From Pantoea cypripedii (GTDB lineage: Bacteria; Pseudomonadota; Gammaproteobacteria; Enterobacterales; Enterobacteriaceae), in NCBI RefSeq assembly GCF_002095535.1, contig NZ_MLJI01000002.1, forward strand, positions 567,786-631,785: a DNA stretch of 64,000 nucleotides, read 5' to 3'. Below are positions 1-64,000 of the stretch, piece by piece. The first letter of the stretch is position 1; each line of letters starts with the position of its first letter. The position numbers and the translations under genes were made by a program. The notes beneath the pieces are model-generated. The model was not told where the DNA came from and did not search any database. It was given only the letters and a program-made list of their open reading frames with translations.

Positions 1-846
1 GCAAAATACCCGACATTTAAAAGCAAGCACCACAGACAATCTGCCGAGCTGACGGCAAGTGCTTTTAAATACCGTGACGGCAGGCTGTACATGGCGAAAA
101 GCAAAGTGCCTCTGGATATCCGCTGGTCGCGTCCCCTGCCATCTGCGCCGTCAACAGTGACAATTTCAAAAGACGCAGCAGGGCGATATTTCGTCTCCTG
201 CCTGTGCGAATCTGAGCCTGTATCACTGCCGATCACTGCTAAAACGGTCGGCATTGATGTTGGTTTAAAAGATTTGTTCGTCACCGATACCGGATTCAGA
301 CAAAGCAATCCCCGCCACACCGCGAAATACGAAAAGCGCCTTGCGTTGCTACAGCGTCAATTGAGCAGGAAGAAAAAAGGCTCAAAAAACCGCGCCAAAG
401 CCCGTTTAAAGGTTGCCCGACTCCACGCGAAAATAGCTGATTGCCGACTGGATGCCCTGCACAAGGCAACCCGCAGACTGATCAACGAAAACCAGGTTGT
501 CTGTGTTGAATCCTTAAAAGTGAAAAACATGATCCGAAACCCTAAGCTGTCTAAGGCGATAGCTGACGCCAGCTGGGGCGAATTTGTGCGCCAGCTTGAA
601 TATAAAGCTGAATGGACCGGGCGCTCAGTGGTCGCCATAGATCAGTTTTTCCCTTCGTCAAAACGCTGTAGCGGTTGCGGTCACACCCTGTCTAAACTTG
701 CGTTAAATATCCGGTCCTGGCATTGCCCTGAATGTGGCATTGAACATGACCGTGATATTAACGCTGCAAAAAATATCAAAGCTGCCGGGCTGGCAGTGTT
801 AGCCCACGGAGAGACTGTAAAACCTGAACCGCGGAGCGCGGCTTAG
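1..846 (+). CDS. tnpB: TnpB (OrfB), IS200/IS605-family RNA-guided nuclease, 5' end outside window
   Basis: The frame is open from base 1, so the gene starts upstream of the window and roughly the N-terminal third of a usual TnpB of about 400 residues is missing. Counting from the internal Met at base 91, all three RuvC acidic residues are visible: Asp56 in GIDVGLKDL, Glu140 in VCVESLKV and Asp222 in HDRDINAA. A zinc ribbon has CxxC pairs at Cys193/196 and Cys212/215, between RuvC-II and RuvC-III. TnpB is an RNA-guided DNA nuclease that uses an RNA from its own 3' end and promotes retention of the element; it is not the transposase (TnpA). No tnpA is visible, but it could lie to the left. The visible part looks intact and probably active. 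Confidence 0.93.
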   Translation, partial: AKYPTFKSKHHRQSAELTASAFKYRDGRLYMAKSKVPLDIRWSRPLPSAPSTVTISKDAAGRYFVSCLCESEPVSLPITAKTVGIDVGLKDLFVTDTGFRQSNPRHTAKYEKRLALLQRQLSRKKKGSKNRAKARLKVARLHAKIADCRLDALHKATRRLINENQVVCVESLKVKNMIRNPKLSKAIADASWGEFVRQLEYKAEWTGRSVVAIDQFFPSSKRCSGCGHTLSKLALNIRSWHCPECGIEHDRDINAAKNIKAAGLAVLAHGETVKPEPRSAA

Positions 847-870
847 GTTAGGCTCTGTGAAGTGGGAATC

Positions 871-888
871 CTCGCCGTTTACGGCGGG
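871..888 (+). repeat. Right-end hairpin / 3' part of the TnpB guide (omega) RNA
   Basis: CGCCGT (873-878) and ACGGCG (881-886) pair perfectly around a TT loop, extended by C-G and T-G pairs at 871-872/887-888. In IS605-group elements this hairpin is recognised during excision, and the non-coding RNA bound by TnpB runs through the tnpB 3' end and this hairpin into the flanking DNA, whose first bases act as guide. Confidence 0.65.
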
Positions 889-897
889 AAGCAGTCA

Positions 898-1497
898 ACC
901 ATGGATATGTCCGATGAGTTGTATGTGATGAGAAACAGCTGACGATGTGCAGATCGCGACGTCAGGGTTACGGGTGTGTAATGCAACTTAAGAAAGGATG
1001 TTACATTTTGCACCATACCTGTATAATCTATGTATGGTTAATAACAACTGTCAAGGCTTAAAAACACCTCGCAACAAACATAACAATATGAAATATAATG
1101 ACTTATCAAAACTTCAGGTCAGGAAACCTGGGGTGGGAGGGGGAATGGAACAGCAGCACGCGGGTCATCGTATGCGCAGCAAAGGCGCACATGATGGTGC
1201 ATTGGCAAAATAGAGAGCCATGTCAGGCCTTTTCATCTGCGTTACAATTTTTAACAATTGCAAAATCAATAATTAACACCATCATTCCACGTTTTTAATT
1301 ATCTGATTATATTCATCTTTTTTACATCACGTGATTCACGTCAAATTTTCACCCTTTTGCTACCGTTGGCAAAGGGTGTTGCCAACGGTAGCAAAGGAAA
1401 ACATAATCGCAACATCACTTCACGCACAGACTGTGTGGGATGAGTAAATCGCTGAAACACTCCCTCTAAGCATTTGGGCGCATGGAGAGGATACTTT
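898..1497. other. Stretch without a recognisable gene, about 600 bp
   Basis: Between the IS right end and the LacI regulator I find only weak, unrelated short reading frames. The first 430 bases are AT-rich and unremarkable. The only clear structure is the large inverted repeat at 1356-1395, described separately. Confidence 0.6.
1356..1395. promoter_or_regulatory. Twin LacI-type operators forming a 17-bp perfect inverted repeat
   Basis: TTTGCTACCGTTGGCAA (1356-1372) is repeated exactly in inverted orientation at 1379-1395 with a 6-base spacer. Each arm is itself an imperfect palindrome centred on CpG (TTTGC...GCAAA), the usual form of a LacI/GalR-family operator. The two CpG centres (1364/1365 and 1386/1387) are 22 bp apart, about two helical turns, so two dimers would sit on the same DNA face. 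The next gene is a LacI-family regulator, which suggests autoregulation. The repeat could also fold as a stem-loop in RNA. Confidence 0.6.
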
Positions 1498-1536
1498 ATG
1501 CTGTGTGCCATGACGCGTCCGGACACAGTGTATTGA
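1498..1536 (+). other. Possible 12-codon leader ORF ahead of the LacI gene
   Basis: The best Shine-Dalgarno sequence in the region, GGAGAGG (1484-1490), is spaced for an ATG at 1498 that opens a frame of 12 codons (MLCAMTRPDTVY) ending with TGA at 1534-1536. That stop lies two bases before the likely ATG of the regulator at 1539. The geometry would allow translational coupling. Such a short frame could also arise by chance. Confidence 0.3.
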
Positions 1537-1538
1537 GT

Positions 1539-2561
1539 ATGAGTAGAGCGAAAAGCGGTGATAGAAAATTTCAGCAACCGACGGCAGATGACGTTGCCAG
1601 GCTGGCTGGTGTTTCGAAATGGACGGTACTGCGGGCTTTCAAAGAAAATGCCTCCATTTCCCCTGAATCCAGAGAGGCGGTGCTAACAGCGGCGAACCAG
1701 CTGGGGTTTCGGCCAAACCTGCTGGCACGCGGCTTAAAGCAGCGCAGCACAAAGATTATTGGCGTAGTAGCCGATGAGTTCAGCAATCCGCATACGCTGC
1801 GCATGCTGAAAGAGGTGACTCAGCAACTCAACGAACGTGGCTACATGACGCTGCTGTTGAATATTGAGTCTCCGGAAAATTATCAATCGGTACTGCAAAT
1901 GGCCGGTCAGCTGCAGGTTGATGGCATCATTTATCTGGCCACCATTGTCAGTGATGAGTTGCTGGTGGTGGCCGAATCACTTCACCATATTCGGGCTATT
2001 CATGTGTTCCGAAACACCGATAGTGCTGACGTTGAAGTGGTTAACAATGATGGATTCAAAGCGGGCCAGGCGCTGGGACAAGTGCTTCTCAGTGAGAATT
2101 ACCAGCGCTATGGCTATATGAAAGGGCCTGATACCGCTTCAAATCATCTGTTAAGAATGGAGGGGTATGAAGCTTGTCTGGCTTCGCAAGGTCAGTCATT
2201 AGAGGTTGTGCTGGTGGCCGGGCATTACGACCGCGATCTTGCTTATCAATGCATGATGGCATATCTGCATGAAACGCCAGCAGATCAACGTATCGATGCA
2301 TTGTTTTGCGAAAACGATGTACTGGCTTTCGGTGCCATCCAGGCCATACGGGATTTCAGTCCGGATCTGCATATTGGCGTGGTGGGATTTGACGATATTG
2401 ATGAATCTCACTCCAGTACCTGGGAATTAACCAGCTGGAATCAGCGAGCCGACCTCCAGACCGCCGAAGCCATCAATCGGTTACTGGATGATCGGATTGA
2501 TGAAGGGGGTGAGTGGCAGAAAGGAGAATTACGCCTGCGCCGCTCGCATCTTAGGAAATAA
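1539..2561 (+). CDS. LacI/GalR-family transcriptional regulator
   Basis: A 340-residue LacI-family repressor. The N-terminal helix-turn-helix (TADDVARLAGVSKWTVLRAF) and hinge helix (PNLLARGLKQR) are followed by a periplasmic-binding-protein-like effector domain (IIGVVADEFSNP... through VGFDDIDES). The frame extends in-frame to an ATG at 1482, but the ATG at 1539 gives the normal family N-terminus; the strong ribosome site at 1484-1490 serves a different frame. It lies upstream of, and in the same direction as, the GMC dehydrogenase operon, with a hairpin between. It probably controls that operon and/or itself through the twin operators at 1356-1395. The ligand is unknown; a sugar acid would fit the context. 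Confidence 0.9.
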   Translation: MSRAKSGDRKFQQPTADDVARLAGVSKWTVLRAFKENASISPESREAVLTAANQLGFRPNLLARGLKQRSTKIIGVVADEFSNPHTLRMLKEVTQQLNERGYMTLLLNIESPENYQSVLQMAGQLQVDGIIYLATIVSDELLVVAESLHHIRAIHVFRNTDSADVEVVNNDGFKAGQALGQVLLSENYQRYGYMKGPDTASNHLLRMEGYEACLASQGQSLEVVLVAGHYDRDLAYQCMMAYLHETPADQRIDALFCENDVLAFGAIQAIRDFSPDLHIGVVGFDDIDESHSSTWELTSWNQRADLQTAEAINRLLDDRIDEGGEWQKGELRLRRSHLRK

Positions 2562-2568
2562 ATTATGC

Positions 2569-2596
2569 TTTCGCCATTATTTATATAATGGCGAAA
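2569..2596. terminator. 12-bp perfect stem-loop after the LacI gene
   Basis: TTTCGCCATTAT (2569-2580) pairs perfectly with ATAATGGCGAAA (2585-2596) around TTAT, seven bases after the regulator stop. There is no following T-run on the plus strand, so termination is possible but not certain. Confidence 0.45.
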
Positions 2597-2750
2597 ATAA
2601 CAGGAGACCATTACCCAACAATCTATCGCCGTCATATTCGATCTACTCAATTCAAAATCCAATAACACTGTCTATTAGATACATTCTTCTGAATATTTTA
2701 TCAGTGAGCGTGTTCATGTAGTCGGTGACTCTTTTTGCCTGGAGCATCGT

Positions 2751-3488
2751 ATGGAACGCAGAAGTTTTATTAAAGCAGGTTTAGTTCTGGCAGGAACAGG
2801 AACCGCTGCATCTGTATTTAAGCCAGCAGGTGCAGCTGAAAATAATAATGTATTGCAAGGTGGGAAACTGTGGCGCGCTAAAGAAACGGCCTTGCCGGTA
2901 CCCGCAGACCCAACAAAGCGATTATATCTGAATGAACGCGAATACAACCTGGTCACAGCCATCTTTGACCGCCTGATACCCGCCGATGAACTCAGCCCCG
3001 CCGCATCCGAAGCGGGTTGTGTCGTCTTCCTCGATAATCAACTCGCCGGAGATTATGGTAAGGCGAGCTGGCGTTATAATCAGGGTCCATTCGAAAATGG
3101 CACCGCATCTCAGGGTGTTCAGACCCCCTACACACCTGCGGAAATTTACCGCAAAGGCTTACTGGAACTGGATAACCATTGCCTGTCGCTTTTTGGCAAA
3201 TCCTTTACTGCTTTGTCTCATGACGCCCAGGATAGTTACCTGGAAAAAATGGATTCGGGTGAATTCAAATACCCCACCTTTTCTTCAGAGGTCTTATTTG
3301 GACAGTTTCTGTCGAATGTGATGGAAGGATTCCTCGCTGATCCTATTTATGGTGGCAACCGCAATATGGTCGGCTGGAAAATGATTGGTTTCCCTGGTGC
3401 ACGTTACGACTATCGTGATTATGCGCCGTTAAAAGGACAGAAACTGAATATCGAACCAATCAGCATTATTGAACTTCTGAAAGCATAA
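2751..3488 (+). CDS. Gluconate 2-dehydrogenase-type subunit 3 (gamma), Tat-exported
   Basis: A 245-residue protein of the gluconate 2-dehydrogenase subunit 3 family, the small partner needed for export and maturation of the flavoprotein subunit of periplasmic FAD dehydrogenases. It carries a clear twin-arginine signal at the N-terminus (RRSFIKAGLVLAGTG) ending near AGAAENN. The body has the family's LNEREYNLVTAIFDRLIPADE segment and a C-terminal region rich in Gly, Asp and Tyr (GGNRNMVGWKMIGFPGARYDYRDY). It is the first gene of a three-gene operon, 17 bp before the flavoprotein gene. The flavoprotein has no signal of its own, so the two are expected to cross the membrane together. Confidence 0.88.
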   Translation: MERRSFIKAGLVLAGTGTAASVFKPAGAAENNNVLQGGKLWRAKETALPVPADPTKRLYLNEREYNLVTAIFDRLIPADELSPAASEAGCVVFLDNQLAGDYGKASWRYNQGPFENGTASQGVQTPYTPAEIYRKGLLELDNHCLSLFGKSFTALSHDAQDSYLEKMDSGEFKYPTFSSEVLFGQFLSNVMEGFLADPIYGGNRNMVGWKMIGFPGARYDYRDYAPLKGQKLNIEPISIIELLKA

Positions 3489-3505
3489 ACCCGACAAGGC
3501 AAATT

Positions 3506-5278
3506 ATGAATTACACCAGACCTAAGGCTGATGCCGTTATTATCGGCCTCGGATGGGCCGGTTCGCTTATGGCTGAGGAACTGACCCGCGCAGGATTAAA
3601 TGTCGTCGCAATTGAACGTGGCCCATGGGAACAAACTCAAACTAACTTCTCTCCTGCGATTGCCGCCGACGAGCTACGTTATGGCGTGCGACGCGAGATT
3701 TTAAAACCACCACGGGTAGAAACGCTGACCTTTCGTAATGACAGCAGCCAAAAAGCCCTTCCCGCTCGTGACTGGAATGCCTTCCAGATGGGATTCAGTG
3801 TCGGCGGTGCTGGCAAGCACTGGGCGGCGAATGCCTGGCGTTTCAACCCTTCTGATTTCGAAATGGCGACCCGCCTGCGCGATCGTTACCATAATATGAA
3901 GCTGGCTGACGGCCTGATCGTGCAGGACTGGGGCATCAGTTATGCCGAGCTTGAGCCTTTTTATGATCGTGTGGAGAAAATCGCCGGTATTTCAGGCAAA
4001 GCGGGCGTCATCGGCGGCGTGACACAACCCGGCGGTAACCCGTTTGAAGGCAGCCGCACCAGCGAATACCCTACTCCCCCGCTGATCCGCTCCCACTGGA
4101 ATGATAAGTTTCACCAGATCACCGAGAAGATGGGCTACCACCCGTTCCCGATTCCTGCCGGAACCATTGGCGCAGCCTATACCAACCCTTTGGGTGTAAA
4201 TCTTGCCCCTTGTACCTATTGCGGCTACTGCGGTTTCTACGGCTGCGGCAACTGGTCCAAATCATCACCTAATATTTGCGTTGTCCCGGCGCTGATGGAC
4301 CGGACTAATTTCACGCTGCTGACCGAATGCACCGCGCTTTATATCGATAAAGCCGCAGACGGGAAAACCGTGACGGGGGTGACGTTCCGCGATTCGGATG
4401 GGAATACCGGTTTCCAGCCTGCGGATATCGTCTGCCTGTCGGCTTATCAACTGGATAACGTGCGTTTGCTGTTGCTGTCCAAAATCGGCAAAGCCTATAA
4501 CCATGCGACCGGTGAAGGTACGTTAGGCCGTGCCTATAACTATCAGACCATGTCGATGGGCTATCTCTATTATGAAAATGAACATATGAACCCGTTCATT
4601 TCTACCGGGGCCTTATCGACGCAGATTGATGATTTCAACGGTGATAACTTCGATCACTCCGGATTAGGGTTCCTCGGTGGCGCAGGGATCCAGGCGCTGT
4701 CCGATCAGGGTACGCCGCTGGGAATGACTGACCGCCTGCCCCCTGGCAGTAAAATGTGGGGCTCAGCCTGGAAGAAAACCTTCCAGAAAAGCTACCAAAA
4801 CTACGCCAAGATTCAGGGCCAGGGGACTTCATACTCGCATCGCGATTCTTATCTTTCGCTCGATCCAAACTACAAAGATGAAAATGGCCAGCCGTTACTG
4901 CGACTGACCTTTGACTACAACCAGAATGATCGACTCATGGCGCGCTTTATCCGCGATCGCATCGAAGATATTTGCCGTGTATCCGGTGCCACATCCTGGG
5001 AGACAGAAGCCTTCCCGGATAAACACAACTCCCCCTTCCGCGCCTATGACAGCTCGCACACCATTGGCGGCGCGGTGATGGGGCTGGATCCGGCGACCTC
5101 GGTGCTTAACCGCTATCAGCAACATTGGGACGCGCACAACCTGTTTGTGCTGGGTGCTTCTTCTTATCCCAATAACGGTGGATATAACCCCACCATTACC
5201 CTCAGCGCTCTGACGCTGTGGACCGCCCACGCCATCGTCAATGACTACCTCAAAAATCCGGGATCACTGGTGCGATAA
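3506..5278 (+). CDS. GMC-family FAD dehydrogenase, gluconate 2-dehydrogenase flavoprotein type
   Basis: A 590-residue glucose-methanol-choline oxidoreductase, the catalytic subunit of a membrane-bound periplasmic dehydrogenase that oxidises a sugar or sugar acid (gluconate to 2-ketogluconate in the best-known members). The FAD-binding GxGxxG is at about residues 12-19 (VIIGLGWAGS). The C-terminal GMC signature has the catalytic His (SSHTIGGAVMG) and Asn (NNGGYNPTITLSAL). A cysteine cluster CTYCGYCGFYGC at about residue 233 could hold an iron-sulfur cluster, as in related fructose and glucose dehydrogenases. It lies between the Tat-exported gamma subunit and the cytochrome subunit. The exact substrate (gluconate, 2-ketogluconate, sorbitol or another) cannot be read from sequence. 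Confidence 0.88.
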   Translation: MNYTRPKADAVIIGLGWAGSLMAEELTRAGLNVVAIERGPWEQTQTNFSPAIAADELRYGVRREILKPPRVETLTFRNDSSQKALPARDWNAFQMGFSVGGAGKHWAANAWRFNPSDFEMATRLRDRYHNMKLADGLIVQDWGISYAELEPFYDRVEKIAGISGKAGVIGGVTQPGGNPFEGSRTSEYPTPPLIRSHWNDKFHQITEKMGYHPFPIPAGTIGAAYTNPLGVNLAPCTYCGYCGFYGCGNWSKSSPNICVVPALMDRTNFTLLTECTALYIDKAADGKTVTGVTFRDSDGNTGFQPADIVCLSAYQLDNVRLLLLSKIGKAYNHATGEGTLGRAYNYQTMSMGYLYYENEHMNPFISTGALSTQIDDFNGDNFDHSGLGFLGGAGIQALSDQGTPLGMTDRLPPGSKMWGSAWKKTFQKSYQNYAKIQGQGTSYSHRDSYLSLDPNYKDENGQPLLRLTFDYNQNDRLMARFIRDRIEDICRVSGATSWETEAFPDKHNSPFRAYDSSHTIGGAVMGLDPATSVLNRYQQHWDAHNLFVLGASSYPNNGGYNPTITLSALTLWTAHAIVNDYLKNPGSLVR

Positions 5279-5288
5279 GGAAAATTTC

Positions 5289-6599
5289 ATGGGTAAAAAC
5301 ATTCGACGCGTCGCCTATGGCGTGGTCACGGTCGCGGTACTCGGCGCGATAGGTTATACCGCGTTAGTGCAATACGGGCTGCATAAAAGCTACCCGCAAC
5401 AGGTGCTGGTGGCTGAGAATCATGATCAACTGAACGAACAAATCAAGCGCGGGGAGTATGTTGCCAGGCTGTCAGATTGTACGGCCTGTCATACCGCAGA
5501 AGGGGGTCAGCCGTTCGCCGGGGGTTATAAACTTAACACCCCATTTGGCGCGATCCTTTCTTCCAATATCACTTCCGATCCGGATACCGGCATCGGCGGC
5601 TGGTCGCAGGAGCAATTCGATCGTGCAGTGCGCCACGGTGTCGGCTCTCACGGGTACCTGTATGCGGCGATGCCCTACAATGCTTACGCTAAATTAACCG
5701 ATCAGGATTTAGCCGATTTGTGGGCCTATATCCGTACCATTCCGCCAGTCAAAAACCAGGTTGTGGAGAACCAGCTCCCGTTCCCGTTCAATCAGCGCTG
5801 GACGCTGGCAGGATGGAATCTTCTATTTTTCAAAGACAAAGTATTTGAGCCACAGGCTAACGTCAGTGACCAGGTGAACCGCGGTGCTTATCTGGTTGAT
5901 GGGCCTGGACACTGTTCATCCTGTCATACGGCAAAAAATATGCTGGGTGGCGATACCTCCGCTTATCTGCAAGGGGGAGCGTTACAGGGATGGTACGCAC
6001 CAGACCTGACGCCTGACCCGCATGCAGGTCTCGGCAAATGGAGTGAAGGCGATATCGTGTCTTATTTGCGCTCGGGCACCAATAAGATGACTGCGTCATC
6101 CGGTCCAATGACGGAAGCCATCGAAAACTCGACGCAGTACATGACAGATGACGATCTTCAGGCAATCGCACTTTATCTGAAGTCTCTGCCTGCATCCGGA
6201 ACACCGGTGCCCCAGCCTCTTTCAGCTGACAATACCGCCATGATTGTGGGCAAGAAAGTGTTTGAGTCTCAGTGCAGTGCCTGCCATGTTTCTAATGGGA
6301 GTGGCATCCGTAATATGATCCCTGCGCTGGCAGGCAATCCGCAGGTGAATTCCCCTGACCCATCAAGCCTGATTAATGTGGCACTGAATGGCAGCCAGGG
6401 ACCCTTCACCCATGCAAACCCAACGGCAGCGGGTATGCCGGGTTTTGCCCAGAAACTCTCTGACAGTAACATCGCGGATGTGATGACTTACATTCGTAAC
6501 AGTTGGGGTAATTCGGCTGGACAGGTCTCTACAGAGGATGTGGCAAAAGCACGTTCATCAACCCAGGCGCAGCCGTGGCTGGGTAGTAAAATACAGTAA
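5289..6599 (+). CDS. Triheme cytochrome c subunit of the GMC dehydrogenase
   Basis: A 436-residue membrane-anchored cytochrome c with three CxxCH haem sites at about Cys64 (CTACH), Cys209 (CSSCH) and Cys329 (CSACH), plus an uncleaved-type N-terminal membrane helix (VAYGVVTVAVLGAIGYTALV). It passes electrons from the flavoprotein to ubiquinone, as in gluconate, sorbitol and alcohol dehydrogenases. The start at 5289 has AAGGAAAA eight bases upstream; a longer in-frame start at 5241 lies inside the previous gene and would disrupt the signal-anchor. It is the last gene of the operon and is followed by a strong hairpin. Confidence 0.9.
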   Translation: MGKNIRRVAYGVVTVAVLGAIGYTALVQYGLHKSYPQQVLVAENHDQLNEQIKRGEYVARLSDCTACHTAEGGQPFAGGYKLNTPFGAILSSNITSDPDTGIGGWSQEQFDRAVRHGVGSHGYLYAAMPYNAYAKLTDQDLADLWAYIRTIPPVKNQVVENQLPFPFNQRWTLAGWNLLFFKDKVFEPQANVSDQVNRGAYLVDGPGHCSSCHTAKNMLGGDTSAYLQGGALQGWYAPDLTPDPHAGLGKWSEGDIVSYLRSGTNKMTASSGPMTEAIENSTQYMTDDDLQAIALYLKSLPASGTPVPQPLSADNTAMIVGKKVFESQCSACHVSNGSGIRNMIPALAGNPQVNSPDPSSLINVALNGSQGPFTHANPTAAGMPGFAQKLSDSNIADVMTYIRNSWGNSAGQVSTEDVAKARSSTQAQPWLGSKIQ

Positions 6600-6609
6600 T
6601 CGATAAATC

Positions 6610-6639
6610 TAAGCCCCGGCAGATTTTCCCCGGGGCTTA
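6610..6639. terminator. Bidirectional terminator between dehydrogenase operon and MFS gene
   Basis: TAAGCCCCGG (6610-6619) and CCGGGGCTTA (6630-6639) form a perfect 10-bp GC-rich stem with a 10-base loop, between two convergent genes and flanked by A/T-rich DNA. Confidence 0.8.
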
Positions 6640-6652
6640 ATTAAATATCTTG

Positions 6653-7954
6653 TTATTCCAGCATCAGGTTAACTTTTCCGGCATCGGCTTCATTATCGCC
6701 GGATGAATTAACATAAAACATCACGACAACCGACATCAGCAGCGAAACTGCCATAAAAGTATAGGATGCACCCGGCGAGTTGGTTAAACCATTTAAATAA
6801 CCGACTAACCATGCACCGAGAAATGCCCCTAACGCGCCACAGCAATTAATCAGCCCCATTGAAACACCCGCCACATTCTTCGGCAGAATTTCCGGAATTA
6901 AAGCAAAGAAAGGTCCATAGGGTGCGTACATACAGGCCGCGGCTAAAACCAGTAAGCCATAAGACAGCCAAAAATGCTGGGAACCAATCAGCCATGAACC
7001 GAAGAAGGTTATCGAAGCCACCATTAATAATGGCCAGATAAATACCTTCCGGTTTTGAAATTTATCCGATAACCAGGAAACCAGCAGCATGGTGACAATC
7101 GCGGCAAAGTATGGCACCGCGGTGAGCCAGCCAACGGAGACAATATCAATGGTGGCGGCCATTTTCAGGATGGAAGGCATCCACATCATAAAACCATAAA
7201 CTCCCACGCTCCACAGTGCATGAACGAAACACAGCATCACCACTTTTTTGGATCGCAAAGCCTCGCCATAGTTGCGCATCGGCTTAATATTCTTTTGTTC
7301 TGCATCGAGCTGGTTTTGTAACACGCGTTTTTCTTCAGGATTCAGCCAGGTCACCTGTGATGGCTTATCTCTGACCAAAATCCACCAGGCAAATGCCCAC
7401 ACTAGCGCAGGAGCCCCTTCAATCATGAACATCTCACGCCAGCCGAAGGCATCAATCAGATAACCCGATGCGATTGACATCCATAACACGGTCACCGGAT
7501 TGCCTAATACGAGGAAAGTATTCGCTCTGGAACGTTCGGTCTTTGTGAACCAGTTACTGATATAAATCAGCATTGCCGGCATCACCGCCGCTTCGACAAC
7601 GCCCAATATGAAGCGGATGACCATCAGCATGGGGATATTGGTCACAAATCCGGTGGCGGTGGCACAGAAACCCCACAAAATTAAGCTGACGAAAATAAGT
7701 TTCCGCACACTACGATGAACGGCGTAAATTGCGCCCGGCACCTGAAAAAAGAAATAGCCTAAAAAGAACAATGCCCCAATCAGCGACGACGTGGCATGAG
7801 ATATCCCCAGATCTTTTTCTATTCCCGATGCAGCAGCAAATCCATAATTGGCCCGATCCAAATAAGCCAGGCTATAAGTGATAAATATAACTGGCATTAA
7901 ATACCACCAGCGTTTGGCAGGTAATGCAATATTATTCTTATGCATCTCTTTCAT
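6653..7954 (-). CDS. MFS transporter, anion:cation symporter type, likely sugar-acid (2-ketogluconate) uptake
   Basis: A 433-residue protein with twelve predicted membrane helices and the look of the ACS (organic anion) branch of the major facilitator superfamily: ITYSLAYLDRANYGFAAASG in TM1 and RFILGVVEAAVMPAMLIYISNWF in TM4-5. The start at 7954 has AGGGG upstream; an in-frame extension to 8122 would add about 56 poorly hydrophobic residues. It converges on the dehydrogenase operon. Uptake of the oxidised product (such as 2-ketogluconate) made in the periplasm is the natural hypothesis, but the substrate is inferred from context. Confidence 0.82.
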   Translation of the reverse strand: MKEMHKNNIALPAKRWWYLMPVIFITYSLAYLDRANYGFAAASGIEKDLGISHATSSLIGALFFLGYFFFQVPGAIYAVHRSVRKLIFVSLILWGFCATATGFVTNIPMLMVIRFILGVVEAAVMPAMLIYISNWFTKTERSRANTFLVLGNPVTVLWMSIASGYLIDAFGWREMFMIEGAPALVWAFAWWILVRDKPSQVTWLNPEEKRVLQNQLDAEQKNIKPMRNYGEALRSKKVVMLCFVHALWSVGVYGFMMWMPSILKMAATIDIVSVGWLTAVPYFAAIVTMLLVSWLSDKFQNRKVFIWPLLMVASITFFGSWLIGSQHFWLSYGLLVLAAACMYAPYGPFFALIPEILPKNVAGVSMGLINCCGALGAFLGAWLVGYLNGLTNSPGASYTFMAVSLLMSVVVMFYVNSSGDNEADAGKVNLMLE

Positions 7955-8266
7955 CGGTGCGCCCCTGGATATGAAAGTTACTATTGGAAGACAAACGGGA
8001 TAATTTAAAAAAACCACCCAATCTGTTACCCGTAACCTTATCTGAAGCATCATCACAAGAATTGTGATCAATGTCTCAACCAGGTTTTTACATCCTGTCC
8101 TGTAACTTAATTTTGGTAACACGTCTTTGTAACATTACGCAGCAGCCAGACTTGACTATTTAAAGGGGCAATGAGCCATACGGATAAGATAAAATACCCG
8201 CCTGTGAGTTCTGACGGATATTTTTCTCAGTAAAGACTCATCAGAATTCCGCAGGGACTGAGTGGG
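7955..8266. other. MFS promoter region, about 310 bp, no gene
   Basis: This is the upstream region of the MFS gene. It holds the GntR-like box at 8025-8036 and two further GTAAC-containing motifs near 8096 and 8130 (TGGTAACACG and TTTGTAACATTAC). No credible coding frame was seen. Confidence 0.5.
8025..8036. promoter_or_regulatory. GntR-like gluconate operator ahead of the MFS gene
   Basis: GTTACCCGTAAC is a near-perfect palindrome inside TGTTACCCGTAACC. It closely resembles the E. coli GntR/IdnR operator core (TGTTACC-GTAACA type), about 70 bases upstream of the MFS start. This fits a gluconate or ketogluconate transporter under a LacI-family regulator. Confidence 0.45.
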
Positions 8267-9109
8267 CTACCGATTCAGAAGGTCTTTTTCGATGAACCTG
8301 ACCACAGCATCTGCATCGCATGAAGGAATCACCTCGGTCGCGATAGCTTTTGCTTCTTCAATCCCGTTCTCAGGAACGTAGCAGCGATCAGCATTCATCA
8401 GCATCGGCAGATCATTAAAGTTATCGCCAAACGCCACCACTTCGTTAGCACCCAGATAATCTCTCAGGAAGTCAATGGCTGAGCTTTTTGACGTCTGATC
8501 AGACAGGATATTCATAAAATAAATATCCGGTTGCGCGCTGTAGACATCACGATTGAGCAGGCAATGCGCGCCCTCTTCGCCGGTGATAGCGTTTTGCAGT
8601 AATGACAGGGTTTGGTAGTCATGGTAAATGACAAAATAGAGCGGGACGTACTCTTCCGGCAGTTCACTAAATGACGCCGTTTTGAAGATATTCTCCCCCA
8701 GAAAGGGGCGCTTACTCTCGATAAAATGCTGGCTCAGGTCATCATTGGCTGTCTTATAGAACAGGCCATACTCAGTGCCCTTCAGGCAGTAGAGAAATCC
8801 TTCCTGGCCGCATCGTTCCAGTTCCCGTTCTACCGCCCGGATTAAATCATTGTGTAGGCGCAGGGTTTTAACCGGCTTGTCCGCAATCATATCGAAGATA
8901 AACAGCCCATCACTGAGTATCGCCGGACAGGAGAACTTCACGCCTTCCAGCAGCATGTTGACTGAACTCAGCGTTCTGCCCGTTGCACAGGTGAAAAACA
9001 CGCCTTTGTCAAAGAATCCTTCAATGGCATGTCGGGAATAGTCCGACAATACCCCGCCACTGTTCAGGAGAGTCCCGTCAAGATCGCTGACATAGAGCGT
9101 TTTTTTCAT
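8267..9109 (-). CDS. Cof-type HAD-IIB sugar-phosphate phosphatase
   Basis: A 280-residue haloacid-dehalogenase-superfamily hydrolase. Motif I with the nucleophile and acid/base Asp is YVSDLDGTLL (residues 7-16), motif II TCATGRTLS, and motif IV GDNFNDLPML near the C-terminus; the cap between them is of the C2B (Cof) type. These enzymes dephosphorylate sugar phosphates and related small metabolites in the cytoplasm. The start at 9109 is chosen for the AGAGGAA ribosome site seven bases upstream; an upstream in-frame ATG at 9160 lacks one. It stands alone between two MFS genes, all on the minus strand. Substrate unknown. Confidence 0.88.
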   Translation of the reverse strand: MKKTLYVSDLDGTLLNSGGVLSDYSRHAIEGFFDKGVFFTCATGRTLSSVNMLLEGVKFSCPAILSDGLFIFDMIADKPVKTLRLHNDLIRAVERELERCGQEGFLYCLKGTEYGLFYKTANDDLSQHFIESKRPFLGENIFKTASFSELPEEYVPLYFVIYHDYQTLSLLQNAITGEEGAHCLLNRDVYSAQPDIYFMNILSDQTSKSSAIDFLRDYLGANEVVAFGDNFNDLPMLMNADRCYVPENGIEEAKAIATEVIPSCDADAVVRFIEKDLLNR

Positions 9110-9264
9110 CTTATTCCTCTGGCTGACAACAGCGGTATCTGCATGCGCCATATATGCCATACGCCATAAGGAAATGATAGTCCTGGTACTTGTGTTTAAG
9201 ACAGGTACTCAGGACCAAATCTGATACCCGTTACCGGGCAGAAACAGATTATTTACGGACTATC

Positions 9265-10536
9265 TCAGACTGACGCTTTGAGTTGCTGGATAAAACGGCT
9301 GCGCCAGGGTTTGAGGACCAGTAAGGCCAGTAACGCACACACAATATCCAACATAATCGCGCATGCGAACACCAGACTCCAGCTGCTGGTATGCTGATAC
9401 AATAATGCCGCCAGCGGACCGCCAAAGATTGAACCAATGCCCTGAGAAATATACAGCCATCCATAGTTAGCGGTGGCGAAGCGGGTGCCAAAGGTATCGG
9501 TTAACGTGGCCGGGAATAACGAAAATATCTCGCCCCAGCCAAAAAACACCAGCCCGGACAGCAAAACAAACAGCAGAGGATCATCTTTGCACAGTAGCCA
9601 TAACGTCATTGCACAACCTTCCAGCCCAAACGCAATGAACATCATCTTTTCACGACCAATACGGTCGGAAATATAACCGCACACCGGTCTGGTGAGGCCA
9701 TTCATAAAACGGTCAATGGTCATGGCCAGAGGCAGCGCAGCCATACCCAGCACCGTCACTGAAGTAATACCAAAATCACCGGCAAAAATGGCCATTTGCG
9801 ATGTCACCATCAGGCCGGACGTTGACATCATGGTCATCATGACAAACATCAACCAGAAAAGTGGCTGACGTAACATTTCCCGCGATGTGAAGTTTTTGCT
9901 GCTGACATGGTGGGGAACATCGGCGCTCTGAGCCGTTGAAGCTTGCGGTGCCCTTAACCCCTGGCTGGCGATAAAACCCACCACAGCCATTATCAGGCCA
10001 AACTGCCACAAGGTATTTTCCAGCCCTTTCGTTGCTAAAGAGGTGGTGATAGGAAACGTCGTCAGTACCGCCCCCATACCATATCCGGCTGCCACCATGC
10101 CGGTCGCGAACCCTCTCTTCTCCGGGAACCAGCGCACCATCAGCCCGACGACACCGATATAAACAATGCCGGTGCCCAGCCCTCCCAACACACCATAATA
10201 GAGATATAACTCCATCAGCGATTCCATGCGCGCAACCAGCATCCAGCTGAGTCCTGTCAATACGGTCCCTACGGCAATCAATTTACGTGGACCAAAGCGA
10301 TCAATAAGCTTGCCCTAGATAGGTGAGAAGAATGTTTGCAAAATAATCAGAATTGAAAAAGTAATCTGAATCTCGGCCAAAGGCGCATTAAGCTTTTCCA
10401 TCAATGGGCGGGTAAATAATGCCCAGACATATTGGGGGCTGGAGATCGATATCATACAAAGCAGCCCCAAAGCCAATTGACCCCATTTTTTCTTTTGGCT
10501 TACTACAACAGCGTTAGACAATGCTGTATTAGTCAT
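9265..10536 (-). pseudogene. OFA-family MFS transporter (oxalate/formate antiporter-like) with in-frame amber stop
   Basis: The two halves are in the same frame and together encode a normal 423-residue twelve-helix transporter of the oxalate/formate antiporter (OFA) family. They are separated by a single TAG at codon 74 (10317-10315). The interruption falls in the conserved loop after TM2: FSPI-TAG-GKLIDRFGPRKL, where family members usually have Gln or another residue before GK. A CAG-to-TAG change explains it without any frameshift. The start at 10536 has GGAG eight bases upstream. Unless an amber suppressor reads through, only a useless 73-residue fragment is made; a restart further in would lack two helices. 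A sequencing error is also possible. Confidence 0.85.
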
Positions 10537-10746
10537 CTTAATGCTCCGACTGACAAGTGAGTCAGTCAGCGCTGCATATACCATGCCAAAGTGAATATCA
10601 GTGTTCTGGCGACACCAGTGGCAGAATATTGGAATATTACCGCAACTGCTTGCACCAAAATGTTGCAATAACAGGAGAAAGAATAGATTTCGGAGAGCAA
10701 TACCGCCTGTCACTGACCGAATTTTAATCAGGACGACAGCATCTGC

Positions 10747-10773
10747 AACGGAGTTGCCTGACACAACTCCGTT
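10747..10773. terminator. Hairpin downstream of the DUF1471 gene
   Basis: AACGGAGTTG and CAACTCCGTT pair over ten bases around a CCTGACA loop, directly after the stop of the minus-strand DUF1471 gene. There is no T-run, so it may be rho-assisted or only stabilise the 3' end. Confidence 0.45.
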
Positions 10774-10781
10774 TCAATTAA

Positions 10782-11060
10782 TTATTTATACACTTCAGCT
10801 ACCGCTTCAAAATTGGGTCCATGTTCACGAGCCGCGATGATAACGTAATATTTCCCCCCTTTTTCATCCGCTTTTTTTGATAGCTCATCATGTAAATCAC
10901 TTGGGGATCCGACAGCCCCCTGAGTATCCATCACGGTTACAGTACCAATTTTTGTTAATTTGTAGTGGCTGACTTCGTCTTTTGAAACCAGCTGGGCTGC
11001 TCCAGCGCCTGCACTCACCATAAGTAACATAGCCGAAATAATAAATTTATTTTTCACCAA
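10782..11060 (-). CDS. DUF1471 (YdgH/BhsA/McbA-like) periplasmic stress protein
   Basis: A 92-residue secreted protein with a signal peptide (MVKNKFIISAMLLMVSAGAGAAQ) and one DUF1471 domain ending in the family hallmark KADEKGGKYYVIIAAREHGPNFEAVAEVYK region. In Enterobacteriaceae such small proteins (BhsA, McbA, YahO and relatives) respond to stress and affect biofilm and surface properties; no biochemical activity is established for most. A CGCCTCCTGAG block just upstream supplies an AGGAGG-type ribosome site on the minus strand. It is monocistronic, between the broken OFA gene and a MarA-like regulator. Confidence 0.88.
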   Translation of the reverse strand: MVKNKFIISAMLLMVSAGAGAAQLVSKDEVSHYKLTKIGTVTVMDTQGAVGSPSDLHDELSKKADEKGGKYYVIIAAREHGPNFEAVAEVYK

Positions 11061-11517
11061 CGCCTCCTGAGATGCACATGAATAGATAAGATAATTTTGA
11101 ATATTTAAAATCTCACCCCAGGAAAAGGTAGACGACTAAAATGTTAAATATTATGCAAAATGTGTTGCGCTATAGAAGACCGTTTTTATTGAATGGAGGG
11201 GAAACATCATCTTCTCTTTACTATAATGAAAATACTGTCATAAAAAGTTCAAAAACGTCTTAACAGACATCCTGAATACAACTTCAACACATTCCGGATC
11301 TAAACAGCATTGGCTGGCGCAAGATTATTATATTTTTATCCAATAATTTTATATCTTTATAAAAAACATTGGACTTTCAGAAAAAATATAATTTTATTAC
11401 TTGTCGCAATTATCACCCAGAGTTACGCTTAAATTCATCGCACGCTTCGTTATAACTTTATATAACCTTTCCACTTTATATTTCGAATAACACCACCTGC
11501 AACCGAGGGATTTTGAA
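11061..11517. other. AT-rich divergent promoter region, about 450 bp, no gene
   Basis: Very AT-rich DNA between the minus-strand DUF1471 gene and the plus-strand AraC gene, presumably holding both promoters. I see no credible coding frame, no strong palindrome and no RNA gene signature. Confidence 0.5.
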
Positions 11518-11898
11518 ATGGTAAGAAGAGAAGTTATTATCCATGACCTTGAAAGTTGGATTGAAAGCTGGATTGACAACAACATTAACTCATCCCTCAG
11601 GATTGATGATGTTGTCAAACGCTCTGGTTATTCAAAATGGTATCTTCAGAAAATGTTTTCAGTTGTGAAAAAGAAAACACTGGGGCGCTACATTCGTGAT
11701 CTAAAGTTGTTCAAGGCAGCATGCGACCTTGTTTATAGTGATGAAACCATCATTGCCATCTCATTAAAATATGGTTATGACTCTCAATCCTCATTCACCA
11801 GAACATTCACGCAAAACTATGTTTTCCCACCTTCAGAATTCCGACGTTTATGCAGAGATAATCCGGGGATCACTAAAGAGATGCTAAAAAACAGATGA
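11518..11898 (+). CDS. Single-domain AraC/XylS regulator, MarA/SoxS-like
   Basis: A 126-residue protein that is essentially one AraC DNA-binding domain with two helix-turn-helices (RIDDVVKRSGYSKWYLQKMF and IIAISLKYGYDSQSSFTRTF), the size and shape of MarA, SoxS and RamA. It has no ligand-binding domain, so activity should follow its expression level. GAGGGA about seven bases upstream of the ATG is a good ribosome site. The second helix carries the usual GYDSQSSFTRTF motif; the C-terminus departs from MarA. It is low-GC compared with most of the window. It converges with the next AraC gene and targets cannot be inferred. Confidence 0.88.
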   Translation: MVRREVIIHDLESWIESWIDNNINSSLRIDDVVKRSGYSKWYLQKMFSVVKKKTLGRYIRDLKLFKAACDLVYSDETIIAISLKYGYDSQSSFTRTFTQNYVFPPSEFRRLCRDNPGITKEMLKNR

Positions 11899-11952
11899 CA
11901 GGACACCCCTTATAATTAAAATATTTCCCAGGGATGGTGATAAAAGTTAGAA

Positions 11953-12348
11953 TTATTTACTTATACACGCAGCAACATCAACTGACACCAGATAAAGAGG
12001 AATTTCCATTCCTTCCAGTTCCCAGTCATCAGATTTACGATAGCGGGCGGGAGTGTAACCGAACTGTTTCTTAAATGCCCGGGTAAAGGATTGCTGCGAA
12101 TCAAAGTGCCAGGCAGCTGCAATATCAATAATGGGTCGCTTTGTCATTCTCAGCTCCATTGCTGCCATGGAAAGTTGTCTCCCTCTGATATAGGCACAAA
12201 TGCTTCTCCCCGTTACCGACTTAAACATTCTTTGCAAATGAAACTTTGTATAGCCAGATTTATCTGACACCCGTTCGATAGTTAAACGCTTTGTCAGGTT
12301 ACTTTCTATCCATCCAAGCAACGCGAGAATCGTGTCGTACTGATTCAT
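11953..12348 (-). CDS. Single-domain AraC/XylS regulator, MarA/RamA-like
   Basis: A 131-residue AraC domain protein, convergent with the preceding one and clearly related to it, but closer to the enterobacterial MarA/SoxS/RamA group (DKSGYTKFHLQRMFKSVTG; FDSQQSFTRAFKKQFGYTPARYRK). Both helix-turn-helices are complete. The C-terminal tail of about 25 residues after ARYRK is longer than in SoxS. Regulators of this type usually activate efflux and stress genes, but nothing adjacent indicates its regulon. Confidence 0.88.
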   Translation of the reverse strand: MNQYDTILALLGWIESNLTKRLTIERVSDKSGYTKFHLQRMFKSVTGRSICAYIRGRQLSMAAMELRMTKRPIIDIAAAWHFDSQQSFTRAFKKQFGYTPARYRKSDDWELEGMEIPLYLVSVDVAACISK

Positions 12349-12503
12349 CCCCGGATCTCCAGTTATGCTTTTTGATTTTTTATAATGAAGGAAATACCAC
12401 CCGAGGCCTGTAAACAGAATAGCAATATGTGTTGTATCAGGGAGAAAAACAGGTTGCCTGGAAAGGACAGCCAGAATATAGATATGGATGCCAAAAGATT
12501 AAA

Positions 12504-12529
12504 GCCGGAGGGTAAATTTACCCCCCGGC
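12504..12529 (-). terminator. Terminator after the DUF1445 gene
   Basis: GCCGG...GGGTAAATTTACCC...CCGGC forms a long stem; on the minus strand it follows the DUF1445 stop and is followed by a T-rich stretch (CTTTAATCTTTT). Confidence 0.6.
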
Positions 12530-12579
12530 CCTCGAAATTGAATGCAAGCTTTAAAGTTAATTGGTTGCCTATCTTTGCG

Positions 12580-13359
12580 TTAACGCAGTTGCGCCGAGTA
12601 GTGTTCTACTGTGTCATCCAGCACCAGCATATGCCCGGCATAGTGAGTAAACAGATACGCACTCCCCAGCGCGGGTAACACCTGCTGCGGTGTCACGCCA
12701 CAGGCCCAAAACACCGGCACCTGGCCGGGGTGCACCCCGGGAAAGACGCCGAAGTCCGGTGCCGCCAGATCAGTAATCCCGATCTCAGTGGGATCGCCAA
12801 TATGTAACGGCGTCCCATGTGCAGAGGGATAAGCCGCACTCAGCGCCACCGCTTCATCCACTTTATCTGCTGCGACGGGACGCATACTCACTGCCACGTA
12901 TCCCTGCATGCGGGCAGTCGGCTGGCACGAAATCTGTGTCAGATAGACCGGTGGCGCGGCAAGACTCACCGGAATACCTGCGCGGCGCAATGCGCCATCC
13001 AGCGAGTGACTGCATCCCAGCAGGAACGCCACGGCATCATCCGGCCAACAGTCGAGCAGATCGTACGGCTCGTCTGCCAGCTGGCCCTGCTGCCAGACAC
13101 GATAACGGGGAAACATGGTACGCAGATCAATGTGGCTCTTTCCCATTAAAATTTCAGTCTGCCCCGCTTCGCTGACTGCTAATACCGGGCAGGCTTTCGC
13201 ATTGCGCACGCAAAACAGCAGGAATTCATAGGCGTCGGACTGCGGCAATACCACCAGATTGGCTTGCTGATAGCCATCCAATAACCCAGCCGTGGGCTGA
13301 CGCCATTCGCCACGCGCTGTCGCCGCGCGTAACGCCGCCGGTGTGGTATACGAGGTCAT
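12580..13359 (-). CDS. DUF1445 family putative hydro-lyase (D-glutamate cyclase-like)
   Basis: A 259-residue member of the DUF1445 (YcsI) family. The mammalian homologue is a D-glutamate cyclase interconverting D-glutamate and 5-oxo-D-proline. Family blocks are visible: CPVLAVSEAGQTE, FLLGCSHSLDGALRRAGIPV, MRPV and the C-terminal FWACGVTPQQVL followed by APDFGVFPGVHPG nearby. Its start overlaps the stop of the upstream MFS gene by four bases, so the two form an operon. PxpB and PxpC are encoded just upstream, giving a 5-oxoproline setting and supporting a D-glutamate/D-pyroglutamate role. Function is inferred from family and context. Confidence 0.82.
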   Translation of the reverse strand: MTSYTTPAALRAATARGEWRQPTAGLLDGYQQANLVVLPQSDAYEFLLFCVRNAKACPVLAVSEAGQTEILMGKSHIDLRTMFPRYRVWQQGQLADEPYDLLDCWPDDAVAFLLGCSHSLDGALRRAGIPVSLAAPPVYLTQISCQPTARMQGYVAVSMRPVAADKVDEAVALSAAYPSAHGTPLHIGDPTEIGITDLAAPDFGVFPGVHPGQVPVFWACGVTPQQVLPALGSAYLFTHYAGHMLVLDDTVEHYSAQLR

Positions 13360-14684
13360 TTAAGCACCTCATTATGGGTATCTTTGAGGCGCATCAGCGT
13401 CCACAGGCTAAGTAGCGCCGCGCATGCCATAAAGATGCCCGGCACCAGCAGGAAACCGGTTTTATTGATCAGCAGGGTCACTAAATACGGCGTGATACCG
13501 CCACCCAGAATCGCACCCATATTGATGCTGATCGCCATGCCGGTGTAACGCATGGCTGTCGGGAACTGCTCGGCATAGGTGGGATACCCTACCGACTGCA
13601 CAATCGGCATCGGTAAGGTGGCAATAAACATCGCCAGCGCGGCCAGCCAGATGTTGTGGTGGTCCATCAGCATCATCATCGGGATCACCAGCACCACATA
13701 ACCGATAAATCCAATGCGCAGAATGGCACGACGGCCATAACGGTCTGACAGACCGCCCCAGAACGGCATCATGCTGGCCATTGCCAGGCTGATACCGGCC
13801 ATCAGCCAGAACACCTGTTTTTTGTCAAAGCCCAGCCAGGAGGTCAGATAGATATTCATAAACACGAGGCCAATCCAGTAACCGGCATTCTGGCCGAACG
13901 TCAGCATGATGACGCGCAACATGGCGGGCGTTTGGGTACGGAAGACATCGCTAAACGGATGCTTTTGTATCTTGTTGCTGGCAAGAAACTCTTTAAAGGC
14001 CGGGGTTTCTTCGACCTGGTGGCGAATTAACGCCGAGAAAATCACCAACGGAATGGTCAGCAGGAAGGGTATGCGCCAGCCCCATGCCGCCAGCTGAGTA
14101 TTGTCCAGCAGATTGCTGGTCACACCGCATACCAGCGCGGCAAACCCGCCACCGAGCGCCACCCCTACCGGGGTGAAGGCACCATAAAAACCGCGTCGCC
14201 CCGTCGGTGAAGATTCGGCCACAAATGCCGCCGCGCCAATAATTTCCGCACCGGCAAAGAATCCCTGGATCAGGCGCAGCACCACCAGCAGCAGGGGTGC
14301 CGCAATACCTACTGCGGCGGCGGTTGGCAACAGACCAATGGCGGCCGTTGCGCCTCCCATACCCAACACGGTCAATAATAATACTTTGCGGCGTCCGATA
14401 CGGTCGCCAAGTCTGCCCAGCAAAACACCACCCAGCGGACGAATTAAGAATGCGCTGCCAAATACCGCCAATATCGACAGCAGTGCTGCCGTATCATTTC
14501 CACCGGGGAAAAACAGCGGGCCAATAATAACTGCCATAAAGCCATAAATACCGAATTCATAATATTCAATGGCGGTGCCGGTCATGGAGGCGATAGCCGC
14601 ACGCCGGGCAACGCTGCTTTCACCATACTGTGGTTTGACACGCCCGCGAGGTAAGGTTAATTGTGATTCAACTTCATACGACAT
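13356..14684 (-). CDS. MFS transporter, metabolite:H+ symporter (MHS) family
   Basis: A 442-residue twelve-helix permease of the MHS branch (ShiA, ProP, KgtP relatives), with the family's ASMTGTAIEYYEFGIYG start and the two inter-domain loops RLGDRIGRRKVLL and GLSDRYGRRAIL. It overlaps the DUF1445 gene by four bases in an ATGA arrangement, so they are co-expressed. MHS transporters take up organic acids and zwitterions with protons; here pyroglutamate or another amide/lactam acid is a reasonable guess. Confidence 0.88.
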   Translation of the reverse strand: MSYEVESQLTLPRGRVKPQYGESSVARRAAIASMTGTAIEYYEFGIYGFMAVIIGPLFFPGGNDTAALLSILAVFGSAFLIRPLGGVLLGRLGDRIGRRKVLLLTVLGMGGATAAIGLLPTAAAVGIAAPLLLVVLRLIQGFFAGAEIIGAAAFVAESSPTGRRGFYGAFTPVGVALGGGFAALVCGVTSNLLDNTQLAAWGWRIPFLLTIPLVIFSALIRHQVEETPAFKEFLASNKIQKHPFSDVFRTQTPAMLRVIMLTFGQNAGYWIGLVFMNIYLTSWLGFDKKQVFWLMAGISLAMASMMPFWGGLSDRYGRRAILRIGFIGYVVLVIPMMMLMDHHNIWLAALAMFIATLPMPIVQSVGYPTYAEQFPTAMRYTGMAISINMGAILGGGITPYLVTLLINKTGFLLVPGIFMACAALLSLWTLMRLKDTHNEVLK

Positions 14685-15066
14685 TTTTCACCTGCCTTGT
14701 AAAACAATGAGATGGAGGTTCAATATCAGCCGTGCGGCTATTGGTTTTTTCTGAACACTGTCATTGATCTGGAGCAAGAGAAATGCCATTTGTCGAACTG
14801 ATAAAAATGTTTCGTGCTTAGCGCCACTGAATGATAAAAATGATGGATGAGTTAATTAAATGATTTTTATTTTCATTTGCGCGCTTACTGTCCCGCTTAT
14901 TTCCCCCTTTTTTCATCCGTTAAATGGGAAATAAAAGTACTTAGCAGGCGATCATTTATTCCGCTGCACATTATGCAGGCAATATCCTCATTTTGGTGCA
15001 GGTAAATAGCAGGCATTAAAAAACCGGTCATTGACCGGTTTATATTTCCCGCGAATAAAATAACGC
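14685..15066. other. Promoter region of the MHS-DUF1445 operon, no gene
   Basis: About 380 bp between the MHS gene and the end of pxpC, both on the minus strand. It contains the pxpC terminator (15016-15041) and presumably the promoter for the MHS-DUF1445 operon. A small CTGCA/TGCAG dyad is present near 14960-14980. No coding frame is convincing. Confidence 0.5.
15016..15041 (-). terminator. Intrinsic terminator of the pxpB-pxpC operon
   Basis: AAACCGGT/ACCGGTTT (15021-15041) forms an eight-base stem with a CATTG-type loop; on the minus strand it is followed by TTTTTTAATG. This is a classical rho-independent terminator for the operon ending at 15067. Confidence 0.8.
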
Positions 15067-15999
15067 TTACGCGCACAAAGCATTCAGCCATGCAGCACGC
15101 TCAATCGCCAGTTGTTGTGCCTGATCGACGCTGATCAGCCGAAATTGTATTTCGTCGCCAGGCAGCATTTGTGCCAGGCGCGGCAGATCGACGCTGGCAA
15201 CATGGGCAATTTTTGGGTAGCCGCCCGTGGTTTGTGCATCGGCCATCAGGATAATCGGCTGCCCATCGGGAGGCAGTTGCAGGGTACCGTAATCCACCGC
15301 TTCCGAAGGCAGTTCCATAGCCTGTTCACGGGTAATCACTTCGCCTTCCAGGCGATAACCCATGCGATTCGAATCCTGGCCGATACGATAAACCGCAGCG
15401 AGAAAACGTTGCTGCATGTCAGCGGAGAGTTGCCGCCAGTGACGTCCGGCCATCAGGCGGATAGGTTGTTGCTCGCGAGGGAAAAGCGCTGGCGCGTTAA
15501 AGGGCAATACGCGGGGTGTGGCGTTGGCAAAGGCGCTGCGGGTAACCAGATGGTCGCCCTGCCGCAGATAGCGTCCGGCAAAACCGCCAAATTGCGCCAT
15601 CAGGCAAGTGCTGTGGCTGTTCATCGTCGGTGAAACATGAAAGCCACCGTGCACGGCTAAATATGCCCTCGCCCCCTGCCGACGCTGACCAAAACCGAGC
15701 ACCGCCCCGGCAGGAACAGAAACCGCCTGCTGCATGGGCACCGGCTGCCCGTCAATATGCGGTGAAAGATCGGCCCCGCAGATGGCGATAACGGCACGAC
15801 GCCAGAAGCGCAGCCGCGGCCCCAGCAGGGTAATCTCCAGCGAAGCACAATCGCGCTGATTGCCGACTAACAGGTTGGCAAGGCGGTGCGAGTAGCGGTC
15901 CATCGCCCCACACACCGGCACACCCGCCTGCTGATAACCGTAGCGCCCTTCATCTTGCAGGCTGCTGGCCATACCGGGGTGTAACACCTCAAGCGACAT
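15067..15999 (-). CDS. pxpC: 5-oxoprolinase subunit C / biotin-dependent carboxyltransferase family (PxpC)
   Basis: A 310-residue protein of the PxpC (KipA/DUR1-like) family: MSLEVLHPGMASSLQDEGRYGYQQAGVPVCGAMDRYSHRLAN is the typical N-terminus, and the C-terminal half has QDSNRMGYRLEG and ADAQTTGGYPKIAHVASVDLPRLAQ. With PxpB and PxpA it forms the bacterial ATP-dependent 5-oxoprolinase that opens pyroglutamate to glutamate. The start at 15999 lies inside the end of pxpB (11-base overlap); an in-frame upstream start at 16062 would add non-homologous residues. No pxpA is seen in the window, which is unusual. It could also act as a carboxyltransferase-like domain in another reaction. Confidence 0.85.
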   Translation of the reverse strand: MSLEVLHPGMASSLQDEGRYGYQQAGVPVCGAMDRYSHRLANLLVGNQRDCASLEITLLGPRLRFWRRAVIAICGADLSPHIDGQPVPMQQAVSVPAGAVLGFGQRRQGARAYLAVHGGFHVSPTMNSHSTCLMAQFGGFAGRYLRQGDHLVTRSAFANATPRVLPFNAPALFPREQQPIRLMAGRHWRQLSADMQQRFLAAVYRIGQDSNRMGYRLEGEVITREQAMELPSEAVDYGTLQLPPDGQPIILMADAQTTGGYPKIAHVASVDLPRLAQMLPGDEIQFRLISVDQAQQLAIERAAWLNALCA

Positions 16000-16714
16000 A
16001 GGGCATCTCCTCCAGTGCTTTGAATTCCGCTTCATCAATGGCACGGAAGCGCACCCGATCACCGGCCTGCAACAGGCACGCCGGTTGGCGTTCGGTGGAA
16101 AACAACGTCAGTGGCGTTCGCCCTATCAGGTTCCAGCCGCCCGGTGAGGTCAGTGGGTAAATCACCCCCATTTGGTTGGCGATACCGATCGATCCTTTTG
16201 CGACAGAAAGACGCGGTGTGGCGCGACGCGGCAAGGTAAAAATCGCATCCAGCGCCCCAAGGTAGGGATGACCGGGCAAGAAGCCGAGCATCAGCACATC
16301 GACGACTTTTTGCTGGTGACGGCTGACCACTTCCTCGGGTGATATCCCGCAATGCTGCGCAATATTTATCAGGTCCGGCGCGTACTCCCCCTGATAGCAG
16401 ACAGGAATGACCATCTCGCGTCCCTGTTCCGTTTCCTGCGGGGAAAAGCGACTCAGGATTGCATCCAGGCGATTCACCAGTTGGCTGTAAGGTGACAGGG
16501 AATTATCGATACGCCACAGCACTTCCGGCTGATAGTGAATACCGAGCGAATGCGCCGCTGGGACGATATCACGGACGCCAGGCAGTGGATTAGCATGCAG
16601 AAATCGCGCGAGCTGGGAGAGCAGAGTATGGGGTGCGGAATGCCCAGGTAAGGTGATAATCATGCAGCGTTCACCGGAAGGATCGCGCCGCCACGTTAAG
16701 GTTTGCTTGACCAT
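15989..16714 (-). CDS. pxpB: 5-oxoprolinase subunit B (PxpB, KipI-like)
   Basis: A 241-residue allophanate-hydrolase-subunit-1 family protein (KipI/PxpB). Diagnostic stretches are VIPVCYQGEYAPDL, LMLGFLPGHPYLGAL, PRRATPRLSVAKGSIGIANQMGVIYP and SPGGWNLIGRTPLTLF. It is translated just before PxpC and overlaps it by 11 bases, the standard arrangement for the two subunits. In 5-oxoprolinase PxpB and PxpC are thought to phosphorylate the lactam while PxpA hydrolyses it. The missing pxpA may be elsewhere in the genome, or DUF1445 may replace it functionally. Confidence 0.87.
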   Translation of the reverse strand: MVKQTLTWRRDPSGERCMIITLPGHSAPHTLLSQLARFLHANPLPGVRDIVPAAHSLGIHYQPEVLWRIDNSLSPYSQLVNRLDAILSRFSPQETEQGREMVIPVCYQGEYAPDLINIAQHCGISPEEVVSRHQQKVVDVLMLGFLPGHPYLGALDAIFTLPRRATPRLSVAKGSIGIANQMGVIYPLTSPGGWNLIGRTPLTLFSTERQPACLLQAGDRVRFRAIDEAEFKALEEMPYVA

Positions 16715-16758
16715 AGTGTCCCGTAATCTGGCGAGGCGAACCTCGCCCTGGCAGTGGC

Positions 16759-17184
16759 TTAACGAGCGAACAGCTGGCTCATATCTTTAAACGCTTTGAA
16801 TTCCAGCGCATTGCCACACGGGTCGAACAGAAACATGGTTGCCTGCTCGCCCACCTGCCCTTTGAAGCGGACATAGGGTTCAATCACGAATTCAGTTTTG
16901 AAATCACGCAGACGGGCAGCCAGCGCTTCCCACTCTTCCCAGCTCAGAATGATGCCGAAATGCGGCACCGGCACATCGTGACCATCGACAGGGTTGGTAT
17001 GTGCATGATCCTGGTTCGCGGTTTTAGGATGTTCGTGAATCACCAGCTGGTGACCGTAGAAGTCGAAGTCCACCCACTGGGTGCTGGAACGGCCTTCGCT
17101 CAGACCAAAGATTTCGCCGTAAAAGCTACGCGCAGCAGCCAGGTCGTAAACAGGAATCGCAAGGTGAAAAGGACTTAACGCCAT
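16759..17184 (-). CDS. VOC-superfamily (glyoxalase/dioxygenase fold) protein
   Basis: A 141-residue vicinal-oxygen-chelate protein with two beta-alpha-beta-beta-beta modules: [23 protein letters not shown] at the N-terminus and [10 protein letters not shown]... [15 protein letters not shown] at the C-terminus. Metal-ligand positions are present (His in FHLAIP, His in VPHFG and Glu in ALEFK). It resembles small glyoxalase/bleomycin-resistance-type proteins whose reaction is unknown. The start at 17184 has GGAG upstream. It is the first gene of a probable unit with pxpBC (44-bp gap) and is divergent from a LysR gene that may control it. Confidence 0.83.
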
Positions 17185-17308
17185 GTTGTGCTCCAGAATC
17201 AAGGTTGTATTGGTGTCGTTGTGATTCTGTGATAATAAGGATAAAATTTTTATTAAAAGCGAATATATTTTTCGTCAAACAACAATTTTTTCGATGAGTG
17301 TGGATATT

Positions 17309-18205
17309 ATGCTGCGTGAGCTAAAAACCTTTGTGGCAGTAACTCAGTTAGGATCTTTTGCCGCCGCCGGACAGCGGATTGGCTTAACCCAGTCGGCAGT
17401 CAGTGCGCAAATTCGCAGCCTCGAAGAGGCGCTGGGAATGCAGCTGTTTGACCGCTCCGGTCGCACCGCCATTCTCAATGCTGACGGCAATCGCGCGTTA
17501 CCGATGGCCGAAGAGATTCTGCAAATCTTCTCCCGCATGGCGCAGCCCGAAAACCTGAATGATTATCGCGGTTCGATAAAAATTGGCGCGATATCCTCGA
17601 TTCAGACCGGATTGTTACCGCAGGCATTGACTCAACTGCACGCCACCGCACCAGGACTGGAGACCAAACTGCTGCCGGGGGTTTCTTTTAATCTGCTGAC
17701 CCAGGTTGAAGCCGGGAATATTGACCTTGCCGTAGTGATCAAACCGGGATTTCCGCTGGCGAAAGAGCTGTGGCATAACACGCTGGTGCGCGAACCTTAT
17801 GTGCTGATTACGCCCGCCACGCTTACGGGTGATGAACCGCTGGCGTTGCTGCGCAGCCAGCCGTTTATTCGCTATGATCGCACCTCATTTGGTGGGCGTC
17901 AGGTCAGCATGTTTCTGCGCGAACATCGTCTGGAACCCAAACTGGCGCTGGAAGTGGATGAAATCGATGCCATCGTAAAAATGGTAGAGAGCGGCTTAGG
18001 TATCGCGCTGGTTCCCTGGGCGGGTTTATGGACGGAGCGGCAGTGTGCCTTGCGTATTCTCCCCCTCGGCGACCTGACGTTTTATCGCGAACTGATCGTC
18101 GTCACGCGCTATGCCAACCATAATGCCCCCTTGCACCGCCTGATTATCGAATGCCTGCAACAGGCTGCTATTCCCTTAGGTGAATCACCCGTTTCCGCCG
18201 GTTAA
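17309..18205 (+). CDS. LysR-family transcriptional regulator
   Basis: A 298-residue LysR regulator with the N-terminal winged helix (LRELKTFVAVTQLGSFAAAGQRIGLTQSAVSAQIRSLEEALG) and a PBP2-type effector domain. The start at 17309 gives the family-standard N-terminus with a weak GGA upstream; an alternative ATG at 17294 adds five residues and has no ribosome site. It is divergent from the VOC-pxpBC unit, the classical arrangement for a LysR regulator and its target, and lies 100 bp before an ABC-importer operon in the same direction. Confidence 0.9.
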   Translation: MLRELKTFVAVTQLGSFAAAGQRIGLTQSAVSAQIRSLEEALGMQLFDRSGRTAILNADGNRALPMAEEILQIFSRMAQPENLNDYRGSIKIGAISSIQTGLLPQALTQLHATAPGLETKLLPGVSFNLLTQVEAGNIDLAVVIKPGFPLAKELWHNTLVREPYVLITPATLTGDEPLALLRSQPFIRYDRTSFGGRQVSMFLREHRLEPKLALEVDEIDAIVKMVESGLGIALVPWAGLWTERQCALRILPLGDLTFYRELIVVTRYANHNAPLHRLIIECLQQAAIPLGESPVSAG

Positions 18206-18221
18206 TTTGCCGCGCGCAACA

Positions 18222-18241
18222 TTTTGCACATATGTGCAAAA
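18222..18241. promoter_or_regulatory. 20-bp perfect palindrome, operator of the ABC/phosphatase operon
   Basis: TTTTGCACAT (18222-18231) is followed immediately by its exact reverse complement ATGTGCAAAA (18232-18241). It lies 67 bp before the first permease start and just upstream of a possible -10 (TATATT, 18270-18275). The LacI-type regulator encoded at the end of the same operon is the obvious candidate to bind here; the adjacent LysR is the alternative. Confidence 0.6.
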
Positions 18242-18307
18242 AGGTCGCAAAACTGTAACATTGCACCGATATATTCCTGTCTGTTTTCAACCGACAGGGA
18301 TGCATCT

Positions 18308-20131
18308 GTGTCTTATCAAGCCGAAACACACCCGCGCAACATAGCGTGGACGAAGCTCCGCCACACGTTGTCCATCATCAGCCAGGAACCCGCCAATCTG
18401 CTGGGTGCACTGCTGATGATGCTGTTTAGCTGGATCATTCTTGCCCCGGTGGTTGCGGTACTGCTGAATGCCGTGCTGGTGCAAAGTGGTGACGAAGGTC
18501 GCACCGATGCCACCGAGGGCGCATTCACCACTTACTACCTGCTGCGCACCCTGACATCAAAAATGTCGGATCTGCTGCTCTGGACACCGTTGCTCAATAC
18601 GCTGGCCGTGGCTCTGAGCACCGTGGTGGGTGCACTGATCGTCGGGATGACGCTGGCCTGGCTGATCAACCGCACCGATGTCGCGGGCAGAAAGGGATTC
18701 GCCACCCTGCTTATCGTGCCGTTTATGCTGCCCTCCTGGACCTTCGCCCTGGCGTGGACCACCATTTTTAAAAACCACGCCATTGGCGGCCAGCCGGGCT
18801 GGCTGGAGGCGATGGGGATCCAGACGCCAAACTGGGTGGCCTATGGTTACTTCCCGATTGTGGTGATCATGGTGCTGCACTACGCGCCGCTGGTGATCCT
18901 GATTGTCGGCAATGCCCTGAAGCGCATGGATAGCCAGATGGAAGAATGCGCCAGGGTGCTGGGTGCCTCGCGCCGCACCATTGCCTGGAAAATTATCATT
19001 CCGCTGATGCGCCCGGCGCTGTTGTCTGCCGCCTTGTTGATCTTCGCCGACTGCATCGGTGAGTTCGCCCTGCCGTATATTCTCGGGCTTCCGGTGCACT
19101 TCGACACCCTCTCCACCGGGTTATACCGGGCGATCGGTACGCGCCAGTCCGGCGTGGCAGCGGTTATCGCCACAGTGATTATGCTGATGGGGATGATCAC
19201 CCTGATCCTCGATATGAAGATGCTGCGCGAGGCAAAACGCTTTGTCACCGTCGGTGGCAAAGGCGTGATGGAACGTCGCCGCCAGCTGGGATCCTGGCGC
19301 ATGCTGGCCTCCTTCCTGCCGCTGACGTTTGTGCTGCTGGGGGTGGCGATTCCGCTAATCACCCTGTTCCTGTCAACGGTGATGACCCTGCCAGGCCGCT
19401 TCACCGCCGACAACTTTACGCTGGCGTACTGGATCGGGCACAACCTCGATACTGTTGCCCTGCATAACGGCATCCTGCTGACGCCGGAATTCTGGCATAC
19501 GGTGTGGAACACCCTGCTGATCGTCGGCTCCGCCTCCGCGGCCTGTGGGGTGCTGGGCTTACTGGTGGGTTATGCGGTGATGCGCTGCCATTCGCGCTGG
19601 ATCGCAGCTTTCTTGCGTCAGTTAACCTTCCTGCCGTATCTGGTGCCCGGCATCGCCTTTGCTGCCGCCTTTCTTTCGTTGTTTGCCGTGGCTCGCGGGC
19701 CGGTACCGGCGTTATACGGCACCCCGCTGATTCTCATCCTGGCATTGATTGCCGAAAAAATGCCTTATGCCAGCCGTTCCGGCATCGCGGCGATGACCCA
19801 GTTAGGCAAAGAAGCGGAAGAAGCGGCGCGTATCGCCGGTGCCGGTTGGTTCGCGCGCATTTCCCGCATTGTGATCCCCATTCAGGCAGCGCCGCTGGCT
19901 ACCGGGATCCTGCTGCCGTTTATTTCTGGCATTAAAGGCGTGAGCCTGTTCGTCATCCTCGCGACCCCGGCTACGGACGTGCTGACCACGTATTCCCTGC
20001 GTCTGATTGACTACAACTACCAGCAGGCGGCCAACGCCGTGGTGCTGATGATTGCGCTTATTTCCTGGGCTGGCACGGTGATGATTCAGAAAATCACCGG
20101 AACTGGTCTGGCCGATGGTCTGGAGAACTAA
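18308..20131 (+). CDS. ABC transporter permease, double-length Fe(III)/organophosphate type
   Basis: A 607-residue permease with two fused six-helix units, as in FbpB, ThiP and AfuB. Two EAA-type loops are visible: MEECARVLGASRRTIAWKIIIPLM and EEAARIAGAGWFARISRIVIPI. A GTG start at 18308 with AGGGA about eight bases upstream is chosen; an in-frame ATG at 18224 lies inside the palindromic operator and gives a non-family extension. It is the first gene of a five-gene operon (permease, ATPase, binding protein, phosphatase, LacI). The AfuABC/FbpABC family includes importers of ferric ion, thiamine and sugar phosphates; the phosphatase neighbour favours an organophosphate. Confidence 0.88.
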   Translation: MSYQAETHPRNIAWTKLRHTLSIISQEPANLLGALLMMLFSWIILAPVVAVLLNAVLVQSGDEGRTDATEGAFTTYYLLRTLTSKMSDLLLWTPLLNTLAVALSTVVGALIVGMTLAWLINRTDVAGRKGFATLLIVPFMLPSWTFALAWTTIFKNHAIGGQPGWLEAMGIQTPNWVAYGYFPIVVIMVLHYAPLVILIVGNALKRMDSQMEECARVLGASRRTIAWKIIIPLMRPALLSAALLIFADCIGEFALPYILGLPVHFDTLSTGLYRAIGTRQSGVAAVIATVIMLMGMITLILDMKMLREAKRFVTVGGKGVMERRRQLGSWRMLASFLPLTFVLLGVAIPLITLFLSTVMTLPGRFTADNFTLAYWIGHNLDTVALHNGILLTPEFWHTVWNTLLIVGSASAACGVLGLLVGYAVMRCHSRWIAAFLRQLTFLPYLVPGIAFAAAFLSLFAVARGPVPALYGTPLILILALIAEKMPYASRSGIAAMTQLGKEAEEAARIAGAGWFARISRIVIPIQAAPLATGILLPFISGIKGVSLFVILATPATDVLTTYSLRLIDYNYQQAANAVVLMIALISWAGTVMIQKITGTGLADGLEN

Positions 20132-20132
20132 C

Positions 20133-21206
20133 ATGCCCTCAATCCATTTATCCAATCTGACCAAAACCTATGCTGGCAGCAGCGCGCCAGCGGTGAATAA
20201 CATCAACCTGACAGTGAAAGACGGCGAATTTATGTGCCTGCTCGGACCGTCCGGCTGCGGTAAAACCACCATCCTGCGTATGATCGCCGGGATTGAGCAT
20301 GCCAGCGGTGGCGAAATCATCATCGGAGACAAGGTGGTGGATTCCGTGCTTCAGGGTACCTGGTTGCCCCCTGAGAAACGCGGTATCGGCCTGGTTTTTC
20401 AGAGCTACGCGCTGTGGCCGCACATGACCGTGGAACAAAACGTGGATTTCGGTCTGCGCCTGCAAAAAGTCCCGGCTAAAGAGCGTGTTGCCCGGTGCCG
20501 CGACGTGATGGAAAAACTGCGTATCGCCGATTACGCCGCGCGTTATCCGGCCCAGCTGTCTGGCGGACAACAGCAGCGTGTTGCCCTGGCGCGTATGCTG
20601 GCGGTTAACCCCGGCGTGCTGTTGCTTGACGAACCGCTGTCTAACCTCGATGCCACGCTGCGGCTGGAAATGCGCGCCGAGCTGCGCCGCTTACATGCCA
20701 CCTTCGGTACCACCATTGTTTTTGTCAGCCACGATCAGTGGGAGGCGATGACTCTCGCCACCACCATCGCGGTGATGAGCGCCGGGCAGATGCAGCAGGT
20801 CGGCACGCCGGATGAAATCTATGCCACCCCGGCGAACCGCTTTGTCGCCGAGTTTATCGGCACGCCAAGGCTGAATATGATCCCGCTTGATCAGCCGTTA
20901 AGCCCGCTGGCGCAGCATTTACAGCAGCGCTTTTCGCTGGACGCACCTGCGCAGGTCTGCGGGATCCGGCCAGAAGAAGTGGTGATCAGCGCGGAATCCG
21001 TCAGCAACAGCGTGCCAATGACCATCGATAACATCATGCCCACTGGCGGCAGCTGGGTGATTGAACTGGTGGCTGGCAATGATCATCTGTTCCATTCCAC
21101 CCAGTTGCGACCACGCTGGCAGGCACAGCAGCAGGTGCATTGCCAGTTACCCGCTCACTCCCTGCATTTCTTTAACAGCCACGGGCAGCGTGTTGCTGCG
21201 CTTTAA
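20133..21206 (+). CDS. ABC transporter ATP-binding protein (PotA/FbpC-like)
   Basis: A 357-residue ATPase with Walker A GPSGCGKTT, Q-loop FQSYALWPHMT, signature LSGGQQQRVALARML, Walker B VLLLDEPLSNLD and H-loop VSHDQWEA, followed by a C-terminal TOBE-like domain of about 120 residues. It begins two bases after the permease stop with GGAGAAC as ribosome site. It energises the importer with the double permease and the following binding protein. Asn follows the D-loop (SNLDATLR), as in PotA-like proteins. Confidence 0.92.
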   Translation: MPSIHLSNLTKTYAGSSAPAVNNINLTVKDGEFMCLLGPSGCGKTTILRMIAGIEHASGGEIIIGDKVVDSVLQGTWLPPEKRGIGLVFQSYALWPHMTVEQNVDFGLRLQKVPAKERVARCRDVMEKLRIADYAARYPAQLSGGQQQRVALARMLAVNPGVLLLDEPLSNLDATLRLEMRAELRRLHATFGTTIVFVSHDQWEAMTLATTIAVMSAGQMQQVGTPDEIYATPANRFVAEFIGTPRLNMIPLDQPLSPLAQHLQQRFSLDAPAQVCGIRPEEVVISAESVSNSVPMTIDNIMPTGGSWVIELVAGNDHLFHSTQLRPRWQAQQQVHCQLPAHSLHFFNSHGQRVAAL

Positions 21207-21236
21207 CCCAATTGTTCACTTGATGATGGAAGCAAA

Positions 21237-22340
21237 ATGAAACGTCGTTTAACCACCCTTTTCGTCACCAGTACCTTACTCAGCGGCCCGCTGGCCCATG
21301 CGGAATCCTTCGATTTGCAGGCCCTGATCGCTGCCGCCAAAAAAGAACAACCGATTACCGTCTACGCTTCCACCGGGAAGATTGTGCAGCAGGCGAAAGC
21401 CTTCAGTGAACAATACGGGTTACAGGCGACCGGGGTAAAAGCCGATGCCCCGCAGATTATTGAAATCATGAGCCGTGAAGCGCAGGCAAAGAATGTCAGG
21501 ACGGATGTGGCGATCGTCGAGGATGCACCAGCCGGGATGACGCAGCTGATCAACAAAGGTTATGCCCAAAGCTGGGTGCCGGACGATCTGCGCGGCAACA
21601 TTGCCGCCCGCTATCAGCAACCGCTGACCGTGGTGCTGGCACCCAATGTCTTCGCCTACAACACCGAACATCACACCACCTGCCCGGTCACCAATATCTG
21701 GCAGCTTACCGAGCCGCAGTGGCATGGACGGGTGGCGATGCAAGATCCCACCAGCAAACCCGCGTATACCGACTGGTTCAGTCAGATGGAAACCCATTAC
21801 GATCAGCAGATCCGCGATGCCTACCAGCAGGAATTCGGCAAACCGCTGCATACCGATGAAAAATCGGCCACCGCGGCGTTTGTCAAGGCGCTGGCAGGCA
21901 ACGGCGTTTTGCTCACCCATTCTGACAACGATGCCGCTTCCGCCATTGGCGCACCGGATGGCAAAACTGACTTTGTTGGACTGGTTTCAACTGCCAAATT
22001 TCGCGACAACAAGCTGGGGATGAAACTGGGTCTGTGCAGCGGCATGAAGCCCTTTATCGGCTGGAATTATCCCAGCCTCGGGGTGATAGCCACCGGTAGC
22101 CATAGCCCGAATACGGCTAAACTGTTTATTCATTATCTGTTAACGGCTGAAGGCATCGCCCCACAGGGCGTAGACGGCAAAATGTCGACCAATCAGACGG
22201 TAAAACTGCCTGCTGATGAAGCCTCCGGCATCGAAAAATACCGGGCAGAATTGATGGAATACCTGACGGCAACCGCCAAAAACGACTGGAAAAGCCGTCA
22301 GGACTGGCAGGATATCTGGAGCCTGAACTATCAAAAATAG
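21237..22340 (+). CDS. Periplasmic solute-binding protein, Fe(III)/AfuA type
   Basis: A 367-residue extracellular binding protein with a signal peptide (MKRRLTTLFVTSTLLSGPLAHAES) and the fold signature of the iron/2-aminoethylphosphonate/sugar-phosphate binding group (ITVYASTGKIVQQAKAFSEQYGL; WHGRVAMQDPTSKPAYTDWFSQ; GWNYPSLGVIATGSHSPNTAKLFIHYLL). The double-tyrosine motif of true ferric-binding FbpA proteins is not evident, which argues for a small organic or phosphorylated ligand. It is third in the operon, 30 bp after the ATPase. Confidence 0.87.
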   Translation: MKRRLTTLFVTSTLLSGPLAHAESFDLQALIAAAKKEQPITVYASTGKIVQQAKAFSEQYGLQATGVKADAPQIIEIMSREAQAKNVRTDVAIVEDAPAGMTQLINKGYAQSWVPDDLRGNIAARYQQPLTVVLAPNVFAYNTEHHTTCPVTNIWQLTEPQWHGRVAMQDPTSKPAYTDWFSQMETHYDQQIRDAYQQEFGKPLHTDEKSATAAFVKALAGNGVLLTHSDNDAASAIGAPDGKTDFVGLVSTAKFRDNKLGMKLGLCSGMKPFIGWNYPSLGVIATGSHSPNTAKLFIHYLLTAEGIAPQGVDGKMSTNQTVKLPADEASGIEKYRAELMEYLTATAKNDWKSRQDWQDIWSLNYQK

Positions 22341-22394
22341 CGATTGACCAGACCAGGCGATCACCCTTTTTCTCTTCATCACAGGCAGATAACC

Positions 22395-23825
22395 TTGACC
22401 ATTATCGATATAGCACAACGAGAAGCGGCGCTGAAACGCATTGTCATCGAGGCGGGAGAGTCCGCACTGCGCTATTTTCACTCGCGCAAAGCGGGTGAAT
22501 ATCAACTCAAAGGACACCAGGATATTCTCACCGAAGCCGATACTGCGGTTGAAGCGCTGGTGTTACAGGCCATCAAAGACGCCTTCCCCAACGACCTGGT
22601 GCTGGGCGAAGAGAGCGCCCATCCCCCTGCCAGTGCAGAGAGTTTGTGGGTGGTCGATCCGATTGATGGCACCGCCAACTATGCCCGCGGCATCACCCAT
22701 TTCTGCGTGTGTATTGCCTGGGTTCACCAGGGCATCACCGAACTGGGTGCCATCTACAACCCGGTCAGCAAGGAGCTTTACCAGACGCGCCGTGGCCACT
22801 ATGCGCTGAAAAATGATCAACCGTTACACTGTAACGCCATTGACGATATGCAGCAGGCCTGTTTAGAACTGGGCTGGTCTTCCCGTCATAGTCAGCGCCG
22901 CTATCTCGACGTGATGGCTGCCATGCTGAACCAGGGGGCCAGCGTGCGTCGCGGCGGTTCCGGTGCCCTGGCGCTGGCCTGGGTCGCGGAAGGACGCACC
23001 GATGGTTATGTTGAACTGCATATGAATGCCTGGGATTGTCTCGCGGGCTTGCTGCTGGTACGCGAAGCAGGCGGCCAGACCGGGCCCATTCCTGGCGATG
23101 CGGCGGGTATTTTTAACGGCCTGCCGGTACTGGCCGCTGCGCCTGGCATCGCGGCCTCCGTTGCGCGCGCATCGGGCATCCCACTGGACATTCCGGCAGT
23201 GCCGCTCCCGACGTTGACAACGCATTATCCCCGCCCGCCGCTCAGTTTAATCGTCAGCGATTTTCCCGGCTGGGACGTGGATATCTATATCGGCGGTTCC
23301 AGCGGCGTGTGCGATGCGGCGCTGCTGGCCGAACATGATATTGGTATCGTGATTAACTGCGCGGTGAATCTGGATATCGACTGGGTCACTACCCCGGAGG
23401 ACCCTGCGGCAGCGCATCTGCTGAATCACGGTTCCGGCGCAGTGCGTTACTACAAAATCGGGCTGATTGACGGTGACGGTAATGCGCCGGAAATGCTGCA
23501 TGCCGGTTATTACCTGATGCGCTCGGCGCTCCAGCAGCAGATTCCTGATAAACCCTCCTACCGCAACCGCAAACGGGGCAATATTCTGGTGAACTGCCGT
23601 GGCGGGCGCAGTCGCTCAGTGGCGCTGGTGGCGCTGTTTATGCACCTTGAGTGTCCGCAACGCTATCCAACACTGGACGATGCCCTGGCCGTGGTCCGTG
23701 ACCAGCGTCAGCTCCATCCGGATGAATGGTTCGAAACACCCAAACCCTCGCTAACCCGGCTGGCGGAGCATGCCATCGCCATCGAAAACGCACTCAGCGC
23801 GGCAGGTTTGCGTCATGAGCGATAA
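22395..23825 (+). CDS. Fused inositol-monophosphatase-like and dual-specificity-phosphatase-like protein
   Basis: A two-domain phosphatase of about 476 residues. Residues 1-265 are an inositol-monophosphatase-family domain with the metal-binding motifs GEES (about 71-74), DPIDGTANY (about 88-96) and WDCLAGLLLVREAGG. After a Pro-rich linker, residues 285-476 form a dual-specificity/tyrosine-phosphatase-like domain with a CX5R loop, NCRGGRSRS, nucleophile about Cys401. The start is uncertain: TTG at 22395 with AGG upstream fits the domain edge, while a TTG at 22344 would add 17 residues. It sits between the binding protein and LacI genes of an import operon, so it may dephosphorylate the imported compound in the cytoplasm. 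Substrate unknown; inositol phosphates are one possibility. Confidence 0.85.
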   Translation: MTIIDIAQREAALKRIVIEAGESALRYFHSRKAGEYQLKGHQDILTEADTAVEALVLQAIKDAFPNDLVLGEESAHPPASAESLWVVDPIDGTANYARGITHFCVCIAWVHQGITELGAIYNPVSKELYQTRRGHYALKNDQPLHCNAIDDMQQACLELGWSSRHSQRRYLDVMAAMLNQGASVRRGGSGALALAWVAEGRTDGYVELHMNAWDCLAGLLLVREAGGQTGPIPGDAAGIFNGLPVLAAAPGIAASVARASGIPLDIPAVPLPTLTTHYPRPPLSLIVSDFPGWDVDIYIGGSSGVCDAALLAEHDIGIVINCAVNLDIDWVTTPEDPAAAHLLNHGSGAVRYYKIGLIDGDGNAPEMLHAGYYLMRSALQQQIPDKPSYRNRKRGNILVNCRGGRSRSVALVALFMHLECPQRYPTLDDALAVVRDQRQLHPDEWFETPKPSLTRLAEHAIAIENALSAAGLRHER

Positions 23826-24819
23826 AAATCCGGGTTTTGCCAGCGCCACCGAGGTGGCGCGCCTCGCGGGCGTTTCCCGTTCCGCAGTGTCGCGCACCTT
23901 TACCCCTGGCAGCAGCGTTTCGGCGGAAACCCGGCGTAAAGTGCTCGCGGCCGCACAGGCGCTTAATTATCACGTCAATCATCTGGCGCGCGGCCTCTCC
24001 AAAGAGGCCAGCCGCCCGGTGTGTATCCTCGGCGGTAACCTGGCGTCGCCGTACCAGGCCAGTTTACTGGAGCATCTCACCCGCAGCCTGAATAAATATG
24101 GCCGGGCGGTGATGGTGATCAACACCGATGACGGCGAGGACAGCGCCAGAGAAGCCCTGCAACAGACGCTCAACTACCGTTCTACGGCCACCATTGTGCT
24201 GTCAGGCAAGCCCCCCAGCTCGCTGATTGAAATCTGTCTGCAAAGCGGGCAGCAGGTGATTGTGATCAACCGTATGGGGCAGTTTGCCGGAGCAGATAGC
24301 ATTGAGATCGATTACAGCTCGACCATGAATGAAGCCTTTAATCTGCTGGCTAACGCGGGCTGCCATCGCATCGCGCTGGTGTCCTCCTCTGCACGCTCGC
24401 CAAGTATGGTGATCCGCGAAACCCGCTTTCTCGAAGCGGCAGCACAGGCCGGGACCCAGGTGTCGCTGGTCAGGCCCGGTAGCGCCAGCTATCAAAGCGG
24501 TGTCGATGCTGCGTGTGAACTGCTGAGTCAGACAACACGCCCGGATGGCGTGTTCTGCGTCACCGACCTTATCGCCTGCGGGTTTATGGACGCTGCCAGG
24601 TATGAGTTTGGTCTGCGCATTCCGCAGGATATCAGCGTAATTGGCTTCGATAACATCGAGCAGGCCAGCTGGCTGGGTTATCAACTCACCACCTTTTCCC
24701 AGCCGCTGGCCGAGATGGCCGAAGCCACCTGCGAACTGCTGCTGTCCCCCACCGCCGATACGCCGAACCGCCGGGTGTTTCAGGCGCTGCTGGTGCAGCG
24801 CAATAGTTTAAAAGCCTGA
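23815..24819 (+). CDS. LacI-family regulator of the ABC/phosphatase operon
   Basis: A 334-residue LacI-type repressor: helix-turn-helix ATEVARLAGVSRSAVSRTFTPG, hinge NHLARGLSKEASR, and a C-terminal effector domain (VCILGGNLASPYQ... ISVIGFDNIEQASW). The ATG at 23815 overlaps the phosphatase stop by 11 bases, so it is translationally coupled as the last gene of the operon. It most likely represses its own operon through the 20-bp palindrome at 18222-18241 and is released by the transported ligand or its dephosphorylated product. Confidence 0.9.
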   Translation: MSDKNPGFASATEVARLAGVSRSAVSRTFTPGSSVSAETRRKVLAAAQALNYHVNHLARGLSKEASRPVCILGGNLASPYQASLLEHLTRSLNKYGRAVMVINTDDGEDSAREALQQTLNYRSTATIVLSGKPPSSLIEICLQSGQQVIVINRMGQFAGADSIEIDYSSTMNEAFNLLANAGCHRIALVSSSARSPSMVIRETRFLEAAAQAGTQVSLVRPGSASYQSGVDAACELLSQTTRPDGVFCVTDLIACGFMDAARYEFGLRIPQDISVIGFDNIEQASWLGYQLTTFSQPLAEMAEATCELLLSPTADTPNRRVFQALLVQRNSLKA

Positions 24820-25158
24820 GACAGATTTCGGGTTTTGCCATGGAAGATTGTGCCAGCGCTAGGTGCATCTTCCTGTCATCCTGAAGGACAAACGCATTAA
24901 TTTTGTGAGGATTTCGCTAAAAATAAGTGTGTAAATATTTCAGGATATTGTTGAGAATGTAAAAGAAATACATATTATAACGATAATCATTATCAATAAT
25001 AAGATGAGTTTCCCTTATGAATCACCCTTCTGTAAATCCGGGTATTAACGCGATGACCCGGCCGGTATTGATGACTCGCCCTTCTCCTGAGCTCCACCCG
25101 CATTGCAATAAAATCATTATTAAACAATAACCTAAAATACCTTCTGGGAAAGATAACC
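24820..25158. other. iutA promoter region, about 340 bp
   Basis: Contains the Fur box at 24976-24994 and otherwise AT-rich DNA. A 37-codon frame (25017-25130) lies between the Fur box and iutA but has no ribosome site and no recognisable product. Confidence 0.5.
24976..24994. promoter_or_regulatory. Fur box of iutA
   Basis: TATAACGATAATCATTATC matches the 19-bp Fur consensus GATAATGATAATCATTATC at 17 positions by eye. It lies 165 bp before the iutA start, so expression is expected under iron limitation. Confidence 0.85.
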
Positions 25159-27348
25159 ATGAAACAACCTTATCTCTGGGTTATAAAACCCTGCCTGCTT
25201 GCCATGCTCTCTTCCGTTGCCTGGGCGGAGGAGTCACCGGAGGGACAGCTGGTGGTGTCAGCCAACCGTTCACACCGCAGCGTGGCGGAAATGGCCCAAA
25301 CCACGTGGATTGTCGAACAAGCCGAGATCGAGCAGCAGGCCCGTGGCGGCAAGGAATTGAAGGAAATTCTGGCGCAGCTCATTCCCGGTATGGACGTAAG
25401 CAGTCAGGGGCGAACCAATTACGGTATGAATATGCGTGGACGCTCCATGATGGTGATGGTTGATGGTGTGCGTCTCAATTCATCGCGCAGCGACAGCCGT
25501 CAGCTGGATTCCATTGATCCTTTTAATATCGAACGCATTGAAGTGATTTCAGGGGCGACATCGCTTTATGGCGGCGGCAGTACCGGCGGCCTGATCAACA
25601 TCGTCACCAAAAAAGGTCAGCCAGAGACGCAGGTTGAAGTACAAACCGGGCTTAAAAGCGGATTCAACAGCCATAACGATCATGATGAGAACATCGCCGC
25701 AGCGGTCAGTGGCGGTAATGACAAGGCAGCCGGTCGCTTGTCTGTGGCATACCAGCGTTATGGTGGCTGGTATGACGGCAAGGGTGATGAAGTCATTATC
25801 GATAACACCCAGACCGGGCTGCAATATTCCGACCGCCTGGATGTCATGGGCACCGGTACGCTCAACATCGACGACCATCAGCAATTGCAGCTGACCACGC
25901 AGTATTATAAAAGCGAATCGGATGGCAAACACGGCCTGTATCTGGGAGAGAACTTCTCCGCCGTGACCGGCTCGGGCAATGCTTACAATAGCGGCAATCT
26001 GGATTCGGATCGTCTGCCCGGCACTGAACGTCATCTGATTAATCTGCAATACTCGAATACCGATTTCCTCGGTCAGGATCTGGTTGCCCAGATTTACTAT
26101 CGCGATGAAAGTCTGACGTTTTACCCCTTCCCGACGCTCAGTGGTGGGCGCGTTACCAGCATCGGTGCATCACAACAAAAAACGGATTTTTATGGCGGAA
26201 AACTGACGCTGAACAGCAAGCCGGTTGATGCCCTGACGCTGACTTATGGTATCGATGCAGAACATGAAACTTTTGATGCGAATCAGCAATTTTTTGACCT
26301 CACCACTGCTGCCGCCAGTGGTGGGATGACGCTGAACAACGCGTACAACGTGGGTCGCTACCCAGGTTACAGTATTACTAACCTCGCGCCGTTCCTGCAA
26401 TCCAGCTACGACTTTGCCGCCATCACGCTGAGTGGCGGCGTACGTTATCAGTACACCAAAAATAAAGTGGATGATTTTGTCGGCTATGCCCAGCAGCAGG
26501 CGATTGCCACGGGTCGAGCCAACTCGGCAGATGCGGTGCCTGGCGGCACCACCGACTACAACAACCTGCTTTTCAATGCCGGTATCCTGGGACATCTGAC
26601 GGAACGTCAGCAGCTGTGGTTCAATTTTTCGCAAGGCTTTGAAATCCCGGATCTGGCGAAATATTACGGATCCGGCACCTATCAGCTCAGTAATGGTCAC
26701 TACAATCTGACCAATAGCGTCAACGTCAATAACTCAAAACTGGACGGTATCAAGGTTGATGCCTATGAACTTGGCTGGCGTTTTACCGGCGATAATGTGC
26801 GCAGCCAAATCGCGGCCTATTATTCCCTGTCAGATAAAACCATCAGCATCAACAAAACAGATATGACGATTAATCTCGACGACGATAAACGCCGCATTTA
26901 TGGCGTGGAAGGTCAGGTGGATTATTTCTTTAGCGACAGCGAATGGAGTACCGGGACCAATTTCAACCTGATCAAATCTGAAACCCGTGTCGATGGTCAA
27001 TGGCAGAAGCTGAGCGTAGATAGCGCCAGCCCTTCTAAAGTCAGCGCCTGGCTTAACTGGACGCCAGGTAACTGGAATCTGCGGGTGCAGAGCACCCAGA
27101 CCTTCGATGTTTCCGATGCGGATGGCAAAAAAATCAATGGCTACAATACGGTGGATCTGCTGGGAAGTTATGACCTACCGATTGGCAAACTCAGCTTCAG
27201 TGTCGAAAACCTGCTGGACAAAGATTACACCACCGTCTGGGGCCAGCGCGCGCCGGGTCTGTACAGTCCAACCTACGGTGATGCCGGTCTTTATACTTAC
27301 AAGGGGCGAGGCCGAACCTTTGGGCTGAACTATTCCGTCGTGTTCTGA
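25159..27348 (+). CDS. iutA: TonB-dependent ferric aerobactin receptor IutA
   Basis: A 729-residue outer-membrane receptor very similar to E. coli IutA along its whole length (for example VSANRSHRSVAEMAQTTWIVEQ, NMRGRSMMVMVDGVRLNSSRSDSR, ATSLYGGGSTGGLINIVTKKGQ and the C-terminal VWGQRAPGLYSPTYGDA). It has a signal peptide, a plug domain and a 22-strand barrel ending in the required C-terminal Phe (SVVF). It imports ferric aerobactin with TonB energy. No aerobactin synthesis genes (iucABCD) flank it, so here it probably takes up siderophore made by others or encoded elsewhere. The Fur box upstream gives iron regulation, and a strong terminator follows. Confidence 0.95.
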   Translation: MKQPYLWVIKPCLLAMLSSVAWAEESPEGQLVVSANRSHRSVAEMAQTTWIVEQAEIEQQARGGKELKEILAQLIPGMDVSSQGRTNYGMNMRGRSMMVMVDGVRLNSSRSDSRQLDSIDPFNIERIEVISGATSLYGGGSTGGLINIVTKKGQPETQVEVQTGLKSGFNSHNDHDENIAAAVSGGNDKAAGRLSVAYQRYGGWYDGKGDEVIIDNTQTGLQYSDRLDVMGTGTLNIDDHQQLQLTTQYYKSESDGKHGLYLGENFSAVTGSGNAYNSGNLDSDRLPGTERHLINLQYSNTDFLGQDLVAQIYYRDESLTFYPFPTLSGGRVTSIGASQQKTDFYGGKLTLNSKPVDALTLTYGIDAEHETFDANQQFFDLTTAAASGGMTLNNAYNVGRYPGYSITNLAPFLQSSYDFAAITLSGGVRYQYTKNKVDDFVGYAQQQAIATGRANSADAVPGGTTDYNNLLFNAGILGHLTERQQLWFNFSQGFEIPDLAKYYGSGTYQLSNGHYNLTNSVNVNNSKLDGIKVDAYELGWRFTGDNVRSQIAAYYSLSDKTISINKTDMTINLDDDKRRIYGVEGQVDYFFSDSEWSTGTNFNLIKSETRVDGQWQKLSVDSASPSKVSAWLNWTPGNWNLRVQSTQTFDVSDADGKKINGYNTVDLLGSYDLPIGKLSFSVENLLDKDYTTVWGQRAPGLYSPTYGDAGLYTYKGRGRTFGLNYSVVF

Positions 27349-27356
27349 TCGTTTTA

Positions 27357-27383
27357 TCAGGCACCCACCCGCTGGGTGCCTGA
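27357..27383. terminator. Bidirectional terminator between iutA and the ergothionase gene
   Basis: TCAGGCACCCA (27357-27367) and TGGGTGCCTGA (27373-27383) form an 11-bp perfect stem with a five-base loop between two convergent genes; a T-run (GTTTTATC) lies on the iutA side. Confidence 0.85.
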
Positions 27384-27389
27384 CACGCG

Positions 27390-28934
27390 TTATGCCATTA
27401 CCGCATCAACAATCTTATTCAACTCGCCGTTATCAATGAACTGACGCACCGCCGCCAGATCCGGGTACATGGCGCGGTCACGATCGCGGAAAGCCACTTT
27501 GGTTCTGATCAGTTGCAGCGCCGCTGCGGTGGCGGTGGCAGCTTGTAATGGTGCATGAAAATCCAGTGCCTGCGCCGCGCACAGCAATTCGACACTTAAT
27601 AAATCGGCCAGATTATCGGTGGCAGCCTGCGCTTTACGCGCTGATGCTGCACCCTGCGAAATATGATCCTCCTGCCCCGCCACCGTAGACATGGTGTGGA
27701 CTGACGCCGGGGCCGCCAGCAGGCGATTCTCGGCAGACAGCGCCGCCGCCACGCACGGCGAGATGGAGAATGCCGAACCACCGCCCTGATCGGCGGAAAG
27801 AAATCCGGGTAAACCACTCAAATGGCCGTTCACCAGTCGATCGCTGCGGGCCTGCGAGATGGTGGATAAAGTGGCAATCGCCATCGCCAGATGATCAAGC
27901 GCCAGTGCCACCGGGGCACCATGCCCATTACCACCAGGCAGGGCGACTAACGCGTTATCTTCAACAATAAATACCGGATTATCAGTTAACGAATTGATTT
28001 CTATCTCCAGCACGCGTCGGCAGCAGGCGATGGCATCCCGCACCGCACCGTGCACCTGCGGAATACAGCGCAAACTCAGCGCATCCTGCAAGCGATGGTC
28101 ACGATAGTGAGCCAGAATTGCACTGTCCGCTAAAATTTTCACTAAGCGTTCGGCGGTTTCGGTCTGACCAGGATGCGGACGAAAGCGATGCAGCCGAGGA
28201 TCGTAACCACGGGTATTCCCTTTCATGGCTTCCAGACTCATCGCACCCGCCAGATCGGCCAGCTTGATCAGCGCCTCGCAGCGGACCAGTGCTATTGCCC
28301 CCAGGCCACTGATCTCATAAGTGCCACTGATCAGCGCATGCCCTTCACGCGGCCCCGGTTCACGCACCGCAATACCGGCACGACGCAGTGCTTCAGCGCC
28401 GGGTAACAGCTCGCCCTGATACCAGGACTCACCTTCGCCAAATACCGCCAGCCCGATATGCGCCGTCGCAATCAGATACCCCACCGAGCCACCCATGGGA
28501 GCGCGGGGAATTACCCCCTGGTTTAGCATGGCCACCATAGTGGCGAGCAACTCAGGTGATACACCACTGGCACCTTTCAGCATCGCCACAATGATAGTTG
28601 CCATAATCGCCCTGACATTGCAGGCATCGAGCGGTTCACCGACCCCGCTGGCGTGGCTACGCAGCATATTTAGCTGGGTGCGTTTGATCTCTTCAGGGGT
28701 TAATTTGACGGAATACAAATCACCGATACCGGTTGTCAGGCCATAAATTGGCATGCCGCTGCTTATTGCGCTCTGCATAAGCCTCTGCGTTTGGCGCATA
28801 TTTTCCAGAGAGGCAGTATCAAGAGAAACTTTAGCCCCGGCAGCGATCGCCACAATATCGTCAACGGAACATCCCTGATCGCTTAATAGCACACGCTCTT
28901 GCTTCATCAACACCGCATGCATGAAGTCTTTCAT
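27390..28934 (-). CDS. MIO-less histidine ammonia-lyase relative, predicted ergothionase
   Basis: About 514 residues, full length for the HAL/PAL family, with YGLTTGIGDLYSVKL, HASGVGEPLD, LPGGNGHGAP and SIS/TSAGQEDHISQGA-like blocks. The catalytic prosthetic-group site is altered. Real HALs have SVGASGDLAPLAH, in which Ala-Ser-Gly cyclises to MIO; here the segment at about 148-159 is GGSVGYLIATAH with no Ala-Ser-Gly. Ergothionase (ergothioneine trimethylamine-lyase) is a HAL homologue that works without MIO, and the other steps of ergothioneine breakdown are encoded in the same operon. The start at 28934 has GGA upstream; 28952 lacks a ribosome site. It is the last gene of the cluster. Function is inferred, with strong context. 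Confidence 0.82.
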   Translation of the reverse strand: MKDFMHAVLMKQERVLLSDQGCSVDDIVAIAAGAKVSLDTASLENMRQTQRLMQSAISSGMPIYGLTTGIGDLYSVKLTPEEIKRTQLNMLRSHASGVGEPLDACNVRAIMATIIVAMLKGASGVSPELLATMVAMLNQGVIPRAPMGGSVGYLIATAHIGLAVFGEGESWYQGELLPGAEALRRAGIAVREPGPREGHALISGTYEISGLGAIALVRCEALIKLADLAGAMSLEAMKGNTRGYDPRLHRFRPHPGQTETAERLVKILADSAILAHYRDHRLQDALSLRCIPQVHGAVRDAIACCRRVLEIEINSLTDNPVFIVEDNALVALPGGNGHGAPVALALDHLAMAIATLSTISQARSDRLVNGHLSGLPGFLSADQGGGSAFSISPCVAAALSAENRLLAAPASVHTMSTVAGQEDHISQGAASARKAQAATDNLADLLSVELLCAAQALDFHAPLQAATATAAALQLIRTKVAFRDRDRAMYPDLAAVRQFIDNGELNKIVDAVMA

Positions 28935-28992
28935 TTCATATCCAGCCGTCATGATAATCAGGTGGAAGAGTTTCCTCTTCCACCGCGTGGCG

Positions 28993-29865
28993 TTAGTTTA
29001 TTTTATGTGCTTTAAGCCAGTCATTGGCGATCGTATCAAAATCATCATGATCATTAAGGCGCGCATTCATCGCAATCAAATCTTCCGTGGTTAACGCCTG
29101 AGAAATGGCATTTAACGTATCACTCACGGTCTTATCTGCTTTCGCGGCTGACAGCAAGGGAACGACATTCTGGACCGGATTAAGATTTTTGGTATCTTTT
29201 AACGACACCAGATTTTTAGTGTTAATAGCAGGGTCAGTGGAGAACACACAGGCAACATTCACCTGTCCATGCTCCAGGGCAGAAAGCGTCAATGGACCGC
29301 ACACGTCCAGCGTTTTATAGGATTTGAAATTCAAGCCGTAGACCGATTTTAATCCGGGGATCCCTTCCGGGCGGGTTTTCCATTCTGCCGGACCGCCGAG
29401 GATCATATTTTTACTGTGATCCTTAAGATCATCGATATCTTTCAGATTATATTCACTGGCGGTTTTCTTCGTCACCGCGAGGGTCACCACATCCTGAGCC
29501 TGTGAGGGCGTCAGCATGGCAATCCCTTTTGGCAACACCTTCTTCAGGTCACTGGTCACTTGATCGCTGCTTTTCGCTGTAGAACTCTTATCAAAATATT
29601 GCAGGGCCGCACCGGTATATTCCGGAATCAGGTTGATTGAGCCATCAGTGAGCGCAGGCATGTATACCTCCCTGCTGCCGATATTCATTTTCCTTTCAAC
29701 ATGAATATTCTTCGCTGCCAGCGCATCCGCATAAATGGTCGCTAACAGCTGGCTTTCAGGAAAATCCGCCGATCCGACAATAATGGTGGCGGGCGTTGCC
29801 GCATAAGATGCCTGAACAAACGCGAGAGAAAACAGTGACACGGCAAACAAATGACTCAATTTCAT
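28993..29865 (-). CDS. ABC solute-binding protein, OpuBC/OsmX/EgtU type
   Basis: A 290-residue periplasmic binding protein with a signal peptide (MKLSHLFAVSLFSLAFVQASYAA) and the quaternary-amine binding-protein signature (IIVGSADFPESQLLATIYADAL; LIPEYTGAALQYF). This family binds glycine betaine, carnitine and choline; the EgtU branch binds ergothioneine, which also carries a trimethylammonium group. It overlaps the upstream permease gene by four bases. In an operon with ergothionase, ergothioneine is the favoured ligand. No ligand-contact residues can be assigned with certainty from sequence alone. Confidence 0.85.
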   Translation of the reverse strand: MKLSHLFAVSLFSLAFVQASYAATPATIIVGSADFPESQLLATIYADALAAKNIHVERKMNIGSREVYMPALTDGSINLIPEYTGAALQYFDKSSTAKSSDQVTSDLKKVLPKGIAMLTPSQAQDVVTLAVTKKTASEYNLKDIDDLKDHSKNMILGGPAEWKTRPEGIPGLKSVYGLNFKSYKTLDVCGPLTLSALEHGQVNVACVFSTDPAINTKNLVSLKDTKNLNPVQNVVPLLSAAKADKTVSDTLNAISQALTTEDLIAMNARLNDHDDFDTIANDWLKAHKIN

Positions 29866-30590
29866 TTAAGCAGACTCCGGTTGCGTGTAGAAAATAAACG
29901 AATGGGTGATTTCAGCAGGGGCTCCCGCCGTAAAATGCCAGGGGAAACAATGATTCTGATCAGCAGTGAAAAAAAACAATCAACCAGCAGTGCCAGCAAT
30001 GCCACCAGCACTGCGCCCGCAATCATTTGCTGATAATCGTTTTGTGCGCGCCCATCAATAATTAACCGTCCCAGACCGCCTAATGAAACATAAGCAGCGA
30101 TGGTAGCGGTGGAGATGATTTGCAGCGTTGCGCTACGAATACCGGAAATAATCAAGGGTAAGGCACAGGGTAATTCTACGGTTAATAACAGACGTAAGTC
30201 GGAATATCCCATTCCTCTGGCGGCATCAATCACGGTACGATCGATACTGGTAATTCCCGACCAGATGCCAAGCATAATCGAAGGCAACGCCAGGGCAATT
30301 AACACAATCAGGCTGGGGATGATAAAGGCTAAATCCGAGGTGAAAACCGGTCCCAGAACAATCACCAGAATAATGATCAGGCCAAATGAAGGCAAAGCCC
30401 GCAGAGCATTGGCGCAACCCAGTAATAACCGTTCACCTTTGCCGGTATGGCCGCAGTAGCAACCAATCGGAAAGGCCACGATCATGGTGCAAATCAGGGC
30501 AACCGCGCTGTAAATCAGATGCTGATAGATCAGTACCCATAAGCCACCATCGCCCGTCCAGTGTGCACCATTCATAAACCAGTCGATCAT
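29862..30590 (-). CDS. ABC permease, OpuCB/OsmY type (second permease)
   Basis: A 242-residue permease of the quaternary-amine (OpuC/YehY) group with about six helices; the EAA loop is IDAARGMGYSDLRLLLTVELPCALPLIISGIR. The start at 30590 is preceded by AAGGAGAAC; an in-frame upstream start at 30614 would ignore this site. It overlaps the neighbouring permease and binding-protein genes by four bases each, giving tight translational coupling within the importer module. Confidence 0.87.
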   Translation of the reverse strand: MIDWFMNGAHWTGDGGLWVLIYQHLIYSAVALICTMIVAFPIGCYCGHTGKGERLLLGCANALRALPSFGLIIILVIVLGPVFTSDLAFIIPSLIVLIALALPSIMLGIWSGITSIDRTVIDAARGMGYSDLRLLLTVELPCALPLIISGIRSATLQIISTATIAAYVSLGGLGRLIIDGRAQNDYQQMIAGAVLVALLALLVDCFFSLLIRIIVSPGILRREPLLKSPIRLFSTRNRSLLK

Positions 30591-31237
30591 GATGTTCTCC
30601 TTGCCGGTTGCCACATCACCAGACGACGGGTGCCATAGACCACCAGGTTATCGAGGATAAAGGCCAGCAGAATACACAGCACCACCCCGGCGATGATCGG
30701 CGTCAGAAATTGCAGCTGAAAACCCTGGGTAAATAAACTGCCTAACTGTGGCGTGCCCACCAGCGCCGCAATCGAGACAATGCTGACGTTAGAGACGATG
30801 GCGACACGGATACCTGCGGCAATCACCGGTATGGCGATCGGCAGATCGATAGCGACAAATTGCTGCAAGGGTTTGTATCCCAGGGCAAGAGCCGCCTGGC
30901 GGATATCTGGCGCGACGGAATCCAGTCCATCACATACCGTACGTACCAATAAGGCGAAGGCGTAAATCGTCAGCGCCACCACCACATTGATGGTGTCGAG
31001 AATGCGTGTTCCCAGCACGGCGGGCAGCAAAATAAACAGCGCCAGCGAGGGAATGGTATAAAGCAGGCCAAACAAATTGAGGATGACCGCTTTCAGGCGC
31101 GGCACCGCCTGAATTAAGCGTCCAATCGGGATAGCCAGCAATAAACCGATAAACACCGGCACCACCGACAGCCAGAGATGCCAGATAAACAGCTGGAAGA
31201 TCTGATCGCTTTGCCGCAATAACCAATCAAACCTCAT
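30587..31237 (-). CDS. ABC permease, OpuCD/OsmW type (first permease)
   Basis: A 216-residue permease of the same family, with EAA loop IRQAALALGYKPLQQFVAIDLPIAIPVIAAGIR. It overlaps the ATPase gene and the second permease by four bases on each side. Two permeases plus one ATPase and a separate binding protein is the OsmVWXY/OpuC layout of Gram-negative bacteria. Confidence 0.87.
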   Translation of the reverse strand: MRFDWLLRQSDQIFQLFIWHLWLSVVPVFIGLLLAIPIGRLIQAVPRLKAVILNLFGLLYTIPSLALFILLPAVLGTRILDTINVVVALTIYAFALLVRTVCDGLDSVAPDIRQAALALGYKPLQQFVAIDLPIAIPVIAAGIRVAIVSNVSIVSIAALVGTPQLGSLFTQGFQLQFLTPIIAGVVLCILLAFILDNLVVYGTRRLVMWQPARRTS

Positions 31238-32337
31238 AACCCCACCTCCTTATTACTGGCACGCAGGGTTTCCAGCACATTATCAAAATCCATTGCCCCT
31301 AACAGGCGTTGCTGGTCATCAACAATAATGCCCCTTTGGCAGGGAGAGCTGAGCACCGCGTCCGTCAGCTGACGTAACGTGCCGGATAAAGGCGAGAAGG
31401 TGCTGCCAAGATTAATGTCGTGCAGGTCAACGGTTGCTGCCGTGGTCTGTTCCACATCAAACCAGCCCAGCGGTTTCTGATCTTCGGTGACCAGAATCCA
31501 GCGCCCCTGAGCCAGCGCTCTGGCGTTGGCCACACTCTCACCCACGCTGATACTGGGCTCTGGTTGCAGAGGCAATTGCGGGTGCAATGGGCTGAAGGTT
31601 AAACGGCGGTAGCCACGATCACGGCCAATAAAATCAGCCACAAACGGGCTTTTAGGCGCGGTCAGCAGCGTCGCCGGTGACGCCATTTGCGCCAGTCTGC
31701 CGCCCGGCATCAGCACCGCCACCTGATCCCCCAGCTTCATCGCCTCATCAATATCGTGGGTGACCATGATGATGGTTTTGCCAATTTCCCGTTGCAGACG
31801 CAGAAATTCATCCTGCAACTGTTCACGCACCACCGGGTCAACCGCACTGAAAGGTTCATCCATCAGCATAAATTCCGGGTCAGAAGCCAGCGCTCGCGCC
31901 ACACCGACGCGCTGCTGCTGTCCGCCCGAAAGCTGCCAGGGGTAACGGGTTGCCAGTGCTGCCGATAACCCCACCCGTTCCAGCAATTCGTGTGCCGTTT
32001 TACGCGCTGCCTGGCGGGTTGCACCGTTGAGAATGGCAGTCACAGCGATGTTATCAATGATGTTTTTATGCGGAAAAAGCCCTGCATTCTGAATCACATA
32101 GCCAATTCTTCTGCGCAGTTTGACCACATCCATTTCTTCGATGGATTGACCATTAAGTAAAATTTTCCCCGATGAATGCTCAATTAACCGATTAATCATG
32201 CGTAATGTGGTGGTTTTGCCGCATCCTGATGGCCCGACAAGAATGGTGAGCTTCCCGGTCGGTGCCGTTAAGGACAGCCGGTCAACAACCAGCGTGCCAT
32301 CTTCATAATGTTTGGTGACGTTCTCGAACGAAATCAT
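31234..32337 (-). CDS. ABC ATPase, OpuCA/OsmV type with CBS domains
   Basis: A 367-residue ATPase with Walker A GPSGCGKTT, signature LSGGQQQRVGVARAL, Walker B FMLMDEPFSAVD and the H-loop THDIDEAM. The C-terminal 110 residues contain a pair of CBS-like motifs (GRWILVTEDQKPLGWFDV and CQRGIIVDDQQRLLGAMDF), typical of OpuCA/ProV-type osmolyte transporters, where they sense the intracellular state. It is the first gene of the importer module, about 70 bp after the carbamoylase gene. Confidence 0.9.
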   Translation of the reverse strand: MISFENVTKHYEDGTLVVDRLSLTAPTGKLTILVGPSGCGKTTTLRMINRLIEHSSGKILLNGQSIEEMDVVKLRRRIGYVIQNAGLFPHKNIIDNIAVTAILNGATRQAARKTAHELLERVGLSAALATRYPWQLSGGQQQRVGVARALASDPEFMLMDEPFSAVDPVVREQLQDEFLRLQREIGKTIIMVTHDIDEAMKLGDQVAVLMPGGRLAQMASPATLLTAPKSPFVADFIGRDRGYRRLTFSPLHPQLPLQPEPSISVGESVANARALAQGRWILVTEDQKPLGWFDVEQTTAATVDLHDINLGSTFSPLSGTLRQLTDAVLSSPCQRGIIVDDQQRLLGAMDFDNVLETLRASNKEVGL

Positions 32338-32407
32338 GATTAATCCACTACCTTATTTTCTGTGCCGCCCCGCAATGAACGCTGAATGAGGGGCGGCAGT
32401 CTGGTGT

Positions 32408-33649
32408 TCAGGAGCCGCGCAGGTCAAAAGCGATTAAAGAATCCAGTAATACGCTGATGCCACGCGCCAGTTGTTCTTGTGATGTCCACTCTTCCGGACA
32501 GTGGCTTTTGCCGAGCAGGCTGGGAACAAACAGCATTGCTGCGGGGGCGAGGGTGGCGATAAAGGCGCTGTCATGCCCGGCACCGCTGGGCATGACCCGG
32601 GATAGCCATCCGCGCTGCTGGCATGATTGCTCAATCAACGCCATCAGTTGCGGGTGACAGAGGGTCGGATGGGTGTCCGTCAGGACTTCAAAGTCATGCA
32701 ACGAGACGCTGCACTCCTGTGCGGCCTGTACAGCGATCGCTCGCAGTGATGCGGCAAATGCCTCCATCAGCGCGTGATTGTCTGAACGGATGTCAAACAC
32801 CAGCCTGACTTCACCCGGCACCACATTGCTGGCGTTGGGTGAGGCAAAGATTTGCCCGCAGGTGACAGTCAGATGATGATCGGTGGTTTTAAGTACCGCA
32901 CGCGCATGGCTATCGGCACGCTGAATCACGTTGGCCGCCGCCACCAGCGCATCCTGACGCATCGCCATCGGTGTAGTACCGGCATGAGCGGCCTGGCCGC
33001 TTAACGTCAGCGTCAGACGTAAAATCCCGACAATGCCACTGACAATACCGATATCCTCCTCGTGATGTTCGAGGATCTGTCCCTGTTCAATGTGCAGTTC
33101 AAAACTGGCGGTGATGTCGTTTCTGACAGACAGCTGGTCAGGATTGCCGCCCATCCGCCGTACCGCCTCCCGCAGCGTTTCTCCGCTGACCGGGTGTGGT
33201 GTTGCCAGTAATTTTTCATCGAGAAAGCCACTGATTCCCCGGCTGCCGACGCAGGAAACACCCCATTCGCTGGGTTCTTCCGCCAGAAAATCGATGATTT
33301 CAAGGGTGTGCCGGGGCCGGTAACCGGCATGGCTCATTGCTGCCACGCACTCCAGCCCGGCAATCACCCCGGCGATACCGTCAAAGCGCCCGCCCCCTGG
33401 CACGGTATCGCTGTGAGAGCCTATAACGACAATTCCCGCCTCGGGATCCGTCCCCTGGAGAGTGCCAATCAGGTTGCCCGCGCTATCAATGCGTGTCGCC
33501 AGTCCCAGCTCCTGCATCAGCTGGGTTAACCAGCCGCGCCCTTGCAGGAAACGATCGCTGAACGAACGACGCGTGTAGGGTTGCGCCGGGTCGGTGTACT
33601 GGCTCAGGGTTTGCAGCCATTGCCACATCCGATTGTCGTTGATCAGCAT
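32408..33649 (-). CDS. M20-family N-carbamoyl-L-amino-acid amidohydrolase (predicted N-carbamoyl-glutamate hydrolase)
   Basis: A 413-residue M20/M28-fold metallohydrolase of the N-carbamoyl-amino-acid hydrolase/allantoate amidohydrolase family. Metal-ligand segments are GSHSDTVPGGGRFDG (His and bridging Asp), EEPSEWG and HIEQG, with a C-terminal GAGHDSAF supplying a further His. It hydrolyses an N-carbamoyl amino acid to the amino acid, CO2 and ammonia. In ergothioneine catabolism this is the last step, N-carbamoyl-L-glutamate to L-glutamate. It overlaps the upstream hydantoinase gene by seven bases, matching their sequential reactions. Allantoate or ureidoglycine would be the alternative, but no other allantoin genes are present. 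Confidence 0.85.
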   Translation of the reverse strand: MLINDNRMWQWLQTLSQYTDPAQPYTRRSFSDRFLQGRGWLTQLMQELGLATRIDSAGNLIGTLQGTDPEAGIVVIGSHSDTVPGGGRFDGIAGVIAGLECVAAMSHAGYRPRHTLEIIDFLAEEPSEWGVSCVGSRGISGFLDEKLLATPHPVSGETLREAVRRMGGNPDQLSVRNDITASFELHIEQGQILEHHEEDIGIVSGIVGILRLTLTLSGQAAHAGTTPMAMRQDALVAAANVIQRADSHARAVLKTTDHHLTVTCGQIFASPNASNVVPGEVRLVFDIRSDNHALMEAFAASLRAIAVQAAQECSVSLHDFEVLTDTHPTLCHPQLMALIEQSCQQRGWLSRVMPSGAGHDSAFIATLAPAAMLFVPSLLGKSHCPEEWTSQEQLARGISVLLDSLIAFDLRGS

Positions 33650-35040
33650 GTGCCCGGCTCCTGACGGCGGGTCTGTGGCGACACAAACTGGCCATTACCG
33701 GGTTCTGCCGTCACCACATTGTCGGCATAGACCCATTCACCGCGCAGCATGGTGCGTTCAACCCGGTAATAGATTTCGCGTCCATCATAAGGGGACCAGC
33801 CAGAGAAGTTATTGCCGCTGGCCGCCGCCGAATAGATATAGGGATCGCGTTTAATGATGATCAGATCGGCATCTTTGCCGCATTCCAGTGCGCCTTTGCA
33901 ATTATCCAGTTTAAACAGCCGCGCCGCGTTATAACTCAGCACTTTCGCTAGATGATGAAAGGCCACATTGCGTTGTTCAGCACCGGTCAGCGCCAGCGTC
34001 ACCAGCAGTTCGAGGCCTGAGGCACCAGAGGCATTTTCAAACATATTGGCGGATTGTTTGCGATCCAGTGACCAGCTAACGTGATCGGTGGAAAGGACGG
34101 TAATATTTCCCTGTTCCAGATGCTGCCACAAGGCTTCACGTTCCGCTTTCTGGCGCACCGGCGGATTAATTTTTGCCTTTCCGACCAGCCGGGCAACATC
34201 TTCTTCTTCGCTGAGCGTTAAATAATGCAGGCAGGTTTCGACGGTGACATCGTATCCCTGGTCACGATAACTCTTGCATAATTGAATGCCACGGCCATTC
34301 GAGCAGTGAACAATATGCGCACGGCAACCTGTTTCCGCGCCCAGTTCATACACTTCGGCACTGGCGATATTTTCCGTATAACGAGGACGGGAAAGATTAT
34401 GCGCACGGTAGTCGGTAATATTTTCCTGTTTTAATTTTTCAATCAGGAATTTTACCGACTCATCATTTTCATTATGTACGCCGGCAATTAAACCCAGCGA
34501 GGCGATTTCACTAAAACATTCATGCAGCATATGCGGCGCAATACGCGGGAAACGCTGAGCATCGGTGCCGAAACTGGAGAATTTAAAACCGATGGCACCG
34601 GCCTGCGCCATCGCCGCCAGATGTTGTTTGCCTTCCTCTGGATGAACCGTGCCATACAAAGCAAAATCAACCCTGACCTGAGCTTCTGCTTCTGCTCTTT
34701 TCAGGTTAAACAGTTCTTCGTTGCAGATTAAACGCCCGGCATCATAAGGCATATCCACGATGGTGGTCACACCGCCCGCCGCCGCCGCCTTCGTTGACCA
34801 GATAAAATCTTCATTGTCTTTCTGACTGCGGCTGTGAACCTGAGCATCAATCGCACCGGGGAAAATATAGCTACCACGATAATCAATCACCTCATTCGCT
34901 TCAGGCACGCCCTCTTCTGCTGAACCTACCGCGACAACGAGTCCCTGGTTAATCGCGACAAAACCGTCATCAATTATTCTGTCGGCCAGAACAACAATAC
35001 CTGTGATGACCTTTTCACATGTGAATTTCTGCGAAGACAT
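33643..35040 (-). CDS. Hydantoinase/dihydropyrimidinase-family cyclic amidohydrolase
   Basis: A 465-residue amidohydrolase (allantoinase/hydantoinase/dihydroorotase family). Metal and catalytic segments are GAIDAQVHSRS (the first His of HxH is Gln, as in some dihydroorotases), GFKFSSFG (carbamylated Lys), AGVHNEND, HIVHCSNGRG and LSTDHVSW. It opens a hydantoin ring; here hydantoin-5-propionate to N-carbamoyl-glutamate is predicted. The start at 35040 has AAGG seven bases upstream; ATG 35046 would put that site too close. It is immediately followed by its natural partner, the carbamoylase. Confidence 0.86.
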   Translation of the reverse strand: MSSQKFTCEKVITGIVVLADRIIDDGFVAINQGLVVAVGSAEEGVPEANEVIDYRGSYIFPGAIDAQVHSRSQKDNEDFIWSTKAAAAGGVTTIVDMPYDAGRLICNEELFNLKRAEAEAQVRVDFALYGTVHPEEGKQHLAAMAQAGAIGFKFSSFGTDAQRFPRIAPHMLHECFSEIASLGLIAGVHNENDESVKFLIEKLKQENITDYRAHNLSRPRYTENIASAEVYELGAETGCRAHIVHCSNGRGIQLCKSYRDQGYDVTVETCLHYLTLSEEEDVARLVGKAKINPPVRQKAEREALWQHLEQGNITVLSTDHVSWSLDRKQSANMFENASGASGLELLVTLALTGAEQRNVAFHHLAKVLSYNAARLFKLDNCKGALECGKDADLIIIKRDPYIYSAAASGNNFSGWSPYDGREIYYRVERTMLRGEWVYADNVVTAEPGNGQFVSPQTRRQEPGTC

Positions 35041-35153
35041 ATTCATACCTTTTTAAATTTAAATTAATACCACTGCAAATCGGAATGAAATCACCCTGGC
35101 TGTAAAAACCGCATGACTTCTCACGCTTATTTAATGCTGAATAACCCACCGGC

Positions 35154-37463
35154 TTATTCGGTCTGGTAATAAATATCCGGCGGGGTAAATGCCGTAACCG
35201 GCGGTGCCGTGCCAGCATAGCTCTCAATTTCCACTAGCAGAGAATTACAGCTGGGTCCCTGCGCAAGCGGAGAGCTGCCTTTATCCTGCGTCAGGACATT
35301 GGGATTGCCATGCTTATCCAGGCAGCCATCATCAAGATAGATCGGGTCAAACCAGGCACCGGTGGGCAGTTGCGCCACTCCGGGTATCAAGGACTCCGTT
35401 AGTCTCACCCCGGCAAGACATTGACCCCGCGCGTTGTAAATGCGCACGATGTCGCCCTCGCCAATTCCCCGCGCATCGGCGTCGGCTGCATTCATCAGCA
35501 GACGATTACGTCCACCGATTTTCCCGTCGCGGCTGTGTTTGCCGTGATCATACTGGCTGTGCAATTTGTCCGCGGGCTGTGGCGATAACAGATGAATCGG
35601 ATAGTGCCGGGCCAGATCCGATCCCAGCCATTCATCCGGTGCCAGCCACACCGCATGCCCTGGGCACTGCGCATAACCAAAATCGGCAACCTGTTGTGAA
35701 AACAATTCAATGCGGCCCGAAGGCGTACGCAGAGGATGAGCCAGCGGATCGGCACGAAATTCTGCCAGCACGTTGAAATGGCTTTCCGCTAACGGGAAGG
35801 TGGTGACTTCCTGTTGCCAGAACTGTGTAAACGGCGGCAATTGCGGATTGCGGCTGCGTGATTGCTCATAAAGTTCGGCAACCCAGTCTTCTGCTGTTTT
35901 CCCCTCGGTGAACGACGCTTCAAAGCCCATCAGTCGCGCCAGTCCCTGGAAAATATGGTAATCATCACGCGCTTGCCGGAAAGGCGGGATCGCCTGCTTC
36001 ATCGCCACTACGGTGTTATCGCGGTTCACCAGCGCCAGATCGTTGCGCTCAAATGAAGTGGTGACCGGCAACACAATATCCGCATGGCGTGCGGTGGCCG
36101 TCCAGAATGGTTCCTGCACGATAATAGTTTCCGGTTGCTGCCAGGCTTCAACCAGACGATTAAGATCCTGATGATGGTGAAAGGGGTTACCGCCCGCCCA
36201 GTACACCAGACGGATATCCGGATAACGCAGCGTCTTGCCGTTAAAGGCATATTCGGCATGGGGTGACAGCAGCATATCGGCCAGCCGCGCCACCGGGATG
36301 CTGTCCTCAACCGGATTCTTCCCCTGTGGCAGACTCGGCCAGCGATAGCCCAGTTCATCCTGACCCACACCGTTCAGACAGGCATAGCCGAAACCGAATC
36401 CCCCGCCCGGTAAACCGATATCCCCGAGCATAGCGGCCAGCGTGACAGCGGCCCAGTAAGGCTGCTCACCGTATTCCGCGCGCTGAATGGCCCAGTTAAC
36501 CATGATCATGGTGCGTTTCGTGGCGATTAACTCTGCCAGCTCGATAATCTTTGCCTGCGGCACGTCACAGATTTGCGCAGCCCACGCGGCATCCCTGGTG
36601 ATGCCATCGTCCTGGCCCTGTAAATAGGCCAGAACCTGATCAAAACCCACGGTATAACGCTGAATAAACGCCATATCGTGCCGTTGCTGCCGGATCAATT
36701 CACTGCACAGCGCCAGCATCAACGCGGTATCGGTATTCGGGCGGATCGGCAACCAGTCACACGCCATCTGCTCCGGCATATCCTGGCGGCAGGGCGAAAT
36801 ATTAATAAACTGCACGCCCTGCTCAGCAGCCTGTTGCAGCGCCTGCTGATGATTGTGCCTGCCGACGCCACCGCCCTGAATCTGGCTATTGCGGCCAGGT
36901 AAGCCGCCAAAAGTCAGCACCAGGCCGCTATGATTGGCGATCTGCTCCCAGGTGGTGTAGTGGCTCACCAACCCGCGCTGATTGCCAATGATATACGGCA
37001 GCACCACTTCACCCGCTGCGGATGAGTAGGTATTCTCTGAGCCGGTATAGCCCCCGGCCAAATTAAGAAAACGATGGATCTGGCTTTGGGCATGATGGAA
37101 ACGTCCGGCGCTGGCCCAGCCGTAGGAACCTGCATAAATCGCCCGGTTGCCATACTGCCGCCGCACACGATCCAGCTCTCCCGCCACCAGCCCCAGTGCT
37201 TCGTCCCAGGACACTTCGATAAACTCATCCCGGCCGCGCGGCTGGCGATCGCGGGAGGTTTTATCCAGCCAGCCACGGCGGATCAAAGGGCGGGCAATGC
37301 GCACCGGACCATCAACCGCTTCCGGCAGCGATTCACCAATCGCCGAGGGTTCCGGATCTTCCGCCCAGGGCTGCACGCCGACAATGGTCGCGTTCTCAAT
37401 CTGCAACTGGTAAATCCCCCAGTGCGTTGAGGTCAGAACGGAGCGCGTGGATGACTGTGACAT
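35154..37463 (-). CDS. BisC/TorA-like molybdopterin oxidoreductase
   Basis: A 769-residue molybdopterin enzyme of the DMSO-reductase family, S/N-oxide reductase branch: LTSTHWGIYQLQI at the N-terminus, the Mo-ligand region SYGWASAGRFHHAQSQ (Ser118 as ligand), and GGFGFGYACLNGVGQ. It has no N-terminal Cys motif for a 4Fe-4S cluster and no Tat signal, so it is cytoplasmic like biotin sulfoxide reductase BisC. Such enzymes reduce sulfoxides and N-oxides. In this operon the substrate might be an oxidised (S-oxide) form of ergothioneine or a pathway intermediate, or trimethylamine oxide. Six bases separate it from the hydratase gene. It is not part of the published five-step pathway as I recall it. 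Confidence 0.85.
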   Translation of the reverse strand: MSQSSTRSVLTSTHWGIYQLQIENATIVGVQPWAEDPEPSAIGESLPEAVDGPVRIARPLIRRGWLDKTSRDRQPRGRDEFIEVSWDEALGLVAGELDRVRRQYGNRAIYAGSYGWASAGRFHHAQSQIHRFLNLAGGYTGSENTYSSAAGEVVLPYIIGNQRGLVSHYTTWEQIANHSGLVLTFGGLPGRNSQIQGGGVGRHNHQQALQQAAEQGVQFINISPCRQDMPEQMACDWLPIRPNTDTALMLALCSELIRQQRHDMAFIQRYTVGFDQVLAYLQGQDDGITRDAAWAAQICDVPQAKIIELAELIATKRTMIMVNWAIQRAEYGEQPYWAAVTLAAMLGDIGLPGGGFGFGYACLNGVGQDELGYRWPSLPQGKNPVEDSIPVARLADMLLSPHAEYAFNGKTLRYPDIRLVYWAGGNPFHHHQDLNRLVEAWQQPETIIVQEPFWTATARHADIVLPVTTSFERNDLALVNRDNTVVAMKQAIPPFRQARDDYHIFQGLARLMGFEASFTEGKTAEDWVAELYEQSRSRNPQLPPFTQFWQQEVTTFPLAESHFNVLAEFRADPLAHPLRTPSGRIELFSQQVADFGYAQCPGHAVWLAPDEWLGSDLARHYPIHLLSPQPADKLHSQYDHGKHSRDGKIGGRNRLLMNAADADARGIGEGDIVRIYNARGQCLAGVRLTESLIPGVAQLPTGAWFDPIYLDDGCLDKHGNPNVLTQDKGSSPLAQGPSCNSLLVEIESYAGTAPPVTAFTPPDIYYQTE

Positions 37464-37468
37464 CGATA

Positions 37469-39100
37469 TCAGCCCCTGAGCTGTGCCGGAATACCCAGCC
37501 CGGATTCGATAGCGAGATCAACCGCTGTCTCATAACCGGCGCTGGCATGGCGCAGGATCCCGATACTGGTATCGTTATCCATCACGCGGGCTAAACGCCC
37601 GGCAGACTCTTCATCGCCCGTTGCCACGGTAGTGACCCCGGCAGATACCCCCCAGTTGCCTAAAGAGTGCACGGCCACCAGATCGGCACCTGAACCACAG
37701 TTGAGCAGAGCATTGAGAATCGGCCAGTCAGCAATCGCGTCGGAACCGTCCGCCATATTTTCCGTTTCACGATGCGGTAAAGTGGCAGAACCTGAATCGA
37801 GATGATCACGGGTAAAAGCGATCGGCCCAATTTCACCCGCCGCCACCAGCTGGTTCACCGCCAGCGCCAGCTTTTTGCGTTCACCGTACCCCATCCAGCC
37901 AATACGCGCGGGCAGGCCAGTGAACTGCACATGTTCTTTGGCGGTTTTTATCCAGTCAACGATGCGCTGATTTTCCGGGAACAGCTCAAGCACCAACTCA
38001 TCAATCTTATAGATGTCCTGGGGATTGCCGCTTACCGCGATCCAGCGGAATGGACCGATGCCCTGGCAAAACAGGGGGCGAATAAACAGTTCAATAAAAG
38101 AATGGATGTCAAAGGCGGCGCTGACGCCCGCTTCGCTGGCGTATTTGCGCAGGTTGTTACCATATTCAAAAACAATGGCACCACGCGACTGCAACGTCAG
38201 CATGGCGGAAACATGCTGGTTGAGTGTGGCATACGACAATGCCTTTAATTTTTCCGCATCAGTCTGACGCAGGCGGGCAACCTCTTCGGGCGTCACCCCC
38301 AGCGGGAAATAGCCGTTGACCGGGTCGGCGATGGTCTGGTCAGTCACAATGTCCGGTGTCAGATTGCGCTCAACCAGGATGCTCAGGACTTCGGCGATAT
38401 TCCCGACTAAACCAACGGAAATCCCTTTACCGGCAGACTGCGCTTCGGCGCACAGGGCCAGCGCTTCATCCAGCTCATAGGTCAGCACCTGGCAGTAACC
38501 ACTGTCGAGGCGGCGCTGAATTTTTCTCGCGTCTACTTCCACCACCAACGTTGCGGCCCCGGCCAGTTGCCCGGCAAGGGGTTGCGCGCCACTCATGCCA
38601 CCGCATCCGCCCGTGACAATCAGCCGACCCGCCAGGCTGCCAGAGAAATGCTGGCGCGCTGCGGACATAAAGGTTTCATAGGTGCCCTGCAAAATGCCCT
38701 GGCTGCCAATGTACTGCCAGGCTGCCGCCGTCATGCCCGGCATGATCGTCAACCCTGCCCGTTCCAGCGCGCGATACTCATCATCGCCAGCCCAGCCACC
38801 GACAACATTGCCATTTGCCATCAGGACCACTGGCGTGGTGTTTTGTGAAGAGAAAATGCCGACTGGCTTGCCGGATTGCATCACCAGCGTCTGATCGGTT
38901 TCCAGCCGTTTTAATGCCGCAACCGTGTGATCGAAACTGGTCCAGTCGCGTGCGGCTTTTGCCCAGGCCATATAAATCACCAGCTGGTCCGGGTTCTCGG
39001 CATTTTCCAGATTATTTTCCAGCATTCTGAGAATGGCTTCCTGACGCCATCCTTTACAGCGCAGTTCGCTACCCCGCTGGGCAGTGATGTGACGAGACAT
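37469..39100 (-). CDS. Urocanate hydratase homologue, predicted thiourocanate hydratase
   Basis: A 543-residue urocanase-family protein, full length, with the NAD-binding and core blocks (YIGSQGILQGTYETF, GGMSGAQPLAGQLAGA, IRPLFCQGIGPFRW, TRDHLDSGSATLPHRETENM). It departs from canonical HutU in the active-site loop near residues 475-490: true urocanases have a HHGGGVGMGYSQH-type sequence, whereas here it is VHSLGNWGVSAG. Thiourocanate hydratases of ergothioneine breakdown are diverged urocanases, and the MIO-less lyase is in the same operon, so hydration of thiourocanate is predicted. No hutH/hutI/hutG neighbours are present. Confidence 0.85.
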   Translation of the reverse strand: MSRHITAQRGSELRCKGWRQEAILRMLENNLENAENPDQLVIYMAWAKAARDWTSFDHTVAALKRLETDQTLVMQSGKPVGIFSSQNTTPVVLMANGNVVGGWAGDDEYRALERAGLTIMPGMTAAAWQYIGSQGILQGTYETFMSAARQHFSGSLAGRLIVTGGCGGMSGAQPLAGQLAGAATLVVEVDARKIQRRLDSGYCQVLTYELDEALALCAEAQSAGKGISVGLVGNIAEVLSILVERNLTPDIVTDQTIADPVNGYFPLGVTPEEVARLRQTDAEKLKALSYATLNQHVSAMLTLQSRGAIVFEYGNNLRKYASEAGVSAAFDIHSFIELFIRPLFCQGIGPFRWIAVSGNPQDIYKIDELVLELFPENQRIVDWIKTAKEHVQFTGLPARIGWMGYGERKKLALAVNQLVAAGEIGPIAFTRDHLDSGSATLPHRETENMADGSDAIADWPILNALLNCGSGADLVAVHSLGNWGVSAGVTTVATGDEESAGRLARVMDNDTSIGILRHASAGYETAVDLAIESGLGIPAQLRG

Positions 39101-39180
39101 AATTATGATCCTGCATGTTCGGAAACATTAACCCCGGCAGCAACGTCGTGCAGCCCACCGGTTAGCGAAAGAAATAATAA

Positions 39181-39783
39181 TCAGGCATTCACCAGATTTT
39201 CATAACCGGGAATATCTTTGAAATTGCCGATCCAGCGTTGAATAGCTGGCCATTCCGCCAAGGTATATCCGCCCTCTTCCGCCATCGAGATATAAGGATA
39301 AAGGCTGAAATCGGCCACACTTAAACTTTCCCCGGCGATCCAGCTACTTTTTTCCAGCGCCTGATTAACATGGGTAAGGGCGACTTTTCCCAACTCCATA
39401 TAATGCGCAATAATATCGGCAAACTTTTCACGCTGGTTGGTCATGGTATAAAAACGTGGGTAGGCCAGGAAGCGCAATAAATCCGCCTGTTCAAAGAACA
39501 ACCACGCATTAATTTTGCATCGCATCACCGGATCGGCAGGCAGCAATGACGAACCTTCGGCAAAATAAAGCAGGATAGCATTTGACTCATTAAGATGACG
39601 CCCATCGGCAAGTTCAACCACCGGAATACGGGCAAATGGGTTTCTTTTTTTGAAGGCTTCTTCTTTATGTTTACCTTCCGCCAGATTTAAGGTTTCCCTG
39701 GTGTAGGGGATTTGCAAAAAATTCAACATCAATCTAATTTTCCATGCATTGCCGGAAAGTTTGCTGTCATACAACTTAATCAT
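39181..39783 (-). CDS. Glutathione S-transferase family protein
   Basis: A 200-residue GST with an N-terminal thioredoxin-like domain (MIKLYDSKLSGNAWKIRLML, likely active-site Ser10; cis-Pro in FARIPVVEL; glutathione gamma-Glu site NESNAILLYF) and an all-helical C-terminal domain (SWIAGESLSVADFSLYPYI). It sits between the DUF917 and thiourocanate hydratase genes in the ergothioneine cluster. A role with a thiol or thione intermediate (for example capturing sulfide or protecting an electrophilic acrylate) is possible but speculative. Confidence 0.88.
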   Translation of the reverse strand: MIKLYDSKLSGNAWKIRLMLNFLQIPYTRETLNLAEGKHKEEAFKKRNPFARIPVVELADGRHLNESNAILLYFAEGSSLLPADPVMRCKINAWLFFEQADLLRFLAYPRFYTMTNQREKFADIIAHYMELGKVALTHVNQALEKSSWIAGESLSVADFSLYPYISMAEEGGYTLAEWPAIQRWIGNFKDIPGYENLVNA

Positions 39784-39794
39784 AATACGTCCTG

Positions 39795-40874
39795 TTATTT
39801 CGTGTTTATATATGAGTACAGTTCCAGCCCAAGCCCTTGCTCGATCTCTGCAAATACCACCGGGTCCAGAGCACCTTTGCCCAGCGGGAAGGCGGAATGA
39901 TGCGCAATAATAATGCTGACTTCCTGGCCCGCTTTCATGGTTGAAATGGCAATCGGGTCTCCGGTTACTGCATCGACAGAACCTATCATGTCTGGGAAAG
40001 TCGCCAGACGAGCATCGTCTTTTTCGGCCGTCATATATTCATTGTAAACCCCAAGACGCAGGGTCTCAGTGCCATCGGTTAGGGTGACAAAACCAATGTC
40101 GAAACCATCCTGATAGACCACATCGTTTTTTATCACTTTGCCGGTCAGAATGACTTCTCCCCCCATAAATGCGGCGGCAGCACTGGCGCGGGCCAATCCC
40201 TGGGGGGCGGATAACATCGCCTTGCCGAGTTCAATCTGGAACGATATGGCCCCGGCGGCCCCATTTTCACGAATAAAATCAGCCTGGTAAGGGCCTCTCG
40301 CTGAGGCCACCAGCCCACCACTGATGGTGGCGCAATGGCGCATCACCTGGGAGGTTTTGATCAAATTCCCTTCAGCGACGACGGCAATTTTTGAACCGGA
40401 TGAGGCAAAACCTGCCTGCGCAACCTGAACAATTGAGATATCCGGCCTTGAAGCCAACCCCATTCCACCCATTTTCACGGTTGGATGCCCACGGCCATTG
40501 GCAGCCGCGTCAATATAGGGCAGGTCCAGGGCCGCAGCCACCAGCCAGCCATTAAATCCGGGGACATGACCACACATCACACCGGCAGGTTTGCGTCCGA
40601 GTTTTTCAATCAGATTTTCGGCGGCGGTAATATGATCTTTTAACACCAGTTCTGGTTGGGCAAATCCTGGTGCACCTACTGAGGTGGAAATTAATACATA
40701 ACCTTCAGGATCGATTTCATCCAATTCCGCCAGCTTAACAATATTCAGACCCAGTGCCACTTCAGCCGCGAGATCGTGTTTCTCCAGAGAATTATTAACG
40801 CCACTTCCCCCCGACGAGAGCAATAACCCACCATACATTGCAGGCTCAACATCTTTTAAACTTAACTCTCTCAT
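39795..40874 (-). CDS. DUF917 (thiohydantoin desulfurase family) protein
   Basis: A 359-residue DUF917-family protein. Typical blocks are GGLLLSSGGSGVNN near the N-terminus, DAAANGRGHPTVKMGG in the middle, and GFDIGFVTLTDG, YNEYMTAEKD and FPDMIGSVDAVTGDPI in the C-terminal domain. Members of this family have been assigned as (S-methyl-)thiohydantoin desulfurases, the enzyme type linking the early and late halves of bacterial ergothioneine catabolism, which exactly fills the gap between the hydratase and hydantoinase here. It is the first gene of the eleven-gene minus-strand cluster. No metal site can be named with confidence. Confidence 0.82.
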   Translation of the reverse strand: MRELSLKDVEPAMYGGLLLSSGGSGVNNSLEKHDLAAEVALGLNIVKLAELDEIDPEGYVLISTSVGAPGFAQPELVLKDHITAAENLIEKLGRKPAGVMCGHVPGFNGWLVAAALDLPYIDAAANGRGHPTVKMGGMGLASRPDISIVQVAQAGFASSGSKIAVVAEGNLIKTSQVMRHCATISGGLVASARGPYQADFIRENGAAGAISFQIELGKAMLSAPQGLARASAAAAFMGGEVILTGKVIKNDVVYQDGFDIGFVTLTDGTETLRLGVYNEYMTAEKDDARLATFPDMIGSVDAVTGDPIAISTMKAGQEVSIIIAHHSAFPLGKGALDPVVFAEIEQGLGLELYSYINTK

Positions 40875-41017
40875 GTATCAACCACCGTAGTCGTGTTTTA
40901 ATTTAATATATCTTTATAAATATATTTCCTTGTTCGTTGCAAGTCAGATGCCAGTTAACAAAACCGTTTTTGATTGCCATTTATTAATCGTAATCCGTCC
41001 TTTTGTGCACAAAAATA

Positions 41018-41029
41018 GTGCGCGCGCAC
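41018..41029. promoter_or_regulatory. GTGCGCGCGCAC palindrome, candidate operator
   Basis: A perfect 12-bp palindrome about 144 bp upstream of the DUF917 start, preceded by an AT-rich run. It may be bound by the divergently encoded LacI regulator. Confidence 0.45.
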
Positions 41030-41208
41030 CACGCATCGCACCATTCTGGGCATACTTTTAAATATTGGCTAAAGAGAATAAAAGAGGCAGGGATTGAAGA
41101 TTCCATTGAGATGCATTACATCTAATGTTCAAATGCTTCCCTTATTGCCTCTCTAAAGGAGATAATAATGAAAGTTACCGGGGCGGGGATATTCTAAATG
41201 ATTTAAGA

Positions 41209-41218
41209 CAAGCGCTTG
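41209..41218. promoter_or_regulatory. CAAGCGCTTG palindrome, LacI-type operator
   Basis: A perfect 10-bp palindrome with central CpG (CAAGC|GCTTG), typical of LacI/GalR operators, 53 bp before the start of the LacI gene. It suggests autoregulation and control of the divergent cluster. Confidence 0.5.
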
Positions 41219-41270
41219 ACCGGGTAAGCTAAATCACTTTTCGTTCAGACAGCGATTTCAGGGAACATGT

Positions 41271-42281
41271 ATGTCACTTTCGGAACTGGCCAAAGACCTA
41301 AAGTTATCAACGTCAACGGTATCGCGGGCGCTGAATGGCTATAGCGATGTGGCTTATGATACCCGGCAACGCGTTATGCAGCGGGCCATCGAATTAGGCT
41401 ATATCCCTAATCCGGTTGCCAGAAGGCTTAAAGGCGGCAAAACCAATATGATCGGTGTGGTCCTGCCGCCGCCACTGGTTAATGGCATGCTGGTTGAGCC
41501 ATTTTACTCCTCCATGCTGGGGGCGCTGGTTTTTGAATTACAGGCTTCTGGCCTGAAATTGCTCATCACCAATCAGCACAGCAACGAAAGTGATGACGAT
41601 GTCCGTGGCTATCAGGACATGGTGCAGCAAAAACTGGTCGACGCCATTCTGATATTGCGGACGCGGGTGAATGACCTGCGCGTGAAGTTTGCCCAGCAAC
41701 AAAATGTCTCCTTTATTACCTTTGGCAGGACGCAATCCTCAACCCCGCATGCATGGGTGGATGTCGATCATTTCGATGCGTTCTATCAGGCTACCGCGCG
41801 ACAAATTGCCCGCGGCCATAAGCATATTGCGTTTATCAATACGTCGGCTGAATTCAACTATGCCCGCTTACGCCACGAGGGTTACAAGCAGTGTTTACTG
41901 GATCATCAGCTTCTCTATCGTAACGAGTGGCAAATGGTCGGGGGGCTGACCGAGATGGACGGTTATGTGCTGGCCAGTCGCCTGCTTAAAGTGCAGCCCA
42001 TCCCCACCGCTATTGTCTGCGCAACGGATGATATCGCTATCGGCGCCATGGCAGCGTGCCGTCTTTTGGGGCTGCAACCCGGCAAAGACATTAGCCTGAT
42101 TGGTTACGGTAATACGCCTGGCGCAACCTACTCCAGCCCACCACTCACCACCATGGATCCCTTTCCTAAAGAGAATGGTAAGCAACTGGGTATCTTTTTT
42201 AGCCGACGTATCTTTCAGCCTGGAGAAGCAGATTTTCAACATTTGCAGCAAGCAAGGCTGATTGTGCGCGAATCAGACTAG
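41271..42281 (+). CDS. LacI-family regulator of the ergothioneine cluster
   Basis: A 336-residue LacI-type regulator. The DNA-binding domain starts directly at the N-terminus (LSELAKDLKLSTSTVSRALNGYSDV; hinge NPVARRLKGGKTNM), followed by a full effector domain (GVVLPPPLVNGM... ISLIGYGNTPGATYSSPPLTT). GGGA eight bases upstream supports the ATG at 41271. It is transcribed away from the eleven-gene cluster, so it is the natural repressor of that cluster. The inducer may be ergothioneine or thiourocanate (inference). Confidence 0.9.
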   Translation: MSLSELAKDLKLSTSTVSRALNGYSDVAYDTRQRVMQRAIELGYIPNPVARRLKGGKTNMIGVVLPPPLVNGMLVEPFYSSMLGALVFELQASGLKLLITNQHSNESDDDVRGYQDMVQQKLVDAILILRTRVNDLRVKFAQQQNVSFITFGRTQSSTPHAWVDVDHFDAFYQATARQIARGHKHIAFINTSAEFNYARLRHEGYKQCLLDHQLLYRNEWQMVGGLTEMDGYVLASRLLKVQPIPTAIVCATDDIAIGAMAACRLLGLQPGKDISLIGYGNTPGATYSSPPLTTMDPFPKENGKQLGIFFSRRIFQPGEADFQHLQQARLIVRESD

Positions 42282-42283
42282 AC

Positions 42284-42769
42284 TCAGCCCGCCATCGCGG
42301 GCTGTTTTTCCCGCTCGCCGCACAGTAACAGCAAATCATCCTGGCGATACCAGTCCCCGCATGGCAGCAGGTGGAAGGTCAGTTGGCACAATGCATCGCT
42401 ATGGCCGGCAAAGTCTTTACGCACCACGCTGGGCTTAATGCGTAGCAACCGAATAAAGGTTCTGGAAAAAGAATTCTGGCTTTTGAAGCCATACTCAACG
42501 CTAATCTCAGCCAGGCTTTTGCTGGTGAAAGCAAGATCATAAGCGGCATTCACCAGGCGGCGTGCCCTGATGTACTCCCCCAGCTTCCAGCCACTGATCT
42601 CGGTAAAGCGGCGTTGAAAATGCCAGTGGGAATAGCCGCTTTTCTTCGTCACCCTTCTCAGTTGCAGATCTGCACCGAGGTTTTTCTCAATCCAGTCAAC
42701 CATATCCACCACAACATTGCGGAACTGCAGGTCAGTGTCGGGATGGCTATTGAGCGTTGCCGGGTTCAT
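42284..42769 (-). CDS. Single-domain AraC/XylS regulator (MarA/Rob-like) with short C-terminal extension
   Basis: A 161-residue AraC-domain protein with two helix-turn-helices (RRVTKKSGYSHWHFQRRFTEISG and LAEISVEYGFKSQNSFSRTF). About 45 residues follow the DNA-binding domain, too few for a full Rob-type C-terminal domain, and contain LCQLTFHLLPCGDWYRQDDLLLLCG. It is the third MarA-like protein in the window and converges on the LacI gene with two bases between them. Regulon unknown. Confidence 0.87.
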   Translation of the reverse strand: MNPATLNSHPDTDLQFRNVVVDMVDWIEKNLGADLQLRRVTKKSGYSHWHFQRRFTEISGWKLGEYIRARRLVNAAYDLAFTSKSLAEISVEYGFKSQNSFSRTFIRLLRIKPSVVRKDFAGHSDALCQLTFHLLPCGDWYRQDDLLLLCGEREKQPAMAG

Positions 42770-42890
42770 GGATCACGGGTTCCTGTTGTGGGATGTCAGC
42801 GTGGGGTAGATGTCGGATATTATTATTTTGTAATCGATTACTTTCAAGATAAAAATAAGTCCGCATCCAGGTTCAGTCAATCTCCGCGGG

Positions 42891-43787
42891 TTAAGGTGTC
42901 GCAAGCTGCTCCCGCAGAAAATCGACCAGTGCCTTAACACGACGCGACTGGCGACGGCCAGCAGGCGTAATGGCATACAGGTTGTAGTCATGACCCTCAG
43001 CCAGTTCAAAGCCACTTAGCACCGGGACTAATCGCCCCTGTGCAACGTCATCAATAATATCAATGCTGGATTTGAGAATAACCCCGGCTCCCGCAATGGC
43101 CCAGCTGCGCAATGTCGCCCCTTCGTTGGCGGTACGATCGCCGCTGACCCGCACACCGAATTCCCTGTCATCATCGCGGAAGTACCAAATCGATTGCGGA
43201 GCATCCGGGCGAGCCAGCACCATGCAATTATGCTGTTCCAGCTCCGCCGGATGCTGCGGCTGACCCGCCTTTCGCCAGTATGCAGGGGATGCACACACCT
43301 GGCGCGTACCGGCGATCAATAGCTGCCTGTCAGCGCGCGATTTGCCGAACGATCCTAAGCGTAAGCCAATGTCATAACCACTTTCGGCGAGATCAATCAC
43401 CGAGTCACTGAGATACAGCGCAATACGGACTTCCGGGTTGCTCTGCATAAAGGTATCGATCAGGGGTGCCAGGGTATTACGGCCAAAGTCATTGGTCGCC
43501 GTCAGCCGAATCTCCCCGCGTAATGGTCCGCGATCGGATAATGCATCGACCGCCTCCTCAATATCCGTCAGGATGCGGCGGCAATCTGCCAGAAAACGCT
43601 CCCCTTCCGGCGTCAGGGATAAGCGACGCGTAGTACGAATAACCAGCACCACGCCGAGCATCTCTTCGAGACGTTGCAGGCCCAGCGTTGCCACCGAGGG
43701 AGCGATGGCCAGGGCCCGTGAGGCCGCCACCAGGCTGCCGCGCTCAGCAATGGCGATAAACAGACGAAACAGGCTGAGTTGATCCAT
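42891..43787 (-). CDS. LysR-family regulator, CrgA-like group
   Basis: A 298-residue LysR regulator: MDQLSLFRLFIAIAERGSLVAASRALAIAPSVATLGLQRLEEMLG is the winged-helix domain, and the effector domain contains GEIRLTATNDFGRNTLAPLIDTF and LYLSDSVIDLAESGYDIGLRLG, typical of the CrgA-like group. It is divergent from an SDR gene with a 23-bp LysR-type dyad between them, the classic regulator-target arrangement for this group. Confidence 0.9.
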   Translation of the reverse strand: MDQLSLFRLFIAIAERGSLVAASRALAIAPSVATLGLQRLEEMLGVVLVIRTTRRLSLTPEGERFLADCRRILTDIEEAVDALSDRGPLRGEIRLTATNDFGRNTLAPLIDTFMQSNPEVRIALYLSDSVIDLAESGYDIGLRLGSFGKSRADRQLLIAGTRQVCASPAYWRKAGQPQHPAELEQHNCMVLARPDAPQSIWYFRDDDREFGVRVSGDRTANEGATLRSWAIAGAGVILKSSIDIIDDVAQGRLVPVLSGFELAEGHDYNLYAITPAGRRQSRRVKALVDFLREQLATP

Positions 43788-43828
43788 TATTCTTAATCCA
43801 CGAATAGTTAATTATTTTCTGCACTGAT

Positions 43829-43851
43829 TATCATTGATTAAACCAATGATA
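43829..43851. promoter_or_regulatory. LysR-type operator between LysR and SDR genes
   Basis: TATCATTG (43829-43836) and CAATGATA (43844-43851) are perfect inverted repeats with a 7-base AT-rich spacer, 42 bp from the LysR start and 78 bp from the SDR start. Confidence 0.7.
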
Positions 43852-43928
43852 GCATCCCTGTCTACACTGTATTTATCGTCCTGAGCGCGTTGTGTTATCG
43901 CGTCAGTTAACATCACAGGAGCATTCTC

Positions 43929-44648
43929 ATGTCACATTCCTTCGCAGGTAAACGTGTACTCGTCGTTGGTGGAAGTTCAGGGATCGGCGCTGCGGCAGCA
44001 AAAGCTTTTGCTGAAGCGGGTGCCGAGGTGGTTATCGCTTCGCGTAGTCTGGATAAGCTGAATGCTGTGGCGCAACGCATTGGCAGCGGCGTACACACCG
44101 CCGCCCTTGATTTCACTGATGACGCCGCTGTCGAAAAATATTTTGCCCAGGCGGGTAGTTTTGATCATGTGGTGGTCAGTGCGGCACAAACGCCGGGCGG
44201 TCTGGTGCGAGAGTTGGCCTTATCCGATGCCTACAGCGCGATGGACAGTAAATTCTGGGGTGCCTATCGCGTGGCGCGGGCAGTATCCATCAATGAACGC
44301 GGTTCACTGACCTTTATTTCTGGCTTCCTGAGTGTTCGTCCGGGTCAGTGGGTATTACAGGGTGCCATCAACGCGGCCATCGAGTCGTTAGGCCGTGGCC
44401 TCGCGCTGGAACTGGCTGCGCAAAAAGTTCGCGTTAATACCGTTTCACCCGGCATGATCGCCACACCGTTATGGGAAGGCTTACCCGAGGCGGATCGTCA
44501 GAAGATGTATGAAGACACTGCCGCAACATTGCCAGCGCGTGTCATGGGGCAGCCGGAAGATATCGCCAACGCGATTTTCTATCTTGCTTCTACCCCGTAT
44601 GCCACTGGCTCGACGGTGCTGGTTGACGGTGGCGGTGCAATTGCCTAA
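43929..44648 (+). CDS. SDR-family protein lacking the catalytic YxxxK motif
   Basis: A 239-residue short-chain dehydrogenase/reductase-fold protein with a normal NAD(P) site (VLVVGGSSGIGAAAAKAFAEAG), the Asp of ALDFTDD and the substrate-loop NTVSPGMIATPLWEG. The catalytic segment reads ISGFLSVRPGQWVLQGAINAAIESL, so Ser is kept but Tyr and Lys of YxxxK are replaced. This variant occurs in a group of annotated SDRs; activity on the usual alcohol/ketone chemistry is uncertain. It is divergent from the LysR gene and overlaps the next, convergent gene by four bases. Confidence 0.87.
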   Translation: MSHSFAGKRVLVVGGSSGIGAAAAKAFAEAGAEVVIASRSLDKLNAVAQRIGSGVHTAALDFTDDAAVEKYFAQAGSFDHVVVSAAQTPGGLVRELALSDAYSAMDSKFWGAYRVARAVSINERGSLTFISGFLSVRPGQWVLQGAINAAIESLGRGLALELAAQKVRVNTVSPGMIATPLWEGLPEADRQKMYEDTAATLPARVMGQPEDIANAIFYLASTPYATGSTVLVDGGGAIA

Positions 44649-45766
44649 ACCCCACTCCTCTGGAATTTTTCTGTCGCCATAAATTCCGGTCCGGAAAGCG
44701 ATTGTCTTTCCGGGCTGGTATAATTCTTTAGCTCAGGGATAACGGGTAATAATGATATTAGCGACGTAAACACCTGTTCAGACGTAATATTACTGACATT
44801 ATTGTCAATACCCTGAAGAATACAATGCGGTACTTTCCACGGATGCCAGTTTGCCGGATCGCTATTACCGTACATCGCCACCACCGGTAATCCGCTTGCT
44901 GCACCAATATGTACCGCCCCGCCATCACTGCTGACCATCGCATGGCAATTCGCCAGCACCGCTTTAAGATCTTCTAACGAATCGGTATAGACCGGTGTTA
45001 AATTAACATCCTTACAGGCGGAGGTGATCATTTCCGCTTTAATATTATCGCCAGGATGTGTCAGCGAACTTTCTTCGCCGGGCGACCACAGCAAAACAAT
45101 ACGAAAGGGCGTTCTGTCAGCTATTTTCTTCACCAGCGAAATAAAACTCTCCAGCGGCCATCGCTGGCATTTCTTGCGTGAGCTGATTTGTATCGCAATC
45201 AACATCTGATTGTCCTGGTTATTTATCACACGTCGATAGTGATCAACCAGTTCCGTTTTCGGATAAATATCAAGCTCTTCAGGCTCCTGCGCATCAGCAT
45301 AAACCCCTTTAGCCAGATTAAAAAACACCTCTGCTACGTGGAGTTTGCTGTCCTGCACTGGCAACAGTTTGGTGATGCGTGGATGGCGGTCATTGCCGAA
45401 AGCAACGATCTCCTTTGCACGAATAATTTTGGCCCACTTCAGCGAATGCTTATCCCAAAGTGATTTCGCAATCACCACACAATCATATTTTTCCCGGTTT
45501 AACGCCAGGCAAAGCCGTGCCCTGTCCCATAACGACTTTAACGCAGAGAACCTGTTTTGACAGTGTTTAGTTTTACTGTATATCCACACTTTCCCGATAT
45601 ACGGATTCCCATCAAATATCGGCGATGCGTAACTGTTGGTCAGAATATCTATTCTTCCCTCGTTGCTCCTGGACAGTTGTTTTATTAAAGGCGTTGCAAG
45701 CAAACTATCACCAATATTATCCCGACAGATCACCAGTATCTTTTTATTCTTCACATTGCTCACCAT
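44645..45766 (-). CDS. Glycosyltransferase family 9 (heptosyltransferase-like)
   Basis: A 373-residue GT9 enzyme of the ADP-heptose:LPS heptosyltransferase type: VICRDNIGDSLLATPLIKQL at the N-terminus (acceptor side, catalytic Asp) and SSDGGAVHIGAASGLPVVAMYGNSDPANWHPW at the C-terminus (nucleotide-sugar side). It transfers a sugar to lipopolysaccharide or a similar glycan at the inner-membrane face. No LPS genes are nearby, so it is an orphan, possibly a core-modifying transferase. It converges on the SDR gene. Lower GC than its neighbours suggests separate acquisition. Confidence 0.87.
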   Translation of the reverse strand: MVSNVKNKKILVICRDNIGDSLLATPLIKQLSRSNEGRIDILTNSYASPIFDGNPYIGKVWIYSKTKHCQNRFSALKSLWDRARLCLALNREKYDCVVIAKSLWDKHSLKWAKIIRAKEIVAFGNDRHPRITKLLPVQDSKLHVAEVFFNLAKGVYADAQEPEELDIYPKTELVDHYRRVINNQDNQMLIAIQISSRKKCQRWPLESFISLVKKIADRTPFRIVLLWSPGEESSLTHPGDNIKAEMITSACKDVNLTPVYTDSLEDLKAVLANCHAMVSSDGGAVHIGAASGLPVVAMYGNSDPANWHPWKVPHCILQGIDNNVSNITSEQVFTSLISLLPVIPELKNYTSPERQSLSGPEFMATEKFQRSGV

Positions 45767-45947
45767 AGAAACACATTATCATGCCTCCATGAAGACATTG
45801 GCGTTTGGTGATGGTTGCATAGCGGAATTGGTTTTACGGTTTCCTGACAATAAAAAGATCAAAAACCAGGAAAGGAAGGAGTTGGCAGGAATATTATTTA
45901 ATCAGCAGAGAGAGCCGTCCCTGGCCCCTGCTCAGTTGGCGGAGTAT

Positions 45948-46970
45948 TTATTGCTGCTCCGCCACATTATGTTCTGCTTCGGGCTGAACGTCGTCGCCGG
46001 AGAACGTCGCCGGAACCAGGCGGCGTCGATTAACATCGAGGTTAAAAACATCAAAACGATTGTAATAACCCACCACATCATGCAGTTGCTTCACTTCGAT
46101 GATCTTCTTCAGATCAAAGGTGGCCCAGGCAATACCCTCTTCATGTTGCAGCGTGTCGCCGATCGGTGTGCCTGTCGGGTCAACAAACATGGTCGCGGCC
46201 TGCGGGGTATTTTCCAGAATGTCCGCGACCGAGCTGTCGCAGTCAATCAGCATGTTTTTCATTTCATCATTCATCACTGACGCACTCATAATGCCAAAGC
46301 ATTTTGCTTCAAATGAATGCGCCCCGGCACGGATGCGGTTGGCTGCCAGGTTATCAAAATTCCCTCCGGCAGCAGGCCGCTTAGTCGGCCAGATAGAAGG
46401 CCACTGCGAAATGTGAATCTGCTCTCCCTGCGCCATCAATGAATAACGCGCCAGAGGATTGGTATTTTCGCCGCAGATCAATCCGCCGACGCGGCCGATG
46501 CGGGTTTCGCACACTTTCAGACCGGCACCATCCCCCGGCGCCCAGACCATTTTTTCATAGAAAGTCGGCACCAGTTTGCGGTGATGGTTAATAATCTGCC
46601 CGCTCTGATCGATCAGTACCGACGAGTTCCACAGACAGCCCACGCTGACCGGACTGCGCTCACTGAATCCCATGCAGACCAGAATATCGTGACGGGCAGC
46701 CGCACTGCACAGTGCCTTAATTTCAGGGCCATCAATCAGCAGGCTGTTTTCTGCCATTTTCTCAAACCAGCGGTGGTTATGGATCGGTCCCCACAGCGCC
46801 GCCCACACCGGAAATCCAGGAATGAAGGATTCTGGAAACACCACCAGCTCGGCACCGTTGCGGCTGGCTTCCGCGATGTAGGCCAGCGCCTTCTCCAGAG
46901 TGGCCTGGGCATTCATATAAACCGGCGCAGCATGCACGGCAGCCACTTTCACTTGAGGTAAAAACATCAT
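45948..46970 (-). CDS. Nitrilase (aliphatic/aromatic nitrilase family)
   Basis: A 340-residue carbon-nitrogen hydrolase with the catalytic triad Glu47 (VFPESFIPG), Lys132 (HHRKLVPTFYEK) and Cys166 (GGLICGENTNPLARY). It converts nitriles to the carboxylic acid and ammonia. It lies 43 bp after actP in the same direction, so it is probably the last gene of a yjcH-actP-nitrilase operon; ActP could transport the carboxylate product or a related acid. The substrate could be a plant nitrile such as an indole- or phenyl-acetonitrile (inference). It is distinct from the Nit1C nitrilase at 59724-60725. Confidence 0.88.
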   Translation of the reverse strand: MMFLPQVKVAAVHAAPVYMNAQATLEKALAYIAEASRNGAELVVFPESFIPGFPVWAALWGPIHNHRWFEKMAENSLLIDGPEIKALCSAAARHDILVCMGFSERSPVSVGCLWNSSVLIDQSGQIINHHRKLVPTFYEKMVWAPGDGAGLKVCETRIGRVGGLICGENTNPLARYSLMAQGEQIHISQWPSIWPTKRPAAGGNFDNLAANRIRAGAHSFEAKCFGIMSASVMNDEMKNMLIDCDSSVADILENTPQAATMFVDPTGTPIGDTLQHEEGIAWATFDLKKIIEVKQLHDVVGYYNRFDVFNLDVNRRRLVPATFSGDDVQPEAEHNVAEQQ

Positions 46971-47013
46971 TCAGTCCTTATTTATGCGGCCGGATTTATT
47001 CACGGCCGGGAGT

Positions 47014-48819
47014 TCATTTCAGCTGCGGTCCCAGTTCCCTGCGAACCGCCAGTTCCGGCCACAAACGCTCGGCGCGTTCGTCACGGAACAGCAGAGAGAA
47101 GACAATCACCAGTAGGAAGCCAACAGGCACTGACACAATGCCAGGGTTGCTAAGTTCAATCAGCGGGGCTTTCAGACCCACAATGCTGGTGGCGTCATCC
47201 GGGATAGCGTTGATCTGCGCTTGCAGTGCCTGACGTGACGGCGCATTTGCCTGTTCCGCAGTCAATGTTTTTAGCTGGCCTTCCAGCATCGCGCGCTGAT
47301 GGAGCGGATAGGTCATTGAGGGTGAAACCATCACCATAACGATAGCCAGCACGGTGCCGCCGACGATCCCGGCGATCACCCCCGCGGTATTGCAGCGCTT
47401 CCAGTAAAGCGACATCACCAGGGCTGGCAGGTTGGCTGAAGCCGCCACTGCATAACCCAGACCGACGAGGTGCGCCACGTTTTGTCCTTTGGCTTCGATT
47501 CCGGCAATAACCGCCACCACCGCCATCAGTAATGTGGCAATTTTCGCTGCGGCAACCTGCTGCCGTTCGGTCGCAACGCCGTTCTTAATCGCGCCGACAT
47601 AGACGTCATGTGCCATCGCCGAGGCAGCAGCCAGCGTTAACCCGGCGACAACAGCAACGATAGTGGCGAACGAGATAGCGGCAACCAGTGCCAGCAGGAA
47701 GTTGCCCGCAAAACTTTCAGCGCCGCCCCCCAGATACTGCGCGAGTAACGGGGCCGCCAGGTTGCCACCTTTATCCGCTGCTTTTACCGCATCCGCACCG
47801 AGGTAATGTGCGCAGGCAAAGCCAATGACGATAATGAACAGGTGGCAAACACCGATAAACAACATGCTCCACAGCACAGACTTTCTGGCATCGGTAGAAT
47901 TACGCACGGCGAAGAAGCGCATCAGCACATGCGGCATGGCTGCGGTACCCAGCAGCAGGGCCAGTCCGAGAGAAACCTGCTCAAGCGGTTTTTTCAGGTA
48001 AAGCCCGGCCTCCAGAAAGCGTTGTCCTGCCTCCTGCGGCGTGAACGAAGGATCGTTAACCAGCGATATCACGTATTGTTGCAGGCGATGATCGGCGGTC
48101 AGGGTGTTGAGGAACGCCAGACCATTAAAGCCAAAGGGTAACCAGGACAGCACCACCAGGATAAAGCAGCAGGAGATCAACAATACGGCTTTAGTCACCT
48201 GCACCGCCGTCGTCGCACGCATGCCACCAAACGCGACATAAATCAGCATCAGCATGCCAACCGCGATCACTGACACTTCATAGGGGATGCCAATCAGCGC
48301 CCTGACGATCACCGCGCCCCCGACGATCTGCGGCACCATATAAAACAGCGCCACGATGACACTCGATACCGCCGCGACAAACTTAGTGGCGCGGAAACCA
48401 TTACGCCAGGCCAGCACATCACCCAGCGTGTAACGTCCGAGGTTGCGGCATGGTTCGGCAACCAGTAACAACACCGGAATAAAGGCGACGAAAAAGCCAA
48501 TCAGGTAATTAACACCATCAAAACCATAAAGTGCGATTAGCCCGGATACCCCCAGAAAGGCGGCTGCGGAGAGATAATCCCCGGCAATGGCCAGCCCGTT
48601 CTGTAACGGCCCAATCTGACCACCGGCGGTGTAAAAATCTCCGGCAGAACTGTTTTTACGTGAGGCAATCCAGGTGATAGAGAGTGATGCCAGGAACAAC
48701 AGGGTAAAAATGGTAAAGGTCATATATTTGTGACCCTGCCCAACCATGGTGTCGGCGGCATTTGCCGTGGCAGAAAAAAGAGTCAGTATGGTTGCAGCTA
48801 ACAGATATTTCGTTTTCAT
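47014..48819 (-). CDS. actP: Sodium:solute symporter, cation/acetate symporter ActP
   Basis: A 601-residue SSS-family symporter with a signal-like N-terminus and about 13-14 helices. TLGDVLAWRNGFRATKFVAAVSSVIVALFYMVPQIVGGA and TAAMPHVLMRFFAVRNSTDARKSV are characteristic of ActP. It carries acetate and other short carboxylates with a cation. It overlaps the yjcH gene by four bases, as in E. coli, but no acs gene is present; the nitrilase takes its place in the operon. It may therefore be specialised for a nitrile-derived acid. Confidence 0.88.
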   Translation of the reverse strand: MKTKYLLAATILTLFSATANAADTMVGQGHKYMTFTIFTLLFLASLSITWIASRKNSSAGDFYTAGGQIGPLQNGLAIAGDYLSAAAFLGVSGLIALYGFDGVNYLIGFFVAFIPVLLLVAEPCRNLGRYTLGDVLAWRNGFRATKFVAAVSSVIVALFYMVPQIVGGAVIVRALIGIPYEVSVIAVGMLMLIYVAFGGMRATTAVQVTKAVLLISCCFILVVLSWLPFGFNGLAFLNTLTADHRLQQYVISLVNDPSFTPQEAGQRFLEAGLYLKKPLEQVSLGLALLLGTAAMPHVLMRFFAVRNSTDARKSVLWSMLFIGVCHLFIIVIGFACAHYLGADAVKAADKGGNLAAPLLAQYLGGGAESFAGNFLLALVAAISFATIVAVVAGLTLAAASAMAHDVYVGAIKNGVATERQQVAAAKIATLLMAVVAVIAGIEAKGQNVAHLVGLGYAVAASANLPALVMSLYWKRCNTAGVIAGIVGGTVLAIVMVMVSPSMTYPLHQRAMLEGQLKTLTAEQANAPSRQALQAQINAIPDDATSIVGLKAPLIELSNPGIVSVPVGFLLVIVFSLLFRDERAERLWPELAVRRELGPQLK

Positions 48820-49145
48820 TTCGCTTTACCACGCGCCAGATAATGTGTGATCCATTTCGGGTCGTCATAGCGCCCCATTTTTTTTGCGTAGCACCATGCA
48901 ACCGCAGCACCCAATGGGTACTGGAGGATGACCCATAACAGCCCGATATTAAATGAACCGGCAATCTGGTATTTCATCACTGCCGGAAATAGCGAGTTCA
49001 GCAGTGGTAATGAAAAGAAGAAAATAAAGGTGACTAGCACCAGAAAGGTTATTATCAAACCTTTGTTTCTTACGTGTGATTTAAACTCCCCCGAAGAATA
49101 TATCTTATTAATGCTTTGTTCTGCTGTCTCTGTTTCATTGTTCAT
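48816..49145 (-). CDS. yjcH: DUF485 inner-membrane protein YjcH
   Basis: A 109-residue DUF485 protein with two membrane helices (GLIITFLVLVTFIFFFSLPLL and FNIGLLWVILQYPLGAAVAWCYAKKMGRYDD) and the conserved C-terminal WCYAKKMGR-type motif. It is the partner encoded before ActP in many proteobacteria; its function in transport is unclear. It is the first gene of the actP operon. Confidence 0.85.
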   Translation of the reverse strand: MNNETETAEQSINKIYSSGEFKSHVRNKGLIITFLVLVTFIFFFSLPLLNSLFPAVMKYQIAGSFNIGLLWVILQYPLGAAVAWCYAKKMGRYDDPKWITHYLARGKAK

Positions 49146-49215
49146 TGTGATTCCCCCGTCTGTCCGAAAATCCTAACAAAAGGGATAACCACGAGAAACT
49201 GGCGATTTAGCACTT

Positions 49216-49237
49216 GCCCTTGCATTTTTGCAAGGGC
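49216..49237. promoter_or_regulatory. Perfect 9-bp inverted repeat upstream of yjcH-actP
   Basis: GCCCTTGCA (49216-49224) and TGCAAGGGC (49229-49237) surround TTTT, 71 bp upstream of the yjcH start. It could be an operator (for instance for the LysR protein encoded upstream) or an attenuating stem-loop in the leader. Confidence 0.5.
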
Positions 49238-49359
49238 GGTATTGCACCAATAAAAGGAATTGGGGTCAGCTGATAAGATGTGACGCTCGCATGGAGGTTC
49301 GATACAAAACCATCACATTGATATTACTGGTTTTTATATTTAAATGGCACGCTCAGCCT

Positions 49360-49378
49360 TTGCACTTTGTCAGTGCAA
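49360..49378 (-). terminator. Hairpin immediately after the LysR gene
   Basis: TTGCACT and AGTGCAA with a five-base loop, five bases beyond the stop of the minus-strand LysR gene. There is no T-run, so it is a weak terminator candidate or a second TGCA-containing regulatory dyad. Confidence 0.35.
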
Positions 49379-49383
49379 TGACA

Positions 49384-50301
49384 TCATTTTAAGCGAATGC
49401 CAGGATCGTTCGGATAATCATTGCCGAACGCCTCCAGCAAAAATGCGATGATAGCTTTCATCTTTGGCAAATAACGCAGTTCGCTATGGACCGAAAGCCA
49501 TACCACACGGCTCACTTCAACCGACTCCCTGAGCAGGGGTTTTAGTCCAAATCGCTCCGCCTGCATAAATTCCGGCAGCATGGCAATGCCTGTCCCGCTG
49601 GCGGCGGCAAACATTTGCGCAACCAGGCTGCTGGAACTAAAGATAATATCCGGATTAATAATCGCCTCATCCAGCCAGCGCACGGTATCCAGCTGAATCA
49701 GGTCGCTGATATAACTGATAAATTTATGACTGCGCAACTCACTGATATTCGCAGGAGCACCGTATTTTTGCAGGTAATCATTATGGGCATACAGATAGAG
49801 CCTGAACTTACCCACCGGAAGAATATCCAGTCCTTTACCGTCATAGGGATAAAAACTAAGAAAAAGATCGGCTTCGCGACGGTTCACATGCACCTGATGC
49901 GAGGAAGTTAATAACTCCACCATAATATTGGGGTATTTTTCATTAAATTTACCGATCTTCCCGGCCAGGTAGAACGACGCTATCCCTTCCATGGTGCCAA
50001 TCCTGATTTCCCCGGCGGGCAAATGGCTGACACCCGCTTTATCCGTCTGCATCATCGCCAGCGAGTGGGATTCCATCGATTCTATAAAGGAAAGAATTTC
50101 GCGTCCTTTGGTGGTGGCTTTCAGTCCAGCTGGCAGCCGCTGAAATACCGGGGCAGCCAGCGACTTTTCAAGGCTGGCGATATGACGTGACACAGTGGAA
50201 ACGTCGATACGCAACTGACGTGCCGCCGCAGACAGGCTGCCACAACGATAAACTTCCAGAAATATTCGCAGATCATTCCAGTTGGGCATTGAAGGTTGCA
50301 T
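49384..50301 (-). CDS. LysR-family regulator upstream of the actP-nitrilase operon
   Basis: A 305-residue LysR regulator. MPNWNDLRIFLEVYRCGSLSAAARQLRIDVSTVSRHIASLEKSL is the DNA-binding domain; the effector domain begins GEIRIGTMEGIASFYLAGKIG. The start could be 50301 or the in-frame ATG at 50289 (MPNW). It lies about 240 bp upstream of yjcH in the same direction, and may control that operon through the TGCA-type dyad at 49216-49237. Effector unknown. Confidence 0.88.
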   Translation of the reverse strand: MQPSMPNWNDLRIFLEVYRCGSLSAAARQLRIDVSTVSRHIASLEKSLAAPVFQRLPAGLKATTKGREILSFIESMESHSLAMMQTDKAGVSHLPAGEIRIGTMEGIASFYLAGKIGKFNEKYPNIMVELLTSSHQVHVNRREADLFLSFYPYDGKGLDILPVGKFRLYLYAHNDYLQKYGAPANISELRSHKFISYISDLIQLDTVRWLDEAIINPDIIFSSSSLVAQMFAAASGTGIAMLPEFMQAERFGLKPLLRESVEVSRVVWLSVHSELRYLPKMKAIIAFLLEAFGNDYPNDPGIRLK

Positions 50302-50512
50302 CGGGTTTCTCAGGCTAGTGTCTGGTGTGAATTCAGCATGTTGATAAAAGTATCAGCTGAGATTACCGCTGCGAAGTGGTTGTTGGGTCATTTCTAATGC
50401 CAGCCCGCTCGTCACTTTGATATCAGGCTGCATCTTAACTTTTTCATATACTATAATGGAAATTAGTTTACTATATGATACAAAGATCAATGATGCACCA
50501 CAGGTAACCCCC

Positions 50513-50961
50513 ATGACATCCATTATCACATTCGTATTGCTGGTCGCGGGCGGAGTCGCGCTGGTTATTCAGAATTCTTTGATGGCAAAAATATCTCACT
50601 CCGCCTCTTCTGTCCTGATTGCGCTGGTGATCAATTCTGCTGTGGGTCTAATTCTGTTGCTAAGCCTGCTGGCAGGAAAATCAGGCTCCTCAGGTTTTAG
50701 TGAGCTGCTGCAAACGCTGCGCCCCTGGGTGCTTTTGCCAGGCATCCTGGGTTCTTTTTTGTTTTTGCCGGTATCACGGGATATCAGAACCTCGGAGCAT
50801 CCCGCACCATCGCCGTTCTGGTTGCCAGCCAGTTGGTCGCGGGTCTCGGTTATGATATTTACCTCAGTGGCGCTGATAATTTGAGTAAAAACGCACCCGC
50901 GCTGCTCGGTGCATTGCTGCTGATAGCCGGTGCGTTTCTGGTCGCTTCGCGCAGGTTCTGA
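50513..50961 (+). pseudogene. YdcZ-type (DUF606) DMT transporter with a single-base frameshift
   Basis: The frame from the ATG at 50513 reads MTSIITFVLLVAGGVALVIQNSLMAKISHSASSVL... LGSFLF and then loses homology. The next frame resumes with FAGITGYQNLGASRTIAVLVASQLVAGLGYDIYLSG... ASRRF and ends with TGA at 50959-50961. Adding one T to the run of six at 50755-50760 restores GSFFVFAGITGYQNLG and a single intact protein of about 149 residues with four to five helices, normal for the family. So the gene is broken, phase-variable at the T-run, or affected by a homopolymer sequencing error. Confidence 0.82.
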
Positions 50962-51006
50962 AGCTGTCTGATATTTTACTATGGCACTTCCCGGTGCCAT
51001 TTAGCC

Positions 51007-51516
51007 TCAGGGATGGGTTCTGTCATCCAGACGCAGCTGGAGAAAGGTGAGATCGAGCCAGCGCCCAAATTTGGCACCTACCTCACTCATCCGGCCTGCT
51101 TCAGTGAAACCCAGTTTTTTATGCAGGGCAATTGAGGCTTCATTGCCGGATTCGATACCGGCCACCATCACATGTTTGCCCTGTTCTGTCGCCAGCTGAA
51201 TAAGTTCAACCATCAGTGCCACCCCTGCACCTTTCCCGCGTGCCTCTTTGTGGACATAAACGGAGTGTTCCACCGTATGGCGGTAACCATCCCACGGACG
51301 CCAGTCGCCATAAGATGCATAGCCAAGAACCTTTCCGTCCTCATCAACCGCAACCAGTACCGGAAAGCCCGCATCCTGACGATCGCGTATCCATTTCATT
51401 CTGTTGGGTAAATCTACGGATTTTTCATTCCAGATAGCCGTGGTATTAAGCACGGCGTCGTTATAAATGTCGGCGATCATTGCTGCATCACCTTCATTTG
51501 CGGTTCGAATCTTCAT
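51007..51516 (-). CDS. mnaT: GNAT N-acetyltransferase, MnaT/Pat-like
   Basis: A 169-residue GNAT enzyme close to E. coli MnaT (YncA): IADIYNDAVLNTTAIWNEKSVD, YASYGDWRPWDGYRHTVEHSVYVH, the acetyl-CoA loop EARGKGAGVALM and KHVMVAGIESGNEASIALHKKLGF, ending FGRWLDLTFLQLRLD. This family N-acetylates methionine sulfoximine/sulfone and phosphinothricin. The start at 51516 has AGGTG upstream; a GTG at 51525 is an alternative. It is divergent from a XRE-cupin regulator with only about 75 bp between them, which may control it, as seen for other GNAT/XRE-cupin pairs. Confidence 0.9.
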   Translation of the reverse strand: MKIRTANEGDAAMIADIYNDAVLNTTAIWNEKSVDLPNRMKWIRDRQDAGFPVLVAVDEDGKVLGYASYGDWRPWDGYRHTVEHSVYVHKEARGKGAGVALMVELIQLATEQGKHVMVAGIESGNEASIALHKKLGFTEAGRMSEVGAKFGRWLDLTFLQLRLDDRTHP

Positions 51517-51591
51517 GGTGGACACCTCGTTTCTCTGTCACTAAAGTAGATGTATCGTTCACTATCCTATTTATCCATTATGTTAGATAAG

Positions 51592-52158
51592 ATGTCCAGT
51601 AAAGAAGATGACGTTAACAAGCGGATCGGACAAAAAATTAAGGCCGAAAGGGAAAAACGCGTCTGGTCTCTGACAGATCTGGCTGAAAACTCGGGCGTAT
51701 CCCGGGCAATGATCCATAAAATTGAACGCGGCGAGAGCAGCCCTACCGCAACCCTGCTGGCGCGTCTGGCGGGTGCTTTTGATATGAGTATGTCCCAGCT
51801 GATAGCGCTGAGCGAGGTTCAGACCGGCACGCTGGTCAGACACGATCAACAGGCGGTCTGGCAAGATCCGGAAACCGGTTACATCAGACGCCATGTCTCA
51901 CCCGGACAAATCCCCGTTGACCTGGTAAGCGTGGAACTCCCCGCGGGCGTTGCCGTTCCCATGCCCGCGATATCTTACCTGTCACGCCGTCAGCTGATCT
52001 GGGTGCTTGAAGGTACCCTCACCTTTCAGGAAGGCAGTACCCTTTTTGAGATGCATAAGGGTGATTGCCTGGAACTGGGGGATCCTACCGATTGTGTTTT
52101 CAAAAATGCCACGACAAAGCCCTGCTTTTATGCCGTGGTGGTACTGAAATCTTCATGA
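51592..52158 (+). CDS. XRE-family regulator with cupin domain
   Basis: A 188-residue two-domain regulator: N-terminal helix-turn-helix (IGQKIKAEREKRVWSLTDLAENSGVSRAMIHKIERGESSPTATLLARLAGAF) and a C-terminal cupin (RRQLIWVLEGTLTFQEGSTLFEMHKGDCLELGDPTDCVFKN). In-frame ATGs occur at 51550, 51580 and 51592 and none has a good ribosome site; 51592 is chosen as closest to the domain. It is divergent from the MnaT-like gene, its probable target. The cupin presumably binds the small-molecule signal. Confidence 0.87.
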   Translation: MSSKEDDVNKRIGQKIKAEREKRVWSLTDLAENSGVSRAMIHKIERGESSPTATLLARLAGAFDMSMSQLIALSEVQTGTLVRHDQQAVWQDPETGYIRRHVSPGQIPVDLVSVELPAGVAVPMPAISYLSRRQLIWVLEGTLTFQEGSTLFEMHKGDCLELGDPTDCVFKNATTKPCFYAVVVLKSS

Positions 52159-52185
52159 CTTTATACGATTGAAGCCCCTGCTGAT

Positions 52186-52219
52186 AAAACACTTATAGCC
52201 TTATTGCAGGTGTTTTTTT
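52186..52219 (+). terminator. Intrinsic terminator of the XRE-cupin gene
   Basis: AAAACACTT (52186-52194) pairs with AGGTGTTTT (52208-52216, one T-G pair), running into a seven-T tract (52213-52219). Confidence 0.65.
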
Positions 52220-52352
52220 AAGGGTGCGTCATCCGACCACCCTGGATATTCAGGAATATCTCAATTCCCCGTCATTTAATCCTTTCCCGGATTGATGTAC
52301 TTTGCGCAGCTTTTGAAAGATGCGCTGGTATTTACCCTCCAGGAAAAGTGTT

Positions 52353-53867
52353 ATGGCTGAAAATAGAGTAGATATTTCTCAACAACCACTGAGATTAAAA
52401 GAAAACTCAGTGACGATTAAGTCAGCATTAAAATGGATTATTCCGGCAGCACTCGCCGCGGTCGCCATTCCCGTTGGCACGGGATACGCCGGTGTGGGTA
52501 ACGTTGCATTAACGTTCATCATACTTTTAATTGCCAGAAAGAACCCGCTGACTTTCTACTTTTCAGGTTTAATGCTGCTGCTTCTTTCTCTCTATATTCC
52601 AGTAGGTTACAACTTTGGGCGAATCAGCTACCCTTATGTAGTATCAGCATTGCAGACCAATCCAGGTGAAAGTCGGGAGTTCCTGCAAGGGGTGAGCTTT
52701 ACCGCCTGGTTGCTGTTTGTTATGGCAATCACCTCACTGTTGCTATTTATTATTTACGGTAGCGACTTTGGCAAAAAACATCAGGCAATCTATTTAATTC
52801 TTTTCGTCATAGTTAATATCAATTCCTTTCCAAACCGGATGACAACGCAAGTTATCACCTCCGTGTACAAGGCCAGTCTGGAGTTGAAAAAGTTAAGATC
52901 ATCCAATTCAATTCCAGATGATTTCCCTATCCTCAGCCATAGCGGAAAATACAAGAATGTGATTGTGATTATTGGCGAGAGTGTCGCGCGGGATTATTTA
53001 TCCGTTTATGGTTATCAACATAACACCACGCCGTGGTTGAATACGGCTCCGGGTCTGTTTTTTACTGACTATATTTCCACTGCACCTAATACCTACCTGT
53101 CATTGCCTCGCACGCTCGCACTCAGTGACGGGGTGAAAACGCAGGAAAACAATAATATTGTCGCCCTGGCGAATAGGGCCGGTTTCAATACATTTTGGGT
53201 CTCTAATCAGGGTTTTCTCGCCACCTTCGACACACCTGCAACGATCATTGGCAACAAAGCTAATCATCAGGTTTTCTTTAAGAAAGGAGATTTTGATGAG
53301 AACGATACGGATGATATGGCCCTGTTGGAGCATTTGCACAGTATCGTCAACGAAAACCATAGCAGCGATAACGCGGTATTTCTTCATATGATCGGCTCTC
53401 ATCCCGATACCTGCTCACGCTTAAATGGCTATCCGGTTAATCTGCATATCAGCCAGCAGGAGGGCTTCAATTGCTATCTCGCTACTCTGCAGAAGCTGGA
53501 TACTTTTATTCAGCGCGCCCATGACATTCTTGAGCACAGCGGTGAATCATACGCGCTGATCTATTTCTCCGACCACGGCATGTCCATTGATAACAGCGTT
53601 CGCCCGGTACGTCATGGCTCTGACGCACAGCAAAATTACAATGTCCCGTTCTTTATTCTCACCAGTGATAATAAAAAGCATCTGATTGATAGCACCCCCA
53701 TCAGCGCCAGATATTTTATGGCGCTGTTCTCATGGCTGACCGGCATCAATAGTGAGCTGATACCAGCACGCTCACCTGCGCAAGTCGCCGATCAGCAGAG
53801 AACGGTGTTTAATGGAAACAACCTGATTCCTTATAATGAATTGAAAAATAATGACATTATCAAATAG
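52353..53867 (+). CDS. Phosphoethanolamine transferase-like sulfatase-fold membrane protein
   Basis: A 504-residue inner-membrane enzyme with about five N-terminal helices (IIPAALAAVAIPVG; NVALTFIILLIA; FYFSGLMLLLLSLYIP; FTAWLLFVMAITSLLLFIIY; HQAIYLILFVIVNI) and a periplasmic alkaline-phosphatase/sulfatase-fold domain. Metal and nucleophile segments are VIVIIGESVARDYLSVYGY, STAPNTYLSLPRTLALSDG (likely nucleophile Thr) and LIYFSDHGMS. The start at 52353 has AGGAAAAG upstream. Members (EptA, EptC/CptA, OpgE) add phosphoethanolamine to lipid A, LPS core or glucans; the exact acceptor here is not clear. It is monocistronic between a XRE gene and the Nit1C cluster. Confidence 0.85.
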   Translation: MAENRVDISQQPLRLKENSVTIKSALKWIIPAALAAVAIPVGTGYAGVGNVALTFIILLIARKNPLTFYFSGLMLLLLSLYIPVGYNFGRISYPYVVSALQTNPGESREFLQGVSFTAWLLFVMAITSLLLFIIYGSDFGKKHQAIYLILFVIVNINSFPNRMTTQVITSVYKASLELKKLRSSNSIPDDFPILSHSGKYKNVIVIIGESVARDYLSVYGYQHNTTPWLNTAPGLFFTDYISTAPNTYLSLPRTLALSDGVKTQENNNIVALANRAGFNTFWVSNQGFLATFDTPATIIGNKANHQVFFKKGDFDENDTDDMALLEHLHSIVNENHSSDNAVFLHMIGSHPDTCSRLNGYPVNLHISQQEGFNCYLATLQKLDTFIQRAHDILEHSGESYALIYFSDHGMSIDNSVRPVRHGSDAQQNYNVPFFILTSDNKKHLIDSTPISARYFMALFSWLTGINSELIPARSPAQVADQQRTVFNGNNLIPYNELKNNDIIK

Positions 53868-53889
53868 AGTCCGCGGATTGCTTTACCCC

Positions 53890-55560
53890 TCACGCACTCA
53901 GCACCCGACGCAAAAACTTCCCTGAAAAGGTCTTAGGCAGCGAGCGGCGGAAGTGAATTTTGCGCGGCAATGCGTAGCGGCCACAGTGGCTGACCAGGCG
54001 TTCGCGTATTTGCTGCTTCAGCGCCGCCTCTTGTTGTGCATTCAAGCCATCGGTGACAACAAAAAGCGCCACCATTTCACCCAGCAGGTGATGTGGGGTG
54101 CGGGCAGCCACCACTTCAACGATGCCATCCAGACCCGCCAGCGCATTTTCCACTTCCGCTGTTGCCAGACGCTTGCCGCCGATGTTAATCACGTCATCCA
54201 TCCGTCCCTGAATCACGATCTTATCGCCCACCCATAGGGCGCAATCATGGGTGGCGTAACTCCAGCGCCCCTCCCGCTGTAGCCAGTAGCGTTGATCATG
54301 CTGGGTATCATCCTGCCAGAGCGTTGACATGCCACCCGGACCGAGCGTGCCGTTGATCACCAGCATCCCCGCTTCACCGGCAGGACATAATGCGCCACTT
54401 GCCGGATCTACGATCGCGACTGAGCGGCTAAATACTGGCGTCAGGCCGCTGCCCGCACCGGCCAGTAATGGCCAGCCAGATTCGGTCTGCCAGTAGTGGT
54501 TTTCACACGGCACCCGCATCCCGGTGCTCACCCAATCGTGGGTGGCACTGTCCAGCGGTTCACCGGCCAGATAGAGGGATCGCAGCGTCGCCAGGCTGGC
54601 ACGCGGCGTCCCCTGCTGACGCGCCATGCGGATCGCACCTGCGATGGTTAACATACGGGTGATGCCCAGTTCCGCCACCATTTGCCACCAGCTTTCTCCG
54701 GGGGCATTCGCCGGGCTGGCTTCACACATCACGCTGGTGATCCCCGCCAGCAACGGTGCATAAACGCCGTAGCTATGCCCGGTGACCCAGCCCACATCCG
54801 CCGTGGTAAAGAAAATCTCGTCATCCTGTATCTGAAACAGGTGATGCAGGCTAGCCAGCAGCGCCACCGCATAGCCACCGATATCGCGCACGATGCCTTT
54901 TGGCGCGCCCGTGGTGCCGGAGGTAAACAGCAAATGTGAAGGTTGAGACGACTCTACCCAGACACAGGGCAACACACGCCCCTGATGCTGCGCCAGCTCA
55001 CGGTGAAAATCCACACTCAGGATATCCGCCACGCGTAAGGTGGCGGTGGATGCAGCGATGGAGGGCAGGCTCTCACGGCTGCGCTTCTCACTGCTGTGGA
55101 TCAACAGCGCAGGTTGACAAGCATGGATGCGCTGCGCCAGCGCTTCGCTGGTACTGGCGGAATACACCACCACATGCACCGCCCCAAGCCGGGCGCAGGC
55201 CAGCATGGCGACGGCAGCCATCGGCGTCATCGGTAATGTAATCAGCACGCGATCTCCCTGGCGAATCCCCCAGCTGGCTAGCAGGCTGCTCAGGGCGTTA
55301 ACCTGCTGCCACAGCTCACGGTAGCTGAGCTGATGGGTCTGCCCAAGGTAATCGCGATGGATAATGGCGCAATGATCCCCTCGGGTCGCCAGATGGCGAT
55401 CGAGCGCGTTAAAGCTCAGATTGGTTTTCCCGCCGGGGAACCAGCGACAGCGCGGCCCGCCATCAATGTTTGCAACCAGCGCGCTAAAGTCTTGCTGCCA
55501 GTCAAGACGCTGTGCTTCCCGCTGCCAGAACGCAGTATCCTCAACGGTGATCATTGACAT
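53890..55560 (-). CDS. AMP-dependent acyl-CoA synthetase-like ligase appended to the Nit1C operon
   Basis: A 556-residue adenylating ligase of the acetyl/propionyl-CoA synthetase group: P-loop LLFTSGTTGAPKGIV, A5-type NHYWQTESGWP, hinge region GRMDDVINIGGKRLATAEVE and the C-terminal acyl-adenylate Lys in LPKTFSGKFLRR. The start at 55560 overlaps nitH by 20 bases; a longer frame to 55809 is antisense-like and rejected. It activates a carboxylic acid as AMP ester and probably thioester. It is not one of the seven core Nit1C genes, so it may process the acid made by the pathway, or a related substrate. Last gene of the operon. Confidence 0.85.
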   Translation of the reverse strand: MSMITVEDTAFWQREAQRLDWQQDFSALVANIDGGPRCRWFPGGKTNLSFNALDRHLATRGDHCAIIHRDYLGQTHQLSYRELWQQVNALSSLLASWGIRQGDRVLITLPMTPMAAVAMLACARLGAVHVVVYSASTSEALAQRIHACQPALLIHSSEKRSRESLPSIAASTATLRVADILSVDFHRELAQHQGRVLPCVWVESSQPSHLLFTSGTTGAPKGIVRDIGGYAVALLASLHHLFQIQDDEIFFTTADVGWVTGHSYGVYAPLLAGITSVMCEASPANAPGESWWQMVAELGITRMLTIAGAIRMARQQGTPRASLATLRSLYLAGEPLDSATHDWVSTGMRVPCENHYWQTESGWPLLAGAGSGLTPVFSRSVAIVDPASGALCPAGEAGMLVINGTLGPGGMSTLWQDDTQHDQRYWLQREGRWSYATHDCALWVGDKIVIQGRMDDVINIGGKRLATAEVENALAGLDGIVEVVAARTPHHLLGEMVALFVVTDGLNAQQEAALKQQIRERLVSHCGRYALPRKIHFRRSLPKTFSGKFLRRVLSA

Positions 55561-56806
55561 AGACCGCCTCCGCAGCGCCCTGATGCTGGTGATGCTGCTC
55601 AATCGCCTCCGCCAGCCAGGCGGCGTCTTCACCCACGCCTTCAAAACGGCCCGATCCCCAGGTCCACAGCCACGGCAACCCAAGGAAATACAGCCCCGGC
55701 TGAACCGAAACGCCGCGAGTATGGCGTGGATAGCCTTTATCATTGAATGCCGGTGCGTCGATCCAGCTGAAATCGGTATGGAATCCCACCGCCCAGATAA
55801 TGGCGGCAATGTTGGTCAGGTCGATATGCGTGGCAGCCTCTTCCGGTTGCCACAACGGCTGGTAGCGCGCTTCAGTGGGTGCGTCGATACCCTGCTCAGC
55901 GATCCAGACATCAATGCTGTCTTTGATTTTCTGCGAAGTGGCGTCAGCGCCGTCGAGGTTAGCCTTCAGGTCATCGGCAGTGAGCAATTTTCCGTCGCGG
56001 TATCCCAGCAGGCGACCATATAGCTGCATGCCCTGCAACGCAAAGGCGCGTAGATCGATATCGCGCCCGCCATCACGACCCGTGACATAGTGGTTGGTCT
56101 TGCGTCGTGCATCTTCACCGAGCGGATGATCGTCAATCGTGAGGCGGTAATGACCCATATCATCCAGCCAGTCCACCACGTCACGACCACGGTAAAAACG
56201 CGCCACGCGCGGTGCGCTGCCCACGCACAGGTGTACACGACGACCGGCAAGATGCAGGTCTTCGGCGATTTGTGCGCCGGACTGCGCCGATCCCACCACC
56301 AGCACCTCCCCGGCGGGCAATTGCTGCGCCGATTTATAGTCGGCGGAATGCACCTGCATGATGTTTTCTGGCAGTTGGGCGGCGATCCCCGGAAAGCGCG
56401 GGCGATGATAATTGCCCACCGCGATCACCACCTGGTCAGCGGTGAAAACCCCGGCAGAGGTCAGCAACTGAAAACCCTGTGGCGTTTTCTCTACGCGCAA
56501 CACGTTAACCCCTTCACGCACAGGCGCATTAAAGCTACGGGCGTAGCGGGCAACATAATCGATGATTTCATCGCGCAGCATAAAGCCATGCGGATCGTCG
56601 CCGTCATAGGGAAAACCGGGCAACTTACATTGCCAGTTAGGCGTCACCAGGCAGAAGTTGTCCCAGCGTTGTTCGCGCCATGCCCAGGCCAGCTGGTGGC
56701 GTTCCAGCACCATATGACGGATGTTTTTTTGCGTCAGGTTCCAGCTCATGGCGAGACCCGCCTGCCCGCCGCCAATAATGACGACAGGATAATGATTGTT
56801 GTTCAT
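55541..56806 (-). CDS. nitH: Nit1C flavin-dependent oxidoreductase, MSMEG_0569 family (NitH)
   Basis: A 421-residue flavoprotein monooxygenase-like protein with an FAD site (VVIIGGGQAGLAMSWNL) and an NADPH site (VLVVGSAQSGAQIAEDL), plus the family C-terminus GVSVQPGLYFLGLPWLWTWGSGRFEGVGEDAAWL. It is the MSMEG_0569-type member of the conserved Nit1C cluster; its reaction in cyanide assimilation is not established. It starts 17 bp after nitG and is followed by an overlapping ligase gene. Confidence 0.9.
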   Translation of the reverse strand: MNNNHYPVVIIGGGQAGLAMSWNLTQKNIRHMVLERHQLAWAWREQRWDNFCLVTPNWQCKLPGFPYDGDDPHGFMLRDEIIDYVARYARSFNAPVREGVNVLRVEKTPQGFQLLTSAGVFTADQVVIAVGNYHRPRFPGIAAQLPENIMQVHSADYKSAQQLPAGEVLVVGSAQSGAQIAEDLHLAGRRVHLCVGSAPRVARFYRGRDVVDWLDDMGHYRLTIDDHPLGEDARRKTNHYVTGRDGGRDIDLRAFALQGMQLYGRLLGYRDGKLLTADDLKANLDGADATSQKIKDSIDVWIAEQGIDAPTEARYQPLWQPEEAATHIDLTNIAAIIWAVGFHTDFSWIDAPAFNDKGYPRHTRGVSVQPGLYFLGLPWLWTWGSGRFEGVGEDAAWLAEAIEQHHQHQGAAEAVYVNDHR

Positions 56807-56823
56807 CGTAATCTCGCTTGTTA

Positions 56824-57114
56824 TCAGACCGGGACGGGGGTGATTTTTTCCACAATGACCTGCTGCTGTGCCGTGAACTGCCGGGCTTTTTGCACGATCA
56901 CCGCAGACTGATCCTGGGCGCTGGAGCAGTAATAACCGAACTTCGCTTTCACCCTTTCACTGGCTTCATCCAGCGCGCGGGTACTGAGGGTGACGAACTC
57001 CTCCAGCGCATAGGGATGGTTCACCTCCAGGTGCTTCTCAATCGCGGTGGAGGGGGAATAGCAGGTATCTTTGCTGCCATCAGGCCAGCAAACGACAAAA
57101 TGCATTGCAGGCAT
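56824..57114 (-). CDS. nitG: Nit1C small protein, MSMEG_0570 family (NitG)
   Basis: A 96-residue protein of the MSMEG_0570 nitrogen-starvation-response family: MPAMHFVVCWPDGSKDTCYSPSTAIEKHLEVNHPYALEEFVTL and ERVKAKFGYYCSSAQDQ. It is short, soluble and of unknown function, found almost only in Nit1C clusters. It lies between the AIR-synthase-like and flavoprotein genes with gaps of 11 and 17 bp. Confidence 0.88.
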   Translation of the reverse strand: MPAMHFVVCWPDGSKDTCYSPSTAIEKHLEVNHPYALEEFVTLSTRALDEASERVKAKFGYYCSSAQDQSAVIVQKARQFTAQQQVIVEKITPVPV

Positions 57115-57125
57115 CGTAAGTTCCT

Positions 57126-58088
57126 CTAGTGATTGTTCATGCCGGTAAGCGGCTGTTGCGCCAGATCCCAGTAGCAGGCTCGCTGCTGCTGGTACTGCAT
57201 GATGAGTTTTCTCTCCGCGGTGAACTGTCCCACCGCGGCACAGCTGATGGCGCAGCGGGCAAAGCGCTCAGCCACCTCGTCGCAATGTTGTGGTTCCACA
57301 GCCAGCAGGAAACCGAAACTGGGGAAGGCGCACAGCCACTGCTCCAGTTCCACGCCAGCCGGGATGGGGATTTGCGTCAGGTCCAGCCCGGCACCCAGCC
57401 CGCTACTCTCCAGCATCATCACCAGCGTGCCCGCCAGTCCGGCCTGGCTGATGTCTTTCGCTGCCTGAATCCATCCCTCGTCGGCCATCGCGGGCAGCAG
57501 GGACAACGCCTGACGCAGGGCCAGAGGGTCGGCATGAGTCGCCGCATCCCAGTTGTAACCGGGTGGATGCCAGCGCCCGTGCAGATTGATCGCCACCATC
57601 AGCGTCTGACCCGGTTGTACGGCAAAGCTGCTGAGCGGATGCGTTGTCTCTCCCAGCACCGCCACGGCCAGCTGGGGCTGCTCGCTGCGCAGATTGGTGT
57701 GACCACCCACCACCGGCACCTGATACGCACGGGATGCCGCCGCCATCCCTTGCAGGATCTGCTCCGCATGGGGCAATGCGTCATCCCATAGCGCATTGAC
57801 CACCGCCAGCGGGCGTCCGCCCATTGCGGCAATGTCACTCAGATTGACCATCACGCCACACCAACCGGCAAACCACGGATCTTCTGCGACAAAACGATTA
57901 ATAAATCCCTCCATCGCCAGCAACTTGTAGCCGCTGCCATCCGGGATCAGCGCGCAATCATCCCCATTGGGGCTTGGGTTAGGCCAGGCATCCCTCAGCT
58001 GCTGCGCCACCTGCTGGATATCACGCTTATGAGCGAGGCCGCTAAAGGTGTGCAGCCGTGTAATCAGCGCGGGCAAGTCATGATTCAT
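57126..58088 (-). CDS. nitF: Nit1C AIR-synthase-related protein, sll0787 family (NitF)
   Basis: A 320-residue PurM/AIR-synthase-fold protein with an N-terminal ATP-binding region (GDDCALIPDGSGYKLLAMEGF, VNLSDIAAMGGRPLAVVNAL) and GGHTNLRSEQPQLAVAVLGET, followed by the C-terminal domain (AAKDISQAGLAGTLVMMLESSGLGAGLDL). ATP-dependent ligation chemistry is expected, substrate unknown. It starts inside the end of nitE (ATGA, four-base overlap). Confidence 0.9.
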   Translation of the reverse strand: MNHDLPALITRLHTFSGLAHKRDIQQVAQQLRDAWPNPSPNGDDCALIPDGSGYKLLAMEGFINRFVAEDPWFAGWCGVMVNLSDIAAMGGRPLAVVNALWDDALPHAEQILQGMAAASRAYQVPVVGGHTNLRSEQPQLAVAVLGETTHPLSSFAVQPGQTLMVAINLHGRWHPPGYNWDAATHADPLALRQALSLLPAMADEGWIQAAKDISQAGLAGTLVMMLESSGLGAGLDLTQIPIPAGVELEQWLCAFPSFGFLLAVEPQHCDEVAERFARCAISCAAVGQFTAERKLIMQYQQQRACYWDLAQQPLTGMNNH

Positions 58089-58645
58089 AGCGCTACCCCC
58101 GTCAGAAAGATCGGTATCTCAGCTGGCTTGCGCACCGGGGTGTTGATCACCATGCCACTCAGCGGGTCGTAGCAGGGGGGATAGAAATTCAGATCGGCCT
58201 GCATCCGGGCATGGCGGACACCGCGCAAGTCCAGCCACTCCAGCGTGTGCCAGTGCATGCGGCGAAACAGCGGTTCGTTCTGATGCTGCACCTGGGCATA
58301 AAATTCCCGGCAGCCCAGCGCGTGGGCGCTGCATACCGCCAGACGGATCAGCGTCGGCCCCAGTTGGCCCTGCCGACGGTAGGCGTTATCCACGGCGAGG
58401 CGCGATCCCATCCAGACCCCTGGTGACAGTTCATGGATGCGCACCGTGCCCACCACTTCATCATGCCAGCCGCCTACGCTGCCAAGCGCCACCAGCAGCC
58501 GGGCATGACCATCGATATCATCCAGGTCATCGCCCTCAAACAATCCCTGTTCCTGGCAGAACACCCGCTGGCGCAGTGCGTAAGCCTGCCGCCGCTCCCA
58601 CGGCAGCGTGACCCATTTGATGGTGTAACCCGCGTAGTGATTCAT
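58085..58645 (-). CDS. nitE: Nit1C GNAT-family acetyltransferase, MSMEG_0567 type (NitE)
   Basis: A 186-residue GNAT-fold protein (WERRQAYALRQRVFCQEQGLFEGDDLDDIDGHARLLVAL; GSRLAVDNAYRRQGQLGPTLIRLAVCSAHALG). It corresponds to the N-terminal domain of MSMEG_0567. The acceptor is unknown. Two adjacent ATGs (58648 and 58645) are possible; 58645 is better spaced from AGGGG. It overlaps nitF by four bases and follows nitD closely. Confidence 0.87.
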   Translation of the reverse strand: MNHYAGYTIKWVTLPWERRQAYALRQRVFCQEQGLFEGDDLDDIDGHARLLVALGSVGGWHDEVVGTVRIHELSPGVWMGSRLAVDNAYRRQGQLGPTLIRLAVCSAHALGCREFYAQVQHQNEPLFRRMHWHTLEWLDLRGVRHARMQADLNFYPPCYDPLSGMVINTPVRKPAEIPIFLTGVAL

Positions 58646-58654
58646 CATGCCCCC

Positions 58655-59764
58655 TTATGCCATTGCCTGTTCAAAGCTGGAAAGTGAAGAACAGGCACCG
58701 CAGCGACCGCAGCCCGCCTTGATATCGCTGGAACGCAGGCTTGCCTGACTCAGCATCTGCCCGAGCGGCTGCAAAATTGATGACATAAACTGGCTGTCAG
58801 GGGCAGGATGGTGTTCCAGCGGCGTACCGCTGATCGGCACGAAAGGCACCACGAACGGATAAACCCCGAGGTCAATCAACGTCTCCGACAGCGACAGGAT
58901 GGCATGCGGCGTATCGCCCAGACCCGCCAGGATATAGGTGCTGACCTGACCCCGGCCAAACACCGCCACCGCATCGGCGAACGCCTCAAGATATTGCTCC
59001 ACACTCACCTGGGCTTTGCCCGGCATAATGCGGGCGCGCACTTCCGGCGTGACGGCTTCGAGATGCATACCCAGCGCATCAATCCCTGCGTCTTTCATAC
59101 GTCGGAACCATTTCGCATCTCCCGGCGGCTCGCATTGTCCCTGCAATGGTAAATCCACCGCCGCTTTGATGGCGAGCGCACTTTCCACCAGAATGCGGGC
59201 ACCACGGTCACTGCCTGAAGGTGTGCCGGTGGTCATCACCATATGTTTCACCCCATCCAGCTCAACGGCCGCTTTTGCCACTTCTGCCAGTTGCTGCGGG
59301 GTTTTACGCGAGATGGTGCTGCCCGCCGCCAGCGATTGTCCGATGGCGCAGAACTGGCAGGCTTTGGCGCGGTTTTCATAACGGATGCAGGTTTGCAGCA
59401 CCGTGGTCGCCAGCACGTCGGTACCATGCAGCGTGGCAATCTGCGAGTAGGGTACGCCGTCGGCCGTCTGTCGCTCATAAAAACGCGGCTTATGGGCGAT
59501 GCTGATCTCCCGCACCGGGATCAGGTTGTTATAGAGACGAGTGGCACCGGATTCCTCGTGTTTCACCTGCCACGGCGACTGGCGTGCGGAATGGGTGTAG
59601 ATCGGCACCATTACCGTCACACCATCAATATTCATCGCCTGATGGTCCGACGGCCCGGCACCACCGTGGCGGCTGACATGGTCCTGGCGGGGATTGATCA
59701 CGTTAACCCCCTGGGTGAGCAGCTCAGTGATCAGCTGCTGGCGCGTAGACGGTACGTTCTGCAT
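58655..59764 (-). CDS. nitD: Nit1C radical SAM protein, MSMEG_0568 family (NitD)
   Basis: A 369-residue radical-SAM enzyme. The 4Fe-4S motif is spaced CX9CX2C ([14 protein letters not shown]) rather than the common CX3CX2C, a feature of this family. Further blocks are [39 protein letters not shown] and [18 protein letters not shown], and a C-terminal Cys-rich tail [11 protein letters not shown]. The start at 59764 has AGGAG upstream and lies 41 bases inside nitC. Its radical reaction in the pathway is unknown. Confidence 0.9.
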
Positions 59765-60725
59765 CGCGGTCTCCTCCCGTTTCGGACTCATCATCACGCG
59801 CCACCACATAACGGGCAGGTGTCGCATCGAGGCGCAGGCTGAGTAATTCTGGTCGGGCGTAGTGGCCGACAGAATCCATCATGCGTTTGCGTTTGGTGAT
59901 CAGGGCCATGTCCAGATCGGCAATCAAAATCCCCTCACCTTCGGTCAGTGGCGGCACCAGGTGACGGCCTTCCGGTGAGATGATGGCGGTGTTGCAGCCG
60001 CCACGCAGGCCCTTCTGTAATGCCGGGTCGCTGGTCAGTTCGTTGATTTGTTCCTCGGTGAGCCAGCCGGTGGCATTGATGACAAAGCAACCGGACTCCA
60101 GCGCATGATGGCGAATGGTGACGTCCATCTGCTCGGCAAAAATCGGCCCCACCAGCGAACCGGGGAACTGGCTGCAATGGATCTCCTCGTGCTGGGTCAT
60201 CAGGCTGTAGCGCGCCAGCGGGTTGTAGTGCTCCCAGCAGGCTAAGGCCCCGATGCGCCCAACCGCGGACTCCACCACTTTCAATCCGGCACCGTCTCCC
60301 TGCCCCCAGATCATCCGTTCGTGATAGGTCGGGGTGATCTTGCGACGCTTCAGCACCAGTTCCCCGCTGGCATCAAACACCAGTTGGGTGTTGTAGAGCG
60401 TGCCGTGGTCACGTTCATTCACCCCCAGCACCACCACGATATTGCGCAGACGGGCGCGTTCGCCCACCGCATGGGTGATCGGGCCGGGCACCACCACCGC
60501 CTGGTCATACAATTTGAGATGCGCCGCTCCGGCGGTCATCGCGGGCGTGATAAACGAGAAGTAGGGGTAGTAAGGGACAAAGGTCTCTGGAAAGACGATG
60601 ATCTCTGCCCCCTGTGCGGCTGCCTGATCGATAGCGTCCAGCACCCGGGCCAGCGTTTTGCTGGCCTCATGGAGATCTGGCGCAATCTGGGCGGCGGCGG
60701 CACGAATAATGCGTGACTCAGCCAT
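59724..60725 (-). CDS. nitC: Nit1C nitrilase, Sll0784/Nit6803 type (NitC)
   Basis: A 333-residue nitrilase with the triad Glu47 (VFPETFVP), Lys129 ([13 protein letters not shown]) and Cys163 ([15 protein letters not shown]), plus the [10 protein letters not shown] and SQFPGS segments typical of the Nit6803-like branch. It is the signature enzyme of Nit1C; a nitC knock-out in Pseudomonas fluorescens was reported to lose growth on cyanide. It probably hydrolyses a nitrile formed from cyanide rather than HCN itself. It overlaps nitD by 41 bases and follows nitB after 13 bp. Confidence 0.93.
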
Positions 60726-60738
60726 AACGCGCCTCCGC

Positions 60739-61221
60739 TTACATCGTCCAGGTATCGATAATCACCGCGTTGTCACGCACGTGCAGCAGTTTCAGGTCCA
60801 GCACATCCAGCGGATTGATCGGGCGTACTCCTTCCAGCAGGGAAGGCTCGCCGTGACCATACAGGGCCTGTAAAGCAAAGCGGCAGGCGTAGACTTTGCC
60901 GCCCTCAGACATAAATTTGGTCAGCTGGTTGGCATAGTTCTGGTGACCAGGAAAGGCTTCGGCACCGATGGTCGGGAAACCACGCTGCACGCCGAGCAGC
61001 ACACCGGGTCCATACAGCAGGATGGAGGTTTCGAACCCTTTGCGTTGCAAACGGGTGGCCTGCAACATGTTGACGAAACCGATCGAACCTTCAAAGGCGA
61101 CGGTGTGGAAGGTCACCAGCGCCTTCTGGCCTGGCTCCGCCTTCACATCTTCAAACACTTTTTCTTCGTAATCGACAAAGAAATCACCCGTCTTATGAGC
61201 TGGCAAAGTTACTTTTGGCAT
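60739..61221 (-). CDS. nitB: Nit1C nitrogen starvation response protein, MSMEG_0572/Sll0783 family (NitB)
   Basis: A 160-residue protein of the Sll0783/MSMEG_0572 family with a DsrE-like fold region ([51 protein letters not shown]) and conserved Cys in VYACRFALQ. The start at 61221 has GGGAG 10 bases upstream; a longer frame to 61290 covers the expected transcription start and is rejected. It is the first gene of the operon, directly behind a sigma-54 promoter. Function unknown, though it is strongly induced by cyanide in characterised strains. Confidence 0.9.
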
Positions 61222-61297
61222 AGCACGTTTCTCCCGGTTTTGATCAGGGGGAGCCTCGCTCCCCGTCATGGTACATCGCAGGTGATGCACAGAGACT

Positions 61298-61316
61298 GGA
61301 GCAAGGTACGTGCCAG
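61298..61316 (-). promoter_or_regulatory. Sigma-54 (-24/-12) promoter of the nit operon
   Basis: Read on the minus strand, CTGGCACGTACCTTGCTCC matches the sigma-54 consensus (YTGGCACGNNNNTTGCW) at every defined position. It points at nitB and predicts a start near 61289 and a leader of about 70 bases. An enhancer-binding activator (NtrC or a NitA-like protein) is required; its gene is not in the window. Confidence 0.85.
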
Positions 61317-61331
61317 CGGCGGATCAAGGGC

Positions 61332-61343
61332 ATGCAATCAATG
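61332..61343. repeat. ATGCAATCAATG repeat, copy 1
   Basis: An exact 12-mer found also at 61491-61502 and 61503-61514. It lies 16 bp upstream of the sigma-54 -24 element, a position suited to control of the nit operon. Confidence 0.65.
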
Positions 61344-61490
61344 GCCCATCAAACGCTCAAATTATGCGCAAAAAAAATTTTCATCCTACTAACATTCCCA
61401 TAACCTGCCGCGCCAGAGGGTGATAAACCCCGTTGAGATGCACTGAATTGATGCCAATTTGCACCATAAATGCACACAACTAAAATCATC

Positions 61491-61529
61491 ATGCAATCAA
61501 TGATGCAATCAATGGATAAGCTGATTGCA
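61491..61529. promoter_or_regulatory. Tandem ATGCAATCAATG repeats plus inverted TGATTGCA, MocR binding region
   Basis: Two exact, abutting copies of ATGCAATCAATG (61491-61502, 61503-61514) are followed by TGATTGCA (61522-61529), the reverse complement of the TGCAATCA core. MocR regulators typically bind direct repeats next to their own promoters. The distance to copy 1 is 159 bp, about 15 helical turns, so looping is conceivable. Confidence 0.65.
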
Positions 61530-61588
61530 GATTAACCTCAGCCAGGCAATAGTGATGCATACTTCGCCAATTTGCGGGAATTGTTTGC

Positions 61589-62989
61589 ATGCTTAATAAA
61601 CTCGGCAGTCGCTGGAACAGCTATCAAAATCAGAACACCCAACGCCCGGCTTATCTGTTGATTGCCGATATCATCGCCGACGGCATCAACAGCGGCGAGT
61701 TTCAGCCCCGCGATCGTCTGCCGCCGTTACGTGAACTGGCACTGCTACTGGCGCTCAATTACACCACCGTGACCCGTGGTTACGCGGAAGCCAAACGACG
61801 TGGATTGATTGACTCACGGCCAGGCCTCGGCAGTTACATTCGTGGAAAGGTGCCCGCCGTCCCGCTGAGCGGGGGCAGCAGTTATGAGATGACGATGAAT
61901 TCACCGATTGAACCCGGTGTGGAGCTGGCACAGGCGATCAGTGAAGGGGCGATTAATCTGTTCGCGCAGAAAAATATCCTCAGCCTGCTGCGTTATCAGG
62001 ATTTTGGCGGGCAGGCCGATGATAAGGCGATGGCAAAGGTCTGGCTGGAGAAGCAATTGCCCGCCGTGAGCATGGAAGACATTCTGGTCGCCCCTGGGAT
62101 CCATAGCGCGCTGGTGGGACTGCTGACCCTGCTGTGCCGCAAGGGTGGCAGCGTGTGCGTCAGTGATTTGATCTATCCGGGCCTGAAAGCCATCGCCAGC
62201 CAGCTGAATATCACGCTGCAATCCCTGCCCTGCGATGAGGATGGCCCGCTGCCGCGCGCTTTTGAACATCAATGCCAGACTGGCAACATCAGCGCGTTAT
62301 ATATCAATCCCACCATCCAGAACCCCACCACCCTGACGTTGCCGCTGCGCCGTCGTGAAGCGCTGGCCGATGTGGCGTCACGTTACAGCGTGCCGGTGAT
62401 TGAGGATGAGGCTTATGCTGCGCTGGCGACACAACATATTGCGTCGTTCAGCGAGCTCATTCCCGAACTGACCTGGTATGTCACCGGCATGTCCAAATGT
62501 TTTGGGCCGGGGCTGCGCACCGCATTTATCAAAGGTCCGGGTAAGCGCAATACCCAGCTGCTGGCGGGTGCGCTGCGCGCCCTGAACGTAATGGCCAGCC
62601 CGATTACCAACGCGCTGGCGACCCAGTGGATCAGTGATGGCACCGCCGATCGGGTGTTGCTTTCCGTGCGTGCCGAATCGGTGATTCGCCAGAAAATGGC
62701 CAGTGACATTCTGCGCGATTTTAGTTACCGCGCCACGCCACAGGGATTCCATCTCTGGTTACAGCTGCCGCGTCATTTCAACTGGAATCCTGCCGAGATG
62801 GCGGTAAAACTGCGCGAACTTGGCGTCAGTGCTGTATCGAGCGCAGCCTTCTGCACCGATAATAATCCACCGGATGCGCTGCGTATTTGTCTGGGGGGTT
62901 CCTGGTCACGGGAAACCTGCGCGGAGAATTTACAGACCATTGCCCATGTCATGTTGAATCCTCAGCATTACGGCAGTGTGATCCTTTAA
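61589..62989 (+). CDS. MocR-type regulator (GntR helix-turn-helix fused to PLP aminotransferase domain)
   Basis: A 466-residue MocR/GntR regulator. Residues 1-80 form the winged helix (PAYLLIADIIADGINSGEFQPRDRLPPLRELALLLALNYTTVTRGYAEAKRRGLIDSRPGLGSYI in outline) and the rest is an aminotransferase class I-like fold with the PLP Lys in WYVTGMSKCFGPGLR and the Asp-Glu of VIEDEAYAAL. GGGAA eight bases upstream supports the ATG at 61589. It is divergent from nitB with repeats between, so it is the candidate local regulator of Nit1C. An amine or amino-acid-like effector that forms an aldimine with PLP is expected. Confidence 0.92.
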   Translation: MLNKLGSRWNSYQNQNTQRPAYLLIADIIADGINSGEFQPRDRLPPLRELALLLALNYTTVTRGYAEAKRRGLIDSRPGLGSYIRGKVPAVPLSGGSSYEMTMNSPIEPGVELAQAISEGAINLFAQKNILSLLRYQDFGGQADDKAMAKVWLEKQLPAVSMEDILVAPGIHSALVGLLTLLCRKGGSVCVSDLIYPGLKAIASQLNITLQSLPCDEDGPLPRAFEHQCQTGNISALYINPTIQNPTTLTLPLRRREALADVASRYSVPVIEDEAYAALATQHIASFSELIPELTWYVTGMSKCFGPGLRTAFIKGPGKRNTQLLAGALRALNVMASPITNALATQWISDGTADRVLLSVRAESVIRQKMASDILRDFSYRATPQGFHLWLQLPRHFNWNPAEMAVKLRELGVSAVSSAAFCTDNNPPDALRICLGGSWSRETCAENLQTIAHVMLNPQHYGSVIL

Positions 62990-63071
62990 GCATATTAATG
63001 GGTTCTCTTGAATAATGATGATGATGCTGGCAACATGGGTCGCCTGTTTTAATTAAATCGGGTAAGTCAGG

Positions 63072-63629
63072 ATGACACTGCCTAAATTTGCTGACATCAA
63101 AATATTTTTTGTGGGGTTATTGCGCAAAATAAACTGGGAAGCTTTCTCGGTTATCATCGCATTAGGCATATTTCTCTGGGGTAATCACTCCGCGTCGGTG
63201 GATAAAGAACAAAATGCCATTGAGGAAGTGCAAAAGATAAAAATCATGCTGCACTCCGAGGTGGAATATAACCTGCAAGCCATTGAAACCAGCGGCTATG
63301 AACAGTCCCTCGTCGAGGGGCTGGAAGTCTGTATTCCGTTGCCGGACAACGATAGCGAGGCGATCGAGCGACTTGACGTTGTCGCTGGCTATTTGCACGA
63401 TGATATTTATAAAGCCACGCTGCCTAAGTTACAGAATCTTCCGCCTGAGTATGTCGATAAACTGGTGCGTTATTATAACGCCATCGGCAGATTCAAAGAT
63501 TTAAGCGCTGTGATAAAAACCAATGGCGGCAATCAAAGTAAGATTAATTTGTTTAAGAGTGAATATTCTGCGTTGATGACGCAATCCGCCACGCTGGAGG
63601 AATTGCTGCGTGCGCAAGACCCATCATGA
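63072..63629 (+). CDS. Protein of unknown function with one N-terminal membrane helix
   Basis: I do not recognise this 185-residue protein. It has one membrane helix (INWEAFSVIIALGIFLWG, about residues 20-37), a short predicted coiled-coil-like stretch after it (DKEQNAIEEVQKIKIMLHSEVEYNLQAIE) and a soluble C-terminal part of about 120 residues. Stretch by stretch it resembles small single-pass proteins of enterobacterial genomes but no domain is evident. It lies upstream of a Sel1-repeat protein in the same direction, 56 bp apart, possibly co-transcribed. Confidence 0.6.
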   Translation: MTLPKFADIKIFFVGLLRKINWEAFSVIIALGIFLWGNHSASVDKEQNAIEEVQKIKIMLHSEVEYNLQAIETSGYEQSLVEGLEVCIPLPDNDSEAIERLDVVAGYLHDDIYKATLPKLQNLPPEYVDKLVRYYNAIGRFKDLSAVIKTNGGNQSKINLFKSEYSALMTQSATLEELLRAQDPS

Positions 63630-63685
63630 TGGTATTCACGCTTTTAATCCCCTCCTAAGCCATTACCATTGTGGATAATATTAAG

Positions 63686-64000
63686 ATGAAATTATTTACC
63701 CCTAACGCTATCGCTCTGCTGGTGACATTATTTTGTTGCAGTGCTTCTTATGCCGGGGAAAATCTGGCTGATCTGCAAACTCAAGCAACCAATGGTAATG
63801 CGGCGGCACAAACCACCCTTGGCATCGATTACCTGAACGGTGACGGTGTCACACAGGATTACGGCAAAGCTAAGGAATGGCTGGAAAAAGCGGTGGCTCA
63901 GGATAGCCAGGAAGCCTGTCATGCGCTCGCCCTGATGTACACCTATGGTCATGGTGTGGCAAAGGATCTGAATAAAGCCATCGAACTGTATAAAAAGGCC
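63686..64000 (+). CDS. Sel1-repeat protein with signal peptide, 3' end outside window
   Basis: The frame is open to the last base, so the protein is truncated at 105 residues. A signal peptide (MKLFTPNAIALLVTLFCCSASYA) precedes Sel1-like TPR repeats: AAAQTTLGIDYLNGDGVTQDYGKAKEWLEKA, then QEACHALALMYTYGHGVAKDLNKAIELYKKA in outline, each about 36 residues. Secreted Sel1 proteins act as scaffolds for protein contacts, sometimes in envelope stress or toxin-immunity systems. AATATTAAG before the ATG gives only a weak ribosome site. Confidence 0.85.
   Translation, partial: MKLFTPNAIALLVTLFCCSASYAGENLADLQTQATNGNAAAQTTLGIDYLNGDGVTQDYGKAKEWLEKAVAQDSQEACHALALMYTYGHGVAKDLNKAIELYKKA

What the first reader, a model, noticed from the sequence alone, without database searches (positions are those of the whole stretch)
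27390..42281. Complete ergothioneine-catabolism island with its own importer and LacI regulator in an enterobacterium
Eleven same-strand genes cover every step I know for bacterial ergothioneine breakdown: lyase (ergothionase), thiourocanate hydratase, thiohydantoin desulfurase family (DUF917), hydantoinase and N-carbamoyl-glutamate amidohydrolase. They are linked to a quaternary-amine ABC importer of the EgtUV/OpuC type. Gene overlaps tie the modules together. The published in vitro pathway was described from soil firmicutes and proteobacteria; a single regulated island with uptake and two extra redox genes is an attractive, testable nutritional system. The pathway is established knowledge; assigning these genes to it is inference from family and context.
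Basis: partly seen in the sequence, partly recalled or inferred. Interest (0 to 1): 0.9.

Follow-up and report, generated by a model that had tools for sequence, protein, structure and literature searches.

The report
Gene island for S-methylergothioneine breakdown
A Pantoea bacterium carries a gene island that most likely imports and dismantles the sulfur-methylated form of the mushroom antioxidant ergothioneine, rather than ergothioneine itself, using a portable trimethylamine-releasing module that other bacteria seem to plug into different pathways.

Summary
The island is real and sits where reported: eleven genes on the minus strand (27390-40874) and a divergent LacI gene (41271-42281), in a Pantoea. 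The reading needs one correction. Curated models place the hydratase and the desulfurase in the S-methyl branch, and both fall below the cut-offs of the plain ergothioneine enzymes. ErtD and ErtE pass theirs. The lyase has lost the MIO triad of histidine ammonia-lyase and lies outside the Treponema-type ergothionase clade; the Burkholderia ergothionase could not be compared. The importer lacks the EgtU specificity residues and most of the known aromatic cage. Support for S-methyl chemistry: a glutathione transferase occurs in 19 of 23 S-methyl loci and 0 of 11 plain loci; a cytosolic-type S-oxide reductase adjoins the hydratase; both close Pantoea relatives carry an O-acetylhomoserine sulfhydrylase gene that could trap methanethiol, of which the window keeps only the ends. 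The importer-lyase cassette also fronts a hut cluster on Klebsiella plasmids and CoA-type clusters in rhizobia and Sodalis. Nothing was assayed. I rate it a new variant of a known pathway.

The parts
27390..28952 (-). HAL-superfamily lyase without MIO triad (GSVGY-L); proposed S-methylergothioneine trimethylamine-lyase
   Evidence: PF00221 513 bits; hutH 476 bits, below cut-off 539; MIO triad missing, N195 to S, Y280 to L; 120 of 120 listed homologues have GSVGYL
28993..29865 (-). OpuAC-family substrate-binding protein
   Evidence: PF04069 166 bits; lacks EgtU determinants and three of four cage Tyr
29862..30614 (-). ABC permease 1 (OpuC/ProW type)
   Evidence: PF00528
30587..31237 (-). ABC permease 2 (OpuC/ProW type)
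   Evidence: PF00528
31234..32337 (-). ABC ATPase, ProV/OpuCA-like
   Evidence: PF00005; TIGR01186 281 bits, below its cut-off 327
32408..33649 (-). ErtE, N-carbamoyl-L-glutamate amidohydrolase
   Evidence: NF058540 533 > 520 bits
33643..35046 (-). ErtD, hydantoin-5-propionate amidohydrolase
   Evidence: NF058538 712 > 600 bits
35154..37463 (-). Cytosolic-type molybdopterin S/N-oxide reductase (BisC/DMSO reductase family); proposed to reduce an imported S-oxide
   Evidence: TIGR00509 960 bits, below cut-off 1018; SYGW and YSSAA motifs; simple RR-x-F pattern not found at its start
37469..39100 (-). S-methyl thiourocanate hydratase
   Evidence: NF058531 978 > 880 bits; plain model NF058530 716 < 930; hutU 695 > 375; best solved relatives 8q9v/8q9u
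39181..39783 (-). Glutathione S-transferase of the S-methyl branch
   Evidence: GST Pfam domains; 19 of 23 S-methyl loci, 0 of 11 plain loci; Ser10 and Glu66-Ser67 invariant in 21 of 21 aligned
39795..40874 (-). S-methyl thiohydantoin desulfurase
   Evidence: NF058532 566 > 450 bits; plain NF058529 269 < 440; PF06032/PF20906
40950..40972 (.). Conserved block with CpG-centred near-palindrome CAAAACCGTTTTTG (40959-40972), candidate LacI operator
   Evidence: Identical in window, L015 and L016 within a gap that differs around it
41168..41232 (+). Remnant of an O-acetylhomoserine sulfhydrylase (MetY-type) gene: start codon and last 14 codons remain
   Evidence: Intact in L015 and L016 (L015 copy classified); 41188-41270 is 100% identical to the 3' part in L015, about 1.2 kb missing
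41271..42281 (+). LacI-family regulator, divergent
   Evidence: PF00356/PF13377; conserved in both Pantoea relatives

Best explanation
A LacI-controlled catabolic island for S-methylergothioneine. The OpuC-family importer brings the betaine in (inferred). The cytosolic molybdopterin enzyme reduces the S-oxide form of the methylthio group (inferred, about 0.5). The MIO-less lyase eliminates trimethylamine to give S-methyl thiourocanate (inferred from residues and context). S-methyl thiourocanate hydratase and S-methyl thiohydantoin desulfurase then give hydantoin-5-propionate and methanethiol, and ErtD and ErtE give glutamate, ammonia and CO2 (these four steps rest on curated family models). 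The GST serves the S-methyl intermediates in a glutathione-dependent step not needed in the plain pathway; cis/trans isomerisation or protection from an electrophilic methylthio-imidazolone are candidates (guess). In relatives a MetY-type enzyme could trap methanethiol.
For: Curated cut-offs separate S-methyl from plain enzymes for both hydratase and desulfurase; the same split is seen in 12 of 14 other hydratases scanned. GST follows the S-methyl type: 19 of 23 vs 0 of 11 loci, and 19 of 22 vs 0 of 5 within Pseudomonadota. Both close relatives carry an O-acetylhomoserine sulfhydrylase gene beside LacI. The lyase lacks MIO, and HAL N195 and Y280 are replaced by Ser and Leu, as read in Treponema ergothionase. 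Near relatives of the lyase (P0122, P0123, P0124, P0137) are on contigs whose lengths equal those of S-methyl hydratase hits (P0002, P0009, P0017, P0012); the 45,073-base Rhizobium rhizogenes contig also carries a MoCo hit (P0276). In Agrobacterium the same enzymes come with a different betaine-type importer.
Against: The binding protein lacks the EgtU residues and keeps one of four cage tyrosines of AfProX, with Val, Phe and Gln at the others. Of the 23 S-methyl loci only 8 show a HAL-family gene, 3 of these with the MIO triad, and only 4 show an OpuC/ProX-type binding protein. The lyase shares a clade with lyases of hut and CoA clusters, so its specificity is not read from sequence; P0138, on a contig as long as that of P0137, falls outside the 7-row S-methyl group. 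The lineage of the Burkholderia ergothionase was not tested. The hydratase also passes the hutU cut-off. Molybdopterin genes of S-methyl loci are not one clade (9 changes). MetY is in no S-methyl locus other than the two Pantoea ones and is lost in the window. Related loci are not independent.
Confidence: 0.65

Rival explanations
1. The island degrades plain ergothioneine, releasing H2S rather than methanethiol; the S-methyl labels are over-fitted subfamily names.
For: Same reaction order; ErtD and ErtE occur in both branches. The window lyase clade holds Burkholderia proteins (59-61% identical), and a Burkholderia enzyme is a characterised ergothionase whose sequence I could not compare.
Against: The plain models miss their cut-offs by wide margins (716/930 and 269/440 bits), while plain clusters elsewhere pass them: 4 of 5 such hydratases (L036 just misses, 890/930) and 5 of 6 genomes. 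Plain clusters show no GST (0 of 11).
Confidence: 0.15
2. The true substrate is another S-methylated thiohistidine (primary amine or partly N-methylated), or another compound whose lyase product enters the same pathway.
For: Degenerate amine cage in the binding protein. In Lichenihabitans the S-methyl cluster holds a lyase with an intact MIO triad, with C1/glycine-cleavage-type genes nearby, which suggests an ammonia-releasing route there.
Against: The window lyase has no MIO triad, so ammonia elimination from a primary amine is unlikely; the ABC genes are of the betaine family.
Confidence: 0.15
3. The lyase and importer are a hercynine or aromatic-betaine module placed next to an unrelated S-methyl pathway by chance.
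For: The same cassette lies in hut and CoA contexts elsewhere.
Confidence: 0.05

Closest known systems
Five-step bacterial ergothioneine catabolism (Beliaeva et al. 2021; I saw only its entry in the reference list of PMC9732360; the enzyme order is recalled)
   Same: Same order of chemistry and the same last two enzymes (ErtD, ErtE over cut-off).
   Different: Hydratase and desulfurase are of the S-methyl type; lyase outside the Treponema clade; GST, molybdopterin reductase and (in kin) MetY added.
S-methyl thiourocanate hydratase / S-methyl thiohydantoin desulfurase (NCBIfam NF058531, NF058532; solved relatives of the hydratase 8q9u, 8q9v)
   Same: Curated cut-offs met; 8q9v is the best solved relative at 679 bits.
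   Different: Here linked to an importer-lyase cassette; the papers behind these families were not held, so I cannot say which neighbours they described.
Ergothionase of Treponema denticola (6s7j, 6s7q)
   Same: HAL superfamily, MIO triad lost, Ser and Leu at the N195 and Y280 places.
   Different: 189 bits only; different deletion at the triad and a different clade.
Ergothionase of Burkholderia sp. HME13
   Same: Acts on ergothioneine (PMC11089744, passages); Burkholderia proteins do fall in the window lyase clade.
EgtU/EgtUV ergothioneine importer
   Same: OpuAC-family binding protein and related ABC parts.
   Different: Phe where EgtU has invariant Gly244, Tyr where EgtU has Phe293; separate genes.

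Membership tests
S-methyl thiourocanate hydratase (NF058531) | Curated model score over cut-off and above the plain model | tested here: met
   978 vs 880 bits; plain NF058530 716 vs 930
S-methyl thiohydantoin desulfurase (NF058532) | Curated model score over cut-off and above the plain model | tested here: met
   566 vs 450 bits; plain NF058529 269 vs 440
ErtD / ErtE | Curated equivalog cut-offs | tested here: met
   NF058538 712 vs 600; NF058540 533 vs 520
S-methyl branch enzymes | Activity on S-methyl substrates | not testable with these tools
   No assay possible
Ergothionase (Treponema type) | MIO triad absent | tested here: met
   GSVGY-L in place of GSVGASGDL
Ergothionase (Treponema type) | Member of the Treponema-type clade | tested here: not met
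   Separate starred clades in a quick tree; 6s7j 189 bits vs HAL 333 bits. 6s7j itself was not in the tree; L042 (450 bits to it) stood for it
Ergothionase (Burkholderia type) | Close kinship to the Burkholderia sp. HME13 enzyme | not tested
   Sequence not available; clade holds other Burkholderia proteins
Histidine ammonia-lyase | MIO-forming Ala-Ser-Gly | tested here: not met
   hutH cut-off also missed
EgtU binding domain | Gly244 and Phe293 equivalents | tested here: not met
   Phe35 and Tyr83 in the window protein (determinants from PMC9732360)
AfProX-type quaternary amine cage | Four cage tyrosines | tested here: not met
   Tyr63 kept; 111, 190, 214 are Val, Phe, Gln; these three position numbers are recalled
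BisC/DMSO reductase family | Curated cut-off TIGR00509 | tested here: not met
   960 vs 1018 bits; clear homologue with SYGW and Ser-ligand motifs

The most novel reading that the evidence does not exclude
The importer plus MIO-less lyase is a portable trimethylamine-lyase cassette, apart from Treponema-type ergothionase, that bacteria plug into whichever pathway takes the resulting acrylate: urocanate (hercynine use, hut clusters on Klebsiella plasmids), aryl-acrylyl-CoA (aromatic betaines, rhizobia and Sodalis) and S-methyl thiourocanate (this island). Here it feeds a complete route that also reduces an imported S-oxide and, in kin, captures methanethiol.
Probability: 0.42. Interest if true: 0.7.

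Novelty: new variant of a known kind. Interest (0 to 1): 0.52.

Why it matters
It would supply a candidate entry step for S-methylergothioneine, which is measured in urine of mice (title of PMC8471778, listing), and point to a large clade of lyases, annotated as histidine ammonia-lyases, that may release trimethylamine. A 2026 study ran BLAST with Burkholderia ergothionase, found only HAL/PAL/TAL-type hits and took ergothionase to be uncommon in the gut, noting that divergent homologues may be missed (PMC13405746, section 3.1 and passages). Checking the MIO triad, as here, would re-sort such hits. On Klebsiella plasmids the same cassette stands where hutH would be, which is directly testable with hercynine.

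Tried and rejected
Rejected: plain histidine use (no MIO triad). Rejected: EgtU membership (residues). TMAO respiration by the molybdopterin enzyme is unlikely: a simple RR-x-F-[LIV] pattern was not found in the first 60 residues of the window protein or of 63 other rows (the locus rows are stop-to-stop ORFs), and the SYGW tyrosine of DMSO reductases is kept; that TorA lacks this Tyr is recalled. MetY in other loci: only L015 and L016 matched among all loci held. A second MetY-type gene in the own genome: none at E <= 1e-60 (the tool warns that an empty answer shows little). The S-methyl hydratase in 346 genomes of one family: 0 at E <= 1e-250 (same warning). Literature: no held paper had 'thiourocanate hydratase'; two searches listed none on the S-methyl enzymes; none with hercynine+urocanate+trimethylamine+lyase; ergothioneine+methanethiol gave 6 papers, and searches were also seen as listings only. 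PMC11089744 was seen in passages. The tools for structure prediction were not used, since I had no way to inspect coordinates.

L024, L030, L040, L043 and L046 were left out of the 23 S-methyl loci (no S-Me-THD in view, or, L043, under both cut-offs); with them the GST count is 20 of 28. L021, L023 and L033, three of the four S-methyl loci without GST, are on short contigs. Hydratase type was set by NCBIfam for 14 loci (L036 and L043 pass neither model) and for 5 plain ones, otherwise by best match to references.
Full report
Observation. The reported genes are all present at the reported places and have the reported families. Eleven are on the minus strand with the overlaps described; the LacI gene is divergent. 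The host is a Pantoea: the two nearest loci are Pantoea (L015, hydratase 99% identical; L016, 91%). L015 matches the window over 27473-47865 at 95-96% DNA identity, apart from one gap. L016 matches from 27555 to 42280 and then stops at the end of LacI, so the island has an edge on that side; on the lyase side L015 and L016 end with the fetched stretch.

Which branch. NCBIfam separates two branches. The window hydratase scores 978 bits against S-methyl thiourocanate hydratase (cut-off 880) and 716 against the plain enzyme (cut-off 930). It also passes the broad hutU model (695 vs 375), as did all 14 other hydratases scanned, so that model does not discriminate. The desulfurase scores 566 against the S-methyl model (cut-off 450) and 269 against the plain one (cut-off 440). 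Of those 14 hydratases from other loci, 8 pass the S-methyl but not the plain model, 4 the plain but not the S-methyl model, and 2 neither. ErtD and ErtE pass their own cut-offs, ErtE narrowly.

Rarity. The S-methyl hydratase is over cut-off in 1 of 40 close genomes (the window's own; 24 of the 40 are of the genus, own included), in 1 of 398 genomes of the phylum (again the own one), and in 0 of 346 and 7 of 248 genomes of two other families. The lyase at E <= 1e-110 is in 1 of 295 genomes of the order, the own one.

The lyase. It aligns to histidine ammonia-lyases at up to 333 bits and to Treponema ergothionase at 189. Where HAL has GSVGASGDL it has GSVGYL; HAL N195 and Y280 are Ser and Leu, while Y53, H83, R283 and E414 are kept (HAL residue numbers recalled). 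All 120 listed homologues share GSVGYL. Treponema ergothionase and the lyases of plain clusters also lack MIO, by a different deletion. A quick tree (42 rows, SH-aLRT only) gives three MIO-less groups: the window's clade of 26 rows (100), an ergothionase-type clade of 10 rows (99), and a pair of the Agrobacterium and hut-adjacent lyases (99); several rows are long, so deep joins are not trusted. S-methyl loci have lyases in all three groups, and three S-methyl loci have a MIO-type lyase in view. That a missing MIO suits a trimethylammonium leaving group is inference; PMC13405746 states that ergothionase lacks MIO. The characterised Burkholderia ergothionase could not be compared; the window clade does contain Burkholderia proteins (59-61% identical to the window lyase), so 'second lineage' holds only against the Treponema type.

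The importer. It is of the OpuAC family. EgtU has invariant Gly244 and Phe293 (PMC9732360, passages; G244F binds about 100-fold more weakly); the window has Phe and Tyr there. Of the AfProX cage only Tyr63 is kept. So the family is right and the EgtU label is not. The ligand cannot be read from these residues; this is the weakest link of the betaine reading.

Cassette. Related ABC genes plus a GSVGY lyase occur with a CoA-transferase, hydroxyacyl-CoA dehydrogenase and enoyl-CoA hydratase in Sodalis, Rhizobium, Neorhizobium and Agrobacterium, and inside a hut cluster without hutH on a Klebsiella pneumoniae plasmid, whose record has one HAL-family place. That whole 13.3 kb cluster is covered to at least 80% in 163 of 275 matching plasmid records (72,556 searched). 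The common need in these contexts is an acrylate-type acid, which a trimethylamine-lyase would supply. This is inference from context.

GST and reductase. GST is present in 19 of 23 loci with both S-methyl enzymes and in 0 of 11 plain loci; within Pseudomonadota 19 of 22 against 0 of 5 (Fisher 7e-4; all 5e-6). Related loci are not independent, so these values are only a guide. Ser10 and Glu66-Ser67 are invariant in the 21 GSTs aligned. The molybdopterin gene is in 6 of the 23 loci, and in the window. It keeps the SYGW and YSSAA motifs of DMSO reductase and begins without an evident twin-arginine leader. Its copies from S-methyl contexts are clustered but not one clade (9 changes against a shuffled mean of 14.5), and labels there rest partly on contig lengths. 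Two further strong BisC-family matches lie elsewhere in the own genome, so this copy is extra. Reduction of an S-methyl S-oxide is my preferred role, at about 0.5.

Methanethiol. Both Pantoea relatives hold a PLP-enzyme gene between LacI and the desulfurase gene; the L015 copy is an O-acetylhomoserine aminocarboxypropyltransferase by TIGR01326 (638 vs cut-off 495). The window keeps its start codon region and its last 14 codons; about 1.2 kb is missing. Enzymes of this family can use methanethiol (recalled), the product expected only from the S-methyl branch. No other S-methyl locus held shows this gene. Whether O-acetylhomoserine is made in Pantoea was not tested; O-acetylserine is another acceptor.

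Regulation. The divergent gap holds a 23-base block with a CpG-centred near-palindrome, identical in three Pantoea copies that differ around it. It is a candidate operator for the LacI protein.

Verdict. An ergothioneine-type catabolic island, correctly seen, of the S-methyl branch. New variant of a known kind; the cassette idea is the part most worth testing.

Noticed in passing
L074 (Klebsiella pneumoniae plasmid pINF357.1, CP110561.1:68227-93696): A hut cluster (hutG, hutI, hutU, hutD, hutC, formimidoylglutamate deiminase) has no canonical hutH; the record's one HAL-family place is MIO-less (GSVGY, N195 to G) and sits with an OpuC-type importer. Hercynine to urocanate plus trimethylamine is a testable guess; 163 of 275 matching plasmid records cover at least 80% of the cluster.
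   Followed up: partly
L049:13822-18500 (own genome, C1): Near the normal hutU/hutH is a second lyase of the GSVGY type with an amino-acid-type ABC importer; it scores 543 bits, over the hutH cut-off of 539, despite lacking the MIO triad, so model-based annotation would call it HutH.
   Followed up: partly
L048:9947-18648 (own genome, C2): A MIO-less lyase of the ergothionase-type group with an OpuAC binding protein related to the window's (329 bits), a CoA-transferase, SDR, MaoC, LysR and UbiD: a possible aromatic betaine route.
   Followed up: partly
L045:1-19715 (Lichenihabitans psoromatis plasmid): S-methyl cluster whose lyase keeps the MIO triad, with C1/glycine-cleavage-type genes upstream; may demethylate first and then release ammonia.
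   Followed up: no
window 53890-60725: GC-rich block (about 60%) with AMP-binding, FAD oxidoreductase, AIR-synthase-like, radical SAM and nitrilase genes; resembles the Nit1C cluster linked to cyanide assimilation (name recalled).
   Followed up: no
window 42284-42769, 42891-43787: Small AraC-type protein resembling Rob/SoxS (below their cut-offs) and a LysR gene just outside the LacI end; no match beside the island in L016.
   Followed up: no
window 25159-27348: TonB-dependent siderophore receptor (TIGR01783 449 vs cut-off 224) whose end lies 41 bases from the lyase stop, convergent with the island.
   Followed up: no
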